Source: Phormidesmis priestleyi Ana (GTDB taxonomy: Bacteria > Cyanobacteriota > Cyanobacteriia > Phormidesmidales > Phormidesmidaceae). From it: a stretch of 64,000 bases of DNA. Position numbers and translations under genes: made by a program. This document shows, piece after piece, positions 1 to 64,000 of the stretch (positions within the stretch are counted from its first letter, which is position 1; each line of letters begins with the position of its first letter). The notes below the pieces were generated by a model, which was not told where the DNA came from, ran no database searches, and saw only the letters and a list, made by a program, of their open reading frames with translations. The stretch spans positions 1-64,000 of the forward strand of contig LJZR01000002.1 of assembly GCA_001314865.1 (NCBI GenBank), read 5' to 3'.

Positions 1-1
1 C

Positions 2-106
2 ATTCTGCTCAACGAAGGTATTCGGGCATGGTTGAGTCCTCAGGACCAGCCACATGAGCAGTTTGTCTTCCCTGAAGAAGTTCTGCCTCGCGGTAACGCC
101 CTCTAA
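2..106 (+). CDS. psbD: Photosystem II D2 protein, C-terminal end (partial)
   Basis: The first 34 codons of the window read as the C-terminus of D2, ending in the diagnostic [12 protein letters not shown] followed by TAA. D2 is a core reaction-centre subunit of photosystem II in the thylakoid membrane, binding P680 chlorophylls and the quinones with D1. The 5' part lies outside the window. In the usual psbD-psbC operon the psbC start (GTG) overlaps the last psbD codons. Here that position reads GCG, and the overlapping frame meets a stop after about 12 codons. No CP43 gene follows, and a terminator lies about 40 bp downstream. This is therefore a stand-alone psbD copy. Which of the several cyanobacterial psbD copies it is cannot be told from this end. 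Confidence 0.93.
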
Positions 107-147
107 CGTTTGTCTTGCAATTTGCGAGTAAATTCGCAAGTAAATAA

Positions 148-187
148 AAGCGCCTCGTCCTGAATTGTTAGGGCGAGGCGCTTTTTT
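148..187 (+). terminator. Intrinsic terminator after psbD
   Basis: A 13-bp stem (AAGCGCCTCGTCC pairing with GGGCGAGGCGCTT, one G-U pair) with a 10-nt loop is followed directly by a T run. It lies about 40 bp after the psbD stop, so psbD is not co-transcribed with anything downstream. Confidence 0.93.
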
Positions 188-228
188 ATGCCTTTTTGTT
201 TTTATGTCTTTTGATTATATGAAGAGAT

Positions 229-334
229 TACACAGAGGCTTACACAGAGGCTTACACAGAGGGATTACATAGAAGGGGCGTAAAACTATGGCTCAACAGC
301 AGATACCCAACAGCAGATACTCAACAGCAGATGG
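229..334. repeat. Short direct repeats in the gap after psbD
   Basis: Two imperfect tandem repeats lie in the roughly 310-bp gap between the psbD terminator and the next gene. One is three copies of a 12-bp unit (TTACACAGAGGC) at 229-264. The other is three copies of about 14 bp around CAACAGCAGATA at 292-334. No gene or recognisable promoter motif is seen in the gap. Confidence 0.7.
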
Positions 335-501
335 CTAACGCTAAGAAACTGAGCAAAACTACAGAGTTTTTGCTCAGCCCTGATTAAAGATGCCTCTAAA
401 CTTCGGGGTTCCTCCTGAACTATTGCTGGGCCTATCCGTTCAGAATTAAAAAAAGTTAATTCGTTTGGATAAAGGCTCTTCGCAGTCTCAGATAAATACC
501 T

Positions 502-2547
502 ATGATTTCAGCTACATTAATCTGGGATACAGCGGTCTCTCTTCCTCTGAATTCGCCTAACAATGATGGCCCCGAAGGGATAGAAATATATAAGAACTTT
601 CTTTATGCTACTGACTTCGTTGGTAGCAATATTGATGTTTATAAAATTGACGCTCAGTCAGGAGCGCTGCGTTATTCTAGTTCATTTGGCTCGACGGGGA
701 GTGGCATAGGCAATTTTGGGCCAGACTCGCCGGTTGATATGAGCTTTTTTACGCTCTCTAATGGCCAGACCAAAGCCTATGTGCCAGCCGCTATCAATCA
801 ACGCATTGTGGTGTTGGACGTGGACCCCCAAACAGGTGCGTTGACTTGGGATGTTGCCAACTCTCAGGCCAATGGGCAAGTGGAGCTTTCTACGCCCTAC
901 GGGATCGAAATTAATGGCAACTTTTTGTATGCCACTGATTATGGCGGTAGCAATATTGATATTTATGAAATTAACCGCGAGACGGGCGGGCTGACCTTCA
1001 TCAGTTCTTTTGGCTCGCAGGGGCGCGGCGTCGATCAATTTAGCAGCGGCTCGCCGGTTGATATGAGCTTTTTTGAGCTGGTGGGTGGTGCGACTAAAGC
1101 CTATGTACCCGATGCTGAAAACCAGCGAATTGTGGTATTAGATGTTGACACCCAGACGGGCGCGCTGAGCTGGGATGAGGCGCTCACTTTGCCCAATGGG
1201 CTTCCTGAGAGTACCTTGCAGTATGGTTTAGAAATAGATGAAAACCAGCTGTATGTCACCGATTGGGGTGGTCATAATATTGATATTTACAATATTGACC
1301 CGCAGACGGGAGCACTGGCCTATACCCATTCTGTCGGGTCTGAAGGGACGGGAACTGGGCAATTTATTACACCTGTAGATCTGAGCTTTTATAAGACTGA
1401 AGATGGTATCACTCGGGCCTATGTACCCGATAGTGGCAACAAAAGAATTGCCGCGCTACAGGTTGCAGATGCTGCCATTGCAGCATCTGCTGACGAAGGG
1501 TTGCTCTCGGTTGTGGGGGGAGGCCAAACGCAGCTAACGCTGACGCTTACTACAAGTGATCTGGCGGCAGTGAGTGAAATTGTGGTGATTTCAACCGATA
1601 GCCCAGATGGCGCGATAGGCGGTTTTGGCATTGATAGCGAAAACTACTTACTGGCGGCTCAGCCCAGTGCTGAGGTCGTTTTTTCGGTGCTTGATCGGGC
1701 GAGTACGCCGCCTGGTTTTTCGCTGGAGCGCACGATAACGGTTGAGGGTGGCCGCTATCTCAATTTTGTGTTGATTCAAGGCGGTAGCCTGCAAGATGCG
1801 ATTGACAGGCCAGATCAGGTCAAGGTTTCGATGGGGGCTCAGATTTTGACTCAGGGCAATACGCTAGGAAATACGGGTGCCTTGGCCAATGGGGCGTTGG
1901 CACAGAATGCTTTGGCAGATGCCTTTGTTGCGCAGATTGGCTTGGGGGCAGGTTATGAGGAATCGGCTAGCGGTGCGGGTCGCGTCGTGCTAACGGTGAG
2001 ATTGGCAGATCGCGATCGCCCTATTGGCAGTTCTAAGCAAACTGGCAATGCAGGCTCTAACCTGATTGACCTGACAGAGGAGGTCGGTGTACTAACGGCT
2101 GAGTTTGAGGTGTATCGAGAGGCCTCTTTTAACAGTGCGGTGGGCTTTTTTAAGGTGGTAGATACGCAGGGCAGCGTGCTGACTGACCGCGATGCGCTGC
2201 TGGCACCGGGCGATGAGGGCTATGCTGCCGCTGCGCTAAAGCACCGACTGGACATGAGCCTGAGTAGTTCAAATAAGACAACTAGCCGATATCAGTTTGA
2301 GATTGAAGGCGGGCAAATGCTTTCGGCCTTTATTGTGGTGGATGGCACGATTGATGAGTATTTAGCCGCTGCTGCAACCGCTGACACCTCGGATGACCTA
2401 CATATTTTCTTTACGCATATGGGCGTGAATGCGGATAGCGGCGATCATGTGAAGCTGCTTGGCGATAATACCTTTGGCTTTGAAGATACGATGGGCGGCG
2501 GTGACGGCGACTTTGACGACATCATTGTTAAAGCCATTTTTAGCTGA
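502..2547 (+). CDS. Beta-propeller repeat protein with C-terminal DUF4114 domain
   Basis: 681 residues. The first ~330 residues contain three long repeats, each with a phrase like YATDYGGSNIDIY, a TGAL turn, SPVDMSFF and AYVPDAENQRIVVLDVD. This is the pattern of an NHL/lactonase-like beta-propeller. The last ~150 residues resemble DUF4114, ending in an acidic stretch (FGFED..GGGDGDFDDIIVKAIF) typical of that domain and likely to bind calcium. There is no cleavable signal peptide at the N-terminus, so if the protein is exported, a type I-like route is more likely (inference). The function is unknown; an extracellular or surface role is a guess from domain content. The gene stands alone. Confidence 0.8.
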   Translation: MISATLIWDTAVSLPLNSPNNDGPEGIEIYKNFLYATDFVGSNIDVYKIDAQSGALRYSSSFGSTGSGIGNFGPDSPVDMSFFTLSNGQTKAYVPAAINQRIVVLDVDPQTGALTWDVANSQANGQVELSTPYGIEINGNFLYATDYGGSNIDIYEINRETGGLTFISSFGSQGRGVDQFSSGSPVDMSFFELVGGATKAYVPDAENQRIVVLDVDTQTGALSWDEALTLPNGLPESTLQYGLEIDENQLYVTDWGGHNIDIYNIDPQTGALAYTHSVGSEGTGTGQFITPVDLSFYKTEDGITRAYVPDSGNKRIAALQVADAAIAASADEGLLSVVGGGQTQLTLTLTTSDLAAVSEIVVISTDSPDGAIGGFGIDSENYLLAAQPSAEVVFSVLDRASTPPGFSLERTITVEGGRYLNFVLIQGGSLQDAIDRPDQVKVSMGAQILTQGNTLGNTGALANGALAQNALADAFVAQIGLGAGYEESASGAGRVVLTVRLADRDRPIGSSKQTGNAGSNLIDLTEEVGVLTAEFEVYREASFNSAVGFFKVVDTQGSVLTDRDALLAPGDEGYAAAALKHRLDMSLSSSNKTTSRYQFEIEGGQMLSAFIVVDGTIDEYLAAAATADTSDDLHIFFTHMGVNADSGDHVKLLGDNTFGFEDTMGGGDGDFDDIIVKAIFS

Positions 2548-2591
2548 AGGGCCGATTACCCATGAGCCGATTGTTTGACTAAACCCGTTGA

Positions 2592-4463
2592 TCAAACAAT
2601 CGGATAGGACTTAAGACCGCTGGCTTCTAGTGGCAAAAACACCGTCCAAGTAGTGCCTTGGTTAGAGCGTTCGCGGACGGTAAGCTTGGCACCAAGGGCA
2701 TGAAACAGATTTTTGGTGGCTTCTAGGTTGAGGCTGAGGCCACCTGTTTCGGGTTGGAACATCAGGAGATGGCCAAGTGACTGAAGCGGCGGTGGTGAGC
2801 AGGAAAATGCGGCGTTGGGTGCTTTGGGATCTGCCTGGGATTGAAATTGCAGCTTGAGCTGTTCGCCCGCATGAAGGACATGCAGCTGAATATGGCTACC
2901 GGGAGAAACGCTGTGAGTGAACAGTTCTACTAACCCGGTGAGTACATGCTGGAGCATGGTGGGATCGCTAGCGACCATGGGCAGCTCAGACGGTAGCCCT
3001 ACTTCTAACGACAGATTGCGGCGGTGAGCAGCCTGCTGCCACTGAGGAATGGCTTCTTGGAATACCTGATGCAGAGCGATGCTCTGTAAGAGCGGCCTTT
3101 CCATTGGGCTCACGGGTGACTTCGGTGACTGGCTAGCTGTTTCTAGCTCTACGGCTTTAAAAATGAGGCTGAAGCGGTCAATTTGCTGGGTGCATTCACG
3201 GTCAATGCTCTGTAGGCGTTTGATCACCTGCGCATCGAGATCTTTGCGCTTGAGGAGCGATCGCGTGTAGGTGCGAATGGTGGTGAGCGGCGTGCGAATT
3301 TCATGAGCCATGGCCTTGAGCAACGCACTATCTGAAAAGGTCTCAGCTGCTTGTTTGACCTGTGTATGTGCAGCCGTTTTGATGGTGTTCCAACCCAGCT
3401 GATCTGAACCGATTGATGGAGTATTTGACCAGCTGTTTGCTTGGTCGTTTGCCTGATCGTTTGCCTGACCGTTCGATTGGCCAGTCAAACGGCCATTTGA
3501 CTGGCTGCTTAATTGGCCGTTTGACTGGCTATTTGACTGACTATTTGACTGACTATTTGATTGGCCAGTCGAGTAACCGTTCAAGCGACTTTCCGTGTCA
3601 TGACTGCCGTTTTGAATGGGATGTGTTTCGATGAACTGGTTGATGGATCGGTGATTAGAAATTGGTCTACAGGCGAGCATCCAGCGATTGAACTGGCTGA
3701 CGACACGGTAGTGCGGATCTTTTGGGGCAAATTTTTCAACCAGCGGATCGATGAATTCTAGCTGTTGGGGTCGAATGACTCGGATGCGCGATCGCAGCAG
3801 TCGCCAAACCGAATCGACCACCTGCGGCATAAAAGAAAATTGAAAACGCAGCTCATCGTCCGCATCTTTGCCCAGTACCAGTACCAGTGAAAACTGAGCA
3901 GTAAAGACCAGCGTAAACTGCTCCTGGGCGAGGGGATCGTCTTCGAGGAGGGGCAGCAGACGGGTGCTAAACGAGTGCTTTTTGTTGAGTTTTTTTTGAA
4001 AGAGTCGCCCGACGGGTGAGAGCGCTTGAAAAGAGGAGGCTAGCTGCTCTGAAGATTGGGGTACGAGTGTCCAGTTTGAAATGCGATCGCTGAGCTTGGC
4101 TTCGCTGTTAAAAGGAACGGGCCCAGAGAGGACCAGCGCCTGGGGAAACTGGCCAGAGGCTGCGGTCTTTTTGGCCTTAGCCGATTTGACTGGCTCGGTG
4201 CCTGCTGTTTGCGCATGAACATGCTGATAAAGCAGCTGCTCAAGGGCAGCGACTGCGCTTTGCCATTCCTGTTCGGCGCGTGTTCGCTTGGCTTCGGCCG
4301 GTAGTTGATCACTGACGATCGGGCAAGTATCAGTAACCTCAGCCGTTTGTCCGCCCTGGGAAAACTCTCCGAGTGCAACCAAGGCGCTAATAGTAGGTAA
4401 AAGCCGATCTGATACGCTCATAAGAGATATGAAAACGCTGGGTTGGTGACGCTTCCTTAACAC
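2592..4463 (-). CDS. Histidine kinase-like protein with degenerate ATPase domain
   Basis: Up to 623 residues. The N-terminal ~270 residues form an unrecognised, probably sensory region. A low-complexity Ser/Asn/Gln linker (repeats of QSNS) follows at ~300-350, then a HisKA domain with H-box AHEIRTPLTTIRTY at ~388. The C-terminal region has the layout of a HATPase_c domain but lacks an obvious N-box asparagine (GLVELFTHS instead of NLxxNAxKxS) and a DxGxG G1 box. It may therefore be a phosphoacceptor or scaffold without its own ATP binding. The GTG start at 4463 gives the longest form; ATG at 4421 (MSVSDRLLP) is an equally plausible start. It is divergent from the gene at 4526. No response regulator is adjacent. 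Confidence 0.75.
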   Translation of the reverse strand: MLRKRHQPSVFISLMSVSDRLLPTISALVALGEFSQGGQTAEVTDTCPIVSDQLPAEAKRTRAEQEWQSAVAALEQLLYQHVHAQTAGTEPVKSAKAKKTAASGQFPQALVLSGPVPFNSEAKLSDRISNWTLVPQSSEQLASSFQALSPVGRLFQKKLNKKHSFSTRLLPLLEDDPLAQEQFTLVFTAQFSLVLVLGKDADDELRFQFSFMPQVVDSVWRLLRSRIRVIRPQQLEFIDPLVEKFAPKDPHYRVVSQFNRWMLACRPISNHRSINQFIETHPIQNGSHDTESRLNGYSTGQSNSQSNSQSNSQSNGQLSSQSNGRLTGQSNGQANDQANDQANSWSNTPSIGSDQLGWNTIKTAAHTQVKQAAETFSDSALLKAMAHEIRTPLTTIRTYTRSLLKRKDLDAQVIKRLQSIDRECTQQIDRFSLIFKAVELETASQSPKSPVSPMERPLLQSIALHQVFQEAIPQWQQAAHRRNLSLEVGLPSELPMVASDPTMLQHVLTGLVELFTHSVSPGSHIQLHVLHAGEQLKLQFQSQADPKAPNAAFSCSPPPLQSLGHLLMFQPETGGLSLNLEATKNLFHALGAKLTVRERSNQGTTWTVFLPLEASGLKSYPIV

Positions 4464-4525
4464 TACCGGTAAGCCTTTTATCCTGGCTATGGGTAGAACC
4501 GAACGTTAGATAGGGGTGAACCGCT

Positions 4526-5089
4526 TTGACTCAATACCTTCGTCTTGTGATTTGTCCGGGGTTCCATGAGCCCTGCCTTACTGAGCAGTTTGTGCGATCG
4601 CTCCCTGCTTTTGTGCGATCGCAGGTTATAAACGCGATCCCGGCAGATCCGATGGGCGTGTTTTATCAGCTCAGCAACATGTTTGACGAACCGCATGCGG
4701 ATTTGGCTCCCATCGTCGCGATTGGATTTAGCGCTGGCGTCGTGGGTTTAGCCGGTGCGCTGAGCCTGTGGCAGCAGCGGGGCGGCAAGGTGGCTCGCTT
4801 TTTCGCGGTAGATGGCTGGGGCGTTCCGGTGATGGGGCTGCCCGTATGCCGATTGAGCCACGATGCATTTACGCACTGGAGTTCACTGCCATTAGGGGCG
4901 GGTAACATTAACTTTTATGCCGAGCCAGCCGTGGGTCACCTAGATATATGGGGCAAAAGCACTCAGGTGAACGGCTGGCAAGTTAAAGGCTGGCAGCCGG
5001 GTGGCACAGCAGGCAGTAAGGCGATGACGGCAGCTGATTTTTTGGCTGGGCAGCTTCAGAAAGAATGGGACGAGGCTGAACTTCGCTAG
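4526..5089 (+). CDS. Small alpha/beta-hydrolase-like protein, unknown substrate
   Basis: 187 residues. It begins with a hydrophobic strand ending in a PGFHEP oxyanion-like turn, and has a GFSAG nucleophile-elbow motif (Gly-x-Ser-x-Gly, Ser69) followed by a helix, as in alpha/beta hydrolases. A histidine in VGHLDIWG (~157) could complete a triad. The cap domain is minimal. The start is TTG at 4526, supported by an AGGGGTGA ribosome-binding site 7 nt upstream. It is divergently arranged with the kinase-like gene, the two starts being ~60-100 bp apart, so they may share control. Substrate and pathway cannot be inferred. Confidence 0.65.
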   Translation: MTQYLRLVICPGFHEPCLTEQFVRSLPAFVRSQVINAIPADPMGVFYQLSNMFDEPHADLAPIVAIGFSAGVVGLAGALSLWQQRGGKVARFFAVDGWGVPVMGLPVCRLSHDAFTHWSSLPLGAGNINFYAEPAVGHLDIWGKSTQVNGWQVKGWQPGGTAGSKAMTAADFLAGQLQKEWDEAELR

Positions 5090-5130
5090 TAGACCACTGA
5101 TGTTGTAGGCCGTGTTGTAGGCCGTTACCG

Positions 5131-5176
5131 GTTTAGGCGCTAGACCTTTAGGCGCTGGACCTTTAGGCGCTGGACT
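5131..5176. repeat. 15-bp tandem repeat upstream of ilvB
   Basis: Three near-identical copies of a ~15-bp unit (TTTAGGCGCTGGACC) lie in the 291-bp gap before ilvB. Looser versions (GGACTTAG, GGACTTGAGG, GGACTGAG) continue to ~5250. No protein-coding potential is seen. Confidence 0.75.
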
Positions 5177-5380
5177 TATTTATTGGCCCTAGGTTCTGGA
5201 CTTAGACGCCGGACTTGAGGATTGGACTGAGACCCCGGACGTAAGAATTGGACTAGGCGGTATTACGGTTGGGTAAATTGGCAGCATATGATTTTTCCCT
5301 GACATATCTCTCTACAGAAATATCTTGTTGTTAGATTGGCTACAATTTACACTTGAATTAAAGTTGCGCCTCTTTCTTTT

Positions 5381-7147
5381 ATGGTTTCTACTATTGCGAC
5401 GAAGTCAGCTGTAACGACTCATCAGGTTAGCGGTGCCTATGCACTCATTGACAGTTTGGTGCGCCACGGCGTTAAGCATATTTTTGGCTATCCCGGTGGG
5501 GCAATTTTACCGATTTATGACGAGCTGTATAAGTTTGAAGCGAAAGGGCTGATAAACCATATTTTGGTGCGGCATGAGCAGGCCGCTTCTCACGCGGCTG
5601 ATGGGTATGCGCGGGCAACCGGTGAAGTAGGGGTTTGCTTTGCAACCTCTGGGCCAGGGGCGACTAACCTGGTGACGGGGATTGCAACGGCTCAAATGGA
5701 CTCTATCCCAATGGTGGTGGTGACAGGGCAGGTGACTCGGGCGGCGATTGGCACCGATGCGTTTCAGGAAATTGATATCCATGGTATTACGCTGCCCATT
5801 GTGAAGCATTCGTACGTCGTGCGCGATCCTAACCAAATGGCGCAGATTGTGGCTGAGGCGTTTTATATTGCGAGTACGGGCAGGCCAGGCCCTGTGCTGA
5901 TTGATGTGCCCAAAGATGTGGGGCTCGAAGAGATTGATTATTTGCCGGTAGATCCGGGTGATGTGAAGATTCCGGGCTATTCGCCTGAGCTAGAGATTGA
6001 CAGCGATCAGATTGAGGCAGCGATCTCACTGCTGCAATCGGCTGAGCGGCCTTTGCTATATGCGGGCGGTGGGGCGATCGCCGCTGGCGCCCATCACGAA
6101 ATTAAAGCACTGGCCGAAGCTTTTGATGCACCGGTTACCACGACGCTTATGGGCAAGGGGTCTTTTGACGAGCACCATCCCCTCTCGGTGGGCATGTTGG
6201 GCATGCATGGCACGGCCTATGCCAACTTTGCCGTTAGCCAGTGTGACCTGCTCGTAGCCATTGGCGCTCGCTTTGACGACCGCGTCACCGGCAAGCTAGA
6301 TCGGTTTGCCACGCGAGCAAAAGTCATTCATATCGATATTGATCCCGCAGAAGTGGGGAAGGTGCGGCGGCCTGAGGTGCCGATTGTGGGCGATGTAAAA
6401 GGGGTACTGCAAGCGCTGCTAGCGACGCTAAAAACGCAGCCTTCTCCTGACAACAGTCATCGTCACGCATGGCACGAGCAGATTAATACCTGGCGGCAGG
6501 ACTACCCGCTAACCGTGCCGACCTACACCGACGAAATTTCTCCGCAGTCAGTGATTGTTGAGCTGGCCAAGCAGGCTCCTCGCGCCTACTACACAACCGA
6601 TGTGGGTCAGCATCAAATGTGGGCTGCACAGTTTTTAAAGAATGGGCCGCGCCAGTGGATTTCGAGCGCGGGGCTTGGCACGATGGGGTTTGGGTTGCCA
6701 GCGGCGCTAGGGGTTCAGGTGGCGCTGCCCGATGCGCAGGTTGTGTGCATTAGCGGCGATGCGAGTTTTCAAATGTGTTTGCAGGAGCTAGCGACCCTGG
6801 CGCAGTATGGCATCAACGTAAAAACGGTGATTTTAAATAACGGCTGGCAGGGCATGGTTCGTCAGTGGCAGGAAACCTTCTTTGGTGAGCGTTATTCGTC
6901 TTCTAATATGTCGGTGGGAATGCCAGACTTTGTTTTGCTCTCTCAGGCGTTTGGGGTAAAGGGAATGGTCGTGAACCAGGTGGATGAAATGGAGCGTGCG
7001 ATCGCCGACATGCTCAGTCATGATGGCCCCGTATTAATGGATGTGCGCGTGCGCCGCGATGAAAACTGCTACCCGATGATTCCACCAGGTAAGAGCAATG
7101 CCGACATGGTCGGTTTACCTGAAGGCAAACCTAGACCAGTTGTTTAG
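5381..7147 (+). CDS. ilvB: Acetolactate synthase, large (catalytic) subunit
   Basis: 588 residues, full length for the family. It condenses two pyruvates, or pyruvate with 2-oxobutyrate, in the first committed step of branched-chain amino acid synthesis, using ThDP, FAD and Mg2+. The N-terminal PYR domain carries [13 protein letters not shown] and the catalytic Glu in [16 protein letters not shown] (~65). The central FAD-binding domain spans ~200-340. The C-terminal PP domain has the ThDP motif GDASFQM...NN at ~457-484. ATG at 5381 starts just before the conserved region. The regulatory subunit gene (ilvN) is not adjacent, as is common in cyanobacteria. A structured hairpin follows the stop. 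Confidence 0.97.
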
Positions 7148-7232
7148 ACCAGTTGTTTAGACTGGTTTCTGAGACTCGTTTCTGGGCTCGGTATGTCAGG
7201 ATAAATGAACTGACTGGCTTTAATATACGTAG

Positions 7233-7311
7233 ATTCCCTCAGTTTGGTGGATAGGTAAGCTGGGCATTGTGCCCTCATACCGACATCCGTTTGCTAACCA
7301 GCTGAGGGAAT
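7233..7311 (+). ncRNA. Structured RNA element or long terminator after ilvB
   Basis: Complementary arms ATTCCCTCAG (7233-7242) and CTGAGGGAAT (7302-7311), extended inward by TGGT/ACCA, enclose ~60 nt. This includes a small perfect hairpin GGGCATTGTGCCC at 7262-7274. The outer stem is followed by TTTTG. It may be the ilvB terminator or a small structured RNA; I do not recognise a known RNA family. The rest of the 425-bp gap up to 7572 holds only AT-rich sequence with loosely repeated TGCTGATAT and GTGCATT words. Confidence 0.45.
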
Positions 7312-7572
7312 TTTGTTGCTGATATCTGTGTATTCTTTAGACATGTTGCTGATATTTGCACATTCTTCGTGTATTTTTCGCGCATTCTCCGTGCATTTAT
7401 AGAGAACAAAAAAAGTTTTCAAGATTAGTCTTGTTCTCCTCCCGATCCCAAGGTAGTATGCGCGTAATTTATTTTTTTGATATGTAGCACCTGGCTAAAA
7501 GCTACTAGCCATAAGTGATGCAGCCAACTCCGTAAAATCACCGCTTCACCTATATATCTCTGATACAATCGC

Positions 7573-8220
7573 ATGGTCTTTGCTACCGAGTTTGATCCGA
7601 CCCACCAAAATGCCCGCCAAAATGCCCGCCAGAATGTAAGACTGCGCACCTCACCCACTTCAGGGAATGCGTCATCTTCTGCTGTTGCTTTTAGTGCCGC
7701 CGCACAGGAGGCTGCTAATCGTGTCGTGAAAAGTGATGTGACAAGCAGTGTGAAAAGCAGTGCGAAAAGTAATGTTGTGCCGATGCAGTCCTCGGCATCG
7801 TTAAACATTGGCCATCCGGCTAGGCGAGTACGATTAGATGAAAACAAATCGCTATCGTTGCCCAAGCGTCCTAAGCTGCCGCTACGCCTTCAGCTGCTAA
7901 CCCGTTTTCAACAGGCCTCAACTGTAGTGACAACGCTGCTGGTCACGGGTGCTTTGGCGATGTATGGCTCAACGGTATATGTTGATAAGTCAACGAACCA
8001 TGCCCTGCTTCAGTTAGATTCTTTGCAAGGTGAGTCGCAGCAGCTGACATCGGCAAACGAATCGATTAAGCAAAGCTTAGCGGAACAAGCAATTCAAGAG
8101 AATTCGGGCCTAGATCCCTATGATCCAGGGGATGTTTTGTTTTTAGAGCCTGAACCGCTCAGAGCAGCTCGGCAGCCTGCTCAGACTTCGCTCGAAATGC
8201 CGGGGCCGCTGGGCTATTAG
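7573..8220 (+). CDS. FtsL-like division protein
   Basis: 215 residues. A ~110-residue polar cytoplasmic N-terminus contains a KxSVKSSAKSN-type repeat. A single transmembrane helix (ASTVVTTLLVTGALAMYGSTVYV, split by small residues) lies at ~117-139. It is followed by a short coiled-coil-like segment (LLQLDSLQGESQQLTSANESIKQ) and a proline-rich tail. This bitopic topology and its place 3 bp before ftsI match cyanobacterial FtsL-type proteins, which join the FtsQLB-FtsWI divisome complex. Sequence similarity in FtsL is always weak, so the assignment rests on topology and neighbourhood. The start is ATG at 7573, after a GATACAAT-type -10 element. Confidence 0.7.
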   Translation: MVFATEFDPTHQNARQNARQNVRLRTSPTSGNASSSAVAFSAAAQEAANRVVKSDVTSSVKSSAKSNVVPMQSSASLNIGHPARRVRLDENKSLSLPKRPKLPLRLQLLTRFQQASTVVTTLLVTGALAMYGSTVYVDKSTNHALLQLDSLQGESQQLTSANESIKQSLAEQAIQENSGLDPYDPGDVLFLEPEPLRAARQPAQTSLEMPGPLGY

Positions 8221-8223
8221 CAT

Positions 8224-10020
8224 ATGGCTGTTTCTACCCGTTCGAGACCTCGTCGCCGTCAGACTAGGGCGCCTAGTCCTCGTTCAACGCCTGAGCAAAT
8301 TCAAGATTTTAGACACAATTTGCCGCGTCTGCGTCTGATTAGTGTGTGGCTGTTTCTGTTGGTTGGCATGCTGGGCTTAGGGGCGCGGCTGGCCTATCTA
8401 CAGCTGTTTATTAATGATGAGCTGAAGCTAAGGGCAGAAGAACAGCAGGCGATTCAGTCGACGCCTAGAGCTTCTCGGCGGCAGATGATCGATTTGCAGG
8501 GCAACGTAGTGGCTATGGATCGGGTGTTGTACACGCTGTATGTGCATCCGATGCTGTTTAAGAAGCCTGAGGCGGAGATTGCCGAAGCGCTGAGTTCAGT
8601 GTTGGATTTGAGCCCGAGTAAGCTGACGCAGATGTTTACTGCCCAAGAGAGCGGCATTAAGCTAAGCACTGATATTTCTGAAGAGACCGCAAAACGCTTG
8701 CGGGCACTGCGGTTAGATGGCTTGGATCTGCTGCCTTCGCCGCAGCGGATGTATCCTCAAGGGGAGCTGTTTGCGCAGGTGACGGGCTATGTTGACCTAG
8801 AGGGTGCGCCCGGTGCAGGTGTAGAACTCGGCTATGAGTCGCAGCTGCTGTATGACGATCCGAAGGCGGGTGAGCCGACGCCTATGCAGCAGGTGACTCG
8901 GGATGACTTGCAGATGCAGTTAACCATTGACAGTCGTTTGCAGCGAATTGCTCAGGAGGGCTTGGCCGCGACGGTCGCTGAGTTCAATGCTAAGCGAGGC
9001 GCGCTGATTGTAATGGATAGCCGCAACGGCGAGATTGTCACGATGGCGATCGCACCCACTTATGATCCTAACGAGTATTACAACGCCAATATTGAGTACT
9101 TTAAGAACTGGGCGGTGAGTGATCTGTATGAGCCGGGGTCTACCTTTAAGCCAATTAATGTGGCGATCGCACTAGAAGAGGGTGTCATTAGCGCCACTGA
9201 GAGCATTAACGACGAGGGCCGCATTTTTGTAGATGGGTGGCCCATTCAAAACGTGGACTTTGACACGAGTGGCGCCCGTGGGGTGATGTCTATTACCGAT
9301 GTGATGCGCTACTCCAGTAACGTCGCTATGGTACGCATGATGCAAAGGTTGCCTCGTGGCGATTATTTTAGCTGGTTGCAAAAGCTGGGCTTGGGCGATG
9401 TCACTGGGGTTGATTTACCGGGTGAAAGCAGCGGGCAGATTAAAGAAAAAGAGCAGTTTGTAGGCGGTGAGATAGAAGCCGCGACAACGGCTTTTGGTCA
9501 GGGTTTTTCTTTGACGGTATTGCAGCTTGCTCAGCTTCATGCAACCTTGGCCAATGGTGGCAAGCTGGTGACGCCCCATGTGGTTCGCGGCCTGGTGAAT
9601 GCCCAAAATGAGCTGACCTGGAAGCCGGAACGGCCTACGCCAAAGCAGGTATTTTCGCCTGAGACCACTCGGCAGGTGCTGGCGATGATGAAAGCCGTGG
9701 TGGATGACGGTACGGGCTCGGCGGCAAAGGTTGAGGGCTATCAGATTGCTGGAAAAACCGGTACAGCGCAGAAGGTGACGGAATATGGAACCTATGGAGA
9801 CCAGCGGATTACCAGTTTTGTGAGTATTGCCCCGGTGAGTGATCCGCGCTACGTGGTGCTGGCGGTCATTGATGAGCCGCAGGGCGAAAATGCCTATGGC
9901 GGTACGGTGGCTGCGCCGTTGGTGAAAAAAATGCTGGAATCGTTGGTGGTGCTAGAGGGTGTTGCGCCTGATGGGGCGATCGCGCCAGCCGATGAGAAAG
10001 CCATCGAAGCCTTAGAATAG
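8224..10020 (+). CDS. ftsI: Penicillin-binding protein 2/3, septal peptidoglycan transpeptidase
   Basis: 598 residues. A basic cytoplasmic tail (RSRPRRRQTR) is followed by one membrane anchor (~40-60), the PBP dimerisation domain and the transpeptidase domain. All three active-site motifs are present: SxxK as STFK with Ser306, SxN as SSN at 364-366, and KTGT at 511-514. It crosslinks septal peptidoglycan with FtsW. It starts 3 bp after the ftsL-like gene and is surely in the same operon. Length and motif spacing fit class B PBPs, and no motif is damaged. Confidence 0.96.
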   Translation: MAVSTRSRPRRRQTRAPSPRSTPEQIQDFRHNLPRLRLISVWLFLLVGMLGLGARLAYLQLFINDELKLRAEEQQAIQSTPRASRRQMIDLQGNVVAMDRVLYTLYVHPMLFKKPEAEIAEALSSVLDLSPSKLTQMFTAQESGIKLSTDISEETAKRLRALRLDGLDLLPSPQRMYPQGELFAQVTGYVDLEGAPGAGVELGYESQLLYDDPKAGEPTPMQQVTRDDLQMQLTIDSRLQRIAQEGLAATVAEFNAKRGALIVMDSRNGEIVTMAIAPTYDPNEYYNANIEYFKNWAVSDLYEPGSTFKPINVAIALEEGVISATESINDEGRIFVDGWPIQNVDFDTSGARGVMSITDVMRYSSNVAMVRMMQRLPRGDYFSWLQKLGLGDVTGVDLPGESSGQIKEKEQFVGGEIEAATTAFGQGFSLTVLQLAQLHATLANGGKLVTPHVVRGLVNAQNELTWKPERPTPKQVFSPETTRQVLAMMKAVVDDGTGSAAKVEGYQIAGKTGTAQKVTEYGTYGDQRITSFVSIAPVSDPRYVVLAVIDEPQGENAYGGTVAAPLVKKMLESLVVLEGVAPDGAIAPADEKAIEALE

Positions 10021-10150
10021 GGGTGATGGCAGGCTTGCGGCCTGGATGCTTTTGGCGATATTTCTTGTAAAGATGTCTGGCAGAGATGTCTGGCAGAGAT
10101 GTCTTGTAAAGATGCCTGTTAAAGATGTTAATTCTGGCTTTCAATAAACG

Positions 10151-10702
10151 ATGGAAGGAATGAAAAAGCGCTATTTTTTGCGGACGGGTGCGGCGATAGT
10201 TGGCGCAGCTGCGTTATTTCGCTTTTGGCCGTCGCAGGCGACCGATTCTGCTGATTCAACGGGGTTGAATGAACAGATGGCATCTGAACCGAAGGGCGCG
10301 GATGCGGACGGTGAGTTTGAAGTGACTAAAACGGTGGCTGAGTGGCGCAAGGTTTTGACGCCGGAAGAGTTTGCTGTGCTGCGCGAGCATCACACGGAGC
10401 GGCCTCATAGCAGTCCGCTCAATAAGCTCTCTGCGGTGGGCACTTATGTTTGTGCGGGCTGTCGTCAGCCTTTGTATTCATCGGAAGCAAAGTTTGATAG
10501 TGGGACGGGCTGGCCTAGCTTTTATGCCGCGCTGGATAATGCTGTTGGCACATCAGTGGATAAAAGCTTTTTAATGACTCGAACTGAAGTGCATTGCGAT
10601 CGCTGCGGCGGACATTTGGGCCATATTTTTGACGATGGGCCAGCGCCTACGGGCAAGCGCCATTGCATAAACGGGGTTGCGCTGAAGTTTGTCGCTGCGT
10701 AA
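10151..10702 (+). CDS. msrB: Peptide methionine-R-sulfoxide reductase with N-terminal export/anchor segment
   Basis: 183 residues. It reduces methionine-R-sulfoxide in proteins. The MsrB domain (~60-180) has both zinc-binding CxxC pairs (Cys101/104 in CAGC and Cys149/152 in CDRC), the substrate loop FDSGTGWPSF and the catalytic cysteine in RHCINGVALKF (Cys172). A resolving Cys at the usual upstream site is not obvious. The N-terminus (MKKRYFLRTGAAIVGAAALF) is a basic stretch plus hydrophobic segment, so the enzyme is probably exported or membrane-anchored; KR replaces the Tat RR. The start could be ATG 10151 or the ATG three codons later. Confidence 0.93.
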   Translation: MEGMKKRYFLRTGAAIVGAAALFRFWPSQATDSADSTGLNEQMASEPKGADADGEFEVTKTVAEWRKVLTPEEFAVLREHHTERPHSSPLNKLSAVGTYVCAGCRQPLYSSEAKFDSGTGWPSFYAALDNAVGTSVDKSFLMTRTEVHCDRCGGHLGHIFDDGPAPTGKRHCINGVALKFVAA

Positions 10703-10790
10703 TGGGCGTAATTAGCCTAATTTAATGGATTAGGTAGGCGGGGTATGGCTTACAGTAAAAGGCAGTTGCGATTACATCTCATTTGTCTCT

Positions 10791-11039
10791 AGTGGACTCG
10801 CCAAGTACAAAGCGCAGAATTATCAGGGTTTAATCGCTGACTACGACCAAGCGCTGCGATTAAACCCTGACTATGCCCATGCCTACTACAATCGCGGGAT
10901 TGCCAAATCTGGCTTAGGCGATAAGCAAGGTGCGATCAGTGACTATAAAAAAGTAGCGAAATTGTTTCAGCAGCAAGGAAACACAAAAAACTACAACTTA
11001 GCGGCGAGTGCTGTGAAGCGGCTAGGCGGCACTTTATAA
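10791..11039 (+). pseudogene. C-terminal remnant of a TPR protein
   Basis: An open frame without a plausible start reads SGLAKYKAQNYQGLIADYDQ, then ALRLNPDYAHAYYNRGIAK and SGLGDKQGAISDYKKVAKL, ending in VKRLGGTL and a stop. These are the last two TPR units and the tail of a cyanobacterial tandem-TPR protein. The upstream sequence in frame does not continue the TPR pattern, and no ATG/GTG with a ribosome-binding site precedes it. It is best read as a 5'-deleted gene. A very short TPR peptide made from a non-standard start cannot be excluded. Confidence 0.7.
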
Positions 11040-11077
11040 CAATCCATACCGCCTAGCCAAAGCCTTCTTAAACCCAA

Positions 11078-12082
11078 CTACGAAAACTGACCTTCACAGG
11101 TTTCAACCGGAATCCTCGTGCCCGCATTAATGCGAAAGAGACTTTCCACATTCATCACCGAGCCATCGTAGCGAAGGTTGTTAACCGGTGTGCCGAGCTG
11201 TAGCACCTGTAGCGGGCCTAGGTAGGTTGTGCCATTTATCGTTGCAGGCTGGTCATTGGTATAGGCTTGCCCAGTAATGGTATCACCGCTAACGGTGCCG
11301 GTAATACATGCACCCGTTTCTCCATCAATATGGCCAAAGATGCCGGTTACTGCGTCGCCACGTTTGCGGAAGACGAATAGGTAGCCGCCATTGGCCAATA
11401 GCTCTTCGTCAGTAACGACTCGGACAGGATACTCAGCGGAGGTCATGCGGTAGTTGCCATCTGGTAAATCGGCGAGCGTTGGACTGGTGACTACAGGTGG
11501 GGCCGGTGGCGTCGGCGTTACGGGTGCTGGCGTTACTGGTGGCGTTACTGGCGCTGGCGTTACTGGCGTTGGCGTTACTGGCGTTGGCTGTGGAGTTGGC
11601 GTTGCGGCAATTGCGCATACCAGGCTGCCTCTAACGGGTGCAAAGCCACCGTTGTCTTCTAACGCTTCTACAGTCGTTTCGGTAAGGGTTGCGTAGTAAA
11701 TGGGGTTATCTGCAATCAGCTGAACGGCTTCGTCAAAAGAGAGATTGCGGAAGGTGAGGGTGCGGGCATCGTCCAGAAAGGCGGGCTCGGTGATGTCAGC
11801 CTCTGCCACTTCCACTGTGGCAGGATTTTGGGAATAGGTAAAAATGGTATCGCCTGCGATTTCTCGGACAGTGAGTGAGGCAGGCCCTAGCGGCGCGCCA
11901 CATTCAACAGTGGGTTCAGAATTTTGAGCCGCTACAGAGGGAGAGAAGATCGCAACAGAAAGAGGGGCCGCGATCACCGCTAGCGCCCATTTCATCTGTT
12001 TAGACTGTGACCTTGAGGATAATAACTTGGAAGAGCGTGACTCTGAAGAGCGTGACTTTGAGGCAATTAAAAAACGGTTCAT
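11078..12082 (-). CDS. Exported two-domain protein, family unknown (paralogue 1 of 4)
   Basis: ~334 residues from ATG 12082, preceded by AGGAA. A basic Ser-rich leader is followed by a signal peptide ending SVAAQ. Mature domain N: Cys near the start, LTVREIAGDTIFTYSQ, a TLTFRN strand, IADNPIYYATL, and a second Cys (LVCAI). A (PVTP)n linker of ~35 residues follows. Domain C: LADLPDGNYR, YLFVFRKRGDAVTG, GACITGTVSGDTITGQAY, ending FRINAGTRIP..TC. Both domains recur in the neighbours. I recognise no named family; a periplasmic or surface role is inferred from the signal peptide and possible disulfides. All four genes lie on the same strand in tandem. Confidence 0.72.
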   Translation of the reverse strand: MNRFLIASKSRSSESRSSKLLSSRSQSKQMKWALAVIAAPLSVAIFSPSVAAQNSEPTVECGAPLGPASLTVREIAGDTIFTYSQNPATVEVAEADITEPAFLDDARTLTFRNLSFDEAVQLIADNPIYYATLTETTVEALEDNGGFAPVRGSLVCAIAATPTPQPTPVTPTPVTPAPVTPPVTPAPVTPTPPAPPVVTSPTLADLPDGNYRMTSAEYPVRVVTDEELLANGGYLFVFRKRGDAVTGIFGHIDGETGACITGTVSGDTITGQAYTNDQPATINGTTYLGPLQVLQLGTPVNNLRYDGSVMNVESLFRINAGTRIPVETCEGQFS

Positions 12083-12212
12083 AATCGTAGTGTTCCTGAC
12101 TTGTGTAAATAACAGCGTTTGGATAGGAGCGTAAAAACGAATGAAACAAACCTTAAAAAATGAACAGACCAGAGAGCTGTAAGAAACAGGCAAATAGATA
12201 AAATACCGCTTT

Positions 12213-12301
12213 CCCTCACCCTAAATCCCTCTCCCGCAGAGAGAGAGACTTTGAATCTAGCTCCCTTCTCCCACAGGGAGAAGGGTTGGGGATGAGGGCC
12301 T
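12213..12301. repeat. REP-like long inverted repeat (MITE-like)
   Basis: The arms CCCTCACCCTAAATCCCTC... and ...GAAGGGTTGGGGATGAGGG are imperfect inverted repeats of ~23 bp. A second inner inverted repeat (CTTCTCCCACAGGGAGAAG) lies within. Elements of this wording occur in many copies in cyanobacterial and other bacterial genomes (from memory). It sits between two paralogues and could have served as a site for recombination there. It may also form a strong RNA hairpin downstream of the gene at 12343. Confidence 0.8.
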
Positions 12302-12342
12302 CAGTCATCATGAAGCAAGGACATTATCAAGGCGCACTTCCC

Positions 12343-13326
12343 CTAACAAGACTGGGGCGGCAAAACCGTTCCGGCATTGATACGTGAAAACGACTCTAAA
12401 TTCAACGTGACATTGCTAAACCTGTTGCCCATAGACTGGTTAGCAACAGTCAGGAAATCGCTATCAGGAACCGTCGCCTCAGTCCCAAAGAGTGCGCCTT
12501 GCCCTGTGACCACATTGCCTTCTATCGTTCCAGAGATGCAAATAGAACTGTCGGTTTCAGGATAGAAGAATTCGCCGACAACTTCATCACCGCTTTTGCG
12601 AAAGAGATACACAATTGACTCACTCTCTAAAAGCGCTTGAGTGTCAACCACGCTCAGGGGAAAATCGGCTGAGGCAAGGCGATAGTTACCGTCTGGCAAA
12701 TCGGCAAAGGTGGATTGAGGGGCCGGTGGTGTGGGTGTGGCGGCAACGCCGTTGTCTTCGCAGGTGAGCGTATCATTCACTTCGCTAAAGCCACTGGTGC
12801 CTAAAGATTCTACAGAGGTGCCTAGCAGCTCAGCGTAGTAAGTTGGATTGTTGACTACGCGCACTCTGGCTTCTTCAATCGGCGTGTTGAACAATGTGAG
12901 CGTCCGCTGACTGGCAATAGTGGCAGGCTCACTGGCCGCAGCATCTTCTTCAGCACCCTCTACACTGGCGGCTGTGCTGACGGGTGATGGAAACTGCTCG
13001 TATACAAAAACACTGTTGTTTTCAACTTGGCCAACGGTGATAAAAGCGCGCATACCCAGCGGATTGGGCACACCGCTTTCAGGATTGTAGGCGCAAACTG
13101 TATTGGCTGTCGCCGCGAGATCTGGATTCTGTGCGTTGGCCGGGGTTGATGCGATCGCAACAGAAAAAGGCACAAACGCAGCTGTCAGCATCCACTTTAT
13201 CTGCGATGGATTGATCCGTCGTTTGTTCTTTAGTTTGTTCTTTAGTTTGCTCTTTAATTCGCTCTTTAGTTCGCTCTTTAGCGGGTTCGCTTGGGGCTTT
13301 AGCAACGTTTGAAAACGAGAGAACAC
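12343..13326 (-). CDS. Exported two-domain protein, family unknown (paralogue 2 of 4)
   Basis: ~327 residues from GTG 13326, chosen because AGGAG lies 7 nt upstream; a longer TTG form from 13371 lacks this. The N-terminal leader has a striking Lys-Ser/Asn repeat (KSELKSELKSKLKNK), then a signal peptide ending STPANAQ. Domain N matches paralogue 1: Cys, FITVGQVENNSVFVYEQF, RTLTLFNTPIEEAR, NPTYYAELL, TCED. Domain C: FADLPDGNYRLAS, VYLFRKSGDEVVGEF, SICISGTIEGNVVTGQG, SFSRINAGTVLPPQSC. The inter-domain linker is short here. Function unknown. Confidence 0.72.
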   Translation of the reverse strand: MFSRFQTLLKPQANPLKSELKSELKSKLKNKLKNKRRINPSQIKWMLTAAFVPFSVAIASTPANAQNPDLAATANTVCAYNPESGVPNPLGMRAFITVGQVENNSVFVYEQFPSPVSTAASVEGAEEDAAASEPATIASQRTLTLFNTPIEEARVRVVNNPTYYAELLGTSVESLGTSGFSEVNDTLTCEDNGVAATPTPPAPQSTFADLPDGNYRLASADFPLSVVDTQALLESESIVYLFRKSGDEVVGEFFYPETDSSICISGTIEGNVVTGQGALFGTEATVPDSDFLTVANQSMGNRFSNVTLNLESFSRINAGTVLPPQSC

Positions 13327-13556
13327 TATGAAACTCCTCAGTGAAATACAGTAGACTACCCACACTTTCAAGGCGCTTGCGCCGAGCCTTGTATAGTCGC
13401 CAGCATCAGTGTTATCGGTATTTATACCGATGCTGGCACCATTATAGGGAGCAACCGGGCGTAGGCCGTTCCTCTCTGTAACCCTTCTTAATCAGAGTCT
13501 GAGCGCTACTGATACCGATTGGGCGGCAGTACAGCGCTTGAATTGAGGCGCTGGAT

Positions 13557-14666
13557 TTATCGGATGTCAAGCCGACTATCAGGATTAAGCAAAATGCTGT
13601 TAAAAGGCTCTATTTGCCGGAGAACAGCGCCTCCAATGAAGGCTGGATCAGTGAGTTCGGTGTAAAAAACAAATTTTCTGTACGCCTCGGTCGTGTCACC
13701 TGGCGTAAATACGACGGCATTATTAGCGATTCTTTCACAGCTAAGCTGCCGATCAATCACGCTAAAGCCTCTGCTGATGAGCGGACTGTTTAATGGCAGA
13801 CCCAAGAACCGAGCATATTGCTCGCGGTCGTTCACTAGCTCGCGGCGGGCTTGGGCTAGCGACCGATCGTACAAAATATAGGTGCGCTCGGCAATGACAG
13901 TTGGATAGGTGCGATCATCCGTCACAATGTTTGCAAACTGCTGATAGCGAAAGACGGTACTCTCTTGTGACCCTTCTGAAAATTCGGCGACTGTGATGAT
14001 GTCGCGATTCTCGATAGAAGAATCTGCAAAAGAAGCTGTAGAAGAAGCTGGCGAAGAATCTGCGCCATTGCTTAACCAATCTGTTCTAACAAAGCCAGGG
14101 CTGTAGTAGCAGGCTATAGAAGTGAGATCATCGTCGCTGATGAAAGAGGTTCTTGAAGAGAGATCAGCACGGATTCTTCGTTCTGGGCGGGTGGGTACTG
14201 GAAGTTGGCCTGCTGTTGGCGTTGGCAACTCTAGCGCCGATTGCTGAGTGAATCGATCAATGTCTTGTGGGGAGACATTGGGCAGCACGATGATGTCGGC
14301 TGGGGACGGCTCTAGAGTCGTAGTGGCTGGTACTGGCAAATCGAGCGGCGTCTGCTGGGTGAATCGATCAATGTCTTCTGGGGAGACGTTGGGCAGCACA
14401 ATGCGCTCAGCCGGGGGCGTTACTGATGTGACTGATCCAGTGATTTGAGCGCCAGTGACTTGAGCGCTAGTGACTTGGGCGGTGGCTTTGGGACTGTAGG
14501 TAGCGATCGCCAGCGAAAAAGCAAAAGCCGCAACGGCGCAGCCTTTCCTGCAAAAATTTGCCAACCCTGTCGCTGATGAAGACTGGGCTAAATGATCGGT
14601 TAAAGGATTGGTTAAACGACCGCTGAAATGGCTGGTCAAATGGCTGGTCAAATGGCTGTTAGACAT
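13557..14666 (-). CDS. Exported protein with N domain only (paralogue 3 of 4)
   Basis: 369 residues. The leader has HLTSHLTSHF-type repeats, then a hydrophobic segment ending SPKATAQ. Next comes an exact-looking internal duplication of VLPNVSPEDIDRFTQQ (twice, ~35 residues apart), absent from the other paralogues. The C-terminal half carries domain N (CYYSPGFV..., ITVAEFSEGSQESTVFRYQQF, ERTYILYDRSLAQARRELV, REQYARFLG, LSCERI). In place of domain C is an unrelated ~55-residue tail. Function unknown. The shared domain and the tandem position make descent from a common exported protein likely. Confidence 0.68.
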   Translation of the reverse strand: MSNSHLTSHLTSHFSGRLTNPLTDHLAQSSSATGLANFCRKGCAVAAFAFSLAIATYSPKATAQVTSAQVTGAQITGSVTSVTPPAERIVLPNVSPEDIDRFTQQTPLDLPVPATTTLEPSPADIIVLPNVSPQDIDRFTQQSALELPTPTAGQLPVPTRPERRIRADLSSRTSFISDDDLTSIACYYSPGFVRTDWLSNGADSSPASSTASFADSSIENRDIITVAEFSEGSQESTVFRYQQFANIVTDDRTYPTVIAERTYILYDRSLAQARRELVNDREQYARFLGLPLNSPLISRGFSVIDRQLSCERIANNAVVFTPGDTTEAYRKFVFYTELTDPAFIGGAVLRQIEPFNSILLNPDSRLDIR

Positions 14667-14765
14667 GGTGTATTAAAGGATAAGGGGGCTTATCCTGCTG
14701 ATGTATCGATCATCACCCATGCTTTTATTATACGTAGTTTGTACTGAACTGCCTGAGCGGCTCGT

Positions 14766-16133
14766 TTAACCTGCCTGACAGCTAGTGGGCGGTAGGCTAG
14801 TGCCCGCATTGATCGGTGAAAAGTTAGATAGGTCTAAAACGGCGTTGTCATAGTAGAGTCCTTGGGGCGTGCGGGTTGTCCCGCGAACTTTGAGGGCTCC
14901 GTTGGCATAGGATGCAAATGATGCGTCAAGGCTGCGATCGCCCCCCGGCAAACTATCAGACAAACTGGCAGACAAACTGGCAGGCAAACTGGCCTGAAAA
15001 CTGACAGTCCCGTCATGGGGATAGGCCGCGCCAGAAATCACATTGCCGCTGACGATGCCAGTAACGCAAATACCGGAACGGCCAATGCGCGGCAGCAAAT
15101 CACCCGTAACAGTGTTGCCCTGCTTTTTAAGGATAAAAACAGCGCTGCCGAGCTGTTGAAGCTCAGCATCTGTATAAACCCGATCTTCAGCTGTGCCTGA
15201 AATGTAACGGTAGTTGCCATCGGGCATGGAAGCGAGCGTATTGATCGCATCGCCATCAAACGGCGTAGGGTTTAGCTGCGTGGGTGTGAAGTTAAAAGGA
15301 TCAAGAGCACTCGCACCATTAACCGAGGGAATGCCCGGTTGGCCCTGTTCGCTAGTTAAGGCAGGCGTTTCGCTGGGGGTAATGCTTGGCAGCTGCGGCG
15401 GTATCGCTGCTGGGGTAAGGGTTGATTCCGCTGCTGGGGCGGCTGTTGGGGCGGCTATTGGGGCGGCTGTTGGGGCGGCTGCTGGTTCTCCCGCTGATTC
15501 TGGTACGGTTTCTAGCACCGATTCTGCCGTCGGTTCTAGGACTGATTCTGCTGCGGGTTCTGCTGCTGGCAGGATGGTTGGCAAAGGTGCCGGTACGGCT
15601 GCTGGCAAGAGAATGGGCGCGGGGGTCGGAGGGCTATTGATAAAAGGGGTAGAAGGGGCGCTTAAATCAGGCAGCTCGGACAGGCGTAAGGAATGAGCAG
15701 GCAAGCTGGCAACAAGTGTTTCACCGCTGACAGCTAAGCAGTTGTCGCGAGCAGATCTTGCAGCTTGACTACTATTGGAGGGCGCGGCGCTGGTGCCATT
15801 GCCATAGGGATTGGCTCGCAGCAACTGGCGCACGGTGGCAAGGCGATTTTCTAACGCAGAGACAACGCTGCTGCCAAAGACTGCGGATCGTTCTTGCTCA
15901 GATGTTACGAGCGCGCCTGTTGAAGTTGAGATAGGCTGGGCAGTGGTGCCTGGGGCTGTAGCCGCCCCGGTAGTCGCATTCTCCCTTGATTCGCAGTAGA
16001 TGCCGTAAGTTTCGAAGTCAGTGTTTGCCCTGGGGACTTGGGATGCCGCAAGTAGCAACGGTGAAGCTAAGAGCGTCATCGGCAGTGTCATGGGTAGCGC
16101 GGATCGCCATATGGCTTGAATTCTTAACGGCAT
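14766..16133 (-). CDS. Exported protein with C domain only (paralogue 4 of 4)
   Basis: ~455 residues from ATG 16133 (TTG 16142 is also in frame). The signal peptide is hydrophobic with repeats (LPMTLPMTLLASPLLLAAS). The N-terminal part differs from the other three but keeps cysteine spacing (GIYCESRE, DNCLAVSG). A long Ala/Pro/Glu/Ser linker (~170-270) is built of AAPTAAPIAAPTAAP and ESVLEPT-type repeats. Domain C is intact: LASMPDGNYRYIS, AVFILKKQGNTVTGDL, GICVTGIVSGNVISGAAY, NFSPINAGTSLPPTSC. It contains a Leu/Ser/Ala repeat insert (LPASLSASLSDSL). Function unknown. Confidence 0.7.
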   Translation of the reverse strand: MPLRIQAIWRSALPMTLPMTLLASPLLLAASQVPRANTDFETYGIYCESRENATTGAATAPGTTAQPISTSTGALVTSEQERSAVFGSSVVSALENRLATVRQLLRANPYGNGTSAAPSNSSQAARSARDNCLAVSGETLVASLPAHSLRLSELPDLSAPSTPFINSPPTPAPILLPAAVPAPLPTILPAAEPAAESVLEPTAESVLETVPESAGEPAAAPTAAPIAAPTAAPAAESTLTPAAIPPQLPSITPSETPALTSEQGQPGIPSVNGASALDPFNFTPTQLNPTPFDGDAINTLASMPDGNYRYISGTAEDRVYTDAELQQLGSAVFILKKQGNTVTGDLLPRIGRSGICVTGIVSGNVISGAAYPHDGTVSFQASLPASLSASLSDSLPGGDRSLDASFASYANGALKVRGTTRTPQGLYYDNAVLDLSNFSPINAGTSLPPTSCQAG

Positions 16134-16317
16134 CTTAAGCAAGGGATCTACAAAACTTCATATATAACCGCTCTAATTATTCCACAATGTCTATCGACAT
16201 GAATAGTTCAATCTAAGCATTATTACCGAACTGCTGCCGATTAAATTCGCCTATCGCTATATATATAAAGGCTTGAGCGATTTTTTATGCACGATAGTTT
16301 TATTTAGATGCCCTGAT

Positions 16318-18462
16318 TTAGATATCTAATTTAAACTTCATGAGTTCGTAGAAAGCGCGAGACAGCTCGCGTCGGGTGAGTTTTTGATTGTCTATTGGAA
16401 TGTTGGCGATCGCCTGTGTGTAGGCTTGTGGCATAGCGGCCTTAATTAAAAAAGACAGCTGTTTGCGCGTGATCATATCGTTTGGGGCAAATCGTTTGCC
16501 GCCTACACCGGCAATGATGCCTTGCGCCTTGAGCGTTTCAATATTGCTGTAGGCCCAATGCGCGCCGGGGAGCACATCGCTAAAGCTAGGGCTGGCAGGG
16601 CTGACTTTTTCTAGCTCTAATAGGCTCACGAGCGCAGTGGAAACGACGGCCCGTGAGACATTGGCATAGGGCCGAAAGTGCAGGTCGTTTGCGTTTTCGC
16701 TGCGGATAATGCCGGTTGCTGCCATTACCTGAATGGGCTCAAAGTCGGGATCGTCATGGCCCACATCGTCAAACCAAAAAATGGGGATGCCGTTGCGAGC
16801 CATGAAGCCTTGCAGCTTTCGCAGTAGCGGTAGGGTTTCGACAATGCGGCGTGGGCTTTCGCCCGTCCAAGCGCAGAAAACGGCGAGGAATCCGCTGGCT
16901 TCACCAATGGCCCATTCGACGGGATGCATTCGGTAGGCAGCGTTGGTGATATGGGTGGTGCCGATGCTTTTGGCAGAGAGAATGAGGCCGTCTGTGGTCA
17001 TGGGCACTAGGGACTTAGCGGGCAGTGAAAAGGGTAGGGCGGTTACATCTTTGCCTTTGGGCGTAATATGGCCCGCTACGAGGTTGCCATGGAGGTCGAG
17101 ATAGTGATACTGACCAACGCCGACGCTGTCGTCAAAGCAGCGAGCGCGGGCTTGATTCGGGAAAAAGCTCTCAGCGACATCTTCGTGACGAATGGTTGTC
17201 AGGGCAATGCCTCGACGGGCTTCGCGAATGTAGGGCTCTAGGGCAATGCCATCGGCGCTCCAAGTGAGGTCGCCTCGGGTTTTAAGGTCGGGGACGCCGT
17301 GGGTTTGTAAATAGTGGATGTAGGCTTGGGCGCGATCGCGTGCCCGCTGAATTAAAACCTGGCGTTCTGCCCGGCTAACGCCGATTAAATGCCCAAAGCG
17401 AAAGTCATTGCCGCAGCACTCTCCTTTTTCGGGATGGGGTGAGGTGCCCCAGTTGATCACCGCAATATCCCCAATGCTGATGGTTTTGGGACTGAGCGAT
17501 CGCCGAAAAATTCGCCGGTAGCGAAAGATGCCGTAAGGCTCAAAGAAATGGCGTCTTTGCCAAGCATTGGAGCGTTTGAGCCAATAGTCGCCCGTAAACT
17601 CGTAGGGATTGAGCCAATAGTCGTGACCATAGCCAGCCGGTGCAGGCACCCGTTTACCCTGGCCCGGCGCTGTGTGCTCAACGACGATATTAAAGGTAAA
17701 TGACTGCTGGCATTGGGGAATGGCGTGATCCGGCAAAATCGCCTCGCCCGTATCGTTGCGGGCCTCTTGCCCGACTCGTGAAGGCAGCTGCGCCAGCTCT
17801 AGCAAATCACCAAAGTCAGTGGCTTCTAGTGTGATGGGCGCGTTAACTGTGAAATGAAAGGCCGTGCCAGTACGCTGAAACTTGACGCCCGTGACTCGCT
17901 GTTGCTCTCCGGGTGTGTTGGTTAAGAACACTTCAACCGGCTCACTGTTGGGCACTAGGCGCAGCAGCCCAGATTCTAAGTAGGGAATCAGCCGCTCATT
18001 GAGCGCGATCGCTGAGACGACCGGCGTAGTGGTGATTGGGCAGACCCAAGCGCCGCCTGGATTTTGCTGTAATCTGCCCTCCACTGGCTGAAGCTGTCGC
18101 TGCCGCGCTCTAAACCAGCGCTGACTTTTAGAGATAGCAAATTTTTCGCCCTCTACGGTGCTAAAGCTCTGGCTTTGCTTGAGCAGGTCGCCATCGTCTG
18201 AAGCGGGCAGCCCTTGGGCGGTAAACTGGCCGCCGACCATGGCATGGCTTTGCACCAGACACACATCAACATTCATGCTAAGGGCTGTGAGCGCTGCGGA
18301 GTAGGCTGCGGTAGAGCCCCCGACGACCAAAATGGAGCAAGTTAGGGTACTGCCGTCGCTTGGTTGGGTAAACGCATTGGGCGAGAAAATGCCGTTGCTT
18401 TGGCTGATGGGGCTCATCGCAGTACCAGAGAAAATGAATGGGTATCTATGGGTATCTATCAA
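16318..18462 (-). CDS. FAD-dependent oxidoreductase fused to an S-layer homology domain
   Basis: 714 residues; ATG 18417 (MSPISQ) is an alternative start. Residues ~40-75 have the dinucleotide-binding pattern ILVVGGSTAAYSAALTAL, and the body resembles the FAD-dependent oxidoreductase family (COG/Pfam FAD_oxidored) found in exported or surface enzymes. The last ~110 residues contain one clear SLH repeat (FSDVLPGAHWAYSNIETLKAQGI split by W-A-Y, then RFAPNDMITRKQLSFLI) and a second partial one. SLH domains tether proteins to the cell wall or outer envelope. There is no canonical signal peptide at the N-terminus, so how it would be exported is unclear. Substrate unknown. Confidence 0.78.
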   Translation of the reverse strand: MIDTHRYPFIFSGTAMSPISQSNGIFSPNAFTQPSDGSTLTCSILVVGGSTAAYSAALTALSMNVDVCLVQSHAMVGGQFTAQGLPASDDGDLLKQSQSFSTVEGEKFAISKSQRWFRARQRQLQPVEGRLQQNPGGAWVCPITTTPVVSAIALNERLIPYLESGLLRLVPNSEPVEVFLTNTPGEQQRVTGVKFQRTGTAFHFTVNAPITLEATDFGDLLELAQLPSRVGQEARNDTGEAILPDHAIPQCQQSFTFNIVVEHTAPGQGKRVPAPAGYGHDYWLNPYEFTGDYWLKRSNAWQRRHFFEPYGIFRYRRIFRRSLSPKTISIGDIAVINWGTSPHPEKGECCGNDFRFGHLIGVSRAERQVLIQRARDRAQAYIHYLQTHGVPDLKTRGDLTWSADGIALEPYIREARRGIALTTIRHEDVAESFFPNQARARCFDDSVGVGQYHYLDLHGNLVAGHITPKGKDVTALPFSLPAKSLVPMTTDGLILSAKSIGTTHITNAAYRMHPVEWAIGEASGFLAVFCAWTGESPRRIVETLPLLRKLQGFMARNGIPIFWFDDVGHDDPDFEPIQVMAATGIIRSENANDLHFRPYANVSRAVVSTALVSLLELEKVSPASPSFSDVLPGAHWAYSNIETLKAQGIIAGVGGKRFAPNDMITRKQLSFLIKAAMPQAYTQAIANIPIDNQKLTRRELSRAFYELMKFKLDI

Positions 18463-18542
18463 TCGATATTTTGACTTTTATTCAGGCGTTACGGTTGAGC
18501 CAGCTGGCTTTTTTCACGTAATCTTAGGCTACTTGACGCGGG

Positions 18543-18568
18543 TTATCTATATCTATCTATATCTATAT
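18543..18568. repeat. TATC/TATATC microsatellite
   Basis: An array of TATCTATA words lies in the short gap upstream of the TPR gene. It could affect spacing of its promoter by slippage (inference). Confidence 0.7.
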
Positions 18569-18601
18569 GCGAGTCGAATGATAGGGGGCGAATGATACGA
18601 G

Positions 18602-20134
18602 TTGAATGCGAGTGGCATGCAAAGTGAAGATCGGGTGGCACCGGGTGGGTTGGTCGCGTGTGCGGGGCGGCGGCTGTTGTCTCAAGGAATTGGCGTGGCG
18701 CGGCGGCGGGAGTGGGACACAGCGATCGCACTGTTTAGCCAAATGCTGTCCTTACCAGCCAACGATCCGACCCTGCGGTTAAAAGCCTATTACCATCGCG
18801 GCTGCGCGCTATCGGGGCGGGGGCAGCATGAGCTGGCGATCGCCGACTTCACCCAGGTGATTCAAGAAGTGATTCAAGGCTGTGAGCGCAACCCTGATCA
18901 GGCCATGGGCTGGGCGCGAGGTGGCAAGCTCGCAGATATTTACATTCATCGGGGTAATGCCTACCGCCATGCGGGTCAGTATCAGCACGCGATCGCTGAC
19001 CTAACCCAAGGCGTAGCGCTTTCGGGCGGCTCAGCGCAAAGCTATGGGGCGCGAGGGCTGCTTTGGCTAGATATGGATAAATTTGACGCGGCGATCGCTG
19101 ACTTTACAGAGGCCCTGAGTGTTCATCCGACCTTTGCGCCATGCCATTTGTGGCGAGGGTTTGCATGGCTGCGCAGCGAGCATTACTGGCAGGCGGCGGT
19201 CGATTTGTCTTGTGCGATTGAGGCAATTCCCTCATGCGCCGAAGCCTACAATCATCGCGGGATTGCCCAGTTTTATCTGCATGATTTTGCCGCCGCTAAG
19301 GCCGACTTTGACCAAGCCATTCAGCTCGACCGCGAGTTTGTAGAGGCTTACAACAATCGCGGCAATTTGCTTCAGCTGATGGGAGAGTCGGTCGCGGCGG
19401 CGGCTGACTATGACCGAGCAGTGCGCCTGCAACGAGAATGCGCCAGGGCTGAGCTGAGCGAAGTTTACTGTAATCGAGCGGCGGCGATCGCGCTAGAGGC
19501 TTCGGAAGAGGCTGCTGCTGACTATGAAAAAGTATCAGCAGACAAAGTATCGGCACATACCCAAGATTTTGCGCTAGATTTTGCGCTGAGCAATCTTGCT
19601 TTTTATCGCCATCGCGGACAGCTTCGTTTGGTACAAGGGCAGTTTGCCGCGGCGGTGGCTGACTATACGAGTGCCATCATCCTTCACCCAACCGCTTATG
19701 CTCACTATCAGCGCGGGCTTGCCTATCAAGCGTTGGGCGAGCTTAGGCTGGCTCAGATCGATTTGGATGCGGCGATCGCATATGCTCCTGACTATAGGGC
19801 GGCTTATTGCGATCGCGCCAAGCTACGGCTAAAGGCCAACGACCTATCCGGTGCGCTCGCTGATATCCATAAGTCTTTGCAGCACTCTGAGCATTCTGAG
19901 CATTCTGAGCACTCTGAGCATTCTGAACATTCTAAGCATTCTGATTCTGCGAACAGTTCAAACGGTTCAGACGGTTCAGACGGTTCAGACAGTTCAAACT
20001 GGGCAGACGGTTCCAACTGGGCAGACATCTACGCAACGCGCTGCTTAATTTACTTTTGCCTGGGTCAGCGTGATCAGGCGCTACAGGATTTTGACCGGCT
20101 CGTAGAATCTATTTTGCAGCAAACTGCCGATTAG
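18602..20134 (+). CDS. Tetratricopeptide repeat protein
   Basis: 510 residues made of about ten TPR units of the cyanobacterial type (for example AYNHRGIAQFYLHDFAAAKA, AYNNRGNLLQLMGESVAAAA, AYCDRAKLRLKANDLSGALA). They form a superhelix for protein binding. Near the C-terminus a low-complexity stretch, (HSE)n followed by GSDGSDGSD and NWAD repeats (~425-470), interrupts the last repeat unit. There is no signal peptide or membrane segment. The start is TTG 18602 or ATG 18617; neither has a strong ribosome-binding site. The stop overlaps the stop of the convergent PRC-barrel gene by 4 bp, with no terminator between. Partner unknown. Confidence 0.85.
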   Translation: MNASGMQSEDRVAPGGLVACAGRRLLSQGIGVARRREWDTAIALFSQMLSLPANDPTLRLKAYYHRGCALSGRGQHELAIADFTQVIQEVIQGCERNPDQAMGWARGGKLADIYIHRGNAYRHAGQYQHAIADLTQGVALSGGSAQSYGARGLLWLDMDKFDAAIADFTEALSVHPTFAPCHLWRGFAWLRSEHYWQAAVDLSCAIEAIPSCAEAYNHRGIAQFYLHDFAAAKADFDQAIQLDREFVEAYNNRGNLLQLMGESVAAAADYDRAVRLQRECARAELSEVYCNRAAAIALEASEEAAADYEKVSADKVSAHTQDFALDFALSNLAFYRHRGQLRLVQGQFAAAVADYTSAIILHPTAYAHYQRGLAYQALGELRLAQIDLDAAIAYAPDYRAAYCDRAKLRLKANDLSGALADIHKSLQHSEHSEHSEHSEHSEHSKHSDSANSSNGSDGSDGSDSSNWADGSNWADIYATRCLIYFCLGQRDQALQDFDRLVESILQQTAD

Positions 20135-21306
20135 TCGTCTTCCCACACTTCAAAGGCGTCTACATCAATCGGTTCGGTGGGTTCTGATGCCTTAGACTGT
20201 TTGAACTTATCTAGCGTTTGGCCGAAGGTTTGGCCGAGCGATCGCCCCAGTGACGTTTTCTTGAATCTCTCTTCTAGGCGCTTATTGCCAATTTGCGCCT
20301 GCGCTTGTTCTTTAGCCTTTTGCAATCGTTCTTGCATTTGCTGCTTGACCTGCTCTGTTTTGCTTTGCAGCTGCTCAGCGATATCGGGCAAAGAATCGCC
20401 CTCGCCCCAGTTTTGCTGGCTGTTCTGGCGGCTGTTTTGGCGGTTGTCTTGATAGGCGTCTTGAGGGGCGAACTGCTCATCGGTAAACTGCTTGGCTCGT
20501 TGCTTTACTTGCTCGGTAAGCCTGCCTGCAAACGACTGTCCTTTGTGCAGCAGTTCATTAAAATCGGTCGGCATTTCGGGCAGTTGCTCGGGTCGCCACG
20601 CGGGAAGGCGGCTAGGCGCTCGGTTGGGCTCAGCGAGAATCGTCAGCGGCTGCGCGTAAGGCTGGGCCTGTTGGGCGTCTTCCTCGGCGATCATCATGCG
20701 TTTGCGACCGGCACTAATAATGGCTTGAGGGGCGATCGCATACACCGTTACCGTTTTTTCTAGCGGCGTTTCAGCTGTCGATTCGGCTGTCGATTCGGCT
20801 ATTGATTCGGCTGCCGCTTCAGTTGCGGATTCGGTTGCAGATTCAGCGGTCGATTCGGCTGCCGCTTCAGTTGCGGATTCCAAACGCGCAAACAAATATT
20901 GCTGAACCTCACCAGTGGCCTGATCGAAGCACAGATCTACAATGCGACCGATATGATCGCCGCCATCTGTCCACACTTCTAGGCTAGTCATATTTTGGGC
21001 GGCGGCTAGTGGCGACTCGTTGGCTGATGCGATCGCCGCTGTCGTCTCAGTGTGAATCACAATGCTGTCTCGCCCAATTTTCACAACTTGCGCCCAGCTG
21101 ATCGTTTGCTGGCGAGCGAGCAATCCGACTGATTTGTAAACCAATCCGGCAATTTGGTGGGAAGGCGCAGCCGCTCCTGTGGAGAATCGCTTGATATCTA
21201 CCAGCAAATGCTCCACACTACCCACCGCTTCTGCGGTTTCATAGGCCATTAGCTCTCGGCCTATCAGCTCGCCCTGGCGAATAATCGCTGTGTCCACACT
21301 AGCCAC
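20131..21306 (-). CDS. PRC-barrel domain protein
   Basis: 391 residues. The N-terminal ~85 residues (IIRQGELIGRELMAYETAEAVGSVEHLLVD...) and a second segment (~125-190, TSLEVWTDGGDHIGRIVDLCFD) are PRC-barrel-like. Such barrels occur in photosynthetic reaction-centre H subunits and RimM. Between and after them lie an Ala/Glu/Ser/Thr repeat (ATEAAAESTAESATES) and a Gln/Lys-rich, coiled-coil-like C-terminus (~290-370) with NRQNSRQNSQQN repeats. It starts with GTG. In cyanobacteria such proteins are often thylakoid or stress associated, but nothing here fixes a function. It is convergent with the TPR gene. Confidence 0.75.
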   Translation of the reverse strand: MASVDTAIIRQGELIGRELMAYETAEAVGSVEHLLVDIKRFSTGAAAPSHQIAGLVYKSVGLLARQQTISWAQVVKIGRDSIVIHTETTAAIASANESPLAAAQNMTSLEVWTDGGDHIGRIVDLCFDQATGEVQQYLFARLESATEAAAESTAESATESATEAAAESIAESTAESTAETPLEKTVTVYAIAPQAIISAGRKRMMIAEEDAQQAQPYAQPLTILAEPNRAPSRLPAWRPEQLPEMPTDFNELLHKGQSFAGRLTEQVKQRAKQFTDEQFAPQDAYQDNRQNSRQNSQQNWGEGDSLPDIAEQLQSKTEQVKQQMQERLQKAKEQAQAQIGNKRLEERFKKTSLGRSLGQTFGQTLDKFKQSKASEPTEPIDVDAFEVWEDD

Positions 21307-21442
21307 CTACTCATAACGTCATAATCAATCTTTCTATCTTCTGTTTTACTTGATTTAGCGCGTTACATGTTTATTCGGTTCGGGTGATCGCCCAGTAAAG
21401 GTTGCGATCGCTGCCACCCTAACCATCTCACGCGCCGACCTA

Positions 21443-21754
21443 ATGATTGCAGGCGACAGCCCTTACGTGCAGCAGCAGTTCGCTCGTAGACGGCGCTATC
21501 CTTTTCCCAATCAAACCGAAGTATATTTGGCCGCGCCGGAGGATCTTGTGATTAGCAAGCTTCGCTGGCACGGCGAATCGGAGAAACAGCGGCGGGATGT
21601 GCTGGCGATTTTAAAGGTGCAGCAGGATGCGTTGGACTATGTGTATATGTATCAGTGGGCGGCTGAGTTTGGGTTGGATGAGGTGTTGGATGAGCTGGCG
21701 ATCGCAGCTGGGGTTATGGCGCTGGTCACTGCGCAGCGCACAGCTTTTGAATGA
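21443..21754 (+). pseudogene. Truncated nucleotidyltransferase-like (AbiEii/DUF6036-type) fragment
   Basis: 103 codons with FARRRRYPFPNQTEVYLAAPEDLVISKLRW and then KQRRDVLAILKVQ...LDYVYMYQWAAEFGLDEVLDEL. This is the typical C-terminal half of small nucleotidyltransferase-fold proteins (AbiEii-like). The N-terminal half with the GSxxD motif is missing, and no upstream frame supplies it. It is probably a decayed toxin or nucleotidyltransferase gene; a short functional protein is less likely. The ~370 bp after it contain no gene. Confidence 0.6.
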
Positions 21755-22122
21755 ACCCCATTATTCGCCTTCTGCGGGGGGCAAAGGAATTTTTCGGCTC
21801 GCTCCCCTCGAATACGGTTACCATAAGCCGCACCTAAATCCTTTTGTATTGCTGCCATTGCCATGGCGATTCTTTCTACGTGAAAACTTTAGTTGCTAGC
21901 TGTAGGGCGACAATTGCTACTTCTAAATTCAGCTGCCGCTTGCCAAAGGAAACCTGCCTTAATAAGGAACCCAAGACTACATAGATTTCAGCTCTGATCA
22001 AGCATTTGGCGCGTCTGATTAAGCATCTGGCGCGTTGGTATATCAATAGCCCATGGTTGCTTGAAGCAATCTGAACTGTCGCATACAGTTAAGTTTATTC
22101 CAGCAGCATCCAAGGGGGTTTT

Positions 22123-25100
22123 ATGGCTAGCTCACCTATTTCGATCCATCCTCAAACTGGCTTGGGTCAGCAAGCACAGTGGCAGTTTTGGATTGATCGA
22201 GGGGGCACCTTTACCGATATTGTTGCGCAGCTGCCAGATGGTTCTACTCGGGTTCACAAGCTGCTGTCTGAAAATCCGCAGCGTTACCTAGATGCGCCTA
22301 TTCAAGGCATCCGAGAGATGATGGGCGTGGAAGCGGGCCAGCCGATTCCCGCTGCTCAAATTTCGGTTGTCAAAATGGGTACGACCGTTGCCACGAATGC
22401 ACTGTTAGAAAGAAAGGGCGATCGCACCGTATTTATCACCACCCAGGGCTTTGGCGACGGCCTGCGCATTGGCTACCAAAATCGGCCCGATATTTTTGCT
22501 CGCAAAATTGTGCTGCCCGATATGCTGTACGAGCAAGTGATAGAAGTGAATGAGCGCGTAACCGCAGAGGGCACGGTGCTACAGTCTATTACCCCGACGG
22601 TAGAACAACAGCTTTTGCAAGACTTACAAAAGGCTTATGACAGTGGTATTCGAGCCTGTGCGATCGCTTTTATCCATGGCTATCGCTATCCTCCTCATGA
22701 GCAGCAGACTCGCGCGATCGCTCAGCAGGTGGGCTTTACCCAAATCTCTGTTTCTCACGAAGTGAGTCCCCTCATTAAATGGGTGAGCAGAGGAGATACC
22801 ACGGTTGTTGATGCATATTTATCGCCGCTGCTACGCCGCTATGTAGACAGAATTGAAAAGGCTTTGGGTTCAGAGTCTGCTGAATCCTATGCAGACAACA
22901 CTTCAGAATCTGTTGTTCCGCAATTGTTGTTTATGCAGTCTAACGGGGGGCTCACGCCTGCTCAGTGCTTTCAGGGTAAGGACAGTATTCTTTCTGGCCC
23001 TGCTGGCGGTATTGTTGGCGCAGTGCAAACCAGTCGGGCAGCTGGCTTCAACAAAATCATCACATTCGACATGGGCGGCACGTCAACCGATGTTGCTCAC
23101 TTTAACGATACGACGGTCCATGACACGACGCCCAATGACACGACGATCAACGACACGACGCTCTCTGCGCCTGCCTATGAGCGCGTGTTTGAAACCGAGG
23201 TCGCGGGTGTGCGGATGCGATCGCCCATGATGGCAATTCATACAGTCGCAGCAGGGGGTGGATCTATCCTGGCGTTTGATGGCGATCGCTATCGAGTTGG
23301 CCCCGAGTCGGCAGGGGCAAGCCCTGGCCCGGCCTGCTATCGCAACGGTGGGCCGCTCACCGTGACAGACTGCAATGTGATGGTCGGCAAAATTCAGCCC
23401 CAGTTTTTTCCTCAGGTGTTTGGCCCTAACGGAAACCAACCGCTGGATCAAGGCATTGTGCAGGCACAGTTTGCTGAATTAGCGAAGGCGGTTTTTGCCG
23501 CTACTTGCAAAGAACAGCGGCCTGAGCAAATTGCAGAGGGCTTTTTGCATATTGCCATTGACAACATGGCCAATGCGATTAAAAAAATATCGGTGCAGCG
23601 AGGCTACGATGTGAGCGACTATACGCTGTGTTGCTTTGGCGCAGCGGGCGGGCAACATGCCTGTCGCTTGGCCGAAAGTTTGGGAATGAAGACTGTTTTA
23701 ATTCATCCTTATGCAGGTGTGCTTTCGGCCTATGGTATGGGTCTAGCCGATAGGAGAGTGCTCAAGGAAATGTCGGTAGAAATGGCGTTGGATATTGAGG
23801 CGATCGCACCCATCACTGAGCAGGTAAGGACGCTGAGCCAGCGGGCGATCGCTGAGCTGAGGGCTCAGGGCGATCGCGATATTGATACGGTCGAAACTCT
23901 GTGCCAGCTTCACGTACGCTATGCCGGAACAGATTCAACTATTGCCGTGGACTTTGTGCAAAATCTTGTATCTGAGGATATTTCTGCTGAGGATGCTTCT
24001 GCTGAGGATGTTTCTGCTGAGGATGTCTCTTCTGATAGGTTGTCTGCTGGGGCGATCGCGCAACAAGTCCGCCAACAATTTGAGGCTCGCTATCAGCAGC
24101 AATATGGCATCACGCTGCCCGGTAAAGACTTAGTAGTCGCGACCATTACCGCTGAGGCAATTGGTAAAACGCAGCTGCCTCAGCAGCGAACGGCGCCAGC
24201 GTCAGGTGAGAGAGCTAAGGAAATTGCGAGAGTCTCTTTGTTTTCGGCAAACCAGTGGCACGATACGCCTGTTTTTGAGCGACAGCAGCTATCGGCAGGT
24301 CAGCAGCTGATCGGCCCAGCCATTGTGCTAGAGCCAACTGGCACCAACATCATTGAGCCAGGTTGGGCTGCTGAAATGAGTGAGCGGGGTGATCTGCTGC
24401 TCAGGCAACAGGCAATAGAATCTCGAACTGTTATGGCCGAGGTTGCGGCAATAGGATCTGCTATGACAGGATCTGCTATAACAGGATCTGCTATGACAGA
24501 AGAAAGCCCGGAAAGTGTCCCAGACCCTGTAAAACTAGAGATTTTTAATAACTTGTTTCAGGCGAGCGCCGAGCAAATGGGTTTCACGCTACAAAACACC
24601 AGCTCTTCGGTCAATATTAAAGAGCGCCTAGACTTTTCTTGCGCTATTTTTGACGGCAGCGGTCAGCTGGTTGCCAATGCGCCGCATATTCCAGTGCATT
24701 TAGGCTCTATGGGAGAAAGCGTACAGGCTCTCCTGAACGATCACTTGAACGATTCTTTGGACGAGCTGCGAACCACTCAAATCAGAGAATTTCAGCCGGG
24801 CGATGTGTTTATTTCTAACAATCCTTACAACGGCGGTACGCACCTGCCTGATATCACCGCCATTACGCCTGTTTTTATACAAGGCGAATCGGCAGAGAAT
24901 ACATTAGATCAAATAGATCAGAAAGATGAGAGTAAATCATCACAGAACACAACGAAAAAACCTTTGTTTTTTGTTGCTTCGCGGGGGCACCATGCTGATA
25001 TCGGCGGCATCACACCTGGTTCTATGCCGCCTAATAGCACTCATCTCGATCAAGAAGGTATTTTGTTTGATAACTTTTTGCTCGTTGAAAAAGGAGACTT

Positions 25101-26238
25101 AAAAGCAGAAGCGCTCAGGCAGCACCTTACAAAAGCCCCTTACCCGGCCCGCAATCCTGATCAGAACCTAGCTGACCTACAGGCGCAGATCGCCGCAAAC
25201 AACAAAGGTGTGTTAGAACTCCAAAAAATGGTGCAGCAGTACGGCCTTAGCACCGTGCAAGCCTACATGCAGCATGTGCAAGACAACGCTGAGCAAGCCG
25301 TTCGCAAAGTCATCGCTCAGCTCTGTGCGCTTAATCCCTCATCTACTCATCAATGGGAAGTCCCTATGGACTGTGGCGCAACTATCCGGGTGTCTATCAC
25401 TCTCAACTCTCCCAATAATCTGGCCCATAATCCTACCGATACTCTGGCCGATACTCTGACCGAAAACAGTGCCATTATCGACTTTACAAACACGTCTACC
25501 CAGCAGCCCAATAACTTTAATGCGCCGCTGGCCGTATGCAAAGCCGCCGTTCTCTATGTTTTTCGTACCCTAGTAGACTCTCCCATTCCGCTCAATGCGG
25601 GCTGCCTCAAACCGCTAGATATCCGAGTCCCCGTTGGATCTATGCTCAATCCTACCTACCCAGCGGCTGTTGTTGCCGGTAATGTAGAAACCTCTCAAGC
25701 GGTTACCGACGCGCTATATGGTGCCCTGGGCATTTTAGCCGCTTCCCAAGGCACCATGAACAACTTCACCTTTGGCAACGATCAATACCAATATTACGAA
25801 ACCATTTGCGGAGGCAGTGGCGCAGGTGTAGATTTTGCTGGCCATGGCTTTTGTGGAACCGACGCGGTGCAAACCCATATGACTAACTCCAGACTCACCG
25901 ATCCAGAAATCTTAGAGCTACGATTTCCCGTTTTGCTTAAAGAATTCTCTATTCGCCAGCAAAGTGGTGGTCAAGGGCAGTATGTAGGTGGCAATGGCGT
26001 TGTTAGGCGTCTGTGCTTTCGCGAGGCGATGACCGCTAATTTGCTGTCGGGGCGACGAGTGACGGTGCCCTTTGGGTTAGCTGGCGGCGAGGCGGGAAGG
26101 GCCGGATGTGCGATCGCTCAATATGCCGATGGCTCTTCTCAATGGCTAGACGCTACGGCGACAGTTGCGATGCAGCCGGGCGATGAAATAGTGATAGAAA
26201 CGCCGGGTGGGGGTAGCTATGGAAAAATATTCCCATAA
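22123..26238 (+). CDS. oplAH: 5-oxoprolinase (ATP-hydrolysing), HyuA-HyuB fusion
   Basis: 1371 residues. It converts 5-oxo-L-proline to L-glutamate using ATP, recycling pyroglutamate from glutathione and protein turnover. The hydantoinase A/oxoprolinase part (~1-750) starts with FWIDRGGTFTDIVAQ (phosphate-binding) and has ITFDMGGTSTDVAHF and GAAGGQHACRLAE. The hydantoinase B part (~795-1371) has FSCAIFDGSGQLVANAPHIPVHLGSM, VFISNNPYNGGTHLPDIT and the glycine-rich end. AAGGGG lies upstream of ATG 22123. Linker repeats (SAEDASAEDVSAEDVSS; GSAMTGSAITGSAM) and an NDTT repeat inside the HyuA part are unusual for the family. The gene is monocistronic. Confidence 0.95.
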   Translation: MASSPISIHPQTGLGQQAQWQFWIDRGGTFTDIVAQLPDGSTRVHKLLSENPQRYLDAPIQGIREMMGVEAGQPIPAAQISVVKMGTTVATNALLERKGDRTVFITTQGFGDGLRIGYQNRPDIFARKIVLPDMLYEQVIEVNERVTAEGTVLQSITPTVEQQLLQDLQKAYDSGIRACAIAFIHGYRYPPHEQQTRAIAQQVGFTQISVSHEVSPLIKWVSRGDTTVVDAYLSPLLRRYVDRIEKALGSESAESYADNTSESVVPQLLFMQSNGGLTPAQCFQGKDSILSGPAGGIVGAVQTSRAAGFNKIITFDMGGTSTDVAHFNDTTVHDTTPNDTTINDTTLSAPAYERVFETEVAGVRMRSPMMAIHTVAAGGGSILAFDGDRYRVGPESAGASPGPACYRNGGPLTVTDCNVMVGKIQPQFFPQVFGPNGNQPLDQGIVQAQFAELAKAVFAATCKEQRPEQIAEGFLHIAIDNMANAIKKISVQRGYDVSDYTLCCFGAAGGQHACRLAESLGMKTVLIHPYAGVLSAYGMGLADRRVLKEMSVEMALDIEAIAPITEQVRTLSQRAIAELRAQGDRDIDTVETLCQLHVRYAGTDSTIAVDFVQNLVSEDISAEDASAEDVSAEDVSSDRLSAGAIAQQVRQQFEARYQQQYGITLPGKDLVVATITAEAIGKTQLPQQRTAPASGERAKEIARVSLFSANQWHDTPVFERQQLSAGQQLIGPAIVLEPTGTNIIEPGWAAEMSERGDLLLRQQAIESRTVMAEVAAIGSAMTGSAITGSAMTEESPESVPDPVKLEIFNNLFQASAEQMGFTLQNTSSSVNIKERLDFSCAIFDGSGQLVANAPHIPVHLGSMGESVQALLNDHLNDSLDELRTTQIREFQPGDVFISNNPYNGGTHLPDITAITPVFIQGESAENTLDQIDQKDESKSSQNTTKKPLFFVASRGHHADIGGITPGSMPPNSTHLDQEGILFDNFLLVEKGDLKAEALRQHLTKAPYPARNPDQNLADLQAQIAANNKGVLELQKMVQQYGLSTVQAYMQHVQDNAEQAVRKVIAQLCALNPSSTHQWEVPMDCGATIRVSITLNSPNNLAHNPTDTLADTLTENSAIIDFTNTSTQQPNNFNAPLAVCKAAVLYVFRTLVDSPIPLNAGCLKPLDIRVPVGSMLNPTYPAAVVAGNVETSQAVTDALYGALGILAASQGTMNNFTFGNDQYQYYETICGGSGAGVDFAGHGFCGTDAVQTHMTNSRLTDPEILELRFPVLLKEFSIRQQSGGQGQYVGGNGVVRRLCFREAMTANLLSGRRVTVPFGLAGGEAGRAGCAIAQYADGSSQWLDATATVAMQPGDEIVIETPGGGSYGKIFP

Positions 26239-26338
26239 AGTATCTCTATCGAATATGTCCACAATCATCGTCACAAGCGGGGCACTAGGCCGCATTAGGC
26301 CGCACTAGGCCGCGACGGCTCAATCATCTTTTGCTTGC

Positions 26339-27037
26339 TTAGATGTATTTGCTGCGCACTACTTGCGATCGCTTCGGCAAAAGAAATACAAAAGACAGCA
26401 TCACCGACATCAGCACCATCTCACCGCCATCTTCTAACGTTGTTAGAACCGGATCGAGCAGCCCAACTTGAACAACCGAATGAAAAGTATCAATAAAAAC
26501 GCCTACAAAGCCCAACAAGAGCAACATTATTGTTAAAATCCGTGAGGATGATCTTGCTAAAAAATCGCCTGAACGATATGTCACCGCAATGAGAAACAGG
26601 AAAAATAGGCCAATTGACGTTGATATAATGAACTCGCCCGAGGCATGGGAATTGATGCCAAATAACGAAGGGAAATAAGATGCCTTACTCCAATTCTCAT
26701 GAATTCTAAGAGAGTCATCTAGCAATAAATAAGTGAAAAGCCCGACCCAAACCCCATAGAGAAGAGAACGGGTTCGGAAAGCCATGGTCGCTAAAATGCC
26801 AGCGATCCAGAACGTTTTAACATATTGAAAGACCTCAGCGTATCCGCGATCTAGAGTGATCTGAAGAGACGGGTCGCTGACCGCTGGGATCAGTTCGTAA
26901 AGCACATTTAAACCAATGAATACGATATCTGCTGCAACACACAAATATAAAATTTGGACTGAAAGATTTTTTTCAACAATTTCTTTTATCCGCATCCTTG
27001 AAAAACGATACCTGCTTAGAGCGCGTTTATGTTTCAT
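26339..27037 (-). CDS. Multi-pass membrane protein, unknown function
   Basis: 232 residues with about six hydrophobic helices. A basic N-terminal tail (MKHKRALSRYRFSRMR) precedes the first helix. Conserved-looking polar residues sit near the membrane face: LLLDDSLRIHENWSK (~105-118) and LEDGGEMVLMSVMLSF near the end. I do not recognise a named family. It is the first of three minus-strand genes (26339-29461) that are AT-richer than their flanks and may form a unit with the downstream-reading glycosyltransferase-like gene. Confidence 0.65.
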   Translation of the reverse strand: MKHKRALSRYRFSRMRIKEIVEKNLSVQILYLCVAADIVFIGLNVLYELIPAVSDPSLQITLDRGYAEVFQYVKTFWIAGILATMAFRTRSLLYGVWVGLFTYLLLDDSLRIHENWSKASYFPSLFGINSHASGEFIISTSIGLFFLFLIAVTYRSGDFLARSSSRILTIMLLLLGFVGVFIDTFHSVVQVGLLDPVLTTLEDGGEMVLMSVMLSFVFLLPKRSQVVRSKYI

Positions 27038-27070
27038 GCTGATTGCGGCTTGCCTCTTTAAGCAATGTGT

Positions 27071-28294
27071 TTATTTAGATAGCGCGTTTATTGAGAGAGC
27101 TTCGCACTTAGCGAGTGCAGCGAATGAGGATAATTTTGCCTCTGTCAACCACTGTTGGTGCTTGTCAGAGGCAAAATCATGTTGAATACCTGTTAGCGCA
27201 CAGCCCACCCTGTCATAAAGCGCCTGATAGTAGTCAAACACATCTTTTCGGGGCTTAACCTCAAGCGCGACCAAAGCCTGCACACTCTGCAACAGTCCCC
27301 AATGTAAATGGTGTGATTCCAGCTGACTTAAGCCGATAGTGACTCCTTCCCACACCATGCTTCCTTTCCCTTCAGTTTCTTTTCCTTTGTAAACAGCTAA
27401 GGTTGCAGATTTAAAGGCTGTATTATCTCCTGCTAAGAAAGAAAATAACGGCAGTAAAATCATGGAATAGCAAGGCAGCGCAGCCCCTGGAAATTTACGA
27501 AACATGGTGTACTGATGAATCATCTGGCTAGGATGCACAATGTCTGACTTGCTCTGGGATAGTTCAGCAATTGTGCGCTCTTCAGGTGCCAGAGATCGAG
27601 CCTGAGCTTCTAGGGTAATGTCGTAATCTACGCTACGTTCTTCATATTTGCCGACATTGTTAAAGAGTTCGATGGGGCTAAAACTGCGCAACCAGGCCAC
27701 ATCTAAAAAGCATTCAAATGTGCAAACAAGACGATCCTGGCGACGAAAACCATTTTTGTGATACCACTCTATGCCCTGCACTTTTGCCTGCTGCGCTTGA
27801 AATTTTTGATAGCGTTGCTGAAGCACAGTGTTAGACAAAATTAAAGCATCATAATCATGGATCAGAATCGATTGAGTGTTGGTATGCTTCAACCCAATGC
27901 ACCATGACATCCACGCATAGAGATAGGGAAGTTTTAGCCGTTCAGCCTGCTGAGACTGCTGCTCGCTGTAGTAAAAGAACGATATATTCAAATCTGGAAA
28001 AGACCGAATCACTTTCTCTTCTGTGCCTATCTCAAGATCGCATTTTTGACAATCTACAATGATATAAACAGCTTTTAACTGATCCCATTTTGCTTTTTGA
28101 AGACATGCTAGATTTGCGTAAATGAGGGTTGGTAGCTTTGAACACATCCCCAGTAGGACTGTACAGCCAGGTTCTAAAGCTTGATCAGTTTCTGTAGAAT
28201 TCCACTCAACCAAATTCGAAATCTGATATCTTCTAATCAAGCGATGTGCTTGATACATTTTATAGAGCAACAGGTTCGAGTATTTTCCTTTCAT
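27071..28294 (-). CDS. Glycosyltransferase-like protein, unknown function
   Basis: ~407 residues from ATG 28294 (MKGKYSNLLLY); a longer TTG form from 28339 is less likely. A Rossmann-like first half has VLLGMCSKLPTLIYANLACL, KAVYIIVDCQ and a DxD-like motif in ILIHDYDALIL (~155). This is the layout of GT-A glycosyltransferases, where such acids bind a metal-nucleotide sugar. Similarity is by pattern only, and no family is claimed. There are no membrane segments. The gene lies between two membrane-protein genes on the same strand, suggesting a small surface-glycan or lipid-modification unit (inference). Confidence 0.5.
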   Translation of the reverse strand: MKGKYSNLLLYKMYQAHRLIRRYQISNLVEWNSTETDQALEPGCTVLLGMCSKLPTLIYANLACLQKAKWDQLKAVYIIVDCQKCDLEIGTEEKVIRSFPDLNISFFYYSEQQSQQAERLKLPYLYAWMSWCIGLKHTNTQSILIHDYDALILSNTVLQQRYQKFQAQQAKVQGIEWYHKNGFRRQDRLVCTFECFLDVAWLRSFSPIELFNNVGKYEERSVDYDITLEAQARSLAPEERTIAELSQSKSDIVHPSQMIHQYTMFRKFPGAALPCYSMILLPLFSFLAGDNTAFKSATLAVYKGKETEGKGSMVWEGVTIGLSQLESHHLHWGLLQSVQALVALEVKPRKDVFDYYQALYDRVGCALTGIQHDFASDKHQQWLTEAKLSSFAALAKCEALSINALSK

Positions 28295-28363
28295 AAAACT
28301 ATGGATGGTGAGGGCGGTTGTAAATTCTGAACTACACAAAACCTGAACTACACAAAACCTAAA

Positions 28364-29461
28364 TTACCCAATTACTTGCCTAGATGTGTGTTCTCGCAGA
28401 TTGTGCTTGATATCAAGGGCGTACAGAAAGAAACCGAATGCAATAAAAAATTCTTTATACTCAGTTGCATCCCACAGTCGAGGCATGGTGTGCCCCCACG
28501 CGATAAAAGCGACTTGGGTGATGATAAGAACAAGTGCAAAAGCTGCACAGCTTTGTTTAATGCCTTTCTTGTGGCTGAGCAGTCCTAAGCTAATTAGTAT
28601 AAACAGCGTCAAAAAGAAAGGAAACTGAGTAGAGAAGGCATTCCAATAGTGGTAGTTGTAAGCTGTGAGCACAGCACTAACACATAAGGTGACGCGGCTA
28701 CCGATAAAAACTTCTAATCCTCTTATTTTTCTGAAAACCCCCGACGTTAGAGACAAAAATGGGAGGGCAATCAAGCAAATGAAAGCACCTATATAGTAAG
28801 CATTCTCAAACATTTTAGTGGCGAAGTTATGGATGTTAAATTCGCCCTGTAGATTAGACTCAAACGACTCGGGTGTCTCAAAGCCAATGGCCCTTTGAAA
28901 CCATGAGATTTCTTCCATGGCAATGACAAAGAAAATTAGGGCTAAGCAGACTAGTCCAGCGATAATCCAACGCTTGTTGTGAAAGGGGCGGCGCCTAAAT
29001 TTGAAAATGAGCCAGCAAAAAACAGCTGATCCTGCCAACAGAAAAAGCGCTGATAGCGGTTCTACGAAAACTCCCTCAAGTGCCAGCTTAGAAAATAGGG
29101 CCGGATTGTATCGCAGTAAGGCTAAGATCAAAAAGTTAGCGACTATAGTGCCTGCTAACAATACCCTTTGAGGGCGGATTAGCTGCCTATTCTCAAAAGA
29201 TTTTTCAATAAAACTCTCTTTCTGTCGATTTGTTTGCTTAACCGCATTTATATGAAAGATAGCTACGAAAAAAGCACTAGAAAATAGGAAAAATAAGCTA
29301 CGAAGCGCATAGCTGCCATAAAGTCGCGGAATATCTTCACTTAGGCTCCCAACCAACCTATATAAAAAATATTCAATAGATAAAAAACTGACGGTAAGCC
29401 ACAGAAAAAACCATCCTAAATGCCTTGTTAACCCTTTTGTTAATCCTAAGTTGAGCTTCAT
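28364..29461 (-). CDS. Polytopic membrane protein with EEISWxQR motif, unknown function
   Basis: 365 residues with about ten hydrophobic helices. A short, highly polar conserved-looking block, AMEEISWFQRAIGFETPESF then NLQGEFNIHN (~180-212), lies at the end of one helix. Blocks of this form recur in uncharacterised membrane proteins of many bacteria (from memory). Paired Glu with Trp/Gln/Arg next to the membrane suggests a catalytic or ligand site. The start is ATG 29461. It is first in the three-gene minus-strand group. Confidence 0.65.
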   Translation of the reverse strand: MKLNLGLTKGLTRHLGWFFLWLTVSFLSIEYFLYRLVGSLSEDIPRLYGSYALRSLFFLFSSAFFVAIFHINAVKQTNRQKESFIEKSFENRQLIRPQRVLLAGTIVANFLILALLRYNPALFSKLALEGVFVEPLSALFLLAGSAVFCWLIFKFRRRPFHNKRWIIAGLVCLALIFFVIAMEEISWFQRAIGFETPESFESNLQGEFNIHNFATKMFENAYYIGAFICLIALPFLSLTSGVFRKIRGLEVFIGSRVTLCVSAVLTAYNYHYWNAFSTQFPFFLTLFILISLGLLSHKKGIKQSCAAFALVLIITQVAFIAWGHTMPRLWDATEYKEFFIAFGFFLYALDIKHNLREHTSRQVIG

Positions 29462-30360
29462 AGCGATTAGGGCAACTCCCTGGAGAATACAAACTACAGT
29501 GTTGTTTGCTTAGCTGGAATACAAAAATTGGCATGCAAAAAACTGTGAAACCTTTGCAGCACAACTGGTACGGTACAGCAGGTGCATTTGCCTAGCAGGC
29601 ATAAACATCTAACAGTCCTAAAGCAATGTATTCAATACGCTTGTTTTGAGATGCTTGGAAAACAGCTTAACAAAAAAATAAGTCTTGGTTAACAACTGGT
29701 TAAGGAAATGACGTGTTATTTAAAGTAAGGTTCCCCTTGAAAATCAGCTAGGGTCACCCGCTAGTAACTAGGTGCTCAACTTTGACGAAGCTTATGGAGG
29801 TGGCAGGAAACTTATGGCTTATGGCCTAGATACTGAGTGGTGATCTAGATATTGAGCAGTGATAGAGAAAGTAATAGCTGGGGCTTAACCTAAAGGTGAG
29901 TACTAGTCAAATCTAAAATCCGTCAACCTCGTTGCGCAAGGCAGGACAATCATGTCTGTAAGTCGGAGTTTAGAATGGCTGCAGTGTCAGGCGTAAGATA
30001 CGTATGCAGACCTTTTCAATTTCAATTTCATTTTTGTTTTTATTGTCAATGAGAGTCGCTTGAATGTCTTGAGTGAACACTCGGTCATCAGATTGCTTTA
30101 ATAGAGAGTAGTTCCGCAATATTCGCAGTGCATAAGCGATTTTGGGCCGTGTAAACGACAGAATAGCTAGAAAAAATCTCAATAATGGGAGATAAGCAAC
30201 AGAAATCGGTAGTGATTGGTTTGTGCTTTGAGCGAAGCACTGTCTGCTCTTTGGAAAAGAATGGGCAGGGCGGCATCGTTTAACTGAAGATCGCTCATTA
30301 GGAGAATGGGGGCCTTTCGAGATATTCACTCACAGGCGTATAGCCCTGCTCGGATACCTG
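29462..30360. other. ~900-bp region without a supported gene
   Basis: AT-rich. Open frames of up to ~119 codons on the minus strand at 29970-30329 have no ribosome-binding site or recognisable family, and look like chance or decayed sequence. The promoter of the three-gene group at 26339-29461 should lie near 29470-29600. Nothing else could be identified. Confidence 0.6.
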
Positions 30361-31314
30361 TTAGCGGGCTTTGAGAAAATCTTCGACTTCGGCAGCGGTG
30401 GGCATTGCTGACTGTGCGCCTGACCGAGTGACGGCTAGGGCTGCGACGGCGCTGGCGTAGTCAAGGGCGGGGCGCAGTAGGTTGTGGTCATTGAGCCGGA
30501 GCGCAGGGTCTGCTCGGCACAGGGCAGCGGCGAGCCCACCGTTAAAGGCATCTCCTGCGCCGATGGTGTCAATGACAGGGACAGGAAAGGCCGGTATCGC
30601 AAAGCTCCCGTTAGCTGAGGTGCAAACGGAGCCAAGGGCACCCATGGTGATAATGACAACTTCTATCCCTTGGCCTCTGAGCATTTCAGCAGCAGCGATC
30701 GCCCCAGTCACATCCAAAATCTCAATGCCTGTCAGCTGCTCCGCTTCAGTCTGGTTAGGTGTCAACACAGAAATATATTCACAAAAGTCCGTAGAGAGCG
30801 GCTCGCCAAACTTGGGTGCGGGCGCAGGATCTACAATCACCGTTAGGCCAGCGAGGTAGGCTAGGGCAGCGGCTTTTTCAACGGTGGGTAACGGCACTTC
30901 AAATTGCAGCAACAGCACCCGCGCTTTTTTGAAAAAAGGGGTGAGTCTGTCGAGGTCGGCTTCGCCTAGCTCAGCGTTGGCTCCAGAGACGACGATGATT
31001 TGATTGTCGGTAGGAGAAAGGGTGATGAGCGCGGTGCCTGAGGGCTGTTTGCGGCTGGCGACGAGCGCAGAGGTATCGACATTTTCGGCATGGAGGCGAT
31101 CGCTCAAAATTCGCCCAAAGCCATCTTTGCCAACTCGGCCTACCATCGCCGTGCGCATTCCTAGCCTGGCAGCAGCCACTGCCTGATTGGCCCCTTTGCC
31201 GCCCGGCACAGTGGCAAACCCTCTGCCTGTCAGCGTTTCGCCGGGGCGCGGTAGCCGGTCTACCTCTGCCACCAAATCCATATTGACACTGCCTAGCACC
31301 AACACCTCTGCCAC
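30361..31314 (-). CDS. rbsK: Ribokinase (PfkB family)
   Basis: 317 residues. It phosphorylates D-ribose at O5 for entry into the pentose phosphate pathway and nucleotide synthesis. The N-terminal sugar-binding part has LGSVNMDLVAEVDRLPRPGE and the PfkB signature GGKGANQAVAAARLG. The C-terminal signature DTIGAGDAFNGGLAAAL holds the catalytic Asp and anion hole. GTG start at 31314 with AAGGAG upstream. No ribose transporter genes are nearby, so it may act on internally released ribose. Confidence 0.92.
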   Translation of the reverse strand: MAEVLVLGSVNMDLVAEVDRLPRPGETLTGRGFATVPGGKGANQAVAAARLGMRTAMVGRVGKDGFGRILSDRLHAENVDTSALVASRKQPSGTALITLSPTDNQIIVVSGANAELGEADLDRLTPFFKKARVLLLQFEVPLPTVEKAAALAYLAGLTVIVDPAPAPKFGEPLSTDFCEYISVLTPNQTEAEQLTGIEILDVTGAIAAAEMLRGQGIEVVIITMGALGSVCTSANGSFAIPAFPVPVIDTIGAGDAFNGGLAAALCRADPALRLNDHNLLRPALDYASAVAALAVTRSGAQSAMPTAAEVEDFLKAR

Positions 31315-31570
31315 GGCCCTTTGCTCCTTACTTTGTGCATTGTTTTATGCATCCTCAATTTACGCAATTCATGACATTCATGCATTGCTGGTGCATCTTA
31401 AGCCAAAAGCTGTCTTAAATTATCTGCAATTGTCTGCAATTGCCTGACTGCTCGAATCTATCAACGCTTTTATCAACGACTCTATCAGTGTCTCTGTCAA
31501 CGCCTCTATCAACGCCTGATTCTCAAAAAATAGTCTGCCATCAAGGCTTCAAACCCGTTATGTAAACCCG

Positions 31571-31843
31571 TTAATTATCCGACTCAGGGTCACTATTGTC
31601 TGACTTTTTGCTCAGGTCGAGCGGGGGCCTGTCTGAACTCCAGCCCCACCACACCGTATCGCACTCACACTGGTAAAACTCCTGCCACTTACGCTTACGC
31701 CCCTCTGTAAATACGGGCGCACGGCGATTGAGCCAAACTTGCTTCGCTTCCCGGCTACCTTGGCCGCAGCTGGGGCAGCCAAATGGCTGAGCATGTACGG
31801 CATTGGTAATCCAGGCGGGTGGGAACTGCGCAAAGGCATCCAT
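31571..31843 (-). CDS. Conserved cyanobacterial zinc-ribbon-like protein
   Basis: ~90 residues from ATG 31843 (MDAFAQFPPAWITNA); ATG 31903 would add 20 residues with no match expected. A CPSCG pair (~25) and a later CEC (~57) could form a zinc site, separated by a basic segment with WLNRRAPVFTEGRKRKWQEFYQC and an aromatic DTVWWGWSSD. It is small and soluble. I believe this type is conserved in cyanobacteria but know no function. It is divergent from dxr. A run of TATCAACGC repeats lies in the gap towards rbsK. Confidence 0.6.
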   Translation of the reverse strand: MDAFAQFPPAWITNAVHAQPFGCPSCGQGSREAKQVWLNRRAPVFTEGRKRKWQEFYQCECDTVWWGWSSDRPPLDLSKKSDNSDPESDN

Positions 31844-32137
31844 AGTGACTATCGGAGCGATCGCCCCAACGCATGATAAAAGAACGTGACGGTTATTGCT
31901 CATTATGGCGCGTCAAATGAAATGCCACTCAATCTATTACTGCGAGGAATAATGGTCAGGAATATATGGCTAGAGTTGCGATCGCCTGATCATCATCGGC
32001 TTGGGGGTATGGCAAGGCCTACTAGCGTCCTCACTAAAGCCTTATCTAAAGCTTTATGACCGTGACATTTGTAGCAGCTACCATCAAGAAACTATAGTGA
32101 TGACTATAAAGAAATCATTACAACTGGTATATCTCCT

Positions 32138-33322
32138 GTGAAAGCCATCACTCTTCTCGGCTCAACTGGTTCTATCGGCACCCAAACGCTCGATATTGTG
32201 GAGCATCATCCCGATAAGTTTCGCCTGGTGGGCATCGCTGCGGGTAGTAACGTGGCGCTGTTGGCCGCGCAAGTGATGCAGTTTAAGCCTGAGATTGTCG
32301 CCATTTGTGATGAGCGCAAGCTACCTGAGCTAAAAGCGGCCATTGCGTCGCTCGATCCGCAGCCGATTGTATTAGCGGGCGAAGATAGCATTGCCGAAGT
32401 TGCCCGCTACGGAGATGCTGAAGCGGTAGTCACGGGCATTGTGGGCTGCGCTGGGCTGCTACCAACCCTGGCGGCAATTGAAGCCGGTAAAGACATTGCC
32501 CTAGCCAACAAGGAAACGCTGATTGCGGGTGGCCCGGTCGTATTGCCCATGGCTAAAAAACATGGCGTTAAGCTGCTGCCTGCCGATTCTGAGCATTCGG
32601 CTATTTTTCAATGTCTGCAAGGTGTCCCTGACAAGGGCCTCCGCCGCATTTTGCTCACGGCCTCAGGCGGAGCGTTTCGTGACTGGCCGGTGGAAGATTT
32701 GCCCAAGGTCACCATGGCCGACGCGATTAAGCACCCTAACTGGTCGATGGGTCGAAAAATTACGGTAGACTCAGCAACCTTGATGAACAAGGGCTTAGAG
32801 GTGATTGAAGCGCATTATCTGTTCGGGATGGACTATGACCATATTGATATTGTCATCCATCCGCAAAGCATTATTCACTCACTTATTGAGCTGCAAGATA
32901 CTTCTATGCTGGCGCAGCTGGGCTGGCCCGATATGCGCTTGCCGCTGCTATATGCCCTTTCGTGGCCTGAGCGCATCTACACCGACTGGCAACCGTTAGA
33001 CCTAGTGAAATCGGGCGATTTAACCTTTCGTGAGCCCGACCATGCAAAGTATCCCTGTATGGATTTAGCCTACGCCGCAGGTCGAGCAGGGGGCACCATG
33101 ACAGCTGTGCTCAATGCGGCGAATGAGCAGGCAGTGGCGCTGTTTTTAGAAGAAAAAATTCATTATTTAGAGATTCCAAAAGTGATTGAAAAGGTGTGCG
33201 ATCGCCATCGCTCTGATCTCAACACGGCTCCCAACCTAGACGATATCCTCGCTGTTGATAGCTGGGCTCGCACTGCCGTGAGCGAAGCTGCCGCTAACCT
33301 GACTGCGGTTATTGCCGGTTAG
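32138..33322 (+). CDS. dxr: 1-deoxy-D-xylulose 5-phosphate reductoisomerase
   Basis: 394 residues, typical length. It makes 2-C-methyl-D-erythritol 4-phosphate in the MEP isoprenoid pathway, which feeds carotenoid and chlorophyll side-chain synthesis. The NADPH-binding motif [15 protein letters not shown] begins at residue 5. NKETLIAGG (~123), the metal and substrate residues in [15 protein letters not shown] (~148-162), SGGAFRDWP, and [23 protein letters not shown] split by motif breaks are all present. GTG start at 32138, right before the conserved N-terminus. The stop is followed by a tandem repeat. Confidence 0.97.
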
Positions 33323-33362
33323 GAATGCCAGTTAGGAATGCCAGTTAGGAATGCCAGTTAGG
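33320..33362. repeat. 14-bp tandem repeat directly after dxr
   Basis: Three copies of TTAGGAATGCCAG-type units begin at the dxr stop codon, so the stop itself is part of the first unit. Confidence 0.85.
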
Positions 33363-33443
33363 AAACGGTCGGCGCAGCGCTGATGTACACTATGGCGTTG
33401 GCTACTTAGCTCAATGCATTCGTTCAATGCACCCGTTCATACA

Positions 33444-33653
33444 ATGGAACTAGCACTCACCCTTGGCGCAGTTGCGATCGCCGCCCTCGTATTTTTTTGG
33501 CTCCTCAATGTTGTCAAAACCACGCTTAAAACCGCCTTCTTGGTGGCCTTTTTTCTGATAGGTCTTTGGCTGGCCTTCGGGGTTGGCCCGACCGATGTTT
33601 GGAATATTATTCGCAGCTGGCTCCCTGACTTTTTCTTTCCAGAAAGCACCTGA
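33444..33653 (+). CDS. Small two-helix membrane protein
   Basis: ~69 residues from ATG 33444 (MELALTLGAVAIAALVFFW); ATG 33414 is also in frame. Two hydrophobic helices (~5-25 and ~32-48) are joined by the basic VVKTTLKT, with an amphipathic tail (DVWNIIRSWLPDFFFPEST). It is probably a thylakoid or plasma-membrane protein; I cannot name it. A direct repeat (GAAAAGCACTT) follows the stop. Confidence 0.6.
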   Translation: MELALTLGAVAIAALVFFWLLNVVKTTLKTAFLVAFFLIGLWLAFGVGPTDVWNIIRSWLPDFFFPEST

Positions 33654-33900
33654 AAAGCACTTGAAAAGCACTTGATAGGACGGAGCATTCACCGTTTTGG
33701 TTATGTATGCTATGGCTTGCTGGGTCTGTAGGGCTATTCACTCAATGCCTTCTGAAATGTCCGTTCGTAACATCACGGAGATTTTCACGGAGATTTATAC
33801 ATGCTTTGTAGCGCCCATCCGAAGCTCTACGAGCATCCCCCAAAAGTATGAAGTAGATGTAAACTGTGAGCTATATAGTAAGCAGTTTTTGGGGCACATT

Positions 33901-34698
33901 ATGAAGCGTAGACCTCGCTTAAGTAATGGCTTCGTAATAATGAAAAAACTTGCCACCCAACTAGGCATCGCAACGATCTCCACCCTTTCTCTGTTGGGTA
34001 TGGCGGCCCAGGCAGAAGCTGCTGCGCTCAGAGGTGATTTGTTAACAACGTTCTCTAGCTTTGTACAAGCAGAAGGCGTTGCCTTTGATGAAATTGCGCT
34101 ACCTAAGCTGGATGCAGCAAGCCTTTTTTGGGATGGCTCAACCAATCATGTGGAAGTTTTCTTTATTGACGAAGGCGCTAGGTTTAAAAACCAGCTACTC
34201 TTTAGCGCTAACAACAGCCCGCTAGAGACGATTTTTGACAATGTATCCTCTCAGCACAGTACGTTTAGCGAATCTGACGGCGTGCTAGCCCTGGGCGAAG
34301 GTCGAAAACTCAGCCCCTTTTCTGGGCCGACGCAACTCTCTTTCTTTATTCGCTCCGACGGCTTCAATGGCGGCACCGACCTCTACGGCGCTGACGCTGA
34401 CACCAGCTCTACTGTGGCAGGCCAAACGGTTAACCCCGACGGTCTTACACACCTGATTGCCTATGAATATTTTGACGAAGTAGAGCAAGAGCACTACACC
34501 ATTATTGGTTTTGAAGACCTCTATGGGGCGCTAAATGCAACTGGCGGTAGAAACCAGGAATCAGACAGAGATTTTAATGATGTTCTCTTTGCTGTAAGGG
34601 GGCTGTCTCAACAAAGTTCTACCGATATTCCTGAGCCCTCAGCGCTGATGGGCTTGATGGGTGTTGCTGCACTAGGGCTTAAGTGGTTAAAGCGATGA
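33901..34698 (+). CDS. Exported DUF4114-type protein with PEP-CTERM anchor
   Basis: ~265 residues from ATG 33901, which has GGGG ~7 nt upstream; ATG 33940 would start right at the signal peptide (MKKLATQLGIATISTLSLLG...AQAEA). The mature part has a DUF4114-like core with SLFWDGSTNHVEVFFIDEGA and ending HYTIIGFEDLYG...DRDFNDVLFAVRG, an acidic calcium-type motif. The C-terminus is a PEP-CTERM sorting signal: PEPSALMGLMGVAALGLKWLKR, i.e. PEP, hydrophobic helix, basic end. Such proteins are processed by an exosortase and directed to the cell surface or EPS. Function unknown. It shares the terminal acidic domain with the gene at 502. Confidence 0.82.
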   Translation: MKRRPRLSNGFVIMKKLATQLGIATISTLSLLGMAAQAEAAALRGDLLTTFSSFVQAEGVAFDEIALPKLDAASLFWDGSTNHVEVFFIDEGARFKNQLLFSANNSPLETIFDNVSSQHSTFSESDGVLALGEGRKLSPFSGPTQLSFFIRSDGFNGGTDLYGADADTSSTVAGQTVNPDGLTHLIAYEYFDEVEQEHYTIIGFEDLYGALNATGGRNQESDRDFNDVLFAVRGLSQQSSTDIPEPSALMGLMGVAALGLKWLKR

Positions 34699-34717
34699 GT
34701 GCAAGGCATTGAAGGGA

Positions 34718-35434
34718 TCAGCGTCCTTGGGTCGGCTGGTAGCTTTGTGTCACCCGTCCAAAGCAGCGTAGCAACGCGTGATAGCTGGCACTCACAGGCT
34801 CACTCAAATCAGTGAGTGAATCTATGCCAATACCATTACGCCCTTTGTCTTTGCCTGAACTGTGGATGTAGCGCCCGTCGCCAATGTACAGCGCCACATG
34901 CGTTGTGCGCTTAGGCGTGCCAAAAAAGACCAGGTCACCTGACTGTAGCTCGGATTGCTCAATATGCTCGGTAAAGTCTTCTTGCTGGTAGGAGTCGCGA
35001 GGCAGCAAAATGCCTGCTGCGGCAAAGGCCGATTGTACGAGTCCTGAGCAGTCGTAATGCGGAGGCACCGCGCCGCCCCATTGATACTGGTTGGGGACAG
35101 CCATGGCGGTATGGGCAAAGGCTATTACTTGGGGTAGCCGGGCCTGAATTTGGGGCCGCGTCAGAATGGGTGCTTCAAAGATCTGGCTCGTGGGGGTTAG
35201 TTCGCTTACGGCGGTGGCTGTAATCCAGCCTAGGTAGTCGTCTTTACATATACGGACGCGAATTGCCTCCTGGCGCTTGGCGATTTCTAAAACATGTAGC
35301 TGGTGGCCTGCATCTGCTTGGGTGACAAGACCCTGACATAGAGATGTGCTGTATAGGTTAATGGGGCGATCGCACTGATAGGTCTGATGAGAACCGTGAT
35401 AGATATCGTCCTGCAATGTCTCTAACGTCACCAT
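34718..35434 (-). CDS. NlpC/P60 family peptidase with N-terminal SH3-like domain
   Basis: 238 residues. It resembles the cyanobacterial gamma-D-glutamyl-diamino acid endopeptidase type (cell-wall peptide recycling). The N-terminal SH3b-like domain (~15-90) has CDRPINLYSTSLC and GWITATAV. The catalytic NlpC/P60 domain (~105-230) has the nucleophile in YDCSGLVQSAF (Cys ~130), ELQSGDLVFFG, the catalytic His in THVALYIGDGRYIHSSG, and a third polar residue there. No signal peptide is seen, as in the characterised cyanobacterial relatives, so it acts on imported muropeptides or in the cytoplasm (inference). Confidence 0.9.
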   Translation of the reverse strand: MVTLETLQDDIYHGSHQTYQCDRPINLYSTSLCQGLVTQADAGHQLHVLEIAKRQEAIRVRICKDDYLGWITATAVSELTPTSQIFEAPILTRPQIQARLPQVIAFAHTAMAVPNQYQWGGAVPPHYDCSGLVQSAFAAAGILLPRDSYQQEDFTEHIEQSELQSGDLVFFGTPKRTTHVALYIGDGRYIHSSGKDKGRNGIGIDSLTDLSEPVSASYHALLRCFGRVTQSYQPTQGR

Positions 35435-35582
35435 GGTTTGCGCACTTCCTTCCGGTAAAATTGGCCAGTAACATTAGCCGGTAACATGGCCAGCAAAATC
35501 GGCAACATCGCCTAATAGATAAGTCACCATACCGCAACCTATCCTGTAGACCAAGTATTCAGTCATCTACCTGGATATTTCG

Positions 35583-35622
35583 TCGGTATCTCGCCGGTAT
35601 TTTGCCGGTATATTGCCGGTAT
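35583..35622. repeat. TTGCCGGTAT tandem repeats
   Basis: Four imperfect copies of a 10-11-bp unit (TCGCCGGTAT, TTTGCCGGTAT, ATTGCCGGTAT). Related GCCGGTAACAT words lie at ~35470-35505 in the same 294-bp divergent gap. Confidence 0.75.
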
Positions 35623-35728
35623 TTCCCTAACATTTCTCTGCGGCTGCCCCTATGAACGCACACCCAGAAACGGTAGGCTTGTATACATAATTCGCCTCAC
35701 TCCCGTCCCGTAACCCGATCAACTTGCT

Positions 35729-36898
35729 ATGACGACGACTCTTTCTACTCACTTCCCTGCTATCGACAACACCCATCTAAAATCATTCGCCAAGCTGGAT
35801 ATTCCTGCTCGCCTGCTACTCGGCCCTGGCCCTTCTAATGCAGACCCAGCGGTACTAGCCGCCATGGATCGTCAGCCCATTGGCCATTTAGACAAAGCTT
35901 ATCTACAGCTAATGGACGAAGTGCAGGAACTCATGCGCTATGCATGGCAAACTGATAACCGCCTGACCTTGCCCGTGAGCGGTACTGGATCAGCTGCGAT
36001 GGAAGCGACGCTGGCCAACACTATTGAGCCCGGTGACAAAGTGCTGGTGTGCGTAAACGGCTACTTTGGCCATCGTTTGATGGATATGGCTGGTCGTTAT
36101 GGCGCTGAGGTGGTGAGTATTCATCGCCCTTGGGGTGAAGTGTTTAACACTAGCGAAATTCGCGCTGCCCTAGAAACTCATCGTCCGGCGATTATGGCGA
36201 TTGTCCATGCCGAAACTTCTACCGGCGTATGCCAGCCGATGGACGGAATTGGCGACCTATGTCGTGAGTACGAGTGTTTGCTTGTTCTTGATACGGTGAC
36301 GAGCTTGGGTGGTGTGCCCTTGTTTTTAGACAAGTGGGGCGTGGATTTGGCCTATAGCTGTAGCCAAAAAGGCCTGAGCTGCCCGCCCGGAAGCTCGCCT
36401 TTTACCATGAATGAAAGAGCCCTTACTAAGCTCAGCAATCGCCGTGGCAAGGTAGCCAACTGGTATTTGGATATGTCTTTGCTGAACAACTACTGGGGGC
36501 AAGGTCGCACCTACCACCACACCGCGCCTGTGAATATGACCTACGCGATTCGCGAAGCCCTCCGCCTGCTCTCCGAAGAAGGCTTAGAGGCACGCTGGCA
36601 GCGCCATCAGGAAGCGGCTGAGCATTTATATGCTGGCCTCGAAGAGATGGGGCTAACTTGTCATGTTCCCCGTGAGTATCGCCTGCATACGCTGACGACT
36701 GTTCGTATTCCCGAAGGTGTTGATGGCAAGGCGGTGACGGCCAAGCTCATTGACGATCACAATATGGAACTTGGGGGCGGCTTGGGTGATTTGGCTGGTC
36801 GGGTATGGCGCGTCGGATTGATGGGCTACAACGCTCGTAAGGAAAATGTAGATAAGTTTTTGAGTGCTTTGAAACAGGTGTTGACTGAGCTGAAGTAG
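35729..36898 (+). CDS. Class V aminotransferase (alanine/serine-glyoxylate type)
   Basis: 389 residues. A PLP enzyme of the alanine-glyoxylate/serine-glyoxylate aminotransferase family, which turns photorespiratory glyoxylate into glycine in cyanobacteria. LLLGPGPSNADPAVLAAM (~26-43) marks the N-terminus. VSGTGSAAMEATLAN binds the phosphate, DTVTSLGGVPL holds the Asp, and SCSQKGLSCPPG carries the Schiff-base Lys214. The C-terminal RVGLMGYNA is typical. Cyanobacterial members have sometimes been labelled as soluble hydrogenase subunit, which is a misnomer. ATG 35729. A strong terminator follows. Confidence 0.95.
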   Translation: MTTTLSTHFPAIDNTHLKSFAKLDIPARLLLGPGPSNADPAVLAAMDRQPIGHLDKAYLQLMDEVQELMRYAWQTDNRLTLPVSGTGSAAMEATLANTIEPGDKVLVCVNGYFGHRLMDMAGRYGAEVVSIHRPWGEVFNTSEIRAALETHRPAIMAIVHAETSTGVCQPMDGIGDLCREYECLLVLDTVTSLGGVPLFLDKWGVDLAYSCSQKGLSCPPGSSPFTMNERALTKLSNRRGKVANWYLDMSLLNNYWGQGRTYHHTAPVNMTYAIREALRLLSEEGLEARWQRHQEAAEHLYAGLEEMGLTCHVPREYRLHTLTTVRIPEGVDGKAVTAKLIDDHNMELGGGLGDLAGRVWRVGLMGYNARKENVDKFLSALKQVLTELK

Positions 36899-36972
36899 CT
36901 AGCTGTTAGGGTTTAGGCCACTGAATAGCACTTAGAAGAACGCTTGGAATAACGCTTGCATTTTTGTGCTTT

Positions 36973-37015
36973 AAAACCCTTGTAGGAACTGATGTTTCTA
37001 CAAGGGTTTTTGGGT
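36973..37015 (+). terminator. Intrinsic terminator after the aminotransferase gene
   Basis: A perfect 13-bp stem (AAAACCCTTGTAG / CTACAAGGGTTTT) with a 12-nt loop, followed by TTGGG. Because the arms carry A and T runs it may work in both directions, also serving the convergent methyltransferase gene. Confidence 0.92.
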
Positions 37016-37077
37016 TTTGGACTGAGGTTTTTTGACTGAGGTTTTTTGACTGAGGTTTTTGACTGAAGTTTTTTTGA
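37013..37077. repeat. TTTTTTGACTGAGG tandem repeat
   Basis: Four to five copies of a ~15-bp unit (TTGACTGAGGTTTTT) fill the space between the terminator and the stop of the methyltransferase gene. Confidence 0.85.
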
Positions 37078-38370
37078 TTATGCGATCGCCCGATCCCTTT
37101 GCCGAATCGGGCTCTCAATTCCCCAGTATTCAGCCGCATCAGAGGCTACCATCGTCAGCCATTTTTCATCGCCTAAGGGCAGCATCTCTGGCGGCGCGGT
37201 GGGGGTATGACCCAAGGCTTTAAGCAGCTGTGCGGCGATCGCTCTCGCGAGCGGTGGCGGCACCGAATTTCCGACCTGCCGTGCGCCATGCCACTTGGTG
37301 CTGTGAAAGCGAAACCAGTCAGGAAAGCCATGCAGTCGGGCCATTTCGCGAACGGTGACACAGCGAGCGTAGCGATAGTGAATGGGGCGAGGGCTGGTGA
37401 AGGAGCCTCTGGCTGAGTCGGTACCGGCGCGCAGGGTGGTGGAAAGGCCATCGGCAGCGAGGCGATAGAAGTGGGAGATGGGTTCTCGGGTGCCGGGGGG
37501 CGTGTTGGCGAAGCGATCGCGCGATCGCTGCGAATGATTGGTCCGAATGCTGTTGGTGAGTATCTTTTCATTCCAACGCCGATGGTAGCCATAATGCCAG
37601 CCCTGATCGGCCAAACAACGCGATTGTTGGGCGTAGTCACTGAGCTTTTTGGGGCGACGCACGCGGGTTGCATCTACGGTCAGCAGCGCTTCAAACCGTT
37701 CCGCATCGGGTAAATCATCTAGTGCTTCCTGGCAGGTTACCTGATAGGACACAGGGGGCGGATAACTTGGCAAGCGCGATGATTGTTTGGCCCCAATGAG
37801 GAACAGACGCTCTCGATTTTGAGGAATGCCGTAGTGGCCAGCATTGAGGATTTGCCAGGGATGGACTAGGTGGTAACCAATGGCCGCTATCTGGGTCACA
37901 ATGGCATCTAGCACAGGCCGATGGTGGCCCAGGGTGAGTCCTTTGACATTTTCAAAGACAAAATAGCTGGGCTGTAGCTCATGGACGATGCGAAAAAATT
38001 CTTGGACGAGGGCATTGCGAGGGTCAGTGGGCGATCGCCTACCCATCACCGAAAACCCTTGACAGGGGGCGCCGCCAATGACGGCTGTAATGGGCTGTTG
38101 GGCTGAAATCTGCGCCGCCTGACGAATCTGCTGACCCGTCATTGCCGCCACCGAGCAAGGCATCACATTGCATCGCGCAAAATTAAACTGGTGAACGGCT
38201 GCATGAACCGGGTCTAGCTCTATGGCAACGGGGATATCAAAGCCTGCTTGCTCAAAACCCAAGCTCAGGCCGCCCGCTCCAGCAAACAGATCTATGGCAA
38301 TCGGTCTGCGGTTGGGCAGGTGTTGGGTTTGGCGATTGGGTTTGGCGATTGGATTTGGCATGGGCCGCAT
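37078..38370 (-). CDS. Orphan DNA (cytosine-5) methyltransferase
   Basis: 430 residues. It transfers methyl from SAM to C5 of cytosine in a DNA target. Motifs in order: I (AIDLFAGAGGLSLGFEQAG, ~25-44), IV with catalytic Cys103 (GGAPCQGFS), VI (ENV, 140-142), VIII (GIPQNRERLFLIG), the variable target-recognition region (~215-330), IX and X (RQVGNSVPPPLARAIA). All are intact. There is no restriction endonuclease gene next to it. Cyanobacteria rich in HIP1 often carry a solitary C5 methylase acting on CGATCG (M.Ssp6803I type). The overall pattern here suits such an enzyme, but specificity cannot be read from the sequence. Start ATG 38370 or 38361. Confidence 0.9.
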   Translation of the reverse strand: MRPMPNPIAKPNRQTQHLPNRRPIAIDLFAGAGGLSLGFEQAGFDIPVAIELDPVHAAVHQFNFARCNVMPCSVAAMTGQQIRQAAQISAQQPITAVIGGAPCQGFSVMGRRSPTDPRNALVQEFFRIVHELQPSYFVFENVKGLTLGHHRPVLDAIVTQIAAIGYHLVHPWQILNAGHYGIPQNRERLFLIGAKQSSRLPSYPPPVSYQVTCQEALDDLPDAERFEALLTVDATRVRRPKKLSDYAQQSRCLADQGWHYGYHRRWNEKILTNSIRTNHSQRSRDRFANTPPGTREPISHFYRLAADGLSTTLRAGTDSARGSFTSPRPIHYRYARCVTVREMARLHGFPDWFRFHSTKWHGARQVGNSVPPPLARAIAAQLLKALGHTPTAPPEMLPLGDEKWLTMVASDAAEYWGIESPIRQRDRAIA

Positions 38371-38443
38371 GGTTCATGGGCCTTACTTTACTGTATATTC
38401 TTGAGTGCGAAAATTAAAAGACTCTTGATAAAGGGCTGTTTGC

Positions 38444-39193
38444 TTAAGGGCGATCGCCTACTGGCACAGGCGCATGGGGCGGACAAGGCACCACAATATA
38501 GCCATGCTGATAGTCTCCCATTACCCAATTTCGTTTCTCTCCCCAATACCACCAGTAAGCGCCGATGTAGGCACACAGCAAGCTATCTAGCTGATCTTCT
38601 ACTGCTTTCATCGCTTTCCCAGCTGTTGGAATAGTTGGCAACGCTGTCACGACTAACGGCGGTTCATGCTGGGGTAGTTCGGTCAAAATATACGTTCTGA
38701 GCCGGTTCAGTTCACTGACTTTGTCGGCTAAGCGGCCTCTTTTATATTTCAATATTCGCGAGAGTTTAAACAGCTGAATTGTGGCAGGATGCGGAAAAAC
38801 TTCTACCTGATATCGCCCCAGCTGACGCGGCTGTATGGTTGGCGCATGAACAAACCCCTGAGTTTCTAGATCGCGAGCGAACTGTATCAGCCCAGCGGCA
38901 AAAGGTCTGCTCAGGTTAGCCGGATGACAGCCTGCATGATACTTTCTAAAATGCTGATGGATGAGCCGTTCGGGCAGCCGCATTCCTGTTTTGTTTGGAA
39001 TGAGCGTAGGGGCATCTACTGCGATTATCGCTGGGCTTGGAGAGGGTGCGATCGCTGCTAGCCAATCCAAAACTTCGGGGAAAGACGCTTTACGATCTAG
39101 CGATCGCAACACCAGTGATTCTCCCTCTAGCGCCAGGCAGCATAACCCGCTCGGCCCCGATATCCAGCCCAAATCTACGCCTATGAATTTCAC
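38444..39193 (-). CDS. DUF429 family protein (predicted RNase H-fold nuclease)
   Basis: 249 residues. It begins MKFIGVDLGWISGPSGL, an RNase H-like first strand with an Asp, and later has IAVDAPTLIPN and MRLPERLIHQHFRKYHAGCHPAN, then VEVFPHPA and AVEDQLDSLLCAYIGAYW. These are the conserved blocks of DUF429, a family predicted from fold to be nuclease-like with no proven substrate. It lies on the same strand as the methyltransferase gene, ~70 bp upstream of it, so co-transcription is possible. Confidence 0.88.
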   Translation of the reverse strand: MKFIGVDLGWISGPSGLCCLALEGESLVLRSLDRKASFPEVLDWLAAIAPSPSPAIIAVDAPTLIPNKTGMRLPERLIHQHFRKYHAGCHPANLSRPFAAGLIQFARDLETQGFVHAPTIQPRQLGRYQVEVFPHPATIQLFKLSRILKYKRGRLADKVSELNRLRTYILTELPQHEPPLVVTALPTIPTAGKAMKAVEDQLDSLLCAYIGAYWWYWGEKRNWVMGDYQHGYIVVPCPPHAPVPVGDRP

Positions 39194-39377
39194 TAAAGAC
39201 TTGCCTGCTCTCCACAGAAATACACTTCACTACAATACGCGCTCTGCGCTTTAGGCATAGCTTCCAACATCAGCTTCCAACATCAGCGCCAAACATCAGC
39301 TTCGAGAAAAGCGCTCAACACCTGAACCCAGACACGAAGACTGCTGTACAGTAAGCATGGCTAATTTGAGTTAAAAC

Positions 39378-40406
39378 ATGCAAGCGCTCACCCTCACCCG
39401 CCCTGATGACTGGCATCTCCATCTACGCGACGGCGCAGCCCTAAAAGCGGTTTTGCCTCATACGGTGCGCCAATTTGCGCGTGCCATTATCATGCCAAAC
39501 TTGAAGCCGCCAGTTCGCACGGTAGCCGATGCGGCGGCCTATCGCGATCGCATCCTTGCCGCCATCCCCACAGGCCAATCGTTTGAGCCCTTGATGACGC
39601 TTTACCTAACCGACAACACCACCCCCGATGAGATTATCGCGGCCAAAGCTACTCAGTTTGTTAAAGCGGTTAAGTACTATCCAGCGGGCGCAACCACGAA
39701 TTCAGAATCTGGCGTAACCGACATTCAAAAGTGCGATCGCGTTTTTGAAGCGATGCAGCAGGTTGACATGCCCTTGCTACTGCATGGAGAAGTAACCGAC
39801 AAACATGTCGATATATTTGATCGTGAAAAAGCGTTTATTGAGCAACACTTAATTCCTCTTAAGCAGCGATTCCCCAATCTACGCATTGTGTTGGAGCACA
39901 TCACCACCTCAGACGCAGTACAGTTTGTTGTATCTGCTGACAATGTCGCCGCCACAATTACACCACAACATTTGTTATTCAACCGCAACAGCCTATTTCA
40001 AGGGGGCATCAATCCCCATTTTTATTGCCTGCCAATTTTAAAACGTGAGCAGCATCGCCAGGCCATTTTGCAAGCAGCCACATCCGGCAATCCTAAGTTT
40101 TTTCTGGGCACCGATAGCGCCCCTCATCCCCGCAACGGTAAAGAAACCTCCTGTGGCTGTGCGGGTTGTTTTTCGGCTTTACATGCCCTAGAGCTGTATG
40201 CAGAAGCGTTTGAAAGTGTTGATGCACTGGATAAACTAGAGGCTTTTGCGAGCTTTTATGGGCCAGACTTTTATCAACTCCCGCGTAATTTTGAACAAAT
40301 TACACTGATAAAATCGACCTGGCAGGTTCCTCACGAGTTGCCCTTTCCTGAATCTGGGCTGGTGCCTTTAAGAGCAGGTCAGGAGATGACATGGCAAATG
40401 GCTTAA
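39378..40406 (+). CDS. pyrC: Dihydroorotase
   Basis: 342 residues, the length of the class II (E. coli PyrC-like) enzyme. It cyclises carbamoyl-aspartate to dihydroorotate in pyrimidine synthesis. Metal ligands are visible: HLH in [11 protein letters not shown] (residues 13-15), the lysine to be carbamylated in [15 protein letters not shown] (~98), His in LLLHGEV and LEHITT, and Asp in [11 protein letters not shown] 39378. No terminator is obvious; an AT-rich repeat tract follows. Confidence 0.96.
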
Positions 40407-40434
40407 CGGATTGGGCCTTGCACATAATTTTCTC

Positions 40435-40506
40435 AATAACTCTTCAATAATTACTCTTCAATAATTATTCTTCAACAATTATTTTTCAACAATAACTCTT
40501 CAAAAT
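40435..40506. repeat. AT-rich TTCAATAATTA tandem repeats
   Basis: About five degenerate copies of a 15-17-bp unit (CTCTTCAATAATTA, CTTCAACAATTA) lie between pyrC and the first attC-like site. Confidence 0.8.
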
Positions 40507-40550
40507 ACCTAGTTTGTTTGGCCTAAAGTTGGGTGCTAAACAAAGCAAAT

Positions 40551-40646
40551 TATCTAACAGACGAGTTGATCGAGAGTGCAAGATTAAGGCTCGTAAAAAC
40601 TGAGTCAGATGCTCTCTAGCGCTCTGCACCACCACGGGTTAGACGT
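40551..40646 (-). other. attC-like recombination site (distal site of the cassette array)
   Basis: Read on the minus strand it starts with R'' GTCTAAC (40644-40638), which fits RYYYAAC, and ends with R' GTTAGAT (40558-40552), which fits GTTRRRY. The inner arms GTGGTGGTGCAGAGCGC and GAGTTGATCGAGAGTGC (the latter as reverse complement) match at 11 of 17 positions without gaps. The total of ~95 bp is in the attC size range. It lies 3 bp upstream of the longest form of the histidine kinase frame. It is the weakest of the sites taken alone; its orientation agrees with the other three. Confidence 0.6.
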
Positions 40647-40660
40647 GATTGCTATGCCCA

Positions 40661-42391
40661 ATGGGAATAATTAAACGAATAGGTACAATTCTTGACCAGA
40701 TAGATGTGACTAAAATTCTCATGCAAATGTCAATAACTTTTTTTCAAAAAAAGCTGCAAACTTGTGCCCAATGCTTATCAATTGCCAAGTGGCAGTATGT
40801 TTACTACACGCTAGCAGTCTTTAATCTACTCACTGTCTCAAGCGGTCTGTACCTCAGCCACCAGATCATGCATATTTATACTCAGTCTATTGATGTGAAC
40901 CATCGGTGGGCTACGCGACTGGCAACCTATTCTGACCTAGGTCAACTTGTCGCTGCACTCAATGCCCCTGGAAATGATATTTTCGATTCTAAGGATGTCG
41001 GGCTGGAGTCCAGAAGATTAGCATCTGCCCAAGCTATTTTTCAAAGGGACTTGAACATCGTTAGACAAGAACTACAAACTCAGGTCGATTCAACACAGGC
41101 CATCCAATTGCTCCAAGACTTGGATACGGTGGAAATAGAAACGGCAAAAATGGTCGCTGAAGCCAAACTCATTTTCTCTTACTTTCGCCAGAATCAGCCG
41201 GAAATGGCTGGCAGACGCATGGCAACGATGGATCGTAACTATAATCAAGTCAATGAAGCACTGGCGATATCTCAACAGAATGTTCTTCAGATTCAGCAAA
41301 ATCTCTTGGATGAACAAAACGTAGCCGCCAATTCGTTTCGACGGTATGAGTTTATGATCGCAGGCGCAATGCTCCTGCTGATTGGAGGCGTAACATTGTA
41401 TGGGCATCAACTCGCCCAAAAGATGAAATCAGATGCCCAAGAGAAAGAACAGTTAATTGCTGAACTCCAGCAATCTGAAGCTCTTTTAAAGGAGAAAACT
41501 CAGCAGGTGCAAGCGACTCTGGAGAATCTCCAGAAAGCCCAGTTCCAATTGGTGCAAACTGAAAAAATGTCAAGTTTGGGAGAGCTTGTAGCTGGCGTTG
41601 CTCACGAAATTAATAACCCAGTTAATTTCATTCACGGCAACCTGACTCATGTTCGAGACTATACCGATCAACTACTAGCCTTTATCCAACTTTATCAGAC
41701 GTACTACCCCAATGCTGTGCCAGAAATTCAAGACAAAGCGGACGAAGCCGACCTGGAGTTTTTACAGGAAGATCTGAGAAAGATCCTAGATTCTATGGAG
41801 CTGGGAACCAATCGCATTCGTCAGATTGTGTTGTCGCTGCGGAATTTCTCGCGCATGGATGAAGCTGATTTTAAGTCAGTGGATATTCACGAAGGCATCG
41901 ACAGCACATTGCTAATTTTGCAGCATCGCCTGAAAGCTCAGTCAGATTACTCAACAATTGCGGTGATTAAGGACTACGGCAATTTGCCTCATGTGGAGTG
42001 TTATGCAGGTCAACTCAATCAGGTTTTTATGAATATTTTGTCCAATGCAATTGATGCACTGGAAGAAAATAATACTCAGCGAACCGTGCAGGCGGTCAAA
42101 GCCGAACACAGTCAGATTACGATTCGCACATCAGTGATTGACGCTCAATGGGTGGAAATTGCGATCGCCGACAACGGAGCCGGTATTCCTGAGCAGATTC
42201 AGCAACGCATCTTTGATCCCTTTTTTACAACCAAGCCTGTTGGAAAGGGAACAGGTTTGGGTATGTCCATTAGTTACCAAATCATCACGGAAAAACATGG
42301 GGGTAAGATTAAGTGTTTTTCTATGTTCGGTCAAGGAACTGAGTTTGTGATTCAGATTCCCATCCGACAACAAATTTGTGAAACTGTCTAA
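40661..42391 (+). CDS. Membrane sensor histidine kinase, possibly a gene cassette
   Basis: ~576 residues from ATG 40661 (TTG 40649 also in frame). Two membrane helices (~45-65 and ~225-245) flank a ~160-residue periplasmic helical region. A coiled coil follows (EKEQLIAELQQSEALLKEKTQQVQ split), then HisKA with VAGVAHEINNPVNFIHGNL and an intact HATPase_c: N-box NILSNAIDALEE, G1 DNGAGIP, F-box DPFFTTKPVGKGTGLG. No response regulator is adjacent. The gene begins just inside one attC-like site, and its stop codon TAA lies within the core (GTCTAAC) of the next one. It therefore fills an entire cassette-sized interval in antisense to the array. Kinase function is secure; the cassette status is inference. 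Confidence 0.88.
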   Translation: MGIIKRIGTILDQIDVTKILMQMSITFFQKKLQTCAQCLSIAKWQYVYYTLAVFNLLTVSSGLYLSHQIMHIYTQSIDVNHRWATRLATYSDLGQLVAALNAPGNDIFDSKDVGLESRRLASAQAIFQRDLNIVRQELQTQVDSTQAIQLLQDLDTVEIETAKMVAEAKLIFSYFRQNQPEMAGRRMATMDRNYNQVNEALAISQQNVLQIQQNLLDEQNVAANSFRRYEFMIAGAMLLLIGGVTLYGHQLAQKMKSDAQEKEQLIAELQQSEALLKEKTQQVQATLENLQKAQFQLVQTEKMSSLGELVAGVAHEINNPVNFIHGNLTHVRDYTDQLLAFIQLYQTYYPNAVPEIQDKADEADLEFLQEDLRKILDSMELGTNRIRQIVLSLRNFSRMDEADFKSVDIHEGIDSTLLILQHRLKAQSDYSTIAVIKDYGNLPHVECYAGQLNQVFMNILSNAIDALEENNTQRTVQAVKAEHSQITIRTSVIDAQWVEIAIADNGAGIPEQIQQRIFDPFFTTKPVGKGTGLGMSISYQIITEKHGGKIKCFSMFGQGTEFVIQIPIRQQICETV

Positions 42392-42475
42392 CGTTGCCCA
42401 TCACCCGCCGCCAGTACCTCTCGTACTCAACGAAAAAGCTCTAAACAGTCGGGTGCAAGCGGATTATTAGACCTC
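42386..42475 (-). other. attC-like recombination site
   Basis: On the minus strand: R'' GAGGTCTAAT (42475-42466), inner arm TTGCACCCG, inner arm partner CGGGTGATGGGCAA, and R' GTTAGAC (42392-42386), a perfect GTTRRRY. Total 90 bp. The R'' pairs with the R' of the site at 43424 (GTTAGACATC), matching 8 of 10 bases, as expected for the two ends of one cassette. The stop codons of the DUF5615 gene and of the histidine kinase both lie inside this site, a common feature of cassettes. Confidence 0.72.
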
Positions 42476-42841
42476 TGACACCAACGGCAAACGGCGAATA
42501 CGAATACGGCTTGGCTCAACTGTAATGGCTGATCCTTGCTCTAAATCATCCTCGCACTCAGCAATGACTGTCATTAAAAGGTTTGTGAGTGCTTGGGCGC
42601 GTAATCTTTCAATCCGAATCCGAATGACTGAAGGAGTGGTTGCTACAGCAAGCGCTAGGAGTGCATGAAAATCTGCATCAAGAGTCACAACCATACGCTC
42701 CTCGTCTCTGGCTCGCTGGATGATGTCTGCATCTTCAGCTTCAGACATTCCAACTTCACCCACATGAATCGCGTCGATATCTGCATCTCGTAACAACGCT
42801 GCCGCAGAGAGTGGCAATCCCTGATCAAGCAACAGTTTCAT
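42467..42841 (-). CDS. DUF5615 PIN-like toxin
   Basis: ~124 residues from ATG 42841 (MKLLLDQGLPLSAAALLR); ATG 42871 is upstream in frame. PIN-fold acids are visible: Asp in LLLDQGLP, then GMSEAEDADIIQRARDEERMVVTLDADFHALLAL, the DUF5615 signature. Proteins of this family are predicted RNase toxins paired with DUF433 antitoxins. The start overlaps the end of the DUF433 gene by 17 bp, so translation is coupled. The stop TAA lies in the attC-like site. Activity is inferred from family. Confidence 0.85.
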   Translation of the reverse strand: MKLLLDQGLPLSAAALLRDADIDAIHVGEVGMSEAEDADIIQRARDEERMVVTLDADFHALLALAVATTPSVIRIRIERLRAQALTNLLMTVIAECEDDLEQGSAITVEPSRIRIRRLPLVSEV

Positions 42842-43067
42842 AGCGATTAGAAAGCTCAATGATGCGATCATCCAAATACGAGGAGGCGAAAATTAGGGCT
42901 TGCCGGATATCTTCATCCTCCAGTTGTGGAAACTCTTGATGTAATTCTTCTCGATCAGGATAAGTTGCGAGTAGCTCAATCACCCGACGAACCGTAAGGC
43001 GAAGGTTGCGAATGCAGGGCTGTCCATTCATCCGGTTTGGATTGCTCGTAATACGATCGAGTTTCAT
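42825..43067 (-). CDS. DUF433 antitoxin
   Basis: 80 residues. RITSNPNRMNGQPCIRNLRLTVRRVIELLATY and FPQLEDEDIRQALIFASSYLDD, each seen in shorter blocks, are the winged-helix-type pattern of DUF433 (VapB-like antitoxins). It precedes and overlaps the DUF5615 toxin gene, the normal order. It would neutralise the toxin and repress the operon (family inference). Confidence 0.88.
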   Translation of the reverse strand: MKLDRITSNPNRMNGQPCIRNLRLTVRRVIELLATYPDREELHQEFPQLEDEDIRQALIFASSYLDDRIIELSNRYETVA

Positions 43068-43103
43068 CAGAGTACGTCCAACGTTTCATTATCATCTTAA
43101 CCT

Positions 43104-43370
43104 TCAATTAGGATAAGCCATACCTGCAATACAGGCTCCACATATCCATTCTCCATCGTCATATAGCCCGTCTCCCATGCTGTCTTTGTGCCCGCAACTA
43201 GAACAAGTCAGTAACATCGGTTGCGGAGCTTTTTTCTTCTGGTCAAGGTAAGAAGTGGGAGGATGACGCAATGTGGGAGGAACTGCAAACTTGCCACAAT
43301 TTGAACACCACTGACCGCCATTGTGTTCAATGGTCTGCGTGGTTTTACATTTGGGACATAGGTTGGACAT
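43104..43370 (-). CDS. Small double zinc-ribbon protein
   Basis: 88 residues with two zinc ribbons: CPKCK...WCSNCGKFAVPP at the N-terminus and LTCSSCGHKDSMG...WICGACIAG at the C-terminus, eight cysteines in four CxxC pairs. Function unknown; nucleic-acid or protein binding is likely. It starts the cassette that also holds the DUF433/DUF5615 pair, with only 36 bp between and no attC there, so the three may form one unit. Confidence 0.7.
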   Translation of the reverse strand: MSNLCPKCKTTQTIEHNGGQWCSNCGKFAVPPTLRHPPTSYLDQKKKAPQPMLLTCSSCGHKDSMGDGLYDDGEWICGACIAGMAYPN

Positions 43371-43423
43371 AGTGGCTCACTTATCTCTGTACAGCTACTT
43401 AACAGAGTTACTATTTCTGCAAG

Positions 43424-43512
43424 ATGTCTAACGACCAAGTTGAGCGGCGATCTACCAACGTTAAACGAAGCAGGCATCTTCTGTCCGCCGCTCCAATGAC
43501 TTGTTATCTCGC
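43424..43512 (-). other. attC-like recombination site (best formed)
   Basis: On the minus strand: R'' GCGAGATAAC (43512-43503), L'' CAAGTCATTGGAGCGGC, L' GCCGCTCAACTTG, and R' GTTAGAC (43432-43426). The L arms pair as CAAGT/AGCGGC with a few extra bases in one arm, the asymmetry typical of attC. R'' is the exact complement of GTTATCTCGC, which is the R' of the preceding site at 44399. That is the rule expected for the free circular form of the PIN/RHH cassette. Size 89 bp. Confidence 0.8.
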
Positions 43513-43536
43513 TGGCACTATTTCAACCTTTTATGA

Positions 43537-43860
43537 CTAGGCTCGCTTTTGGATTCGTTCTTGAAGACGCTCAACTATATCTGCACTCAATTCTGCTTCT
43601 GGATCAGTTTTCTCGCGTGTCGCTAAAACGGACTTAATTTCAGACGGCGAAGCTTGTCCTAACTGCGTGATCAATGATTGAAATGCTTGCTGTTGCTGCG
43701 CAACTTTCGCCTCGGGAACAGCTTGAATTCCATACGCCAGAGCTGCCTGACGAGTCAATGCATAAACGATGTACTGATTCAGGGATACACCTTCACCTTC
43801 AGCGAGTTGAGTAAGCTGTTGATGCAAGGTTTCAGGTAATCGTAAGGTTAATCGGCTCAT
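43537..43860 (-). CDS. Ribbon-helix-helix antitoxin
   Basis: 107 residues. The N-terminal RHH (MSRLTLRLPETLHQQLTQLA then EGVSLNQYIVYALTRQ) binds DNA as a dimer. The C-terminal ~55 residues (QQQAFQSLITQLGQAS..., ADIVERLQERIQKRA) would bind the toxin. Its ATG overlaps the stop of the PIN gene by 4 bp (ATGA), so the toxin gene comes first. Upstream spacing and strand fit one cassette. Confidence 0.87.
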   Translation of the reverse strand: MSRLTLRLPETLHQQLTQLAEGEGVSLNQYIVYALTRQAALAYGIQAVPEAKVAQQQQAFQSLITQLGQASPSEIKSVLATREKTDPEAELSADIVERLQERIQKRA

Positions 43861-44294
43861 GACTTTTCTCCTGATGCTAATATGCTCACAAACTCTACAG
43901 GCGTTAGAACTCGCAACCCCAACGACTCTTTTGCACTCCGAAAATCTCGAATATTAGATGTAACCACGATCGCACCTGCATTCATCGCACAATCGATCAC
44001 CAGATCGTCACCCGCATCTGGGGAAGTTGGTCGCCACGAGAAATAAATATTTGTGTATTGAGCAACATTCAGGAGTTGTCCCAATACAGGTTGCAGCTTA
44101 CTCCAGCGTTCTTCTGAGAGCTTTCGAGACAGCACATCGTCATATTCATAGGCAAGCGCATTGGAGACACAAACCATCATCAGCCCAGCCAACCAAGCAT
44201 CAATAATCAGACCTGAAGCCCCGCCTTGCTTGGTCAGACCTTCAAACACAACGTTAGTATCAATCACAATCCGAAGTAAAGGCAAACCAGACAT
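43857..44294 (-). CDS. PIN-domain toxin (COG1569 type)
   Basis: 145 residues. RIVIDTNVVFEGLTKQGG (first acidic residue), YEYDDVLSRKLSEE, DAGDDLVIDCAMNAGAIVVTSNIRDF (later acids) and a C-terminal VLTPVEFV: the PIN nuclease layout, as in VapC-like putative toxins of COG1569. It cleaves RNA in studied relatives. It is partnered with the RHH antitoxin by a 4-bp overlap. It lies just inside the cassette defined by the sites at 44399 and 43424. Confidence 0.87.
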   Translation of the reverse strand: MSGLPLLRIVIDTNVVFEGLTKQGGASGLIIDAWLAGLMMVCVSNALAYEYDDVLSRKLSEERWSKLQPVLGQLLNVAQYTNIYFSWRPTSPDAGDDLVIDCAMNAGAIVVTSNIRDFRSAKESLGLRVLTPVEFVSILASGEKS

Positions 44295-44398
44295 GACACC
44301 ACTATAGCACCATAAGCAGTGTCGAGCTAAGGGCTTGCCATAGTACTTTGGAAGACTGACAGATAGCTTTGAAAGAACACCCTAACACTTGAAACGAA

Positions 44399-44490
44399 GC
44401 GAGATAACGGCGAGCGTCACCGGCGGCAGATAGCATTGAAGCGAAGCCAAGGTTAGCCGTCCGTCCGGTGCACGTAAGGGTTAGCTGGCA
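44399..44490 (-). other. attC-like recombination site
   Basis: On the minus strand: R'' GCCAGCTAAC (44489-44480), arms containing CACCGG on one side and CCGGTG on the other, and R' GTTATCTCGC (44408-44399). R' departs from GTTRRRY in its last bases. The R'' matches the complement of the attI-side junction GTTAGCCAGC at 8 of 10 positions. Size ~91 bp. It lies 7 bp after the stop of the HEPN-like gene. Confidence 0.72.
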
Positions 44491-44496
44491 CTTCAG

Positions 44497-45036
44497 TCAG
44501 GTTGACGATCCGCGCTTATGGATTCCTTGAATGTACGCAATGTGTACCGTCTGTAAGCGATGGATAAATTCACCTAGACGAGTCAATGGTAGCTCTGTTG
44601 AAAAGAACTCATTGGTACGGCTATTCTCATCCATGAAAATAACAGCGTCGTTTGGTCGAAACGAGACACGTGCGTGAGCTACTGCGTTACGAACATGCCT
44701 TAGATAATTCGTTGTAGGATTGTCCGAGCGATAATTGGTCGTCGTGTTCTGGGTGTGGTTGCGCAAGAAGTCATTGATGGCATCGTATTCCCTTGCATGT
44801 GCGTTCTGAACGATCTCCCGTGGCAGGACGAGCATGGCATACAATGCAATCACGGTGCATCCTTGATTATCCACGCCAATTGATTGAAGCTGCTCTTTGA
44901 TCCACGGCGCTCCAAACATCATTCCCTCAAAATACGCCGAGCTAAGCAAGTTGTTGTTCTTAAGCTCGACGAGCAGGGAAATGGTGATGTAGCTCTGAAG
45001 GATAAGATTGTCTTCTTGCGTTAACTCCATTGACAT
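44497..45036 (-). CDS. HEPN-like protein (pEK499-p136 type), first cassette gene
   Basis: 179 residues, all-helical in appearance. The block YLRHVRNAVAHARVSFRPND (~112-131) contains RNAVAH, the R-x4-H catalytic motif of HEPN ribonucleases, followed by VIFMDENS as in the pEK499-p136 HEPN family. HEPN proteins act as RNases in toxin-antitoxin and phage-defence systems. No partner antitoxin is encoded in this cassette. Being next to the attI-like junction, it would be the gene read best from a cassette promoter. Family call from motif only. Confidence 0.65.
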   Translation of the reverse strand: MSMELTQEDNLILQSYITISLLVELKNNNLLSSAYFEGMMFGAPWIKEQLQSIGVDNQGCTVIALYAMLVLPREIVQNAHAREYDAINDFLRNHTQNTTTNYRSDNPTTNYLRHVRNAVAHARVSFRPNDAVIFMDENSRTNEFFSTELPLTRLGEFIHRLQTVHIAYIQGIHKRGSST

Positions 45037-45055
45037 CTTTCAAATTGTTCTTGCT

Positions 45056-45062
45056 GGCTAAC
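45056..45062 (-). other. attI-like core at the integrase-proximal end of the array
   Basis: GTTAGCC on the minus strand, one base off GTTRRRY, placed where the first cassette should begin: 20 bp upstream of the HEPN-like gene and between it and the integrase remnant. Its continuation GTTAGCCAGC pairs with the R'' of the attC-like site at 44399. Confidence 0.5.
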
Positions 45063-45079
45063 TATTTATTAGAGGGAAA

Positions 45080-45121
45080 CTTTCCACCTAATCATCTGAT
45101 ATCAGGTGATTAGGTGGAAAG
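45080..45121. repeat. 42-bp near-perfect palindrome beside the attI-like core
   Basis: Two 21-bp arms meet at CTGAT|ATCAG without a loop and differ at one position (T against G pairing). The outer ends read CTTTCCACCTAATCA and TGATTAGGTGGAAAG. It sits between the cassette array and the integrase remnant, directly upstream of a TATAAT box at 45128-45133. It could be an operator for the divergent genes, a recombination accessory site or a cruciform; I recognise no known family. Confidence 0.9.
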
Positions 45122-45127
45122 ACTCAG

Positions 45128-45133
45128 TATAAT
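45128..45133 (+). promoter_or_regulatory. Candidate -10 box of the integrase gene
   Basis: A perfect TATAAT lies 65 bp upstream of the integrase start. No clear TTGACA is seen at -35; that position falls inside the 42-bp palindrome, so a palindrome-binding protein would affect it. Confidence 0.4.
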
Positions 45134-45198
45134 CATCCCTCCGCTTTCGATTTAGCGACGTTTAGACTTTTTTACATTCAAGTACTAATCTTTACTCA

Positions 45199-45576
45199 AT
45201 GGAACCGTCTCAGCCTCGTCCTCAGAAACTGCTCGATCAGGTTCGCGAGGTCATCCGCCTCAAACACTACTCCTACCGAACAGAAGAAACCTACGTCCAA
45301 TGGATTCGTCGCTATATTCTGTTTCATAACAAGCACCATCCCAAAGATATGGGGGTTCCAGAAATTGAAGCGTTTTTGACCCATTTGGCGGTGCCGCAGC
45401 CAGTCGCGGCCAGAACTCAAAATCAGGCGTTCAGCGCATTCCTTTTCTGGTATAGGCAGGTTTTATGCCAACCCTTAGAAGGCATAGATAGAGGCTTTCG
45501 GGCTAAGCGATCGCACAAACTACTAACTATACTGATACTGGCAAGTGCGACTGCTTCAATTCGGTTTAAGTATTAG
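45199..45576 (+). pseudogene. intI: Truncated integron integrase (IntI), N-terminal domain only
   Basis: 125 codons. Residues ~9-85 follow the integron-integrase N-terminal (SAM-like, DNA-binding) domain closely: LLDQVREVIRLKHYSYRTEE, TYVQWIRRYILFHNKHHPK, VPEIEAFLTHLAV, and the FSAFLFWYRQVL region. FRAKRSHKLLTIL then matches the RAKRPKRLPVVLT junction leading to the catalytic domain, after which the frame becomes unrelated and stops. The tyrosine-recombinase residues R, H, R and Y are all absent, and no downstream frame restores them. The gene is divergent from the cassette array, the normal integron geometry. It cannot recombine on its own. Confidence 0.85.
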
Positions 45577-45942
45577 AGTGGCCATTATCAGATTGGCCAT
45601 CGTTAGGTTTGCAAAAAGATTTTGCCTATGAAACTCACACAGCTTAACCCTAGCAGCTTTAGTTAAGGAATTGCTAACTTACAAAGCCATCGCCTAGTAA
45701 GGCTTTGAAGGCTGCGCCCCAAGGCTTTAGGTGATTTTGTAAAGAAAAGATGGGCGATACGGGGCTCAAACCTGTAACTTCCGTGTGTTTTGAGGTTTTA
45801 GTTTTTGTGATTTTGGTCTTTACCCCAAACTGTACCCCAAAACGTAACTTAGCGACTAACTTGACCAAAACCCTTGTTACACCAACGGATTCAGCCGACC
45901 GAATCAGGTGTAAAATGCTAGAAAAATGACTCATTACCCACA
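45577..45942. other. Gap after the integrase remnant
   Basis: No gene is supported. It contains a copy of the tRNA-Val 3' end (45748-45788) and, beyond it, a pair of direct repeats around TTTGGGGTA (45815-45845). An open minus-strand frame across this segment reads through the tRNA copy and is rejected. Confidence 0.6.
45748..45788 (-). repeat. Partial copy of tRNA-Val 3' end (attachment-site-like)
   Basis: GATGGGCGATACGGGG, then CTCAAACCTGTAAC and TTCCGTGTG, repeats the 3' half of the tRNA-Val gene at 47344 in the same orientation, with two point changes and a 3-base gap. This is the mark left by a tRNA-targeting integrase. The ~1.6 kb between the two copies would be the inserted element or what is left of it. 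Confidence 0.75.
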
Positions 45943-46512
45943 ATGACCAACAGCAGTCCAACAGCACATCTGCATTTAGTTGATCTGACTAAGGAAAAGA
46001 AAGAACGTCCTGGGTGGTCACTTACGTTTGGGACATCCTGTGCGGAAGCTGCTGCTATTTGCCTTGAAGACCAGGGGCATCAAACCAAAGCTGTGCTCCA
46101 AATTGACGGCATGAGGGCTTGTGCTGTTAATCTTGAGTGGAATGCCACCGATGACACCATGAGACGATTTAACGCAGATCAGGAGGTCGCTACCGAGTAC
46201 GGAGCTTATGGGATTGCGGCGTTGATCATGCCTTACCTAACTAATCTCACCATCATTGAGCGCTCCATAAAAGGCAAAGGTTTTGGCTTCGATTTTTGGC
46301 TAGGTGATACTCACAACAATGAGGGCGTATTTCAACGTAAAGCCCGCCTAGAGGTATCAGGCATTCGGCGGGGAGCGGAAGCCACCATTCAATCTAGAGT
46401 TAAGATAAAGCTGAAGCAGATCGATCCTTCAGATGCAGTAGCACCGGGCTATGTCTCTGTGGTTGAGTTTGGCACACCTAAGGTATGTATAGTCAAAAAA
46501 TGCAGAACGTAG
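45943..46512 (+). CDS. Conserved protein of unknown function, first of an overlapping pair
   Basis: 189 residues, soluble. A C-terminal domain has YGAYGIAALIMPYLTNLTII, ERSIKGKGFGFDFWLGDTHN and FQRKARLEVSGIRRG, then KQIDPSDAV..GYVSVVEFGTPK. Blocks of this form (GFDFWLG, ARLEVSGI) occur widely in bacteria as an uncharacterised protein followed by a small helical one (from memory). It overlaps the next gene. No catalytic motif is recognised. It lies in the tRNA-flanked island and is probably horizontally acquired. Confidence 0.65.
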   Translation: MTNSSPTAHLHLVDLTKEKKERPGWSLTFGTSCAEAAAICLEDQGHQTKAVLQIDGMRACAVNLEWNATDDTMRRFNADQEVATEYGAYGIAALIMPYLTNLTIIERSIKGKGFGFDFWLGDTHNNEGVFQRKARLEVSGIRRGAEATIQSRVKIKLKQIDPSDAVAPGYVSVVEFGTPKVCIVKKCRT

Positions 46513-46847
46513 AAACCCTTCATCGAGCAGCTATGGAGTTTGTAGATCAAGCAGTACTGGCTCGTCAGGAGGGTGATGTGGCTAGGGTTGCTGAGCTAGC
46601 ACAGGCTGCGTTTGGGAAAGAACGAGCGGCGGCTGATTTGGTTGCGGACAGGTTAGATCTTGAACCCACTCGTTCTGTACTACATCGGAGTGCGGCCACG
46701 CTTGCCGTTGAGTGTGGCCAATTACGTGATGCAGAAAGATTAATTGGTCGGGCGTTAGCCGGTAATCCACCTGATGACATTGCAAATGAACTGCGCGACC
46801 TATTACTCACGGAAGTCTACTCTCAGCGTCAGGCTATTGGTCTATAG
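46500..46847 (+). CDS. Small helical TPR-like protein, second of the pair
   Basis: ~115 residues from ATG 46500 (ATG 46485 is also in frame). All helical: LHRAAMEFVDQAVLARQEGD, VAELAQAAFGKERAAADLV, PTRSVLHRSAATLAVECGQ and DAERLIGRALAGNPPDDIA are repeat-like helices as in TPR proteins. It overlaps the first gene by 13-28 bp, so the two are translationally coupled and likely interact. Role unknown; a two-component toxin-antitoxin or effector-chaperone pair is only a hypothesis. Confidence 0.65.
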   Translation: MQNVETLHRAAMEFVDQAVLARQEGDVARVAELAQAAFGKERAAADLVADRLDLEPTRSVLHRSAATLAVECGQLRDAERLIGRALAGNPPDDIANELRDLLLTEVYSQRQAIGL

Positions 46848-47089
46848 AGCCCACGTTAAATCTTTCGACGAGTACGTCATCCTGGTAAGTGACGTCAAAT
46901 CTAAGAAGAATGAGCTAAGTAAGCGGCTTTCATACAATGCTTGAGATCTTAAATGGGCTCTATTCTCCTAACCCAACGATGCTAGGAAAGTTCAAGGTGC
47001 TAGGCCGCAATTCCTTTTGCTGTCCACCGTCGTACATCAGCAGATGTGAGGTTTGCTGACGGTTTGGGTGGCGTCGCCGCTAGCCGATC

Positions 47090-47276
47090 TGGCGATCTAT
47101 GCGGATGAACTGGCGATCTGTGTAGATGAATTGGCGATCTGTGTAGATGAATTGGCGATCTGTGCAGATGAATTGGCGATCTGTGTAGATGAATTGGCGA
47201 TCTGTGCAGACAAACTGGCGATCTGTGCAGACAAACTGGCGATTTGCCTGCATGATTTGGCAATTTACGCGGATGG
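47090..47276. repeat. 21-bp minisatellite, about nine copies
   Basis: Nine imperfect units of 21 bp (consensus GATGAATTGGCGATCTGTGTA, split here as GATGAATTGG and CGATCTGTGTA). Because the unit is a multiple of three, both strands stay open: the plus strand would read heptapeptides LAICVDE and the minus strand RSPIHLH. An 89-codon plus frame (TTG 47053) spans it, but no start signal supports translation. Differences concentrate at two positions (GTGTA/GTGCA, GATGAATT/GACAAACT). Confidence 0.9.
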
Positions 47277-47343
47277 CCAGCACTCATTGCTTCATAAGCC
47301 TTTAAGGGCTTTGCTTCAATGATTTCAGCAGATGCTGTAAAGA

Positions 47344-47415
47344 TGGGCGATACGGGGTTCGAACCTGTGACCTCTTCCGTGTGAAGGAAGCGCGCTACCA
47401 CTGTGCTAATCGCCC
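47344..47415 (-). tRNA. tRNA-Val (anticodon CAC)
   Basis: 72 nt. A 7-bp acceptor stem (GGGCGAT / ATCGCCC) with discriminator A, a D-arm with AGCACAGTGGTAGCGC, the anticodon arm CTTCC-TTCACAC-GGAAG giving CAC, and a T-arm with GGTTCGAACCC. One A-C mismatch is seen in the T-stem. CCA is not encoded. Its 3' half is duplicated at 45748. Confidence 0.95.
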
Positions 47416-47462
47416 TTGGCATTAAACTTTAGCATGTTCACTAGCGGATGAGCCATCGCGTT

Positions 47463-48194
47463 CTATTGCATCGGTTCGTTCCAAAGGTTGCTAGACTCCC
47501 GAATACTCGCAAAGTCACCATTGCCCAAAATTAAATGGTCAAGCAGGGGAATACCCAGTAAGTGTGCGCCTTTTAATAGCTGACGAGTAAGGGCAATATC
47601 TTCTACGCTGGCCTCCAAACTGCCCGATGGATGATTGTGCGCGACAATCATTCGCGTTGCGCCACGCTTAATAACCTCCCGGAAGATATCGCGAGGATGC
47701 GCCAGTGTTTCGGTGGCAGAGCCAATGGTAATCACTTTAGATCCAATCATTCGGTGCTTAACATCTAACAACAGCACGGCGAAACGTTCCTGCGTTTGCC
47801 ACATCAGTTCATGCCCTAGCGCCGCTGCGGCTACAGCCGGATCATCTATCACCGTGAGCAAGGGCGGCTGGCTTTGCGAAACCCGTTTGCCTAGCTCTAG
47901 CGCTGCCAAAATAGTGGCTGCTTTGGCAGGCCCTATGCCTGAAATGTTCATTAGCTCCTCGGCGGTTATATCGCGTAGGGCCGGTAGCCCATCTTGATTG
48001 GGCTGGTTTTGACCAAGCTGCTGTAATAAATGAACGCCTAACCCAACTGCCGACAGCTTTCCGGGGCCTTGTCCTGTGCCGAGTAAAATGGCTACTAGCT
48101 CTGCTGCCGAAAGTCGCTTGGCCCCATGTTCGAGCAACCGTTCGCGGGGTCTTTCGGTGGTGGGCATGTCAACGACCCGCAGGCTGTAAGTCAT
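47463..48194 (-). CDS. radC: RadC family (UPF0758) JAMM-domain protein
   Basis: 243 residues. An N-terminal helix-hairpin-helix region ([20 protein letters not shown], then [23 protein letters not shown]) is followed by the MPN/JAMM-like domain with [21 protein letters not shown], the HxH...D metal-binding signature. Despite the name, the family is not shown to act in DNA repair in general and its substrate is unsettled. It begins ~45 bp from the tRNA. Divergent repeats (ACTGACTAAAC) lie upstream. Confidence 0.92.
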
Positions 48195-48264
48195 GGAATG
48201 ATCAGTTAAGGACTACTGTTTCAGTGAGCCCGAAAAACTAGCTGAATCATCGACCTTAAATTCA

Positions 48265-48320
48265 GTGACTGAACAACTGACTAAACAACTGACTAAACAC
48301 TGACTAAACGACTGACCAAA
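48265..48320. repeat. ACTGACTAAAC tandem repeat
   Basis: Four to five copies of an ~11-12-bp unit (AACTGACTAAAC) lie in the divergent gap between radC and the DUF1824 gene. Confidence 0.8.
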
Positions 48321-48400
48321 ATGCACGGCTAGGGCCGTAAGCTATACAAACCTAAGCCCGATAATGTTTCAAGTAACTTTTCAAATAACTTTTCAAATAT

Positions 48401-48832
48401 ATGTCTGCCGAACTCTCGCCCGCCGAACTTACTGCCCAGCTTCAGTCTATTCGTAAGCAACTGATCGCAATGAGTTTGTTGCACCAGCCTGCGGAGCTGT
48501 CTGATGCGCAAAAGCAATCTATTCGGGAGGCGCTGCTGTGGCTTAATGACAATAGTGAGTATCAAACGCTGGGCATTTGTGCCAGTGATGTGGAAGCGGC
48601 AGAGGCTGCGCTAAAAGGCTATGTTGCAGCGCTGAGTCAGCCGATTAATGTGGATGTTCCGGCGCAGGCGGGCGCTGTGTTTTTAAAGTTCAACACGCTT
48701 AAAAATGTGTGGTATTTGGATAGCTATAGCGGGGACTCAAGGGGCGTATTGGTGACCTACCATACTTCTGAGCCCGAGCTAGACGATGTGAATGGAACCT
48801 ATGGGCCATTTCCCTTAGATCTGTTCTCTTAA
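48401..48832 (+). CDS. DUF1824 protein
   Basis: 143 residues. Helical first half (LTAQLQSIRKQLIAMSLL) and a beta-rich second half with NTLKNVWYLDSYSGDSRGVLVTY and the C-terminal GTYGPFPLDLFS, the pattern of the cyanobacterial DUF1824 family. It is soluble with no catalytic motif. Function unknown. The start ATG 48401 follows an ACTTTTCAAATA repeat. Confidence 0.88.
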   Translation: MSAELSPAELTAQLQSIRKQLIAMSLLHQPAELSDAQKQSIREALLWLNDNSEYQTLGICASDVEAAEAALKGYVAALSQPINVDVPAQAGAVFLKFNTLKNVWYLDSYSGDSRGVLVTYHTSEPELDDVNGTYGPFPLDLFS

Positions 48833-48880
48833 ACGTTTTTTCAATCAGAGCAGGCTGGTTGAAGAATGGAGGTAAAGCGT

Positions 48881-49582
48881 TTAGGTGGTGACTAGCCCAT
48901 TTTCTAAGGCGTAGCGAACGAGTTCAGTTCGGCTGTTGGTGCCTGTTTTGCCAAATAGGCGGCTGACGTATTTTTCGACATTGCGAACGGTGGTGCCGAG
49001 GCGGCTGGCGATTTCTTTGTTCATTAAGCCTTCGGCAACTAAGTCGAGTACGTCTTGCTCACGGGGTGTGAAGTCAATGCGGATGCCGCTGTTGTTTTGC
49101 TTGATCATGCTGCCGCGCTGGGTGAGCAAGGCTTTGATTTCTTCAATTTGCCTGGCCATAGTGGCCATGTCGGGTGTGCCCGAAGGCTCGGGAGATTGCG
49201 CGGCACGGCGGTCGATTAGGCTGTTGAGGATGGCGACGAGTTCTTCGGGGTCAAACGGTTTGGCGAGGTAGGCGTCGGCTCCGGCTTTGTAGCCTTGGAT
49301 GCGATCGCTCGTCATTCCCCGTGCGGTTAAAAACACCACTGGCAACCCCTGAAACCGAACGTCCTCACGCACCTGCTTTAAGAACTGGTAGCCATCGACC
49401 TGCGGCATCATAATGTCGGAAATCAGCACGTTAGGCGTGTCTTGCTGCAATAGATCCCAGCCCTCAGCTGCATTGCTAGCGACCCTCACCTGAAAATTGC
49501 TGTCCTCCAAATAAGCCTGCACCGACTCGCGAAGACCGGGTTCATCATCAACAAGAAGGACTTTACTGGGAGTATCTACCAT
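48881..49582 (-). CDS. LuxR/NarL-type response regulator (Ycf29-like)
   Basis: ~233 residues from ATG 49582 (MVDTPSKVLLVDDEPG); a TTG at 49606 is in frame but less likely. Receiver domain (1-120): acidic DDE pair, phosphoacceptor Asp in VLISDIMMPQVDGYQF, Thr in FLTARG, Lys in LAKPFDPEE. After a Pro-rich linker and a helix comes a LuxR HTH (~165-228): FTPREQDVLDLVAEG, NKEIASRLGTTVRNVEKYVSRLF. It matches the Ycf29 type kept in cyanobacteria and some plastids. The cognate kinase is not adjacent. Targets unknown. Confidence 0.9.
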   Translation of the reverse strand: MVDTPSKVLLVDDEPGLRESVQAYLEDSNFQVRVASNAAEGWDLLQQDTPNVLISDIMMPQVDGYQFLKQVREDVRFQGLPVVFLTARGMTSDRIQGYKAGADAYLAKPFDPEELVAILNSLIDRRAAQSPEPSGTPDMATMARQIEEIKALLTQRGSMIKQNNSGIRIDFTPREQDVLDLVAEGLMNKEIASRLGTTVRNVEKYVSRLFGKTGTNSRTELVRYALENGLVTT

Positions 49583-50013
49583 AGGTTTAAGCGGTGAGCT
49601 GATCAAAAAAGGTGAGTCTATTACTTACGTGTCAATAATACCGCTATGCTTGCGATCGCATTGATATCGCATTGATATTTATCACTTCTGATTGCATTCG
49701 GCTTCATTCCGGCTCGATCACATCCATTGGGATCACGATGATTTGGATCTGGTGAAAGGCGATTCCTTTAAGAAGCCTGTAGCAAATTGCATTTTAGACC
49801 GCAATCTGAGTTACCGTTATAGGCCCCGTACGGCAGTGTATATCAGCAATGCAGCCGAGAAAATCTGGATTGACCCATATCTCCAAAATCAAAAATACAT
49901 TTTAATATTAAAAAATCTACTAAACTCCCATCGGAATACCGGGGATTATGGCAAAATTACTTGAGAAGTTTTCACAACCCCTACATTAGGAAATCGAAAA
50001 GGTAACTGTAAAC
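49583..50013. other. Gap upstream of the peroxiredoxin gene
   Basis: About 400 bp, AT-rich near 49880-49980. A 90-codon open frame at 49692-49964 has no ribosome-binding site or recognisable family and is not annotated. The promoters of the regulator and the peroxiredoxin gene should lie here. Confidence 0.6.
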
Positions 50014-50655
50014 ATGGCACTTCAACTAGGCGATACCGCTCCAGACTTTACTCAAAAGTCCTCCATGGGCGACATTAATTTTCACGAGTGGGCAGGCGAT
50101 AGCTGGGTAGTGCTTTTTTCTCACCCTGCTGACTACACCCCCGTTTGCACCACTGAGCTAGGCTTAGTCGCCTCCCTGCAAGACGAATTCAAAAAGCGCA
50201 ACGTTAAAACCATCGCACTCAGCGTAGATGGCGTAGAGTCTCACCAGGGCTGGATCAAGGACATTGACGAAACTCAAAGCACTACCGTCAACTACCCCAT
50301 TTTGGCTGATGACGACAAAAAGGTGGCAACGCTATACGGAATGCTGCACCCTGAGTCCAGCACTGGTAACACGCTGACTGTGCGTTCGGTATTTGTAATC
50401 GACCCCAACCAAAAAATCCGGTTGACCATCACTTACCCTGCTAGCACCGGTCGCAACTTTGACGAGCTTTTGCGCGTTATTGACTCCTTGCAGCTCACTG
50501 ACTATCACAAGGTTGCAACCCCCGGCAACTGGAAAGATGGCGATGACTGCGTTGTCGTGCCTTCTATTTCTACCGAAGATGCGAAGAAGCAGTTTCCTAA
50601 GGGCGTGACTGAAGTTAAGCCTTATTTGCGGATGACGCCTCAGCCCAACAAGTAG
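50014..50655 (+). CDS. 1-Cys peroxiredoxin (Prx6 type)
   Basis: 213 residues. It reduces hydrogen and alkyl peroxides. The peroxidatic cysteine is Cys45 in HPADYTPVCTTELG, with catalytic Thr and Pro in the same motif. The extended C-terminal domain (LLRVIDSLQLTDYHKVATPGNW, then DDCVVVPS) marks the 1-Cys Prx6 group. The second Cys in DDCVVVP is usual in this group and not a classical resolving Cys. Start ATG 50014, after AGGTAACT. A hairpin terminator follows. Confidence 0.96.
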   Translation: MALQLGDTAPDFTQKSSMGDINFHEWAGDSWVVLFSHPADYTPVCTTELGLVASLQDEFKKRNVKTIALSVDGVESHQGWIKDIDETQSTTVNYPILADDDKKVATLYGMLHPESSTGNTLTVRSVFVIDPNQKIRLTITYPASTGRNFDELLRVIDSLQLTDYHKVATPGNWKDGDDCVVVPSISTEDAKKQFPKGVTEVKPYLRMTPQPNK

Positions 50656-50731
50656 GTTTGGGAACAAGCTGGCCTGTAATAAGTTTGGCTATCAACCGGC
50701 ATTCTGCTTGAACACAATGCCTTAAAGAAAG

Positions 50732-50768
50732 AATGCGCTGCAAGCTTAAAACCTGTAGCGCATTTTGT
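50732..50768 (+). terminator. Terminator after the peroxiredoxin gene
   Basis: The stem AATGCGCTGCA / TGTAGCGCATT (one wobble) is followed by TTGTTT. It lies ~80 bp after the stop. Confidence 0.8.
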
Positions 50769-50794
50769 TTAAGCTTTAAAGCACATTTTCTCTA

Positions 50795-50866
50795 TCTGTC
50801 TTTACCGCTGTTTTTACATCTGTCTTTACAGCTGTTTTTACACCTGTTTTTACGGCTGTCTTCACT
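50795..50866. repeat. CTGTTTTTACA tandem repeats
   Basis: About five copies of a 12-14-bp unit (CTGTCTTTACAG, CTGTTTTTACAC) lie between the convergent peroxiredoxin and TAXI-receptor genes. Confidence 0.8.
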
Positions 50867-50906
50867 TCATTCTTGGTTCGAAGGGCTTGATGCTGTTAGG
50901 AAAGCG

Positions 50907-52289
50907 TTAGTCCTGTGGCAGTTGGTGCGAGTAGCCGGGTGATTTTTCAGCCTGTCGAACGGCTACTTCTTGATGGTGCAGCGTGGTCATGGCCACCTCC
51001 CACGGAAAGGTAAACGATTGGAAAGACTCAGGCGAAATTTTGTCTACATCTAGGTCAACCACCACTTGCCGCAAAATAGAAAATAGCGCTTGTCGTAGGG
51101 TTTGTAGTTCTTGAAAGGTTTTAGCCTGCTCAACTTGTTCAATTAGCGTCAGGATTTCTAAGTTGTAGTCATCTGCTCGGTTTTTTTGCCTGCCAATAAG
51201 CCACAGCCGAAACTGCCATATTCCTGAGAATCCTAAAATACTTAAAGAGAGAACCAAGCCCATCGCCTCGGCATATTCGACCAAAAAGGGCGGATTGTCT
51301 TGAGTGTAGTAGGCCTTAGCGCCGGGGTGCAGCGGAAACCCCAAGTTTTGACTGGCTTCGGGTGACTGAATGCTGGCGGCGCGAGGATTGATGGTAATCA
51401 GCTCATTGCGATGCTCATAAAGCACCGAGGTAATGGCTTGGATAATTTCAGGCTCAACCGCCTCGTTGGCAACCAGGAGGGCATTCACCGCAATGACCGA
51501 CAGGTCTTCGGGCGGTACGGGCTGGCTGCCATCGTAGCTGCCTTGAGGAATGACGGTAGACTTCAAGTAGGGCTGATTGAGCTGTAGGGCGCCAATGCGA
51601 TCAATGGGCACCAGCTCAAACCGAGCGGTTTTAAGTAAGTCACCCACTGCCGGATTGCCCAAGCCGATAATTCTAAAGAGCGCATCGACTTCGCCTTTCA
51701 TGAGGGCTTCATGCGCGGCGTCAGGGGGGAGAGGCTGCGCGTCAAAGGCGGCTTCTGAAAGGCCGTAATGCTTTGCCAAGGGCCAAAACAGCTCATAGGA
51801 ACCGCTGCCGACTGGCATGAGGGCAATGCGTTTGCCTGCTAAGTCGTCCATGCTTTGAATGTTGGCTTCTTTGCTCGCAATCAAATGGAACAACTCTGGG
51901 TAAAGCAGTGCAATGGCTTTGACCGCTGGCTGGATGGGGGTATCGCTTTGTACGAGGGCGATGTCTACCGCGCCGGTTTGCACGTTGTTCATGTTTTGCC
52001 CAGAGCCGGGGGCTTCGAGCACTTCAATTTGAATGTCGGGATGGTGTTTGTGGGTGATTTGTGCGATCGCCTCTCCAAAAGCGTAGTACTCCCCCGTTTT
52101 ACCACCGGTTGCGAGCTGCACCACATGCACCTGCTGGCGAGATCGTAACAGCAGCACCGCAAAGGTGGCCGCCGCGACAATGCTCAAGCCAATTAAAGAC
52201 ACTTGAAGCGCTCGGCCATCTCTGACAGCATTGCTAATGATCCGCTTCGCCTTTTTATTAATTACCCTCAGCTTTTTCAATCGCCTCAC
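50907..52289 (-). CDS. TAXI-family TRAP-type solute-binding receptor with membrane anchors
   Basis: 460 residues. An N-terminal membrane helix (~27-48) is followed by the receptor domain typical of TAXI (TRAP-associated extracytoplasmic immunogenic) proteins: VVQLATGGKTGEYYAFGEAI, then PGSGQNMNNVQTGAVDIALVQSD, and GKRIALMPVGSGS. A second membrane helix (~355-375) leads to a ~90-residue cytoplasmic helical tail. TAXI receptors usually deliver acidic solutes to a fused TRAP permease; none is encoded here. Together with the cytoplasmic tail this suggests sensing or an orphan receptor (inference). GTG start at 52289. Confidence 0.85.
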   Translation of the reverse strand: MRRLKKLRVINKKAKRIISNAVRDGRALQVSLIGLSIVAAATFAVLLLRSRQQVHVVQLATGGKTGEYYAFGEAIAQITHKHHPDIQIEVLEAPGSGQNMNNVQTGAVDIALVQSDTPIQPAVKAIALLYPELFHLIASKEANIQSMDDLAGKRIALMPVGSGSYELFWPLAKHYGLSEAAFDAQPLPPDAAHEALMKGEVDALFRIIGLGNPAVGDLLKTARFELVPIDRIGALQLNQPYLKSTVIPQGSYDGSQPVPPEDLSVIAVNALLVANEAVEPEIIQAITSVLYEHRNELITINPRAASIQSPEASQNLGFPLHPGAKAYYTQDNPPFLVEYAEAMGLVLSLSILGFSGIWQFRLWLIGRQKNRADDYNLEILTLIEQVEQAKTFQELQTLRQALFSILRQVVVDLDVDKISPESFQSFTFPWEVAMTTLHHQEVAVRQAEKSPGYSHQLPQD

Positions 52290-52330
52290 ACCCTCACACC
52301 CTACGAACCCTCAACGAACCCTCAACCTAA

Positions 52331-53821
52331 CTAAGCCGCCCGCCATGTCCCATGAAAACCCAATGGAATCAGGCTCGGTAGCGCTAACCGGCAAACCGGC
52401 TCAGCGATCGCTTGGGCATCAAAAATCCACAGTTCACTTTGCGTCTCATGTGAGTTATACACCACTGCTAACAGCCATCCCCGCTCAGGACTCATCCTAT
52501 CGGCTACATATAACGGCTCACTGCCGTAATAGCCTTCCCCCAAATCAACCGTTGTTAAAGTGTCTGAGGCATAGTCAAATCGACCCAGGGTGCCAAACCA
52601 GTCTTGCCCGGTGGCGGCGCCATCGCGATGCATGATGAGATAGGTCACATTCCACGGCTGCCCCACCTGCGATGCTGGCACCTGCGGAAACTCGCAATGG
52701 CGATCTATCACGCATTCATTACTCAGCACCTGCCCCGTTTTCGGATTTATGCGCAGCTGATGCAGTTTGCCATGGGCGACGGTTTTGACCTTTCCGGTCG
52801 GTACTTCGCGCAGCACCTGATTGATATGCGTGAAATCATCAAACCGGGCAAAATCTAGCCGCACATTGCCATCTGCATCTACGCAGCCGTTGCCATAGTG
52901 CCACTGAAACCAAGGGTCGGTGCGCCCTTGTGAAACAATCTCCAAACTCTCGCGATCAACCACGATGATTTTCGTTCCGCGTTCTGCACGCCACTCAATA
53001 GAGTCTGCATAGCTTTGCTGATTGAACAATAGCGGCAACAGATTGATCTTGACAGGTGAAATTAAAAATACGAGATAGGGCCCTGCCATCACAAAGCTAT
53101 GTACCAACGGCACATCTTTGAGCGGAATCACGGCTTTTTTAATCAGGTGGCAGGCCGCATCGCATCGGTAAATGGCCAAATCACACTGGGCGTTGACTCC
53201 AATGTTGTAAATTTCGCCGCTGAGCGGATCTTGCAAAGGATGCGCCGAAAAGGGCTGACCTGACTTAAGCCAGCCTAAAGACTCTTGGCCCAGGGTCTCT
53301 AAACTCTCTAAGTTTAGGCTGTGAGGATTGCCGCCTTCCCACAGCGCCAGCAGCTTATCAGGCAATGCCAGCACGGAAGTATTGGCCGAGTTTTTGATGC
53401 TTGTGCCCTTGAGGATTTTAGCCATATGCTCCCACAATGGCCCTGGGTAGCGCATTCCATAGTTGCCATACAAAAACTTATGGGCGGCGCTTTCTGCGCG
53501 GTAACCGGCTGTTTGTACATAGCGATAGGTGCCTGTGACCTTACCCTCGCCAAAGCCGACTCTCAAAATTGCCCCGTCGCCGTCAAACCAATGGCCAACG
53601 GGCTCGCCGCCGCGCGCTAGTCGGCCTGTGCCGTTTTGGTAATAGGCCCCTTGCAGTCCGGCTGGCACCTGCCCCGATAGGATGCGCAAGGGCGTGGTCG
53701 GAAATTCTTGCGCGGGCTGTGCTAGCGGTGTGTGCCAAGCTGAAGGAGACTGTTGCGGAAATGGTTGCGGAAATGCTTGAGGAAATGGTTGGGAAGGGGG
53801 CGAAACAGCGGTAGCAGACAT
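52331..53821 (-). CDS. Carotenoid cleavage oxygenase (apocarotenoid-15,15'-oxygenase type)
   Basis: 496 residues. A non-heme iron beta-propeller enzyme that cleaves (apo)carotenoids, giving retinal-like products in cyanobacterial relatives. The four iron-ligand histidines appear in their usual blocks: FSAHP (~200), LVHSFVMAG (~250), WFQWHYGN (~315) and the C-terminal GFHGTW. GAYYQNGTGRLARGGEPVGHWFDGDG marks the N-terminus. The first ~25 residues are a Pro/Gln/Phe repeat (QPFPQAFPQPFPQQ) not seen in the family core. Substrate preference cannot be told. Confidence 0.93.
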   Translation of the reverse strand: MSATAVSPPSQPFPQAFPQPFPQQSPSAWHTPLAQPAQEFPTTPLRILSGQVPAGLQGAYYQNGTGRLARGGEPVGHWFDGDGAILRVGFGEGKVTGTYRYVQTAGYRAESAAHKFLYGNYGMRYPGPLWEHMAKILKGTSIKNSANTSVLALPDKLLALWEGGNPHSLNLESLETLGQESLGWLKSGQPFSAHPLQDPLSGEIYNIGVNAQCDLAIYRCDAACHLIKKAVIPLKDVPLVHSFVMAGPYLVFLISPVKINLLPLLFNQQSYADSIEWRAERGTKIIVVDRESLEIVSQGRTDPWFQWHYGNGCVDADGNVRLDFARFDDFTHINQVLREVPTGKVKTVAHGKLHQLRINPKTGQVLSNECVIDRHCEFPQVPASQVGQPWNVTYLIMHRDGAATGQDWFGTLGRFDYASDTLTTVDLGEGYYGSEPLYVADRMSPERGWLLAVVYNSHETQSELWIFDAQAIAEPVCRLALPSLIPLGFHGTWRAA

Positions 53822-53857
53822 AAGCTTTGAAGAGGGATTTAAAAAAGTTGTTATCCC

Positions 53858-55333
53858 CTACGGTATATTAACTTTTCGCTTGCTGGTGACTGACGCTGGT
53901 AATGTCAGGGTAAATCCGGTTTCTCCTTTGGGTGTTTGATCCAACCACAGATCGCCCCGGTGCGATCGCGCAATTTCTCTGGATAAGCTCAGTCCCAAGC
54001 CAAACCCTTCTCGTTTGCGGTTGCGCGATAGGTCGCCGCGATAGAACCGGTCAAAGAGGCGATCGCGCTCTTCTGGGGGAATATCTCTGGAGGCATTGAC
54101 CACCGTAATTTTTACGCTGCTCACCTGCCGCCGCCCCACGATCGACAGCCGCCGATGAGGCGACCCTTCGGGCAAGTTGTATTTAATCGCATTGTCGATG
54201 AGGTTTTGCAGTAACTGGGTTAGGAGGTCGCGATCGCCCTTCACCAACAGTTTTTTATCCAAATCAACCGTCACCGGCAAATCGGGATCTAGCAGCTCAA
54301 TATCCTCAATCAGCACTGCCAAAATTTCGGCCATATCGACTTGGGCTTGTCTTACGCTCATCTGGCCCGCATCGGCCAGTGACAGCAGCAGCAGCTTGCG
54401 CACAATGGTACTCAGCCGCGATACCTCGTCCATCAGCCGACTCAAGCTTTGCTGCAACTCTGATCCGGGCTTAGCCTGATGCATCACCAGTTCTAGTTCT
54501 CCGCGCAGAATCGCCAATGGCGTTTTGAGTTCATGGGCCGCGTCGCCGCTAAAGCGAGAAGACTGCTTAAAGCTACGCTCTAGCCGCGTCAGCATTTGAT
54601 TGAACACTTCAATGAGTTCAACAAACTCCACATCTGCGCTGCCAGTTGGCACCTGTTGATCGAGCCCGGTAGCGGTTACTTGCTTAATAACATTCGTGAG
54701 CTTGTGGACGGGGCGCAAGGCGCTGCCAGCCAGAACCCATGCGCCTGCGGCGATCACCAGCAGCGTAGAGGGAATCGAGACCAAAAATATTTTGCGAATG
54801 AGCGCCATTTCTTGATCAATCGTTTGCAGACTGACGGCGATCGCGCCTTTTCCTACCTCAGCGCTGGCAATGCCAATTCGCCAGCTTCCGTTCGGCGTTT
54901 GCTGAGTCGATATTTGCGGAACGCCCTGGGCCGGTGCTGAATGACTCGTGGTTGTGGTTTCTGTCGCTTTACTGGCCACAGTGTCAGACATGCTGGAGAA
55001 AATTTGGCCCATATCTAGCGTGGTATGCCCCAGTTGCGCCTCACTCACTGAGTAATGCAGGGTTCGGCCTTTGGCATCTACTGCCAGCATGGTAATGGGC
55101 GTCTTGGTTTGGGTTTCTAGCTCATTGGGTAGCTCTTGATTAAAAGTTTTCCACCAGTCGGGCGATCGCGCCACCACCATTCGCTGAAGCTGCCCTTCTA
55201 GCTTGGTATCTAAGCTACGCACCTTTTCTAGATAAATGAGCCGCCAAGCAATCAGCCCAAAGCTCACCAGCGCCCCCCCTGCCAAGGCGACCGACAGTAA
55301 GGCAATCCGTAATCGAAAAGAAGCCAGCTTCAT
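53858..55333 (-). CDS. Sensor histidine kinase with HAMP domain
   Basis: ~491 residues from ATG 55333, with AGGAG 9 nt upstream. TM1 (~10-35), a ~140-residue periplasmic part, TM2 (~183-205), HAMP (LRPVHKLTNVIKQVTATGLD), HisKA with FSGDAAHELKTPLAILRGEL, and HATPase_c with N-box LLQNLIDNAIKYN and a catalytic lid FDRFYRGDLSRNRKREGFGLGLSLSR. The G1 box appears altered (VVNASRDIP in place of xxDxGxGI), which may weaken ATP binding. Similar to the EnvZ/BaeS-like group. No adjacent response regulator. Confidence 0.92.
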   Translation of the reverse strand: MKLASFRLRIALLSVALAGGALVSFGLIAWRLIYLEKVRSLDTKLEGQLQRMVVARSPDWWKTFNQELPNELETQTKTPITMLAVDAKGRTLHYSVSEAQLGHTTLDMGQIFSSMSDTVASKATETTTTSHSAPAQGVPQISTQQTPNGSWRIGIASAEVGKGAIAVSLQTIDQEMALIRKIFLVSIPSTLLVIAAGAWVLAGSALRPVHKLTNVIKQVTATGLDQQVPTGSADVEFVELIEVFNQMLTRLERSFKQSSRFSGDAAHELKTPLAILRGELELVMHQAKPGSELQQSLSRLMDEVSRLSTIVRKLLLLSLADAGQMSVRQAQVDMAEILAVLIEDIELLDPDLPVTVDLDKKLLVKGDRDLLTQLLQNLIDNAIKYNLPEGSPHRRLSIVGRRQVSSVKITVVNASRDIPPEERDRLFDRFYRGDLSRNRKREGFGLGLSLSREIARSHRGDLWLDQTPKGETGFTLTLPASVTSKRKVNIP

Positions 55334-55416
55334 GAGCAAGTGCTCCTAACTGCATGGCGCACAAGATAGAGCACAAGATGGCAAACAAGCTGATTTAAGC
55401 CTAATCCAGCATTACC

Positions 55417-55517
55417 TTCCAATAAACCGTTTCCAATAAACCACTTCCAACAATCCGTCCCTAACCACCTGTTTTCAATAATCTGTTCTCAACAAATTAT
55501 TCTCAACAAATTATAAG
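55417..55517. repeat. Two AT-rich direct repeats upstream of the transketolase-like gene
   Basis: TTCCAATAAACC-type units (three copies, 55417-55460) and TTCTCAACAAATTA units (two copies plus a partial, 55472-55517). They occupy the first half of the 340-bp divergent gap; the second half should hold the promoter. Confidence 0.75.
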
Positions 55518-55675
55518 TATCTACTATCAGTATGCAAAAGATAACCTTATTGTAGCGGTCAGCTTCAATCGTATGTATAGACCGAAACTCAAGCCCGCTG
55601 CGGTTTACAGATCTACAATGAGTCCGACGCTGTTATATCCTTAAAGTCAAAACCCACTCGCTGAGGAACCTTCGC

Positions 55676-57901
55676 ATGACTGCTGTTTCTACCTCTGTAT
55701 CTCCGCCCGCTTTCTGCGAAGGCATTCAGCACTTTGCTCAGCCCAAGCCTGAATTTGAGAAATATGGCCAAGCGGCGGCGATTGAGTCAGGACAAGTCGC
55801 GATCGCGACGCCCTCAGACCCTGCCGCTGTGTATCAAACCCTGTTGGCTGCCGATGCCTTGCGCTACCTTACTTTGCGCACTACGGCTAGCAAGGAGTCT
55901 GGCCATCCCGGCGGGTTTGCCAGTATCGCTGAGGCGATCGCCGCCCTCATTATGCTGGGCTATAAAAACTTGATCACCGAAGTTGGCCACCATGCCCCCG
56001 GTTTCTACAGCACCGTATTTATGGACACCTCATTAGAAGACATGGGGATTACCAACGTCCAGGAACTCGGCGATCGGTTTCGCGAAACTCACGGCCTGCT
56101 CGGCCATCTTTCCGGTCAAATTCCGGGGCTTTTGAGCCCTGCTGGCCCGCTGGGTCAAGGGCAACATTTTGCCATGGCAGCCGCTAAGCTGCATCCCGAT
56201 CAGCTCTTTCCAATTACGATTGGCGATGGTGGCTTGGGCGAGCCCTATATCATGAGCAGCTTTGGCCATTTCAACACCATTTATCCTGGCGTGACGAACT
56301 ATCTGCCGATTTTGGTATGGAACGGCTTTTCGCAGGAGCACCATAGCCTGGTTTCCACCTACAGCAATGAACAAATGACCGCTTACTGGCATGGCAATGG
56401 CTTTGCCAAGGTCATTTTGGTCGATGCCAAAGACGACGACGATGCAGATCAGAGCGGGCCTTATGTCGATAGTACGGCGTTTTCTCACCAGCAGCGGTTG
56501 GTCTTTACCCAGCGGGTTTTAGAAGCAACCGCTGAAGCGGCCAAGTCTGCCCTGGGCGGCACCCAAACGGTGTTGATTGTAAAGCAGCTCAAAGGGGCCG
56601 GGGTGCATAAGCGCGGGTCGCAGTCGCATAACCTGTATCCTGGCGATAGTTTGGAGAAGGACTATGTGGTCGATGCGCTCAAGGCGCGATCGCTCGCACC
56701 CGAAGAATGGGCCTTGGTAAGAGAGAACTTTGTGCGATCGCACGGTGGCCCTGCTGCGAAAACAGCCGTCACCGAATCCGAGCTAGCCTTAGCCGATTTG
56801 GGCCAGCTTCCCCTCAATGAATTTGAAATTGGCACCGACAATAAACAGGTCGCAACAACTGCCATGGGAGCCCTTGTTGCCCATGTAGGCAAACAAGATC
56901 CTAACTTTGTGGTGACCAATGCCGACGGCAACGCCGCTTCTGGCATTAACAACATCAATCAAGCGCTTAAGATCATCCACCCGACTCAGGACGACACCTA
57001 CTTCCAAGGGCCAAAAGGGCAAGTATACGAGCCGCTCAATGAAGATGCTTGCGCTGGGCTCGCTGCCGCCCAAGCCCTAATGGGCGCCCGTAGCCTGTGG
57101 TGTTCTTACGAATCGTTTGCGATTAATGGCCTGCCCATTTGGCAAACCACTACTCAGGCCATGGCCGAGCTACGCCGTCCCACGCCTTCTACTGTCTGTT
57201 TATTTACCGCCGGAGCGCTAGAGCAAGGCCGCAACGGCTGGACGCATCAGCGCCCCGAAATTGAAAACTACTTTGCCGCGATGATGCGCAATGGCAACAT
57301 TTTTCCGCTGTTTCCGACCGATGCTAACAGTATCCAAGTTTGTTATGAGTGGGCGGTAAACTCCCAAAACAAAGGCATTCCCATTACAGCTAGCAAATCT
57401 CCTTTGCCGGTTAGAACCACCTTTGAACAAACCCGTACAGCGCTAGAAAAAGGCGCGATTTTGCTGCAAGAAACGCCGCCCGCCAGTTCTAATGGCAAAA
57501 CGGTGGTATTTGGGGTAGTTGGCGATCTGGTATTAATTCCGGTGTTGGACGCGGCCAAATCGCTCAATGAGCGCGGGATTGGTTCTAAGGTCATCTCTAT
57601 TGTGAGCCCGCGCCGACTGTATCGCCCAAGCGATGTTGCTTGGGAAAGCTGTTCTCAGGCAGATGGTGGCTTTTTGAGCGACGCTGAGTTTGCTGAGCTA
57701 TTTGATGGCGACGCGCTGATTGGCGTAACGGGTGGATCTAGCGCGATGGTGGAGCCGCTGATGCTGCGCAGTTCCTTACCGCGCGATGTAATGGCATGGA
57801 AGCGAGGCGAAACGGCTGCAGGCGCAGGACAAATTTTAGCCTTTAATGGCCTAACCGCCGAAAAACTCGCTGAGCGAGGGCATGAGCTGCTTGCTATCTA
57901 A
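55676..57901 (+). CDS. Transketolase-family ThDP enzyme, non-canonical
   Basis: 741 residues, somewhat longer than a usual transketolase (~660-670). An N-terminal extension of ~50 residues precedes LRYLTLRTTASKESGHPGGFAS, which carries the ThDP-site His. LLSPAGPLGQGQHFAMAAAKL, GDGGLGEPYIMSS...FN (ThDP-Mg motif with a glycine insertion) and VKQLKGAGVHKRG follow. The second and third domains keep NADGNAASGINN, EACAGLAAAQALMG-like and WCSYESFAI. Motif wording differs from the Calvin-cycle TktA and from XFP phosphoketolase. It may use other acceptors. The overall fold assignment is firm, the exact reaction is not. Confidence 0.78.
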   Translation: MTAVSTSVSPPAFCEGIQHFAQPKPEFEKYGQAAAIESGQVAIATPSDPAAVYQTLLAADALRYLTLRTTASKESGHPGGFASIAEAIAALIMLGYKNLITEVGHHAPGFYSTVFMDTSLEDMGITNVQELGDRFRETHGLLGHLSGQIPGLLSPAGPLGQGQHFAMAAAKLHPDQLFPITIGDGGLGEPYIMSSFGHFNTIYPGVTNYLPILVWNGFSQEHHSLVSTYSNEQMTAYWHGNGFAKVILVDAKDDDDADQSGPYVDSTAFSHQQRLVFTQRVLEATAEAAKSALGGTQTVLIVKQLKGAGVHKRGSQSHNLYPGDSLEKDYVVDALKARSLAPEEWALVRENFVRSHGGPAAKTAVTESELALADLGQLPLNEFEIGTDNKQVATTAMGALVAHVGKQDPNFVVTNADGNAASGINNINQALKIIHPTQDDTYFQGPKGQVYEPLNEDACAGLAAAQALMGARSLWCSYESFAINGLPIWQTTTQAMAELRRPTPSTVCLFTAGALEQGRNGWTHQRPEIENYFAAMMRNGNIFPLFPTDANSIQVCYEWAVNSQNKGIPITASKSPLPVRTTFEQTRTALEKGAILLQETPPASSNGKTVVFGVVGDLVLIPVLDAAKSLNERGIGSKVISIVSPRRLYRPSDVAWESCSQADGGFLSDAEFAELFDGDALIGVTGGSSAMVEPLMLRSSLPRDVMAWKRGETAAGAGQILAFNGLTAEKLAERGHELLAI

Positions 57902-58079
57902 ATGCTGCCCGTCAAGGCTACCCATTACGGCTGCCCGTTATGGCTGCTCGTTATAGCTGCTCATCAGGGCTACAAGCGGCTGATTGTATCGTTCAATGAA
58001 TTCCTATGATATGGGATGCCTGTAAGCTCATATCATAGGGATCATATGGATTTTGAGATAAAAAAAGGAGAATATAATA

Positions 58080-58511
58080 ATGGCTGCGACTAAACTGAGC
58101 CCATCTGAACAGGTCTTTTTGCAAAAGGTCATGCAAAAGGCTAGCTTACCTGATATTTACGATGCTAGAGATATCACGATTGTAGTGCTACGCTCTCTGC
58201 GAGACTTGATGAGCACGGATGCTTCTGAGCGCACTGCTGCGGCTTTTGACGATGAGAAAATTGCTCAGCTTTGGAAAGACGACAACCCAATCGTAGCGGC
58301 TCTCGCAAAGCTGCGTCCCCCTCTAAAAGTAGATACTGAAACTTTTTTGCGACGCATTAAGCAAGAGGGTGGTCTGCCTAAATCTGTCTCGCCTGAAACG
58401 GCTGTAATCGCCGTATTTTCAACCGTAAGAGAGGAGTTGCCGCCTGAGCAGGTGAAAGAAATTTCTAGCTATTTGCCCGATGGCCTAAAAGTGATGTGGG
58501 ATCAAATCTAA
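58080..58511 (+). CDS. DUF2267 protein
   Basis: 143 residues. Two helical halves: LRSLRDLMSTDASERTAAAF, and ETFLRRIKQEGGLPKSVSPE, TAVIAVFSTVREELPPEQVKEI, SYLPDGLKVMWDQI. The second is the DUF2267 repeat. Members often occur with stress proteins, and their function is unknown. It has AGGAG 10 nt before ATG 58080. A terminator follows within 45 bp, so it is likely a single-gene unit. Confidence 0.88.
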   Translation: MAATKLSPSEQVFLQKVMQKASLPDIYDARDITIVVLRSLRDLMSTDASERTAAAFDDEKIAQLWKDDNPIVAALAKLRPPLKVDTETFLRRIKQEGGLPKSVSPETAVIAVFSTVREELPPEQVKEISSYLPDGLKVMWDQI

Positions 58512-58554
58512 AGGATATTAGCAAAGACTATTCGTAAAAACTATTCATAAAAAT

Positions 58555-58597
58555 AAAGCGTCTGTGGATGATGATTTTCCGTAGACGCTTTGTTTTT
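58555..58597 (+). terminator. Terminator after the DUF2267 gene
   Basis: The stem AAAGCGTCTGTGG / CCGTAGACGCTTT (two wobbles) is followed by GTTTTT. Directly after it, GGCACTTGTTTTT is repeated in tandem (58590-58625). Confidence 0.9.
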
Positions 58598-58794
58598 GGC
58601 ACTTGTTTTTGGCACTTGTTTTTGCTTGCCTATTACCTATTAACTTTTTAACTTTAGCTGAAGCCGCAGCCTTCGCTTTGGGTTGTCTATCTCTAAAGAC
58701 AGGCTATGTTGGGTCCTTACTTTCTCCCTTCGATAGACGATATAAAAGCCATATTTTGGTGAAATGGCTTATGTACATACCCGGAGATTTATAC

Positions 58795-59331
58795 ATGAGA
58801 GCACTCAATATTGGTTTGAGCGAAGAGCAGCGTCAAGGCGTTGTTGACATGCTTAATAAAGACTTGGCAGACTCATACCTGTTGATTATCAAGACAAAGA
58901 AATATCACTGGGATGTAGTTGGCCCTCAGTTCAGAACGCTACACGAGCTGTGGGAGGAGCACTATACTGCGATTTCTTTGAATATTGATGCGATCGCCGA
59001 ACGCATTCGCGCATTAGGTGGTTATCCTGTGGGTACAGCGCAAGGCTTTTTAGACAATGCAACCCTACGTGAGCATGCTGGCGATCTTCCTAATGCAGAT
59101 GAAATGGTAGAGCGTTTGGTAGGCGATCACGAGCAGGTGATTCGCAACCTGCGCGGCCATATTGACGAATGTTCTGACAAGTTTCACGATGAAGGCACAG
59201 CCGACTTCTTGACCGGCCTGATGGAACAGCACGAAGAAATGGCTTGGATGTTGCGCTCCTTCCTTGAAGGCCAAAGACTCTCTCCTTCTGGTCAGCGTGA
59301 GAGCGACTTAAAAGTACCTGCTCAAGTGTAA
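58795..59331 (+). CDS. dps: Dps-family ferritin-like protein
   Basis: 178 residues from ATG 58795, supported by GGAGA 9 nt upstream; the frame is open further 5' but without family similarity. Dps forms a 12-subunit shell that oxidises and stores iron and protects DNA. The ferroxidase ligands appear in KKYHWDVVGPQFRTLHELWEEHYTAI (shown here as His in YHWD, His in LHELW, and the D/E set) and IDAIAERIRALGG. The tail (GQRLSPSGQRESDLKVPAQV) is short and polar. Its own terminator at 59423 follows. Confidence 0.95.
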   Translation: MRALNIGLSEEQRQGVVDMLNKDLADSYLLIIKTKKYHWDVVGPQFRTLHELWEEHYTAISLNIDAIAERIRALGGYPVGTAQGFLDNATLREHAGDLPNADEMVERLVGDHEQVIRNLRGHIDECSDKFHDEGTADFLTGLMEQHEEMAWMLRSFLEGQRLSPSGQRESDLKVPAQV

Positions 59332-59422
59332 GGCCGAGCAAAATATATAAGATATCAGGACGCAATAGGGCCGACTCATTAGCATAACGCTGTCGCCTTA
59401 ATACCTCCAGATATTCCCAATT

Positions 59423-59458
59423 GATTGGGCCCAGTGGTTATTGGGCTCGATTTTTTTG
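59423..59458 (+). terminator. Terminator after dps
   Basis: The stem GGGCCCA / TGGGCTC (one wobble), extended by AT pairs, with an 8-nt loop is followed by a T7 run. Confidence 0.8.
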
Positions 59459-59569
59459 CCTGAAAGTCATCGCGTTACCGAATATCAGATCATTACCCAA
59501 AGCAGTTGTCGCCAAGTAGTTGGCGTTAAGTAATTGTCACCCAGTAGTTATCATCCAGAGGATGCCAAA

Positions 59570-60337
59570 ATGAACCAAACTTATAAAGCAGAGCGAACCG
59601 TTTGCGCCGTATTTAAGGAGCAGCAGCAAATAGACAGCACGATTCGACGGCTGCTAGACAGAGACGTATCGAGAGACCATATTTCTGTAATGGGTCAAAA
59701 CTTTCAAAGCGAGACGCGCATCTCTGGATTCTTGACTAAGAAGGACGTGATCTTAGGCGGATTGCGCTCAGGTGCAGTGTTTGGTTCACTGTTTGGCTCG
59801 GTACTGGGTTTACTCACGGGCGTAGGCGTATTGTTTATTCCATTTGTAGGTCCCGTGGTCGCCGCAGGGCCTATCGGTGCATTGTTATTAGGGGCAACAA
59901 GCGGCGCACTAGCCGGTAGTGCAGGCGCTGGGTTAGCCTCTGCACTAGCGACCATTGGTTTCCCCGAAGAAAAAGCAGCCATTTATCAAACGCGCATTCA
60001 GGCGGGCGAGTTTGTACTCATGGCAGAAGTTCCGATGGATCGCACGGGCGAGATTCAGCTGTTGTTAGAAAGCGCCGGGGGCAAAGAAGTTCACATTACC
60101 GATAGTGCCTTGCCCCATGCCTGTGAGGGGCTTTGCGAGGGTGTAGACAAAATCTCACCCGAAGTTCGAAATCATCTATCTGAGGCTGCCCAAAAGGACT
60201 TCGTTGAAAAATACAACGAGGTTTATCAGCAGAAGGAAGATGCCATAGAAGCCGAAAAAGCAGCTTGGGATACAATCCATGAGCGCTACGAGGAAGACGA
60301 GATGGGTGTGTGGTCTAAGCAAAAAGTGAGTGCTTAA
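59570..60337 (+). CDS. Glycine-rich membrane-associated stress protein with ChaB-like C-terminus
   Basis: ~255 residues from ATG 59570 with AGAGGAT 8 nt upstream; a longer form from 59534 is open. N-terminal alpha/beta domain ([20 protein letters not shown], as in the general-stress 17M-like domain), then a long Gly/Ala hydrophobic stretch (~85-145) able to form two membrane hairpins, then [11 protein letters not shown]. The last ~60 residues ([32 protein letters not shown]) look like ChaB. Function unknown; the domain set and neighbours (Dps, CsbD) suggest envelope stress (inference). Confidence 0.75.
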
Positions 60338-60470
60338 AAGATCGGGTTAAATATGCCTATAGCGATAGCTCAGAGGCAATAAAAGTCAGTAGGAAGAGAG
60401 ATGACTCAGTTGAAAAGCCTCTGTATTCTGGTGTAAGCCAAACTTCAAATAAACCTCAAAGGTATTAATT

Positions 60471-60650
60471 ATGTTTCTACTAGAAACCATTGTTGAATCT
60501 GAACCCTATGCTTTTTCTCTGGTGACTGTCGGCATTGTGGGCTTTATTGCTGCAACGACAATTGGTTCTATTGCCTGGTACAACTCCAAGCGGCCAGCAG
60601 GCTGGGAAGGCAAACAACGTCCTGACATTGTGCCTAAAGTCGAGAAATAG
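60471..60650 (+). CDS. Single-helix small membrane protein
   Basis: 59 residues. A short acidic N-terminus (MFLLETIVESEPYAF), one transmembrane helix (SLVTVGIVGFIAATTIGSIA), then WYNSKRPAGWEGKQRPDIV, a basic aromatic cytosolic tail. The start is ATG 60471, with AAAGG 9 nt upstream. The size and layout are those of small photosystem- or thylakoid-associated subunits, and I believe similar proteins are conserved in cyanobacteria, but I cannot name it. Confidence 0.7.
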   Translation: MFLLETIVESEPYAFSLVTVGIVGFIAATTIGSIAWYNSKRPAGWEGKQRPDIVPKVEK

Positions 60651-60798
60651 AACAGTCGAAAGATAGAACAGCTGAGTTATAAAGTCGCAATTGCTTACAG
60701 TTAACTTGCAATCGTGAGACATTCAAAAAGGCGATGGAGAAATTTTACAAGTCTTCAGCGCCTTTTTGCTGTTCTAGCCGCCCTCTAACAGCAGACAT

Positions 60799-60950
60799 AA
60801 AGACAATTAAAGACAACTAAAGACAATTAATAAAGACAATTAAAGACAATCAAAAGCCCTTTAGAGAGAATTTCTAAAGGGCTTTTGATTACTCCCTGTA
60901 AGGGATGCTATCCGTGATTTTCATATAGCAGTAAACTACTATATGAAAAT
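60799..60950. repeat. AAAGACAATTA repeats and two perfect inverted repeats
   Basis: Five copies of AAAGACAATTA (60799-60850) run into an 18-bp perfect inverted repeat (arms AATCAAAAGCCCTTTAGA at 60848-60865 and its complement at 60873-60890). A second perfect inverted repeat follows, with arms ATTTTCATATAG and CTATATGAAAAT (60917-60950). The first may be a bidirectional terminator between the convergent small-membrane and CsbD genes. The second has no T run and is unexplained. Confidence 0.85.
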
Positions 60951-61010
60951 TGGGTTTGATACTACCCCAACCGCTTCGGTAGTCGCTTTGATAGTTACTG
61001 TAACGCTACC

Positions 61011-61193
61011 TTAGTCAATTGCATCCTTAACGTTATCTTTTGCCTTTTCTTTGGTCTTAGTTGCAGAAGCTTCTGCCTGCTTAGCTTTACCTTTTGCTTG
61101 AGCTTCGGTGTTATCAGTTGCTTTACCTGCAGCTTCTTGCATTTTGCCTTCTGCATCTTTAGCGGCGGCTTTAGCTTTGTCAGTCATACTCAT
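61011..61193 (-). CDS. CsbD family stress protein
   Basis: 60 residues, very hydrophilic, Lys/Ala/Glu-rich: DKAKAAAKDAEGKMQEAAGK, then AQAKGKAKQAEASATKTKEK. This is the CsbD pattern (general stress, probably disordered). Start ATG 61193 with GGAG 9 nt upstream (ATG 61187 is also in frame). CsbD genes are often induced by salt, desiccation or cold. Confidence 0.92.
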   Translation of the reverse strand: MSMTDKAKAAAKDAEGKMQEAAGKATDNTEAQAKGKAKQAEASATKTKEKAKDNVKDAID

Positions 61194-61474
61194 GGAATGT
61201 TCTCCAATTTATTGAAATTTAGCCATTGAATGAACTTTGGCTCCTTTATTATGCTAGTAATAACAAATCGATTCCTCTGTCTAACGAGTTGGTTGTAGGC
61301 TTTCAAAGGGCATATGTTTTGAGCAGTATGGTATGAGATAATAAGAGACGAGGCTGGCTGTAAAAAGCCGTTAAAAGCTAGCAAGAAAACGCTGAACAGT
61401 AAATTTTGTAGGTTTTTGAGTTTATATCAGGTCTTTGAAACAAATATCTCCCTAAGAATGTATAACCTTCACCT

Positions 61475-62887
61475 ATGAAAGACAACCGCACGGAAGATAA
61501 ACGAAGTCAGCCGCCTATTAAAAAGCAGAAGAAGCCCCAAGCACATGCTCAATCTTATGCCCAGTCTCATGCCCAGTCTCATACTCAATCTTCCTTTAAA
61601 TCCTTCTTTAAGTCGTCTGTCAAACCCCTCTTTAAATTCCCTTTTAAGTTAAAAGAGGCGGCGCTTAAGGAGCATCCAAAATCTCATATACCTGAGCCTC
61701 ATACAAAAGCTCATATAAAAGCTCATACAACAGAAGCTTATAAAACCGAAGCTGGCCCTAAAATAAAGCGCCCAAGGACTGCTCGGCGGCATTCTCTGCT
61801 TTCTCGACTGCGGTACTACTTGCCCCAGGCTATTCATCGCCCTATCATTCAAGCGGCGCGCCAGATAGGAAAAAACAGCGGTGATTGGCAATGGATGGCA
61901 GATAATCCAATGCCTCTAAAGGGATTAAACCGCAGTTTGTGGCGTAATGCTGAGCCTACGCTTAACTACCACATTATGCTGTTCCTCTCAGGCGTAATTT
62001 CTACGCTGGGGCTGTTGTCTGGGAGTACGGCGGCTATTATTGGCGCGATGATTGTGGCGCCCTTGATGGGACCGATTACGGCTATGGCGTTTGCAATTAC
62101 GATGGGCAATCGGCGGCTGTTAAAGCGATCGCTCCTTTCGGTAGTCAGTGGCATATTGTTGACTGTGGGGACGGCCTACTTAATTTCTAGGTTAGTGGGG
62201 CTCAGCTCCTTAAGTTCAGAAGTGCTATTACGAACTCAGCCCACCTTGATTGATTTGGCCATTGGCTTAGCCGCAGGCGCAGCTGGTGCCTTTGCGAAAA
62301 CGCGAAAAGACATTGCAGATGCGCTGCCCGGTGTTGCGATCGCCGTCGCCTTAGTGCCGCCGCTAAGCGTCATGGGAATTGGCCTCGCATTCGCCTCGCG
62401 TGAAGTGCTTGTTGGCTCTACGCTGCTCTTTATTACCAACCTGGCAGGCATCGTTTTAGCGGGCGGGCTGGTCTTTATTTGGCAAGACTATGGCTCCTTG
62501 AAGCGAGCCAAGAGGGGGCTAAGTCTTTCTATCGTTGTTTTGTGCTTTTTAGGTGTACCCCTAGGCCTGTCGCTACGCGATTTAATTATTGAAGAACGGG
62601 CGCGTTCTTTTGTAAGCAGTCTGCTACGTGACCAAACGCTGACGTTTGGCAATACCAACATCCGGCGCTTACGGGTAGACTCTAGCGGCGAAGTGCTTGA
62701 GGTTGATTTAGAAGTAGCTGCGCCCACCGATTCTATTTCAGATAGGCAGATAGACTTAGTTCACGACTTTTTAGAAGAACGCCTAGATCGACCTATTAGA
62801 CTTAACGTGAGCGTTTTTCCGATGCAAGAGTTCTCGTCAAGAGAGTCAGATCTCCCCTCCGCACCTCGGCCATCAGGATCTCGGTAG
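61475..62887 (+). CDS. DUF389 membrane protein
   Basis: 470 residues. A ~130-residue polar N-terminus with repeats (AQSYAQSHAQSHTQS; KSFFKSSVKPLFKFPFK; HTKAHIKAHTTEA) precedes the DUF389 core (~165-370). This has at least five hydrophobic helices and conserved phrases GLLSGSTAAIIGAMIVAPLM, KTRKDIADALPGVAIAVALV and PPLSVMGIGLAF. The ~90-residue C-terminal domain is soluble (DLEVAAPTDSIS). DUF389 has no settled function; transport has been suggested. The stop overlaps the convergent gene at 62873 by 15 bp. Confidence 0.88.
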   Translation: MKDNRTEDKRSQPPIKKQKKPQAHAQSYAQSHAQSHTQSSFKSFFKSSVKPLFKFPFKLKEAALKEHPKSHIPEPHTKAHIKAHTTEAYKTEAGPKIKRPRTARRHSLLSRLRYYLPQAIHRPIIQAARQIGKNSGDWQWMADNPMPLKGLNRSLWRNAEPTLNYHIMLFLSGVISTLGLLSGSTAAIIGAMIVAPLMGPITAMAFAITMGNRRLLKRSLLSVVSGILLTVGTAYLISRLVGLSSLSSEVLLRTQPTLIDLAIGLAAGAAGAFAKTRKDIADALPGVAIAVALVPPLSVMGIGLAFASREVLVGSTLLFITNLAGIVLAGGLVFIWQDYGSLKRAKRGLSLSIVVLCFLGVPLGLSLRDLIIEERARSFVSSLLRDQTLTFGNTNIRRLRVDSSGEVLEVDLEVAAPTDSISDRQIDLVHDFLEERLDRPIRLNVSVFPMQEFSSRESDLPSAPRPSGSR

Positions 62888-64000
62888 CGAAAGGGTAAAT
62901 GTGCTGCCTTTGCCAACCTCTGATTTTACGGCTAAAGTGCCTTGGTGCATTTCGGCAATCCGTTTGGATAAATGAAGTCCCAATCCGCTCCCTGCCCGCA
63001 TATGATCGCCCTGATAAAACCATGCAAAAATTTGCTCTTTAACGTCAGGCGCAATGCCCATACCGCTATCTTCAACAGCAATATCAATAGTCTTTTTGGA
63101 CTTAGTTACATTACCAGCGGTTGATTTGGACTGCGAACTAGAGCGCGAATGAGATTGTGAATGAGATTGTGAATCAGATTGTGAATCAGATTGTGGATTT
63201 GACGGTGAACCGGACTCTCCATCAGATTCATGTTCGTCGGCATTGTTTTCCCTGAGGGATAGACGAACTACAATGCTGCCTGTGTCTGTAAATTTTATGG
63301 CATTGCCAACAAGGTTGGTAATGAGCCGCCTGAGCTCAATAATGTCGCCTTCGGTACGGTACGGATCTTCGTTTTCGCTCACTGGCTCGGCGCTAGTGAT
63401 TTCTAAACTCAGCCCTTTTTCTTCGGCTAAAGGGCGTAGTTCCTGCACGATGTCTTTAGACAGGTTATAGGCAGACAGGGGCGATCGCACGATTTTTTTT
63501 TGGCCAGCTTCATGGCGATACACCTGTAGTAGCGTATTCGTCATATTCAGCAAATTATCGTTATTAGAAATCACACCTGTGATTGCCTCTTCCATTTCTT
63601 CAGGAGGCTTGCCAAAGACGCCATCTAAGGTGAGTCTGAGCATTCTATTGGCAGCGACCAAAGGCGTGCGCAAATCATGCGTGAGACGAGCCACAAAATC
63701 GTCTCGCTGCTTGAGCATTTCTGCTTGCTCATCTAGGCTGTGCTTGAGGCGGAGGAGCGATCGCACCCGAGCCATTAACTCATCAATGTCAAAAGGCTTC
63801 CGGATAAAGTCATCTGCTCCAGAGTCGAGCCCCTCACTCAAACTGGACTGATCATGAGCGGTGACCAACAAAACAGGAATGTAAGGCAGATCTTTGTTTT
63901 CGCGAATACGTCGAGTCACTTCATACCCGTCCATTCCCGGCATCATCACATCTAGCAATATCAAGTCAGGCATCTGCTGACTCACATAGTTCAGCGCAGC
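62873..64000 (-). CDS. Response regulator-histidine kinase hybrid (5' part outside window)
   Basis: The frame stays open to the window edge, so the gene is partial. It begins inside a receiver domain with the phosphoacceptor Asp in LILLDVMMPGMDGYEV, Thr in LLVTAHD, Lys in FIRKPFDIDEL. A coiled coil (SLLRLKHSLDEQAEMLKQRD) leads to HisKA with VARLTHDLRTPLVAANRML and HATPase_c (LVGNAIKFTDTG, EDSGMGIAPD, GSGLGLHLSK), all intact. A Ser/Gln/Asp repeat insert (SDSQSDSQSHSQSHSRSS) sits in the ATPase domain. Architecture REC-HK; signal input unknown. Confidence 0.92.
   Translation of the reverse strand, partial: AALNYVSQQMPDLILLDVMMPGMDGYEVTRRIRENKDLPYIPVLLVTAHDQSSLSEGLDSGADDFIRKPFDIDELMARVRSLLRLKHSLDEQAEMLKQRDDFVARLTHDLRTPLVAANRMLRLTLDGVFGKPPEEMEEAITGVISNNDNLLNMTNTLLQVYRHEAGQKKIVRSPLSAYNLSKDIVQELRPLAEEKGLSLEITSAEPVSENEDPYRTEGDIIELRRLITNLVGNAIKFTDTGSIVVRLSLRENNADEHESDGESGSPSNPQSDSQSDSQSHSQSHSRSSSQSKSTAGNVTKSKKTIDIAVEDSGMGIAPDVKEQIFAWFYQGDHMRAGSGLGLHLSKRIAEMHQGTLAVKSEVGKGSTFTLSLPRS

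Follow-up and report, generated by a model that had tools for sequence, protein, structure and literature searches.

Avidin/streptavidin-type and calycin (lipocalin-like) barrels, among them rhizavidin, AimA, TbpB and haemophilin domains, are the described folds that head the structural matches for one of the two domains considered here, domain C; for the other, domain N, the CYTH or triphosphate tunnel fold gives weak structural rows. Lipocalins bear a GxW motif on their first strand and CYTH / triphosphate tunnel enzymes an ExExK motif. Much of the extracellular repertoire of cyanobacteria, whether displayed or released, is unannotated. We analysed a 64,000-nucleotide stretch of Phormidesmis priestleyi Ana (the window), in which four minus-strand open reading frames in the order p4, p3, p2, p1, spanning 16142-11078, form an array built on N and C.

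On the basis of open reading frames, blastp and HMM domains, p1 (11078..12193, minus strand; listed with a TTG start; an in-frame ATG first occurs at residue 38) and p2 (12343..13371, minus strand; a candidate start, listed as TTG) are N+C proteins, p3 (13557..14666, minus strand) has N without C, and p4 (14766..16142, minus strand; first in-frame ATG at 16133) has C and a probable decayed N. By blastp, p1 matches p2 across both domains (E 9e-48), p4 matches p1 (E 7e-21) and p2 (E 1e-17) in C only, and p2 matches p3 in N only (E 4e-9). These E values put the layout N+C, N+C, N, C far beyond chance, and they bear out the preliminary description, which had recognised a four-protein family with two N+C members, one N-only and one C-only. 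The motifs it listed hold as a consensus, but p1 reads YSQNP where QF was expected and ACITG where IC was expected. As an observation it is therefore partly confirmed.

All domains lie on the minus strand. In p1, domain N (11609..11929; E 7.8e-48 with a profile that includes the p1 row itself) is joined by a Pro/Thr/Val repeat linker (11486..11605; 15-bp period repeats, bounds by eye) to domain C (11090..11470). Domains N and C of p2 lie at 12754..13113 and 12346..12702, and domain N of p3 at 13731..14057. In p4, the probable decayed N (15738..15995, Cys50 to Cys135), recognised by profile comparison and a shuffle test, is followed by an Ala/Pro-rich repeat linker (15243..15650; repeat scans, bounds by eye) and by domain C (14775..15230), inside which a 12-base-period repeat occupies about 14949-15007. 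Downstream of the N-terminal region, two Cys pairs were found in each of p1, p2 and p4 (that of the decayed N included) and one in p3. No C remnant was detected in the p3 tail or in the gap between p3 and p2 (best E 0.12).

The gaps left by missing domains had been thought to be filled by unrelated parts, a view that the front of p4 contradicts, as it is probably a decayed N. Its hhalign score against N was 23.0, compared with a maximum of 21.3 in 150 column shuffles, and the residues Cys, Glu, Arg, N-x-Y and Cys are invariant in the four available rows (the window and three congeners). The HMMER match to N is weak, with a best E of 0.005 in a four-sequence search and 0.05 for the window's own copy. 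Among the recognisable N domains, the end branch of p2 is the shortest (0.31, compared with 2.77 for p1 and 2.23 for p3). The N of p3 evolves faster than that of p2 with five of five outgroups, and that of p1 with three of five, the difference being not significant with the other two. Faster evolution of C in p2 (end branch 0.88) was not significant with any of the five outgroups (p 0.056 to 0.48). As these tests reach significance for p1 N with three outgroups and for p2 C with none, only half of a reciprocal decay of p1 and p2 is borne out.

In the C tree, for which the bootstrap had not settled, p1 groups with a gene of the congener G345 (73% identity in domain C; support 100/96), and the p4 clade is placed among N+C proteins of another genus (99/95). 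A smaller C tree gave 89/93 for p1 with G345 and an unsettled placement of p2. The AU test on C rejected p1+p2 (p-AU 0.002) and also p2+G345 (p 0.002), the latter with the same likelihood loss as p1+p2, so that the two may represent the same constrained tree. Given the grouping of p1 with G345 and the rejection of p1+p2 on C, the p1/p2 duplication seems to predate one or more splits within the genus. Resolution of the N tree is low, with 4 of 21 branches starred and the long rows uncertainly placed, and the AU test on N rejected neither p1+G345 (p 0.2), nor p1+p2 (p 0.27), nor p2+G345 (p 0.26); the AU tests show no incongruence between the histories of N and C. An N+C ancestor followed by decay and loss accounts better for what had been described as shuffled domains, and we consider this history likely.

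The array had also been regarded as an active site of duplication and recombination. However, the longest blastn match between any two of its genes covers 27 bases at 85% identity, a repeat search adds a 32-base stretch at 78% common to p1, p2 and p4, and neither approach revealed high-identity tracts between copies. Active recombination is thus not supported, because the copies lack long shared DNA identity, and the p1/p2 duplication looks old. The sole recent-looking duplication in the array is inside p3 (14223..14419, minus strand), where two copies 111 bases apart are 83% identical across 86 bases. A dispersed repeat between p2 and p1 (12195..12300, no strand assigned) recurs, complete or partial, at 13 genomic places. 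The share of sequence in tandem repeats is 11.0% in the array and 5.0% in the remainder of the window, but period-12 repeats occur throughout the window (29 of 98 TRF rows), so that the repeats partly reflect a general feature of this genome. An Rfam scan gave no match. Promoter and terminator scans returned 9 sites where 5.2 were expected and 12 where 8.1 were expected, respectively, and were given no weight.

Each of the four proteins has a hydrophobic stretch within its first 100 residues, and inspection by eye shows an AxA-like site with Q after it. In p1, the stretch and the AxA-like site (11927..11998, minus strand; hydropathy maximum 2.24 at residue 70, bounds by eye) form a likely signal peptide. 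The strongest hydrophobic stretch of p2 coincides with the listed TTG start, and in p4 a linker stretch at residue 177 is more hydrophobic than the N-terminal one (1.78 vs 1.65). For the earlier claim that all four have signal peptides, the N-terminal stretches make such peptides plausible, but that of p4 is not its most hydrophobic, and the starts of p1 and p2 are uncertain. Judged from these sequence features, all four proteins are probably exported.

The site is marked upstream by an FAD-dependent oxidoreductase with an SLH domain (16318..18462, minus strand) and downstream by a penicillin-binding transpeptidase (8224..10020, plus strand). A copy-number comparison among relatives, as had been proposed, gave 0 to 4 genes at this site across seven genomes of the genus, the window included. 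Two of them (G344 and G347) have no copy at the site, G345 has a broken p4-like gene, and in both G342 and G346 a p4 orthologue adjoins the FAD oxidoreductase. Because copy number ranges from none to four at one site, gain and loss are real. To survey the neighbours, genes of 20 loci, each 7.7 to 13 kb long, were clustered by blastp, leaving out the family's own cluster. Thirty-six clusters were present in at least two of the 20 loci, 33 of them confined to one taxonomic family; of the three that cross families, two are pairs and the third is large (8 of 20 loci), its example resembling a response regulator. No conserved functional neighbour was found among these 36 shared clusters. In three N-only loci of the window's own family (L176, L177 and L178), the same gene, threonine aldolase-like by eye, adjoins N; the neighbour listing of L177 and L178 omits the N gene itself, larger overlapping frames having been kept.

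Beyond the genus, C was present in 26 of 386 genomes of the phylum and in 33 of 63 of the family, and N, which is rarer, in 3 and 18, respectively. Among the 78 distinct family proteins counted in the loci examined, 16 are N+C, 8 have N without C and 54 have C without N; in the listed proteins C is single and N is never repeated. In cyanobacteria, C occurs by itself or in fusions whose other part is N, a Cys domain, LprI or a C-terminal extension. By sequence, it is a widespread cyanobacterial module, and a mobile one, with at least four fused settings. A search of p2 against phage and plasmid records gave no match, and a lone C protein matched two plasmid entries, both annotated as hypothetical protein, from Gloeothece citriformis PCC 7424 and Acaryochloris sp. 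'Moss Beach'. The preliminary description had been unable to name the family, and library searches agree with it, the match to a characterised family that would have contradicted it not having appeared: no N or C match exceeded the cut-off when p1-p4 were compared with Pfam, NCBIfam, PADLOC and PHROGs, or when relatives were compared with Pfam and NCBIfam (two of them also with PHROGs), and the Pfam and NCBIfam profiles gave no enzyme family match to either domain. Literature listings gave no paper for the motif string, for cyanobacteria with LprI, or for cyanobacteria with avidin-like barrels. N and C are thus two so far unnamed domains, which can be curated as families. The weak rows that appeared in these searches include SteA-like_C for p2 (16.7 bits vs a cut-off of 26.4) and a phage portal family for one N protein (E 0.005).

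The AlphaFold model of C consists of strands almost throughout (pLDDT 91.0, pTM 0.84). Compared with the PDB, the top second-look rows were avidins (rhizavidin, Z 5.1, 82 aligned, rmsd 4.7); for C within the N+C model they included AimA (PDB 6b7l; Z 5.2, 85 aligned, rmsd 3.6) and wilavidin (Z 5.0), and for N, modelled as five strands and helices, 3sy3 was a weak match (Z 5.2, 88 aligned, rmsd 4.9), all below the value of 8 under which, as the alignment tool warns, a match may reflect merely a common arrangement. Foldseek found no match in the PDB at E<=0.001, nor did C match a viral structure library at this threshold, and the best sequence-profile hits to the PDB had E 0.42 (C) and 0.68 (N). 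From strand order and the structural neighbours listed, the modelled C is read here as an avidin/calycin-like barrel. In an alignment of 48 C domains, taken from 70, Cys column 57 is filled in all 48 and column 180 in 47; columns 10 and 31 go together, with Cys at both in 24 domains and at neither in the other 24. Such paired filling is the pattern expected of disulphides. The core motifs of the array domains are conserved across relatives.

We propose that the array comprises four old paralogues on an exported two-domain N+C plan. After duplication, N would have decayed or diverged in p1, p3 and p4, with p2 retaining it best, and C would have been lost from p3. The proteins would be secreted past the inner membrane, each domain folding round a disulphide; the predicted barrel C may bind a small molecule, a sugar or another protein extracellularly, and N together with the linker would serve as an accessory or second binding part. 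To this explanation as a whole, four old N+C-plan paralogues forming a secreted binding module, we give an even chance; that the module serves binding (capture or adhesion) rather than catalysis is, taken by itself, a tentative view. A bolder version, in which the copies specialise by domain, p1 and p4 supplying C and p2 and p3 supplying N in trans (duplication-degeneration-complementation at the level of domains, centred on a new cyanobacterial family of avidin/calycin-like binding barrels), would make the array a natural dissection, which we find improbable. The locus is small and bounded, and a comparison of congeners traces the duplication of a two-domain protein family and its shedding of domains. 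What the array proteins do would be relevant to the surface-displayed and released products of cyanobacteria.

The preliminary description raised surface variation as a possibility; copies would then recombine and diversify, for example to escape phages or predators. The variable copy number in the genus fits this, as do the low identity between congeners (about 43% for p1 and p2 with G346) and the repeat content of the array, which 5 of 236 sliding windows of its size (they may overlap it) equal and none exceeds. However, the neighbouring genes of G346 are similarly diverged from those of the window (TPR 42%, PRC 49%, a 215-aa protein 50%), the copies share no high-identity tracts, and the AU test on C points to an old duplication. 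The divergence thus offers no specific support for surface variation, which appears very improbable, and the earlier interpretation is partly supported overall. If instead the array were under relaxed constraint and being lost, as in G344 and G347, the empty sites, the broken p4-like gene and the fast N of p3, probably also of p1, would be accounted for, but all four frames are open and retain their Cys pairs, and core motifs are conserved across relatives, which makes such dying genes unlikely.

A structural part of the sheath, biofilm matrix or cell envelope, acting without a discrete ligand and with linkers and repeats as spacers, seems rather unlikely. Export-type N-termini, Pro/Thr-rich linkers and the SLH-domain oxidoreductase upstream on the same strand are consistent with it, but each listed protein carries a single C and no more than one N, and no anchor domain was found in the curated-library searches with p1-p4. 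C, or N+C, might also block a secreted or invading hydrolase, as the small size of C, its paired Cys and the fusion of one C to LprI, named by Pfam as a lysozyme inhibitor, would suggest; yet this fusion occurs in 1 of 78 proteins and N and C match no inhibitor family in the curated libraries, which leaves an inhibitor module doubtful.

The preferred reading, a secreted two-domain binding module, can be set against the known systems. Avidin and calycin barrels head the second-look rows for the model of domain C, but C has no sequence match to them and structural Z scores of only about 5. No Pfam row at E<=1 was obtained for p1, p3 or p4, and no avidin row in the 27 relatives scanned. The first strand of C reads (L)PDGNYR-like without the lipocalin GxW, one row having GRW later, off the first strand (by eye). 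An OAA-family lectin (PF17882) was listed for one relative alone (L054; 14.3 bits vs a cut-off of 20). For domain N, the CYTH / triphosphate tunnel fold gives weak structural rows such as 3sy3, but the N alignments, by eye, lack ExExK. LprI (PF07007, E 2.7e-18) precedes a C domain in one relative (L010) and is absent from all four array proteins. The N+C proteins of Myxacorys almedinensis (L027) and Oculatellaceae cyanobacterium Prado106 (L028) differ from the array in the neighbours of their loci. That of Myxacorys almedinensis, equal in G289, is single-copy, a search of the full G289 genome giving a single match each for N and C, and both proteins carry the same two domains in the same order as the array.

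The four array genes, which encode proteins built of the unnamed domains N and C, follow one another head to tail along the minus strand and are transcribed in the order p4 (14766-16142), p3 (13557-14666), p2 (12343-13371) and p1 (11078-12193). Pairwise blastp located N in p1, p2 and p3 and C in p1, p2 and p4: p1 and p2 aligned over both domains (E 9e-48), p3 matched the N of p2 (E 4e-9), and p4 matched the C of p1 (E 7e-21) and of p2 (E 1e-17). This bears out the preliminary description of two N+C genes, one N gene and one C gene. The front of p4 is probably a decayed N: Cys, Glu, Arg, N-x-Y and Cys are conserved across four rows, and it scored 23.0 against the N profile, compared with a maximum of 21.3 in 150 column shuffles; by HMMER alone the match was marginal. 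The same genome (assembly of 5.9 Mb in 136 contigs) encodes two further C proteins outside the array, C63, with a Cys domain, and C33, with C alone.

Past the N-terminal region, cysteines occur at 98, 193, 296 and 366 in p1, 93, 204, 278 and 342 in p2, 186 and 310 in p3, and 50, 135, 359 and 455 in p4, one pair for each domain. In the N alignment, column 7 is Cys in 22 of 24 rows (p1 and p3 having been trimmed or aligned past their own first Cys) and column 124 in all 24. For C, 48 of the 70 collected domains were counted (from 44 of the 54 C proteins that lack N and 4 of the 16 N+C proteins), leaving aside 12 N+C proteins, 9 partial or divergent domains and the relative L014, which has a long insert. 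Cys occupies column 57 in 48/48 rows and column 180 in 47/48, while columns 10 and 31 hold both cysteines in 24 rows and neither in 24, never just one.

To account for this family, we propose that an N+C ancestor would have undergone duplications predating the split of some congeners, after which domains would have decayed or been lost. In the C tree, whose bootstrap is still unsettled, p1 groups with the gene of the congener G345 (100/96), p2 with G342 and G346 (93/88), and p4 with p4-like congeners (100/99), the p4 group and seven N+C proteins from a different genus together forming one clade (99/95). Constraining p1 and p2 together was rejected on C (p-AU 0.002); on N, AU tests rejected none of the constrained groupings. 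Relative to the G345 gene, p1 is 73% identical in C and only 38% in N, whereas p2 is 60% identical in N and only 36% in C, a contrast that is partly orthology. The N of p1 evolved faster than that of p2 with three of five outgroups (p 0.0015, 0.0013 and 0.048; 0.58 and 0.13 with the other two), and the N of p3 did so with all five, with end branches of 2.77 (p1), 2.23 (p3) and 0.31 (p2). The C of p2 was not significantly faster than that of p1 with any of five outgroups (p 0.056-0.48). In G342, the N of the N-only gene was not faster than that of the N+C gene with any of five outgroups (p 0.26-1.0), which counts against a general rule of lone-N decay. The proposed history would cover the rate, tree and identity data without domain exchange.

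Between different array genes, blastn found no DNA match over 27 bases. A repeat search found a 32-base stretch at 78% common to three of them; the strongest repeat, 70 bases at 87%, lies within p3 and belongs to a duplication whose copies are 111 bases apart. Short tandem repeats make up 11.0% of the array, compared with 5.0% elsewhere in the window, and no sliding window has a higher coverage than the array. Short tandem repeats of period ~12 recur window-wide, both within genes and between them; period 12 accounts for 29 of the 98 TRF rows (examples are 3424-3567, 20770-20861 and 63147-63195). A 21-base repeat of 7.4 copies within a minus-strand ORF (47089-47243), when taken as a 63-base unit, has the window's highest score (247). 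The stretch 12195-12300 is a dispersed repeat found whole or in part at 13 genome places, itself included, at ≥78% identity. Surface variation had also been suggested. Between G346 and the window, identities are 43% for p1, 43% for p2 and 36% for p4, compared with 42% (TPR), 49% (PRC), 50% (215-aa protein), 74% (penicillin-binding protein, PBP) and 84% (acetolactate synthase) for other proteins; the array, although at the low end, is thus not singled out as hypervariable, and the suggestion gained no specific support.

The array is flanked on one side by the PBP gene (then msrB) and on the other by the gene of an FAD oxidoreductase that carries an SLH domain. We compared this site in seven genomes of the genus, the window's included. 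It holds four genes in the window's genome; two (p4-like, N+C) between both markers in G346; three (p4-like, N+C, N only) adjoining the oxidoreductase in G342, where PBP is on another contig with no array gene next to it; one N+C gene adjoining PBP in G345; and one p4-like gene adjoining PBP, cut by the contig start, in G343. G345 also has a p4-like gene beside the oxidoreductase (L147, 6812-7490), which is broken inside C; ~214 kb separate it from the intact N+C gene. No array gene was found next to either marker in G347, or next to PBP in G344, where the oxidoreductase has no close match; each of these two genomes has, at a different site, a C protein that belongs to the p1/p2 clade and whose front does not match the N profile. 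Copy number and place therefore vary, absences being less sure than presences because some assemblies are fragmented. In G346, the oxidoreductase next to the array is in two overlapping frames (L058, 8750-10896). Elsewhere in the window, hydantoinase A and hydantoinase B domains occur together in a single 1371-aa ORF (22123-26238), an arrangement of the 5-oxoprolinase type.

At E ≤ 0.001, C occurs in 26 of 386 phylum-sampled genomes with the fuller profile (25/386 with a smaller profile, 15/292 with a three-sequence profile) and, within the taxonomic family, in 33 of 63 genomes; the figures for N are 3/386 and 18/63. Named carriers are Myxacorys almedinensis and an Oculatellaceae MAG. C genes, annotated hypothetical, also lie on plasmids of Acaryochloris 'Moss Beach' and Gloeothece citriformis PCC 7424; on the Gloeothece plasmid, a 540-aa protein with C at its end (L120, 1840-3462) directly follows a CHAT-domain gene. 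The collected loci, which some taxonomic-family C matches lack, gave 78 distinct proteins: 16 N+C, 8 N without C and 54 C without N. By our own sorting, 13 of these 54 carry one to three copies of an unnamed ~78-residue Cys domain before C (e.g., L072, L033, L040), 8 a related C-terminal extension (one cut short), 5 are p4-like (one broken, another truncated at a contig end), 2 have another front (L065, L067) and 1 is an LprI+C fusion; the remainder are 17 short C, 1 broken and 7 divergent proteins. A Pfam scan of 27 relatives found no family over cut-off except LprI. In three genomes of the taxonomic family (L176, L177, L178), an N-only gene adjoins the same gene, threonine aldolase-like by eye.

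The proteins have paired conserved cysteines, hydrophobic N-termini and modular fusions; they are probably secreted, with disulphides likely, and C may bind a ligand or partner. Neighbouring genes gave no functional hint, and a literature search, as far as the sources could be seen, found no paper naming N or C. Because the LprI fusion and weak barrel matches are the sole hints, we tentatively read the array proteins as secreted binding proteins, a role we hold at somewhat less than even chance. We keep three alternatives beside it: that they act as inhibitors, that they are structural, or that the genes are relics.

The AlphaFold model of C (48 sequences; pLDDT 91.0, pTM 0.84) is predicted to be nearly all strand; that of p2 N+C (24 sequences; pLDDT 87.3, pTM 0.53) has five strands plus helices in N and eight strands in C. 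With Foldseek, neither model matched a PDB entry at E ≤ 0.001. In a second structural alignment, the C model came closest to avidins, with Z 5.1 for rhizavidin (82 aligned, rmsd 4.7), and to surface barrels of bacteria, with Z 4.5 for TbpB (89 aligned, rmsd 5.3). The C part of the N+C model aligned with wilavidin (Z 5.0) and AimA (Z 5.2), presumably the subject of a paper on an immunomodulatory bacterial protein that has lipocalin-like domains (PMC6219842). The N part gave triphosphate-tunnel-type matches (Z ≤5.2); such low Z scores of N and C may reflect just a common arrangement.
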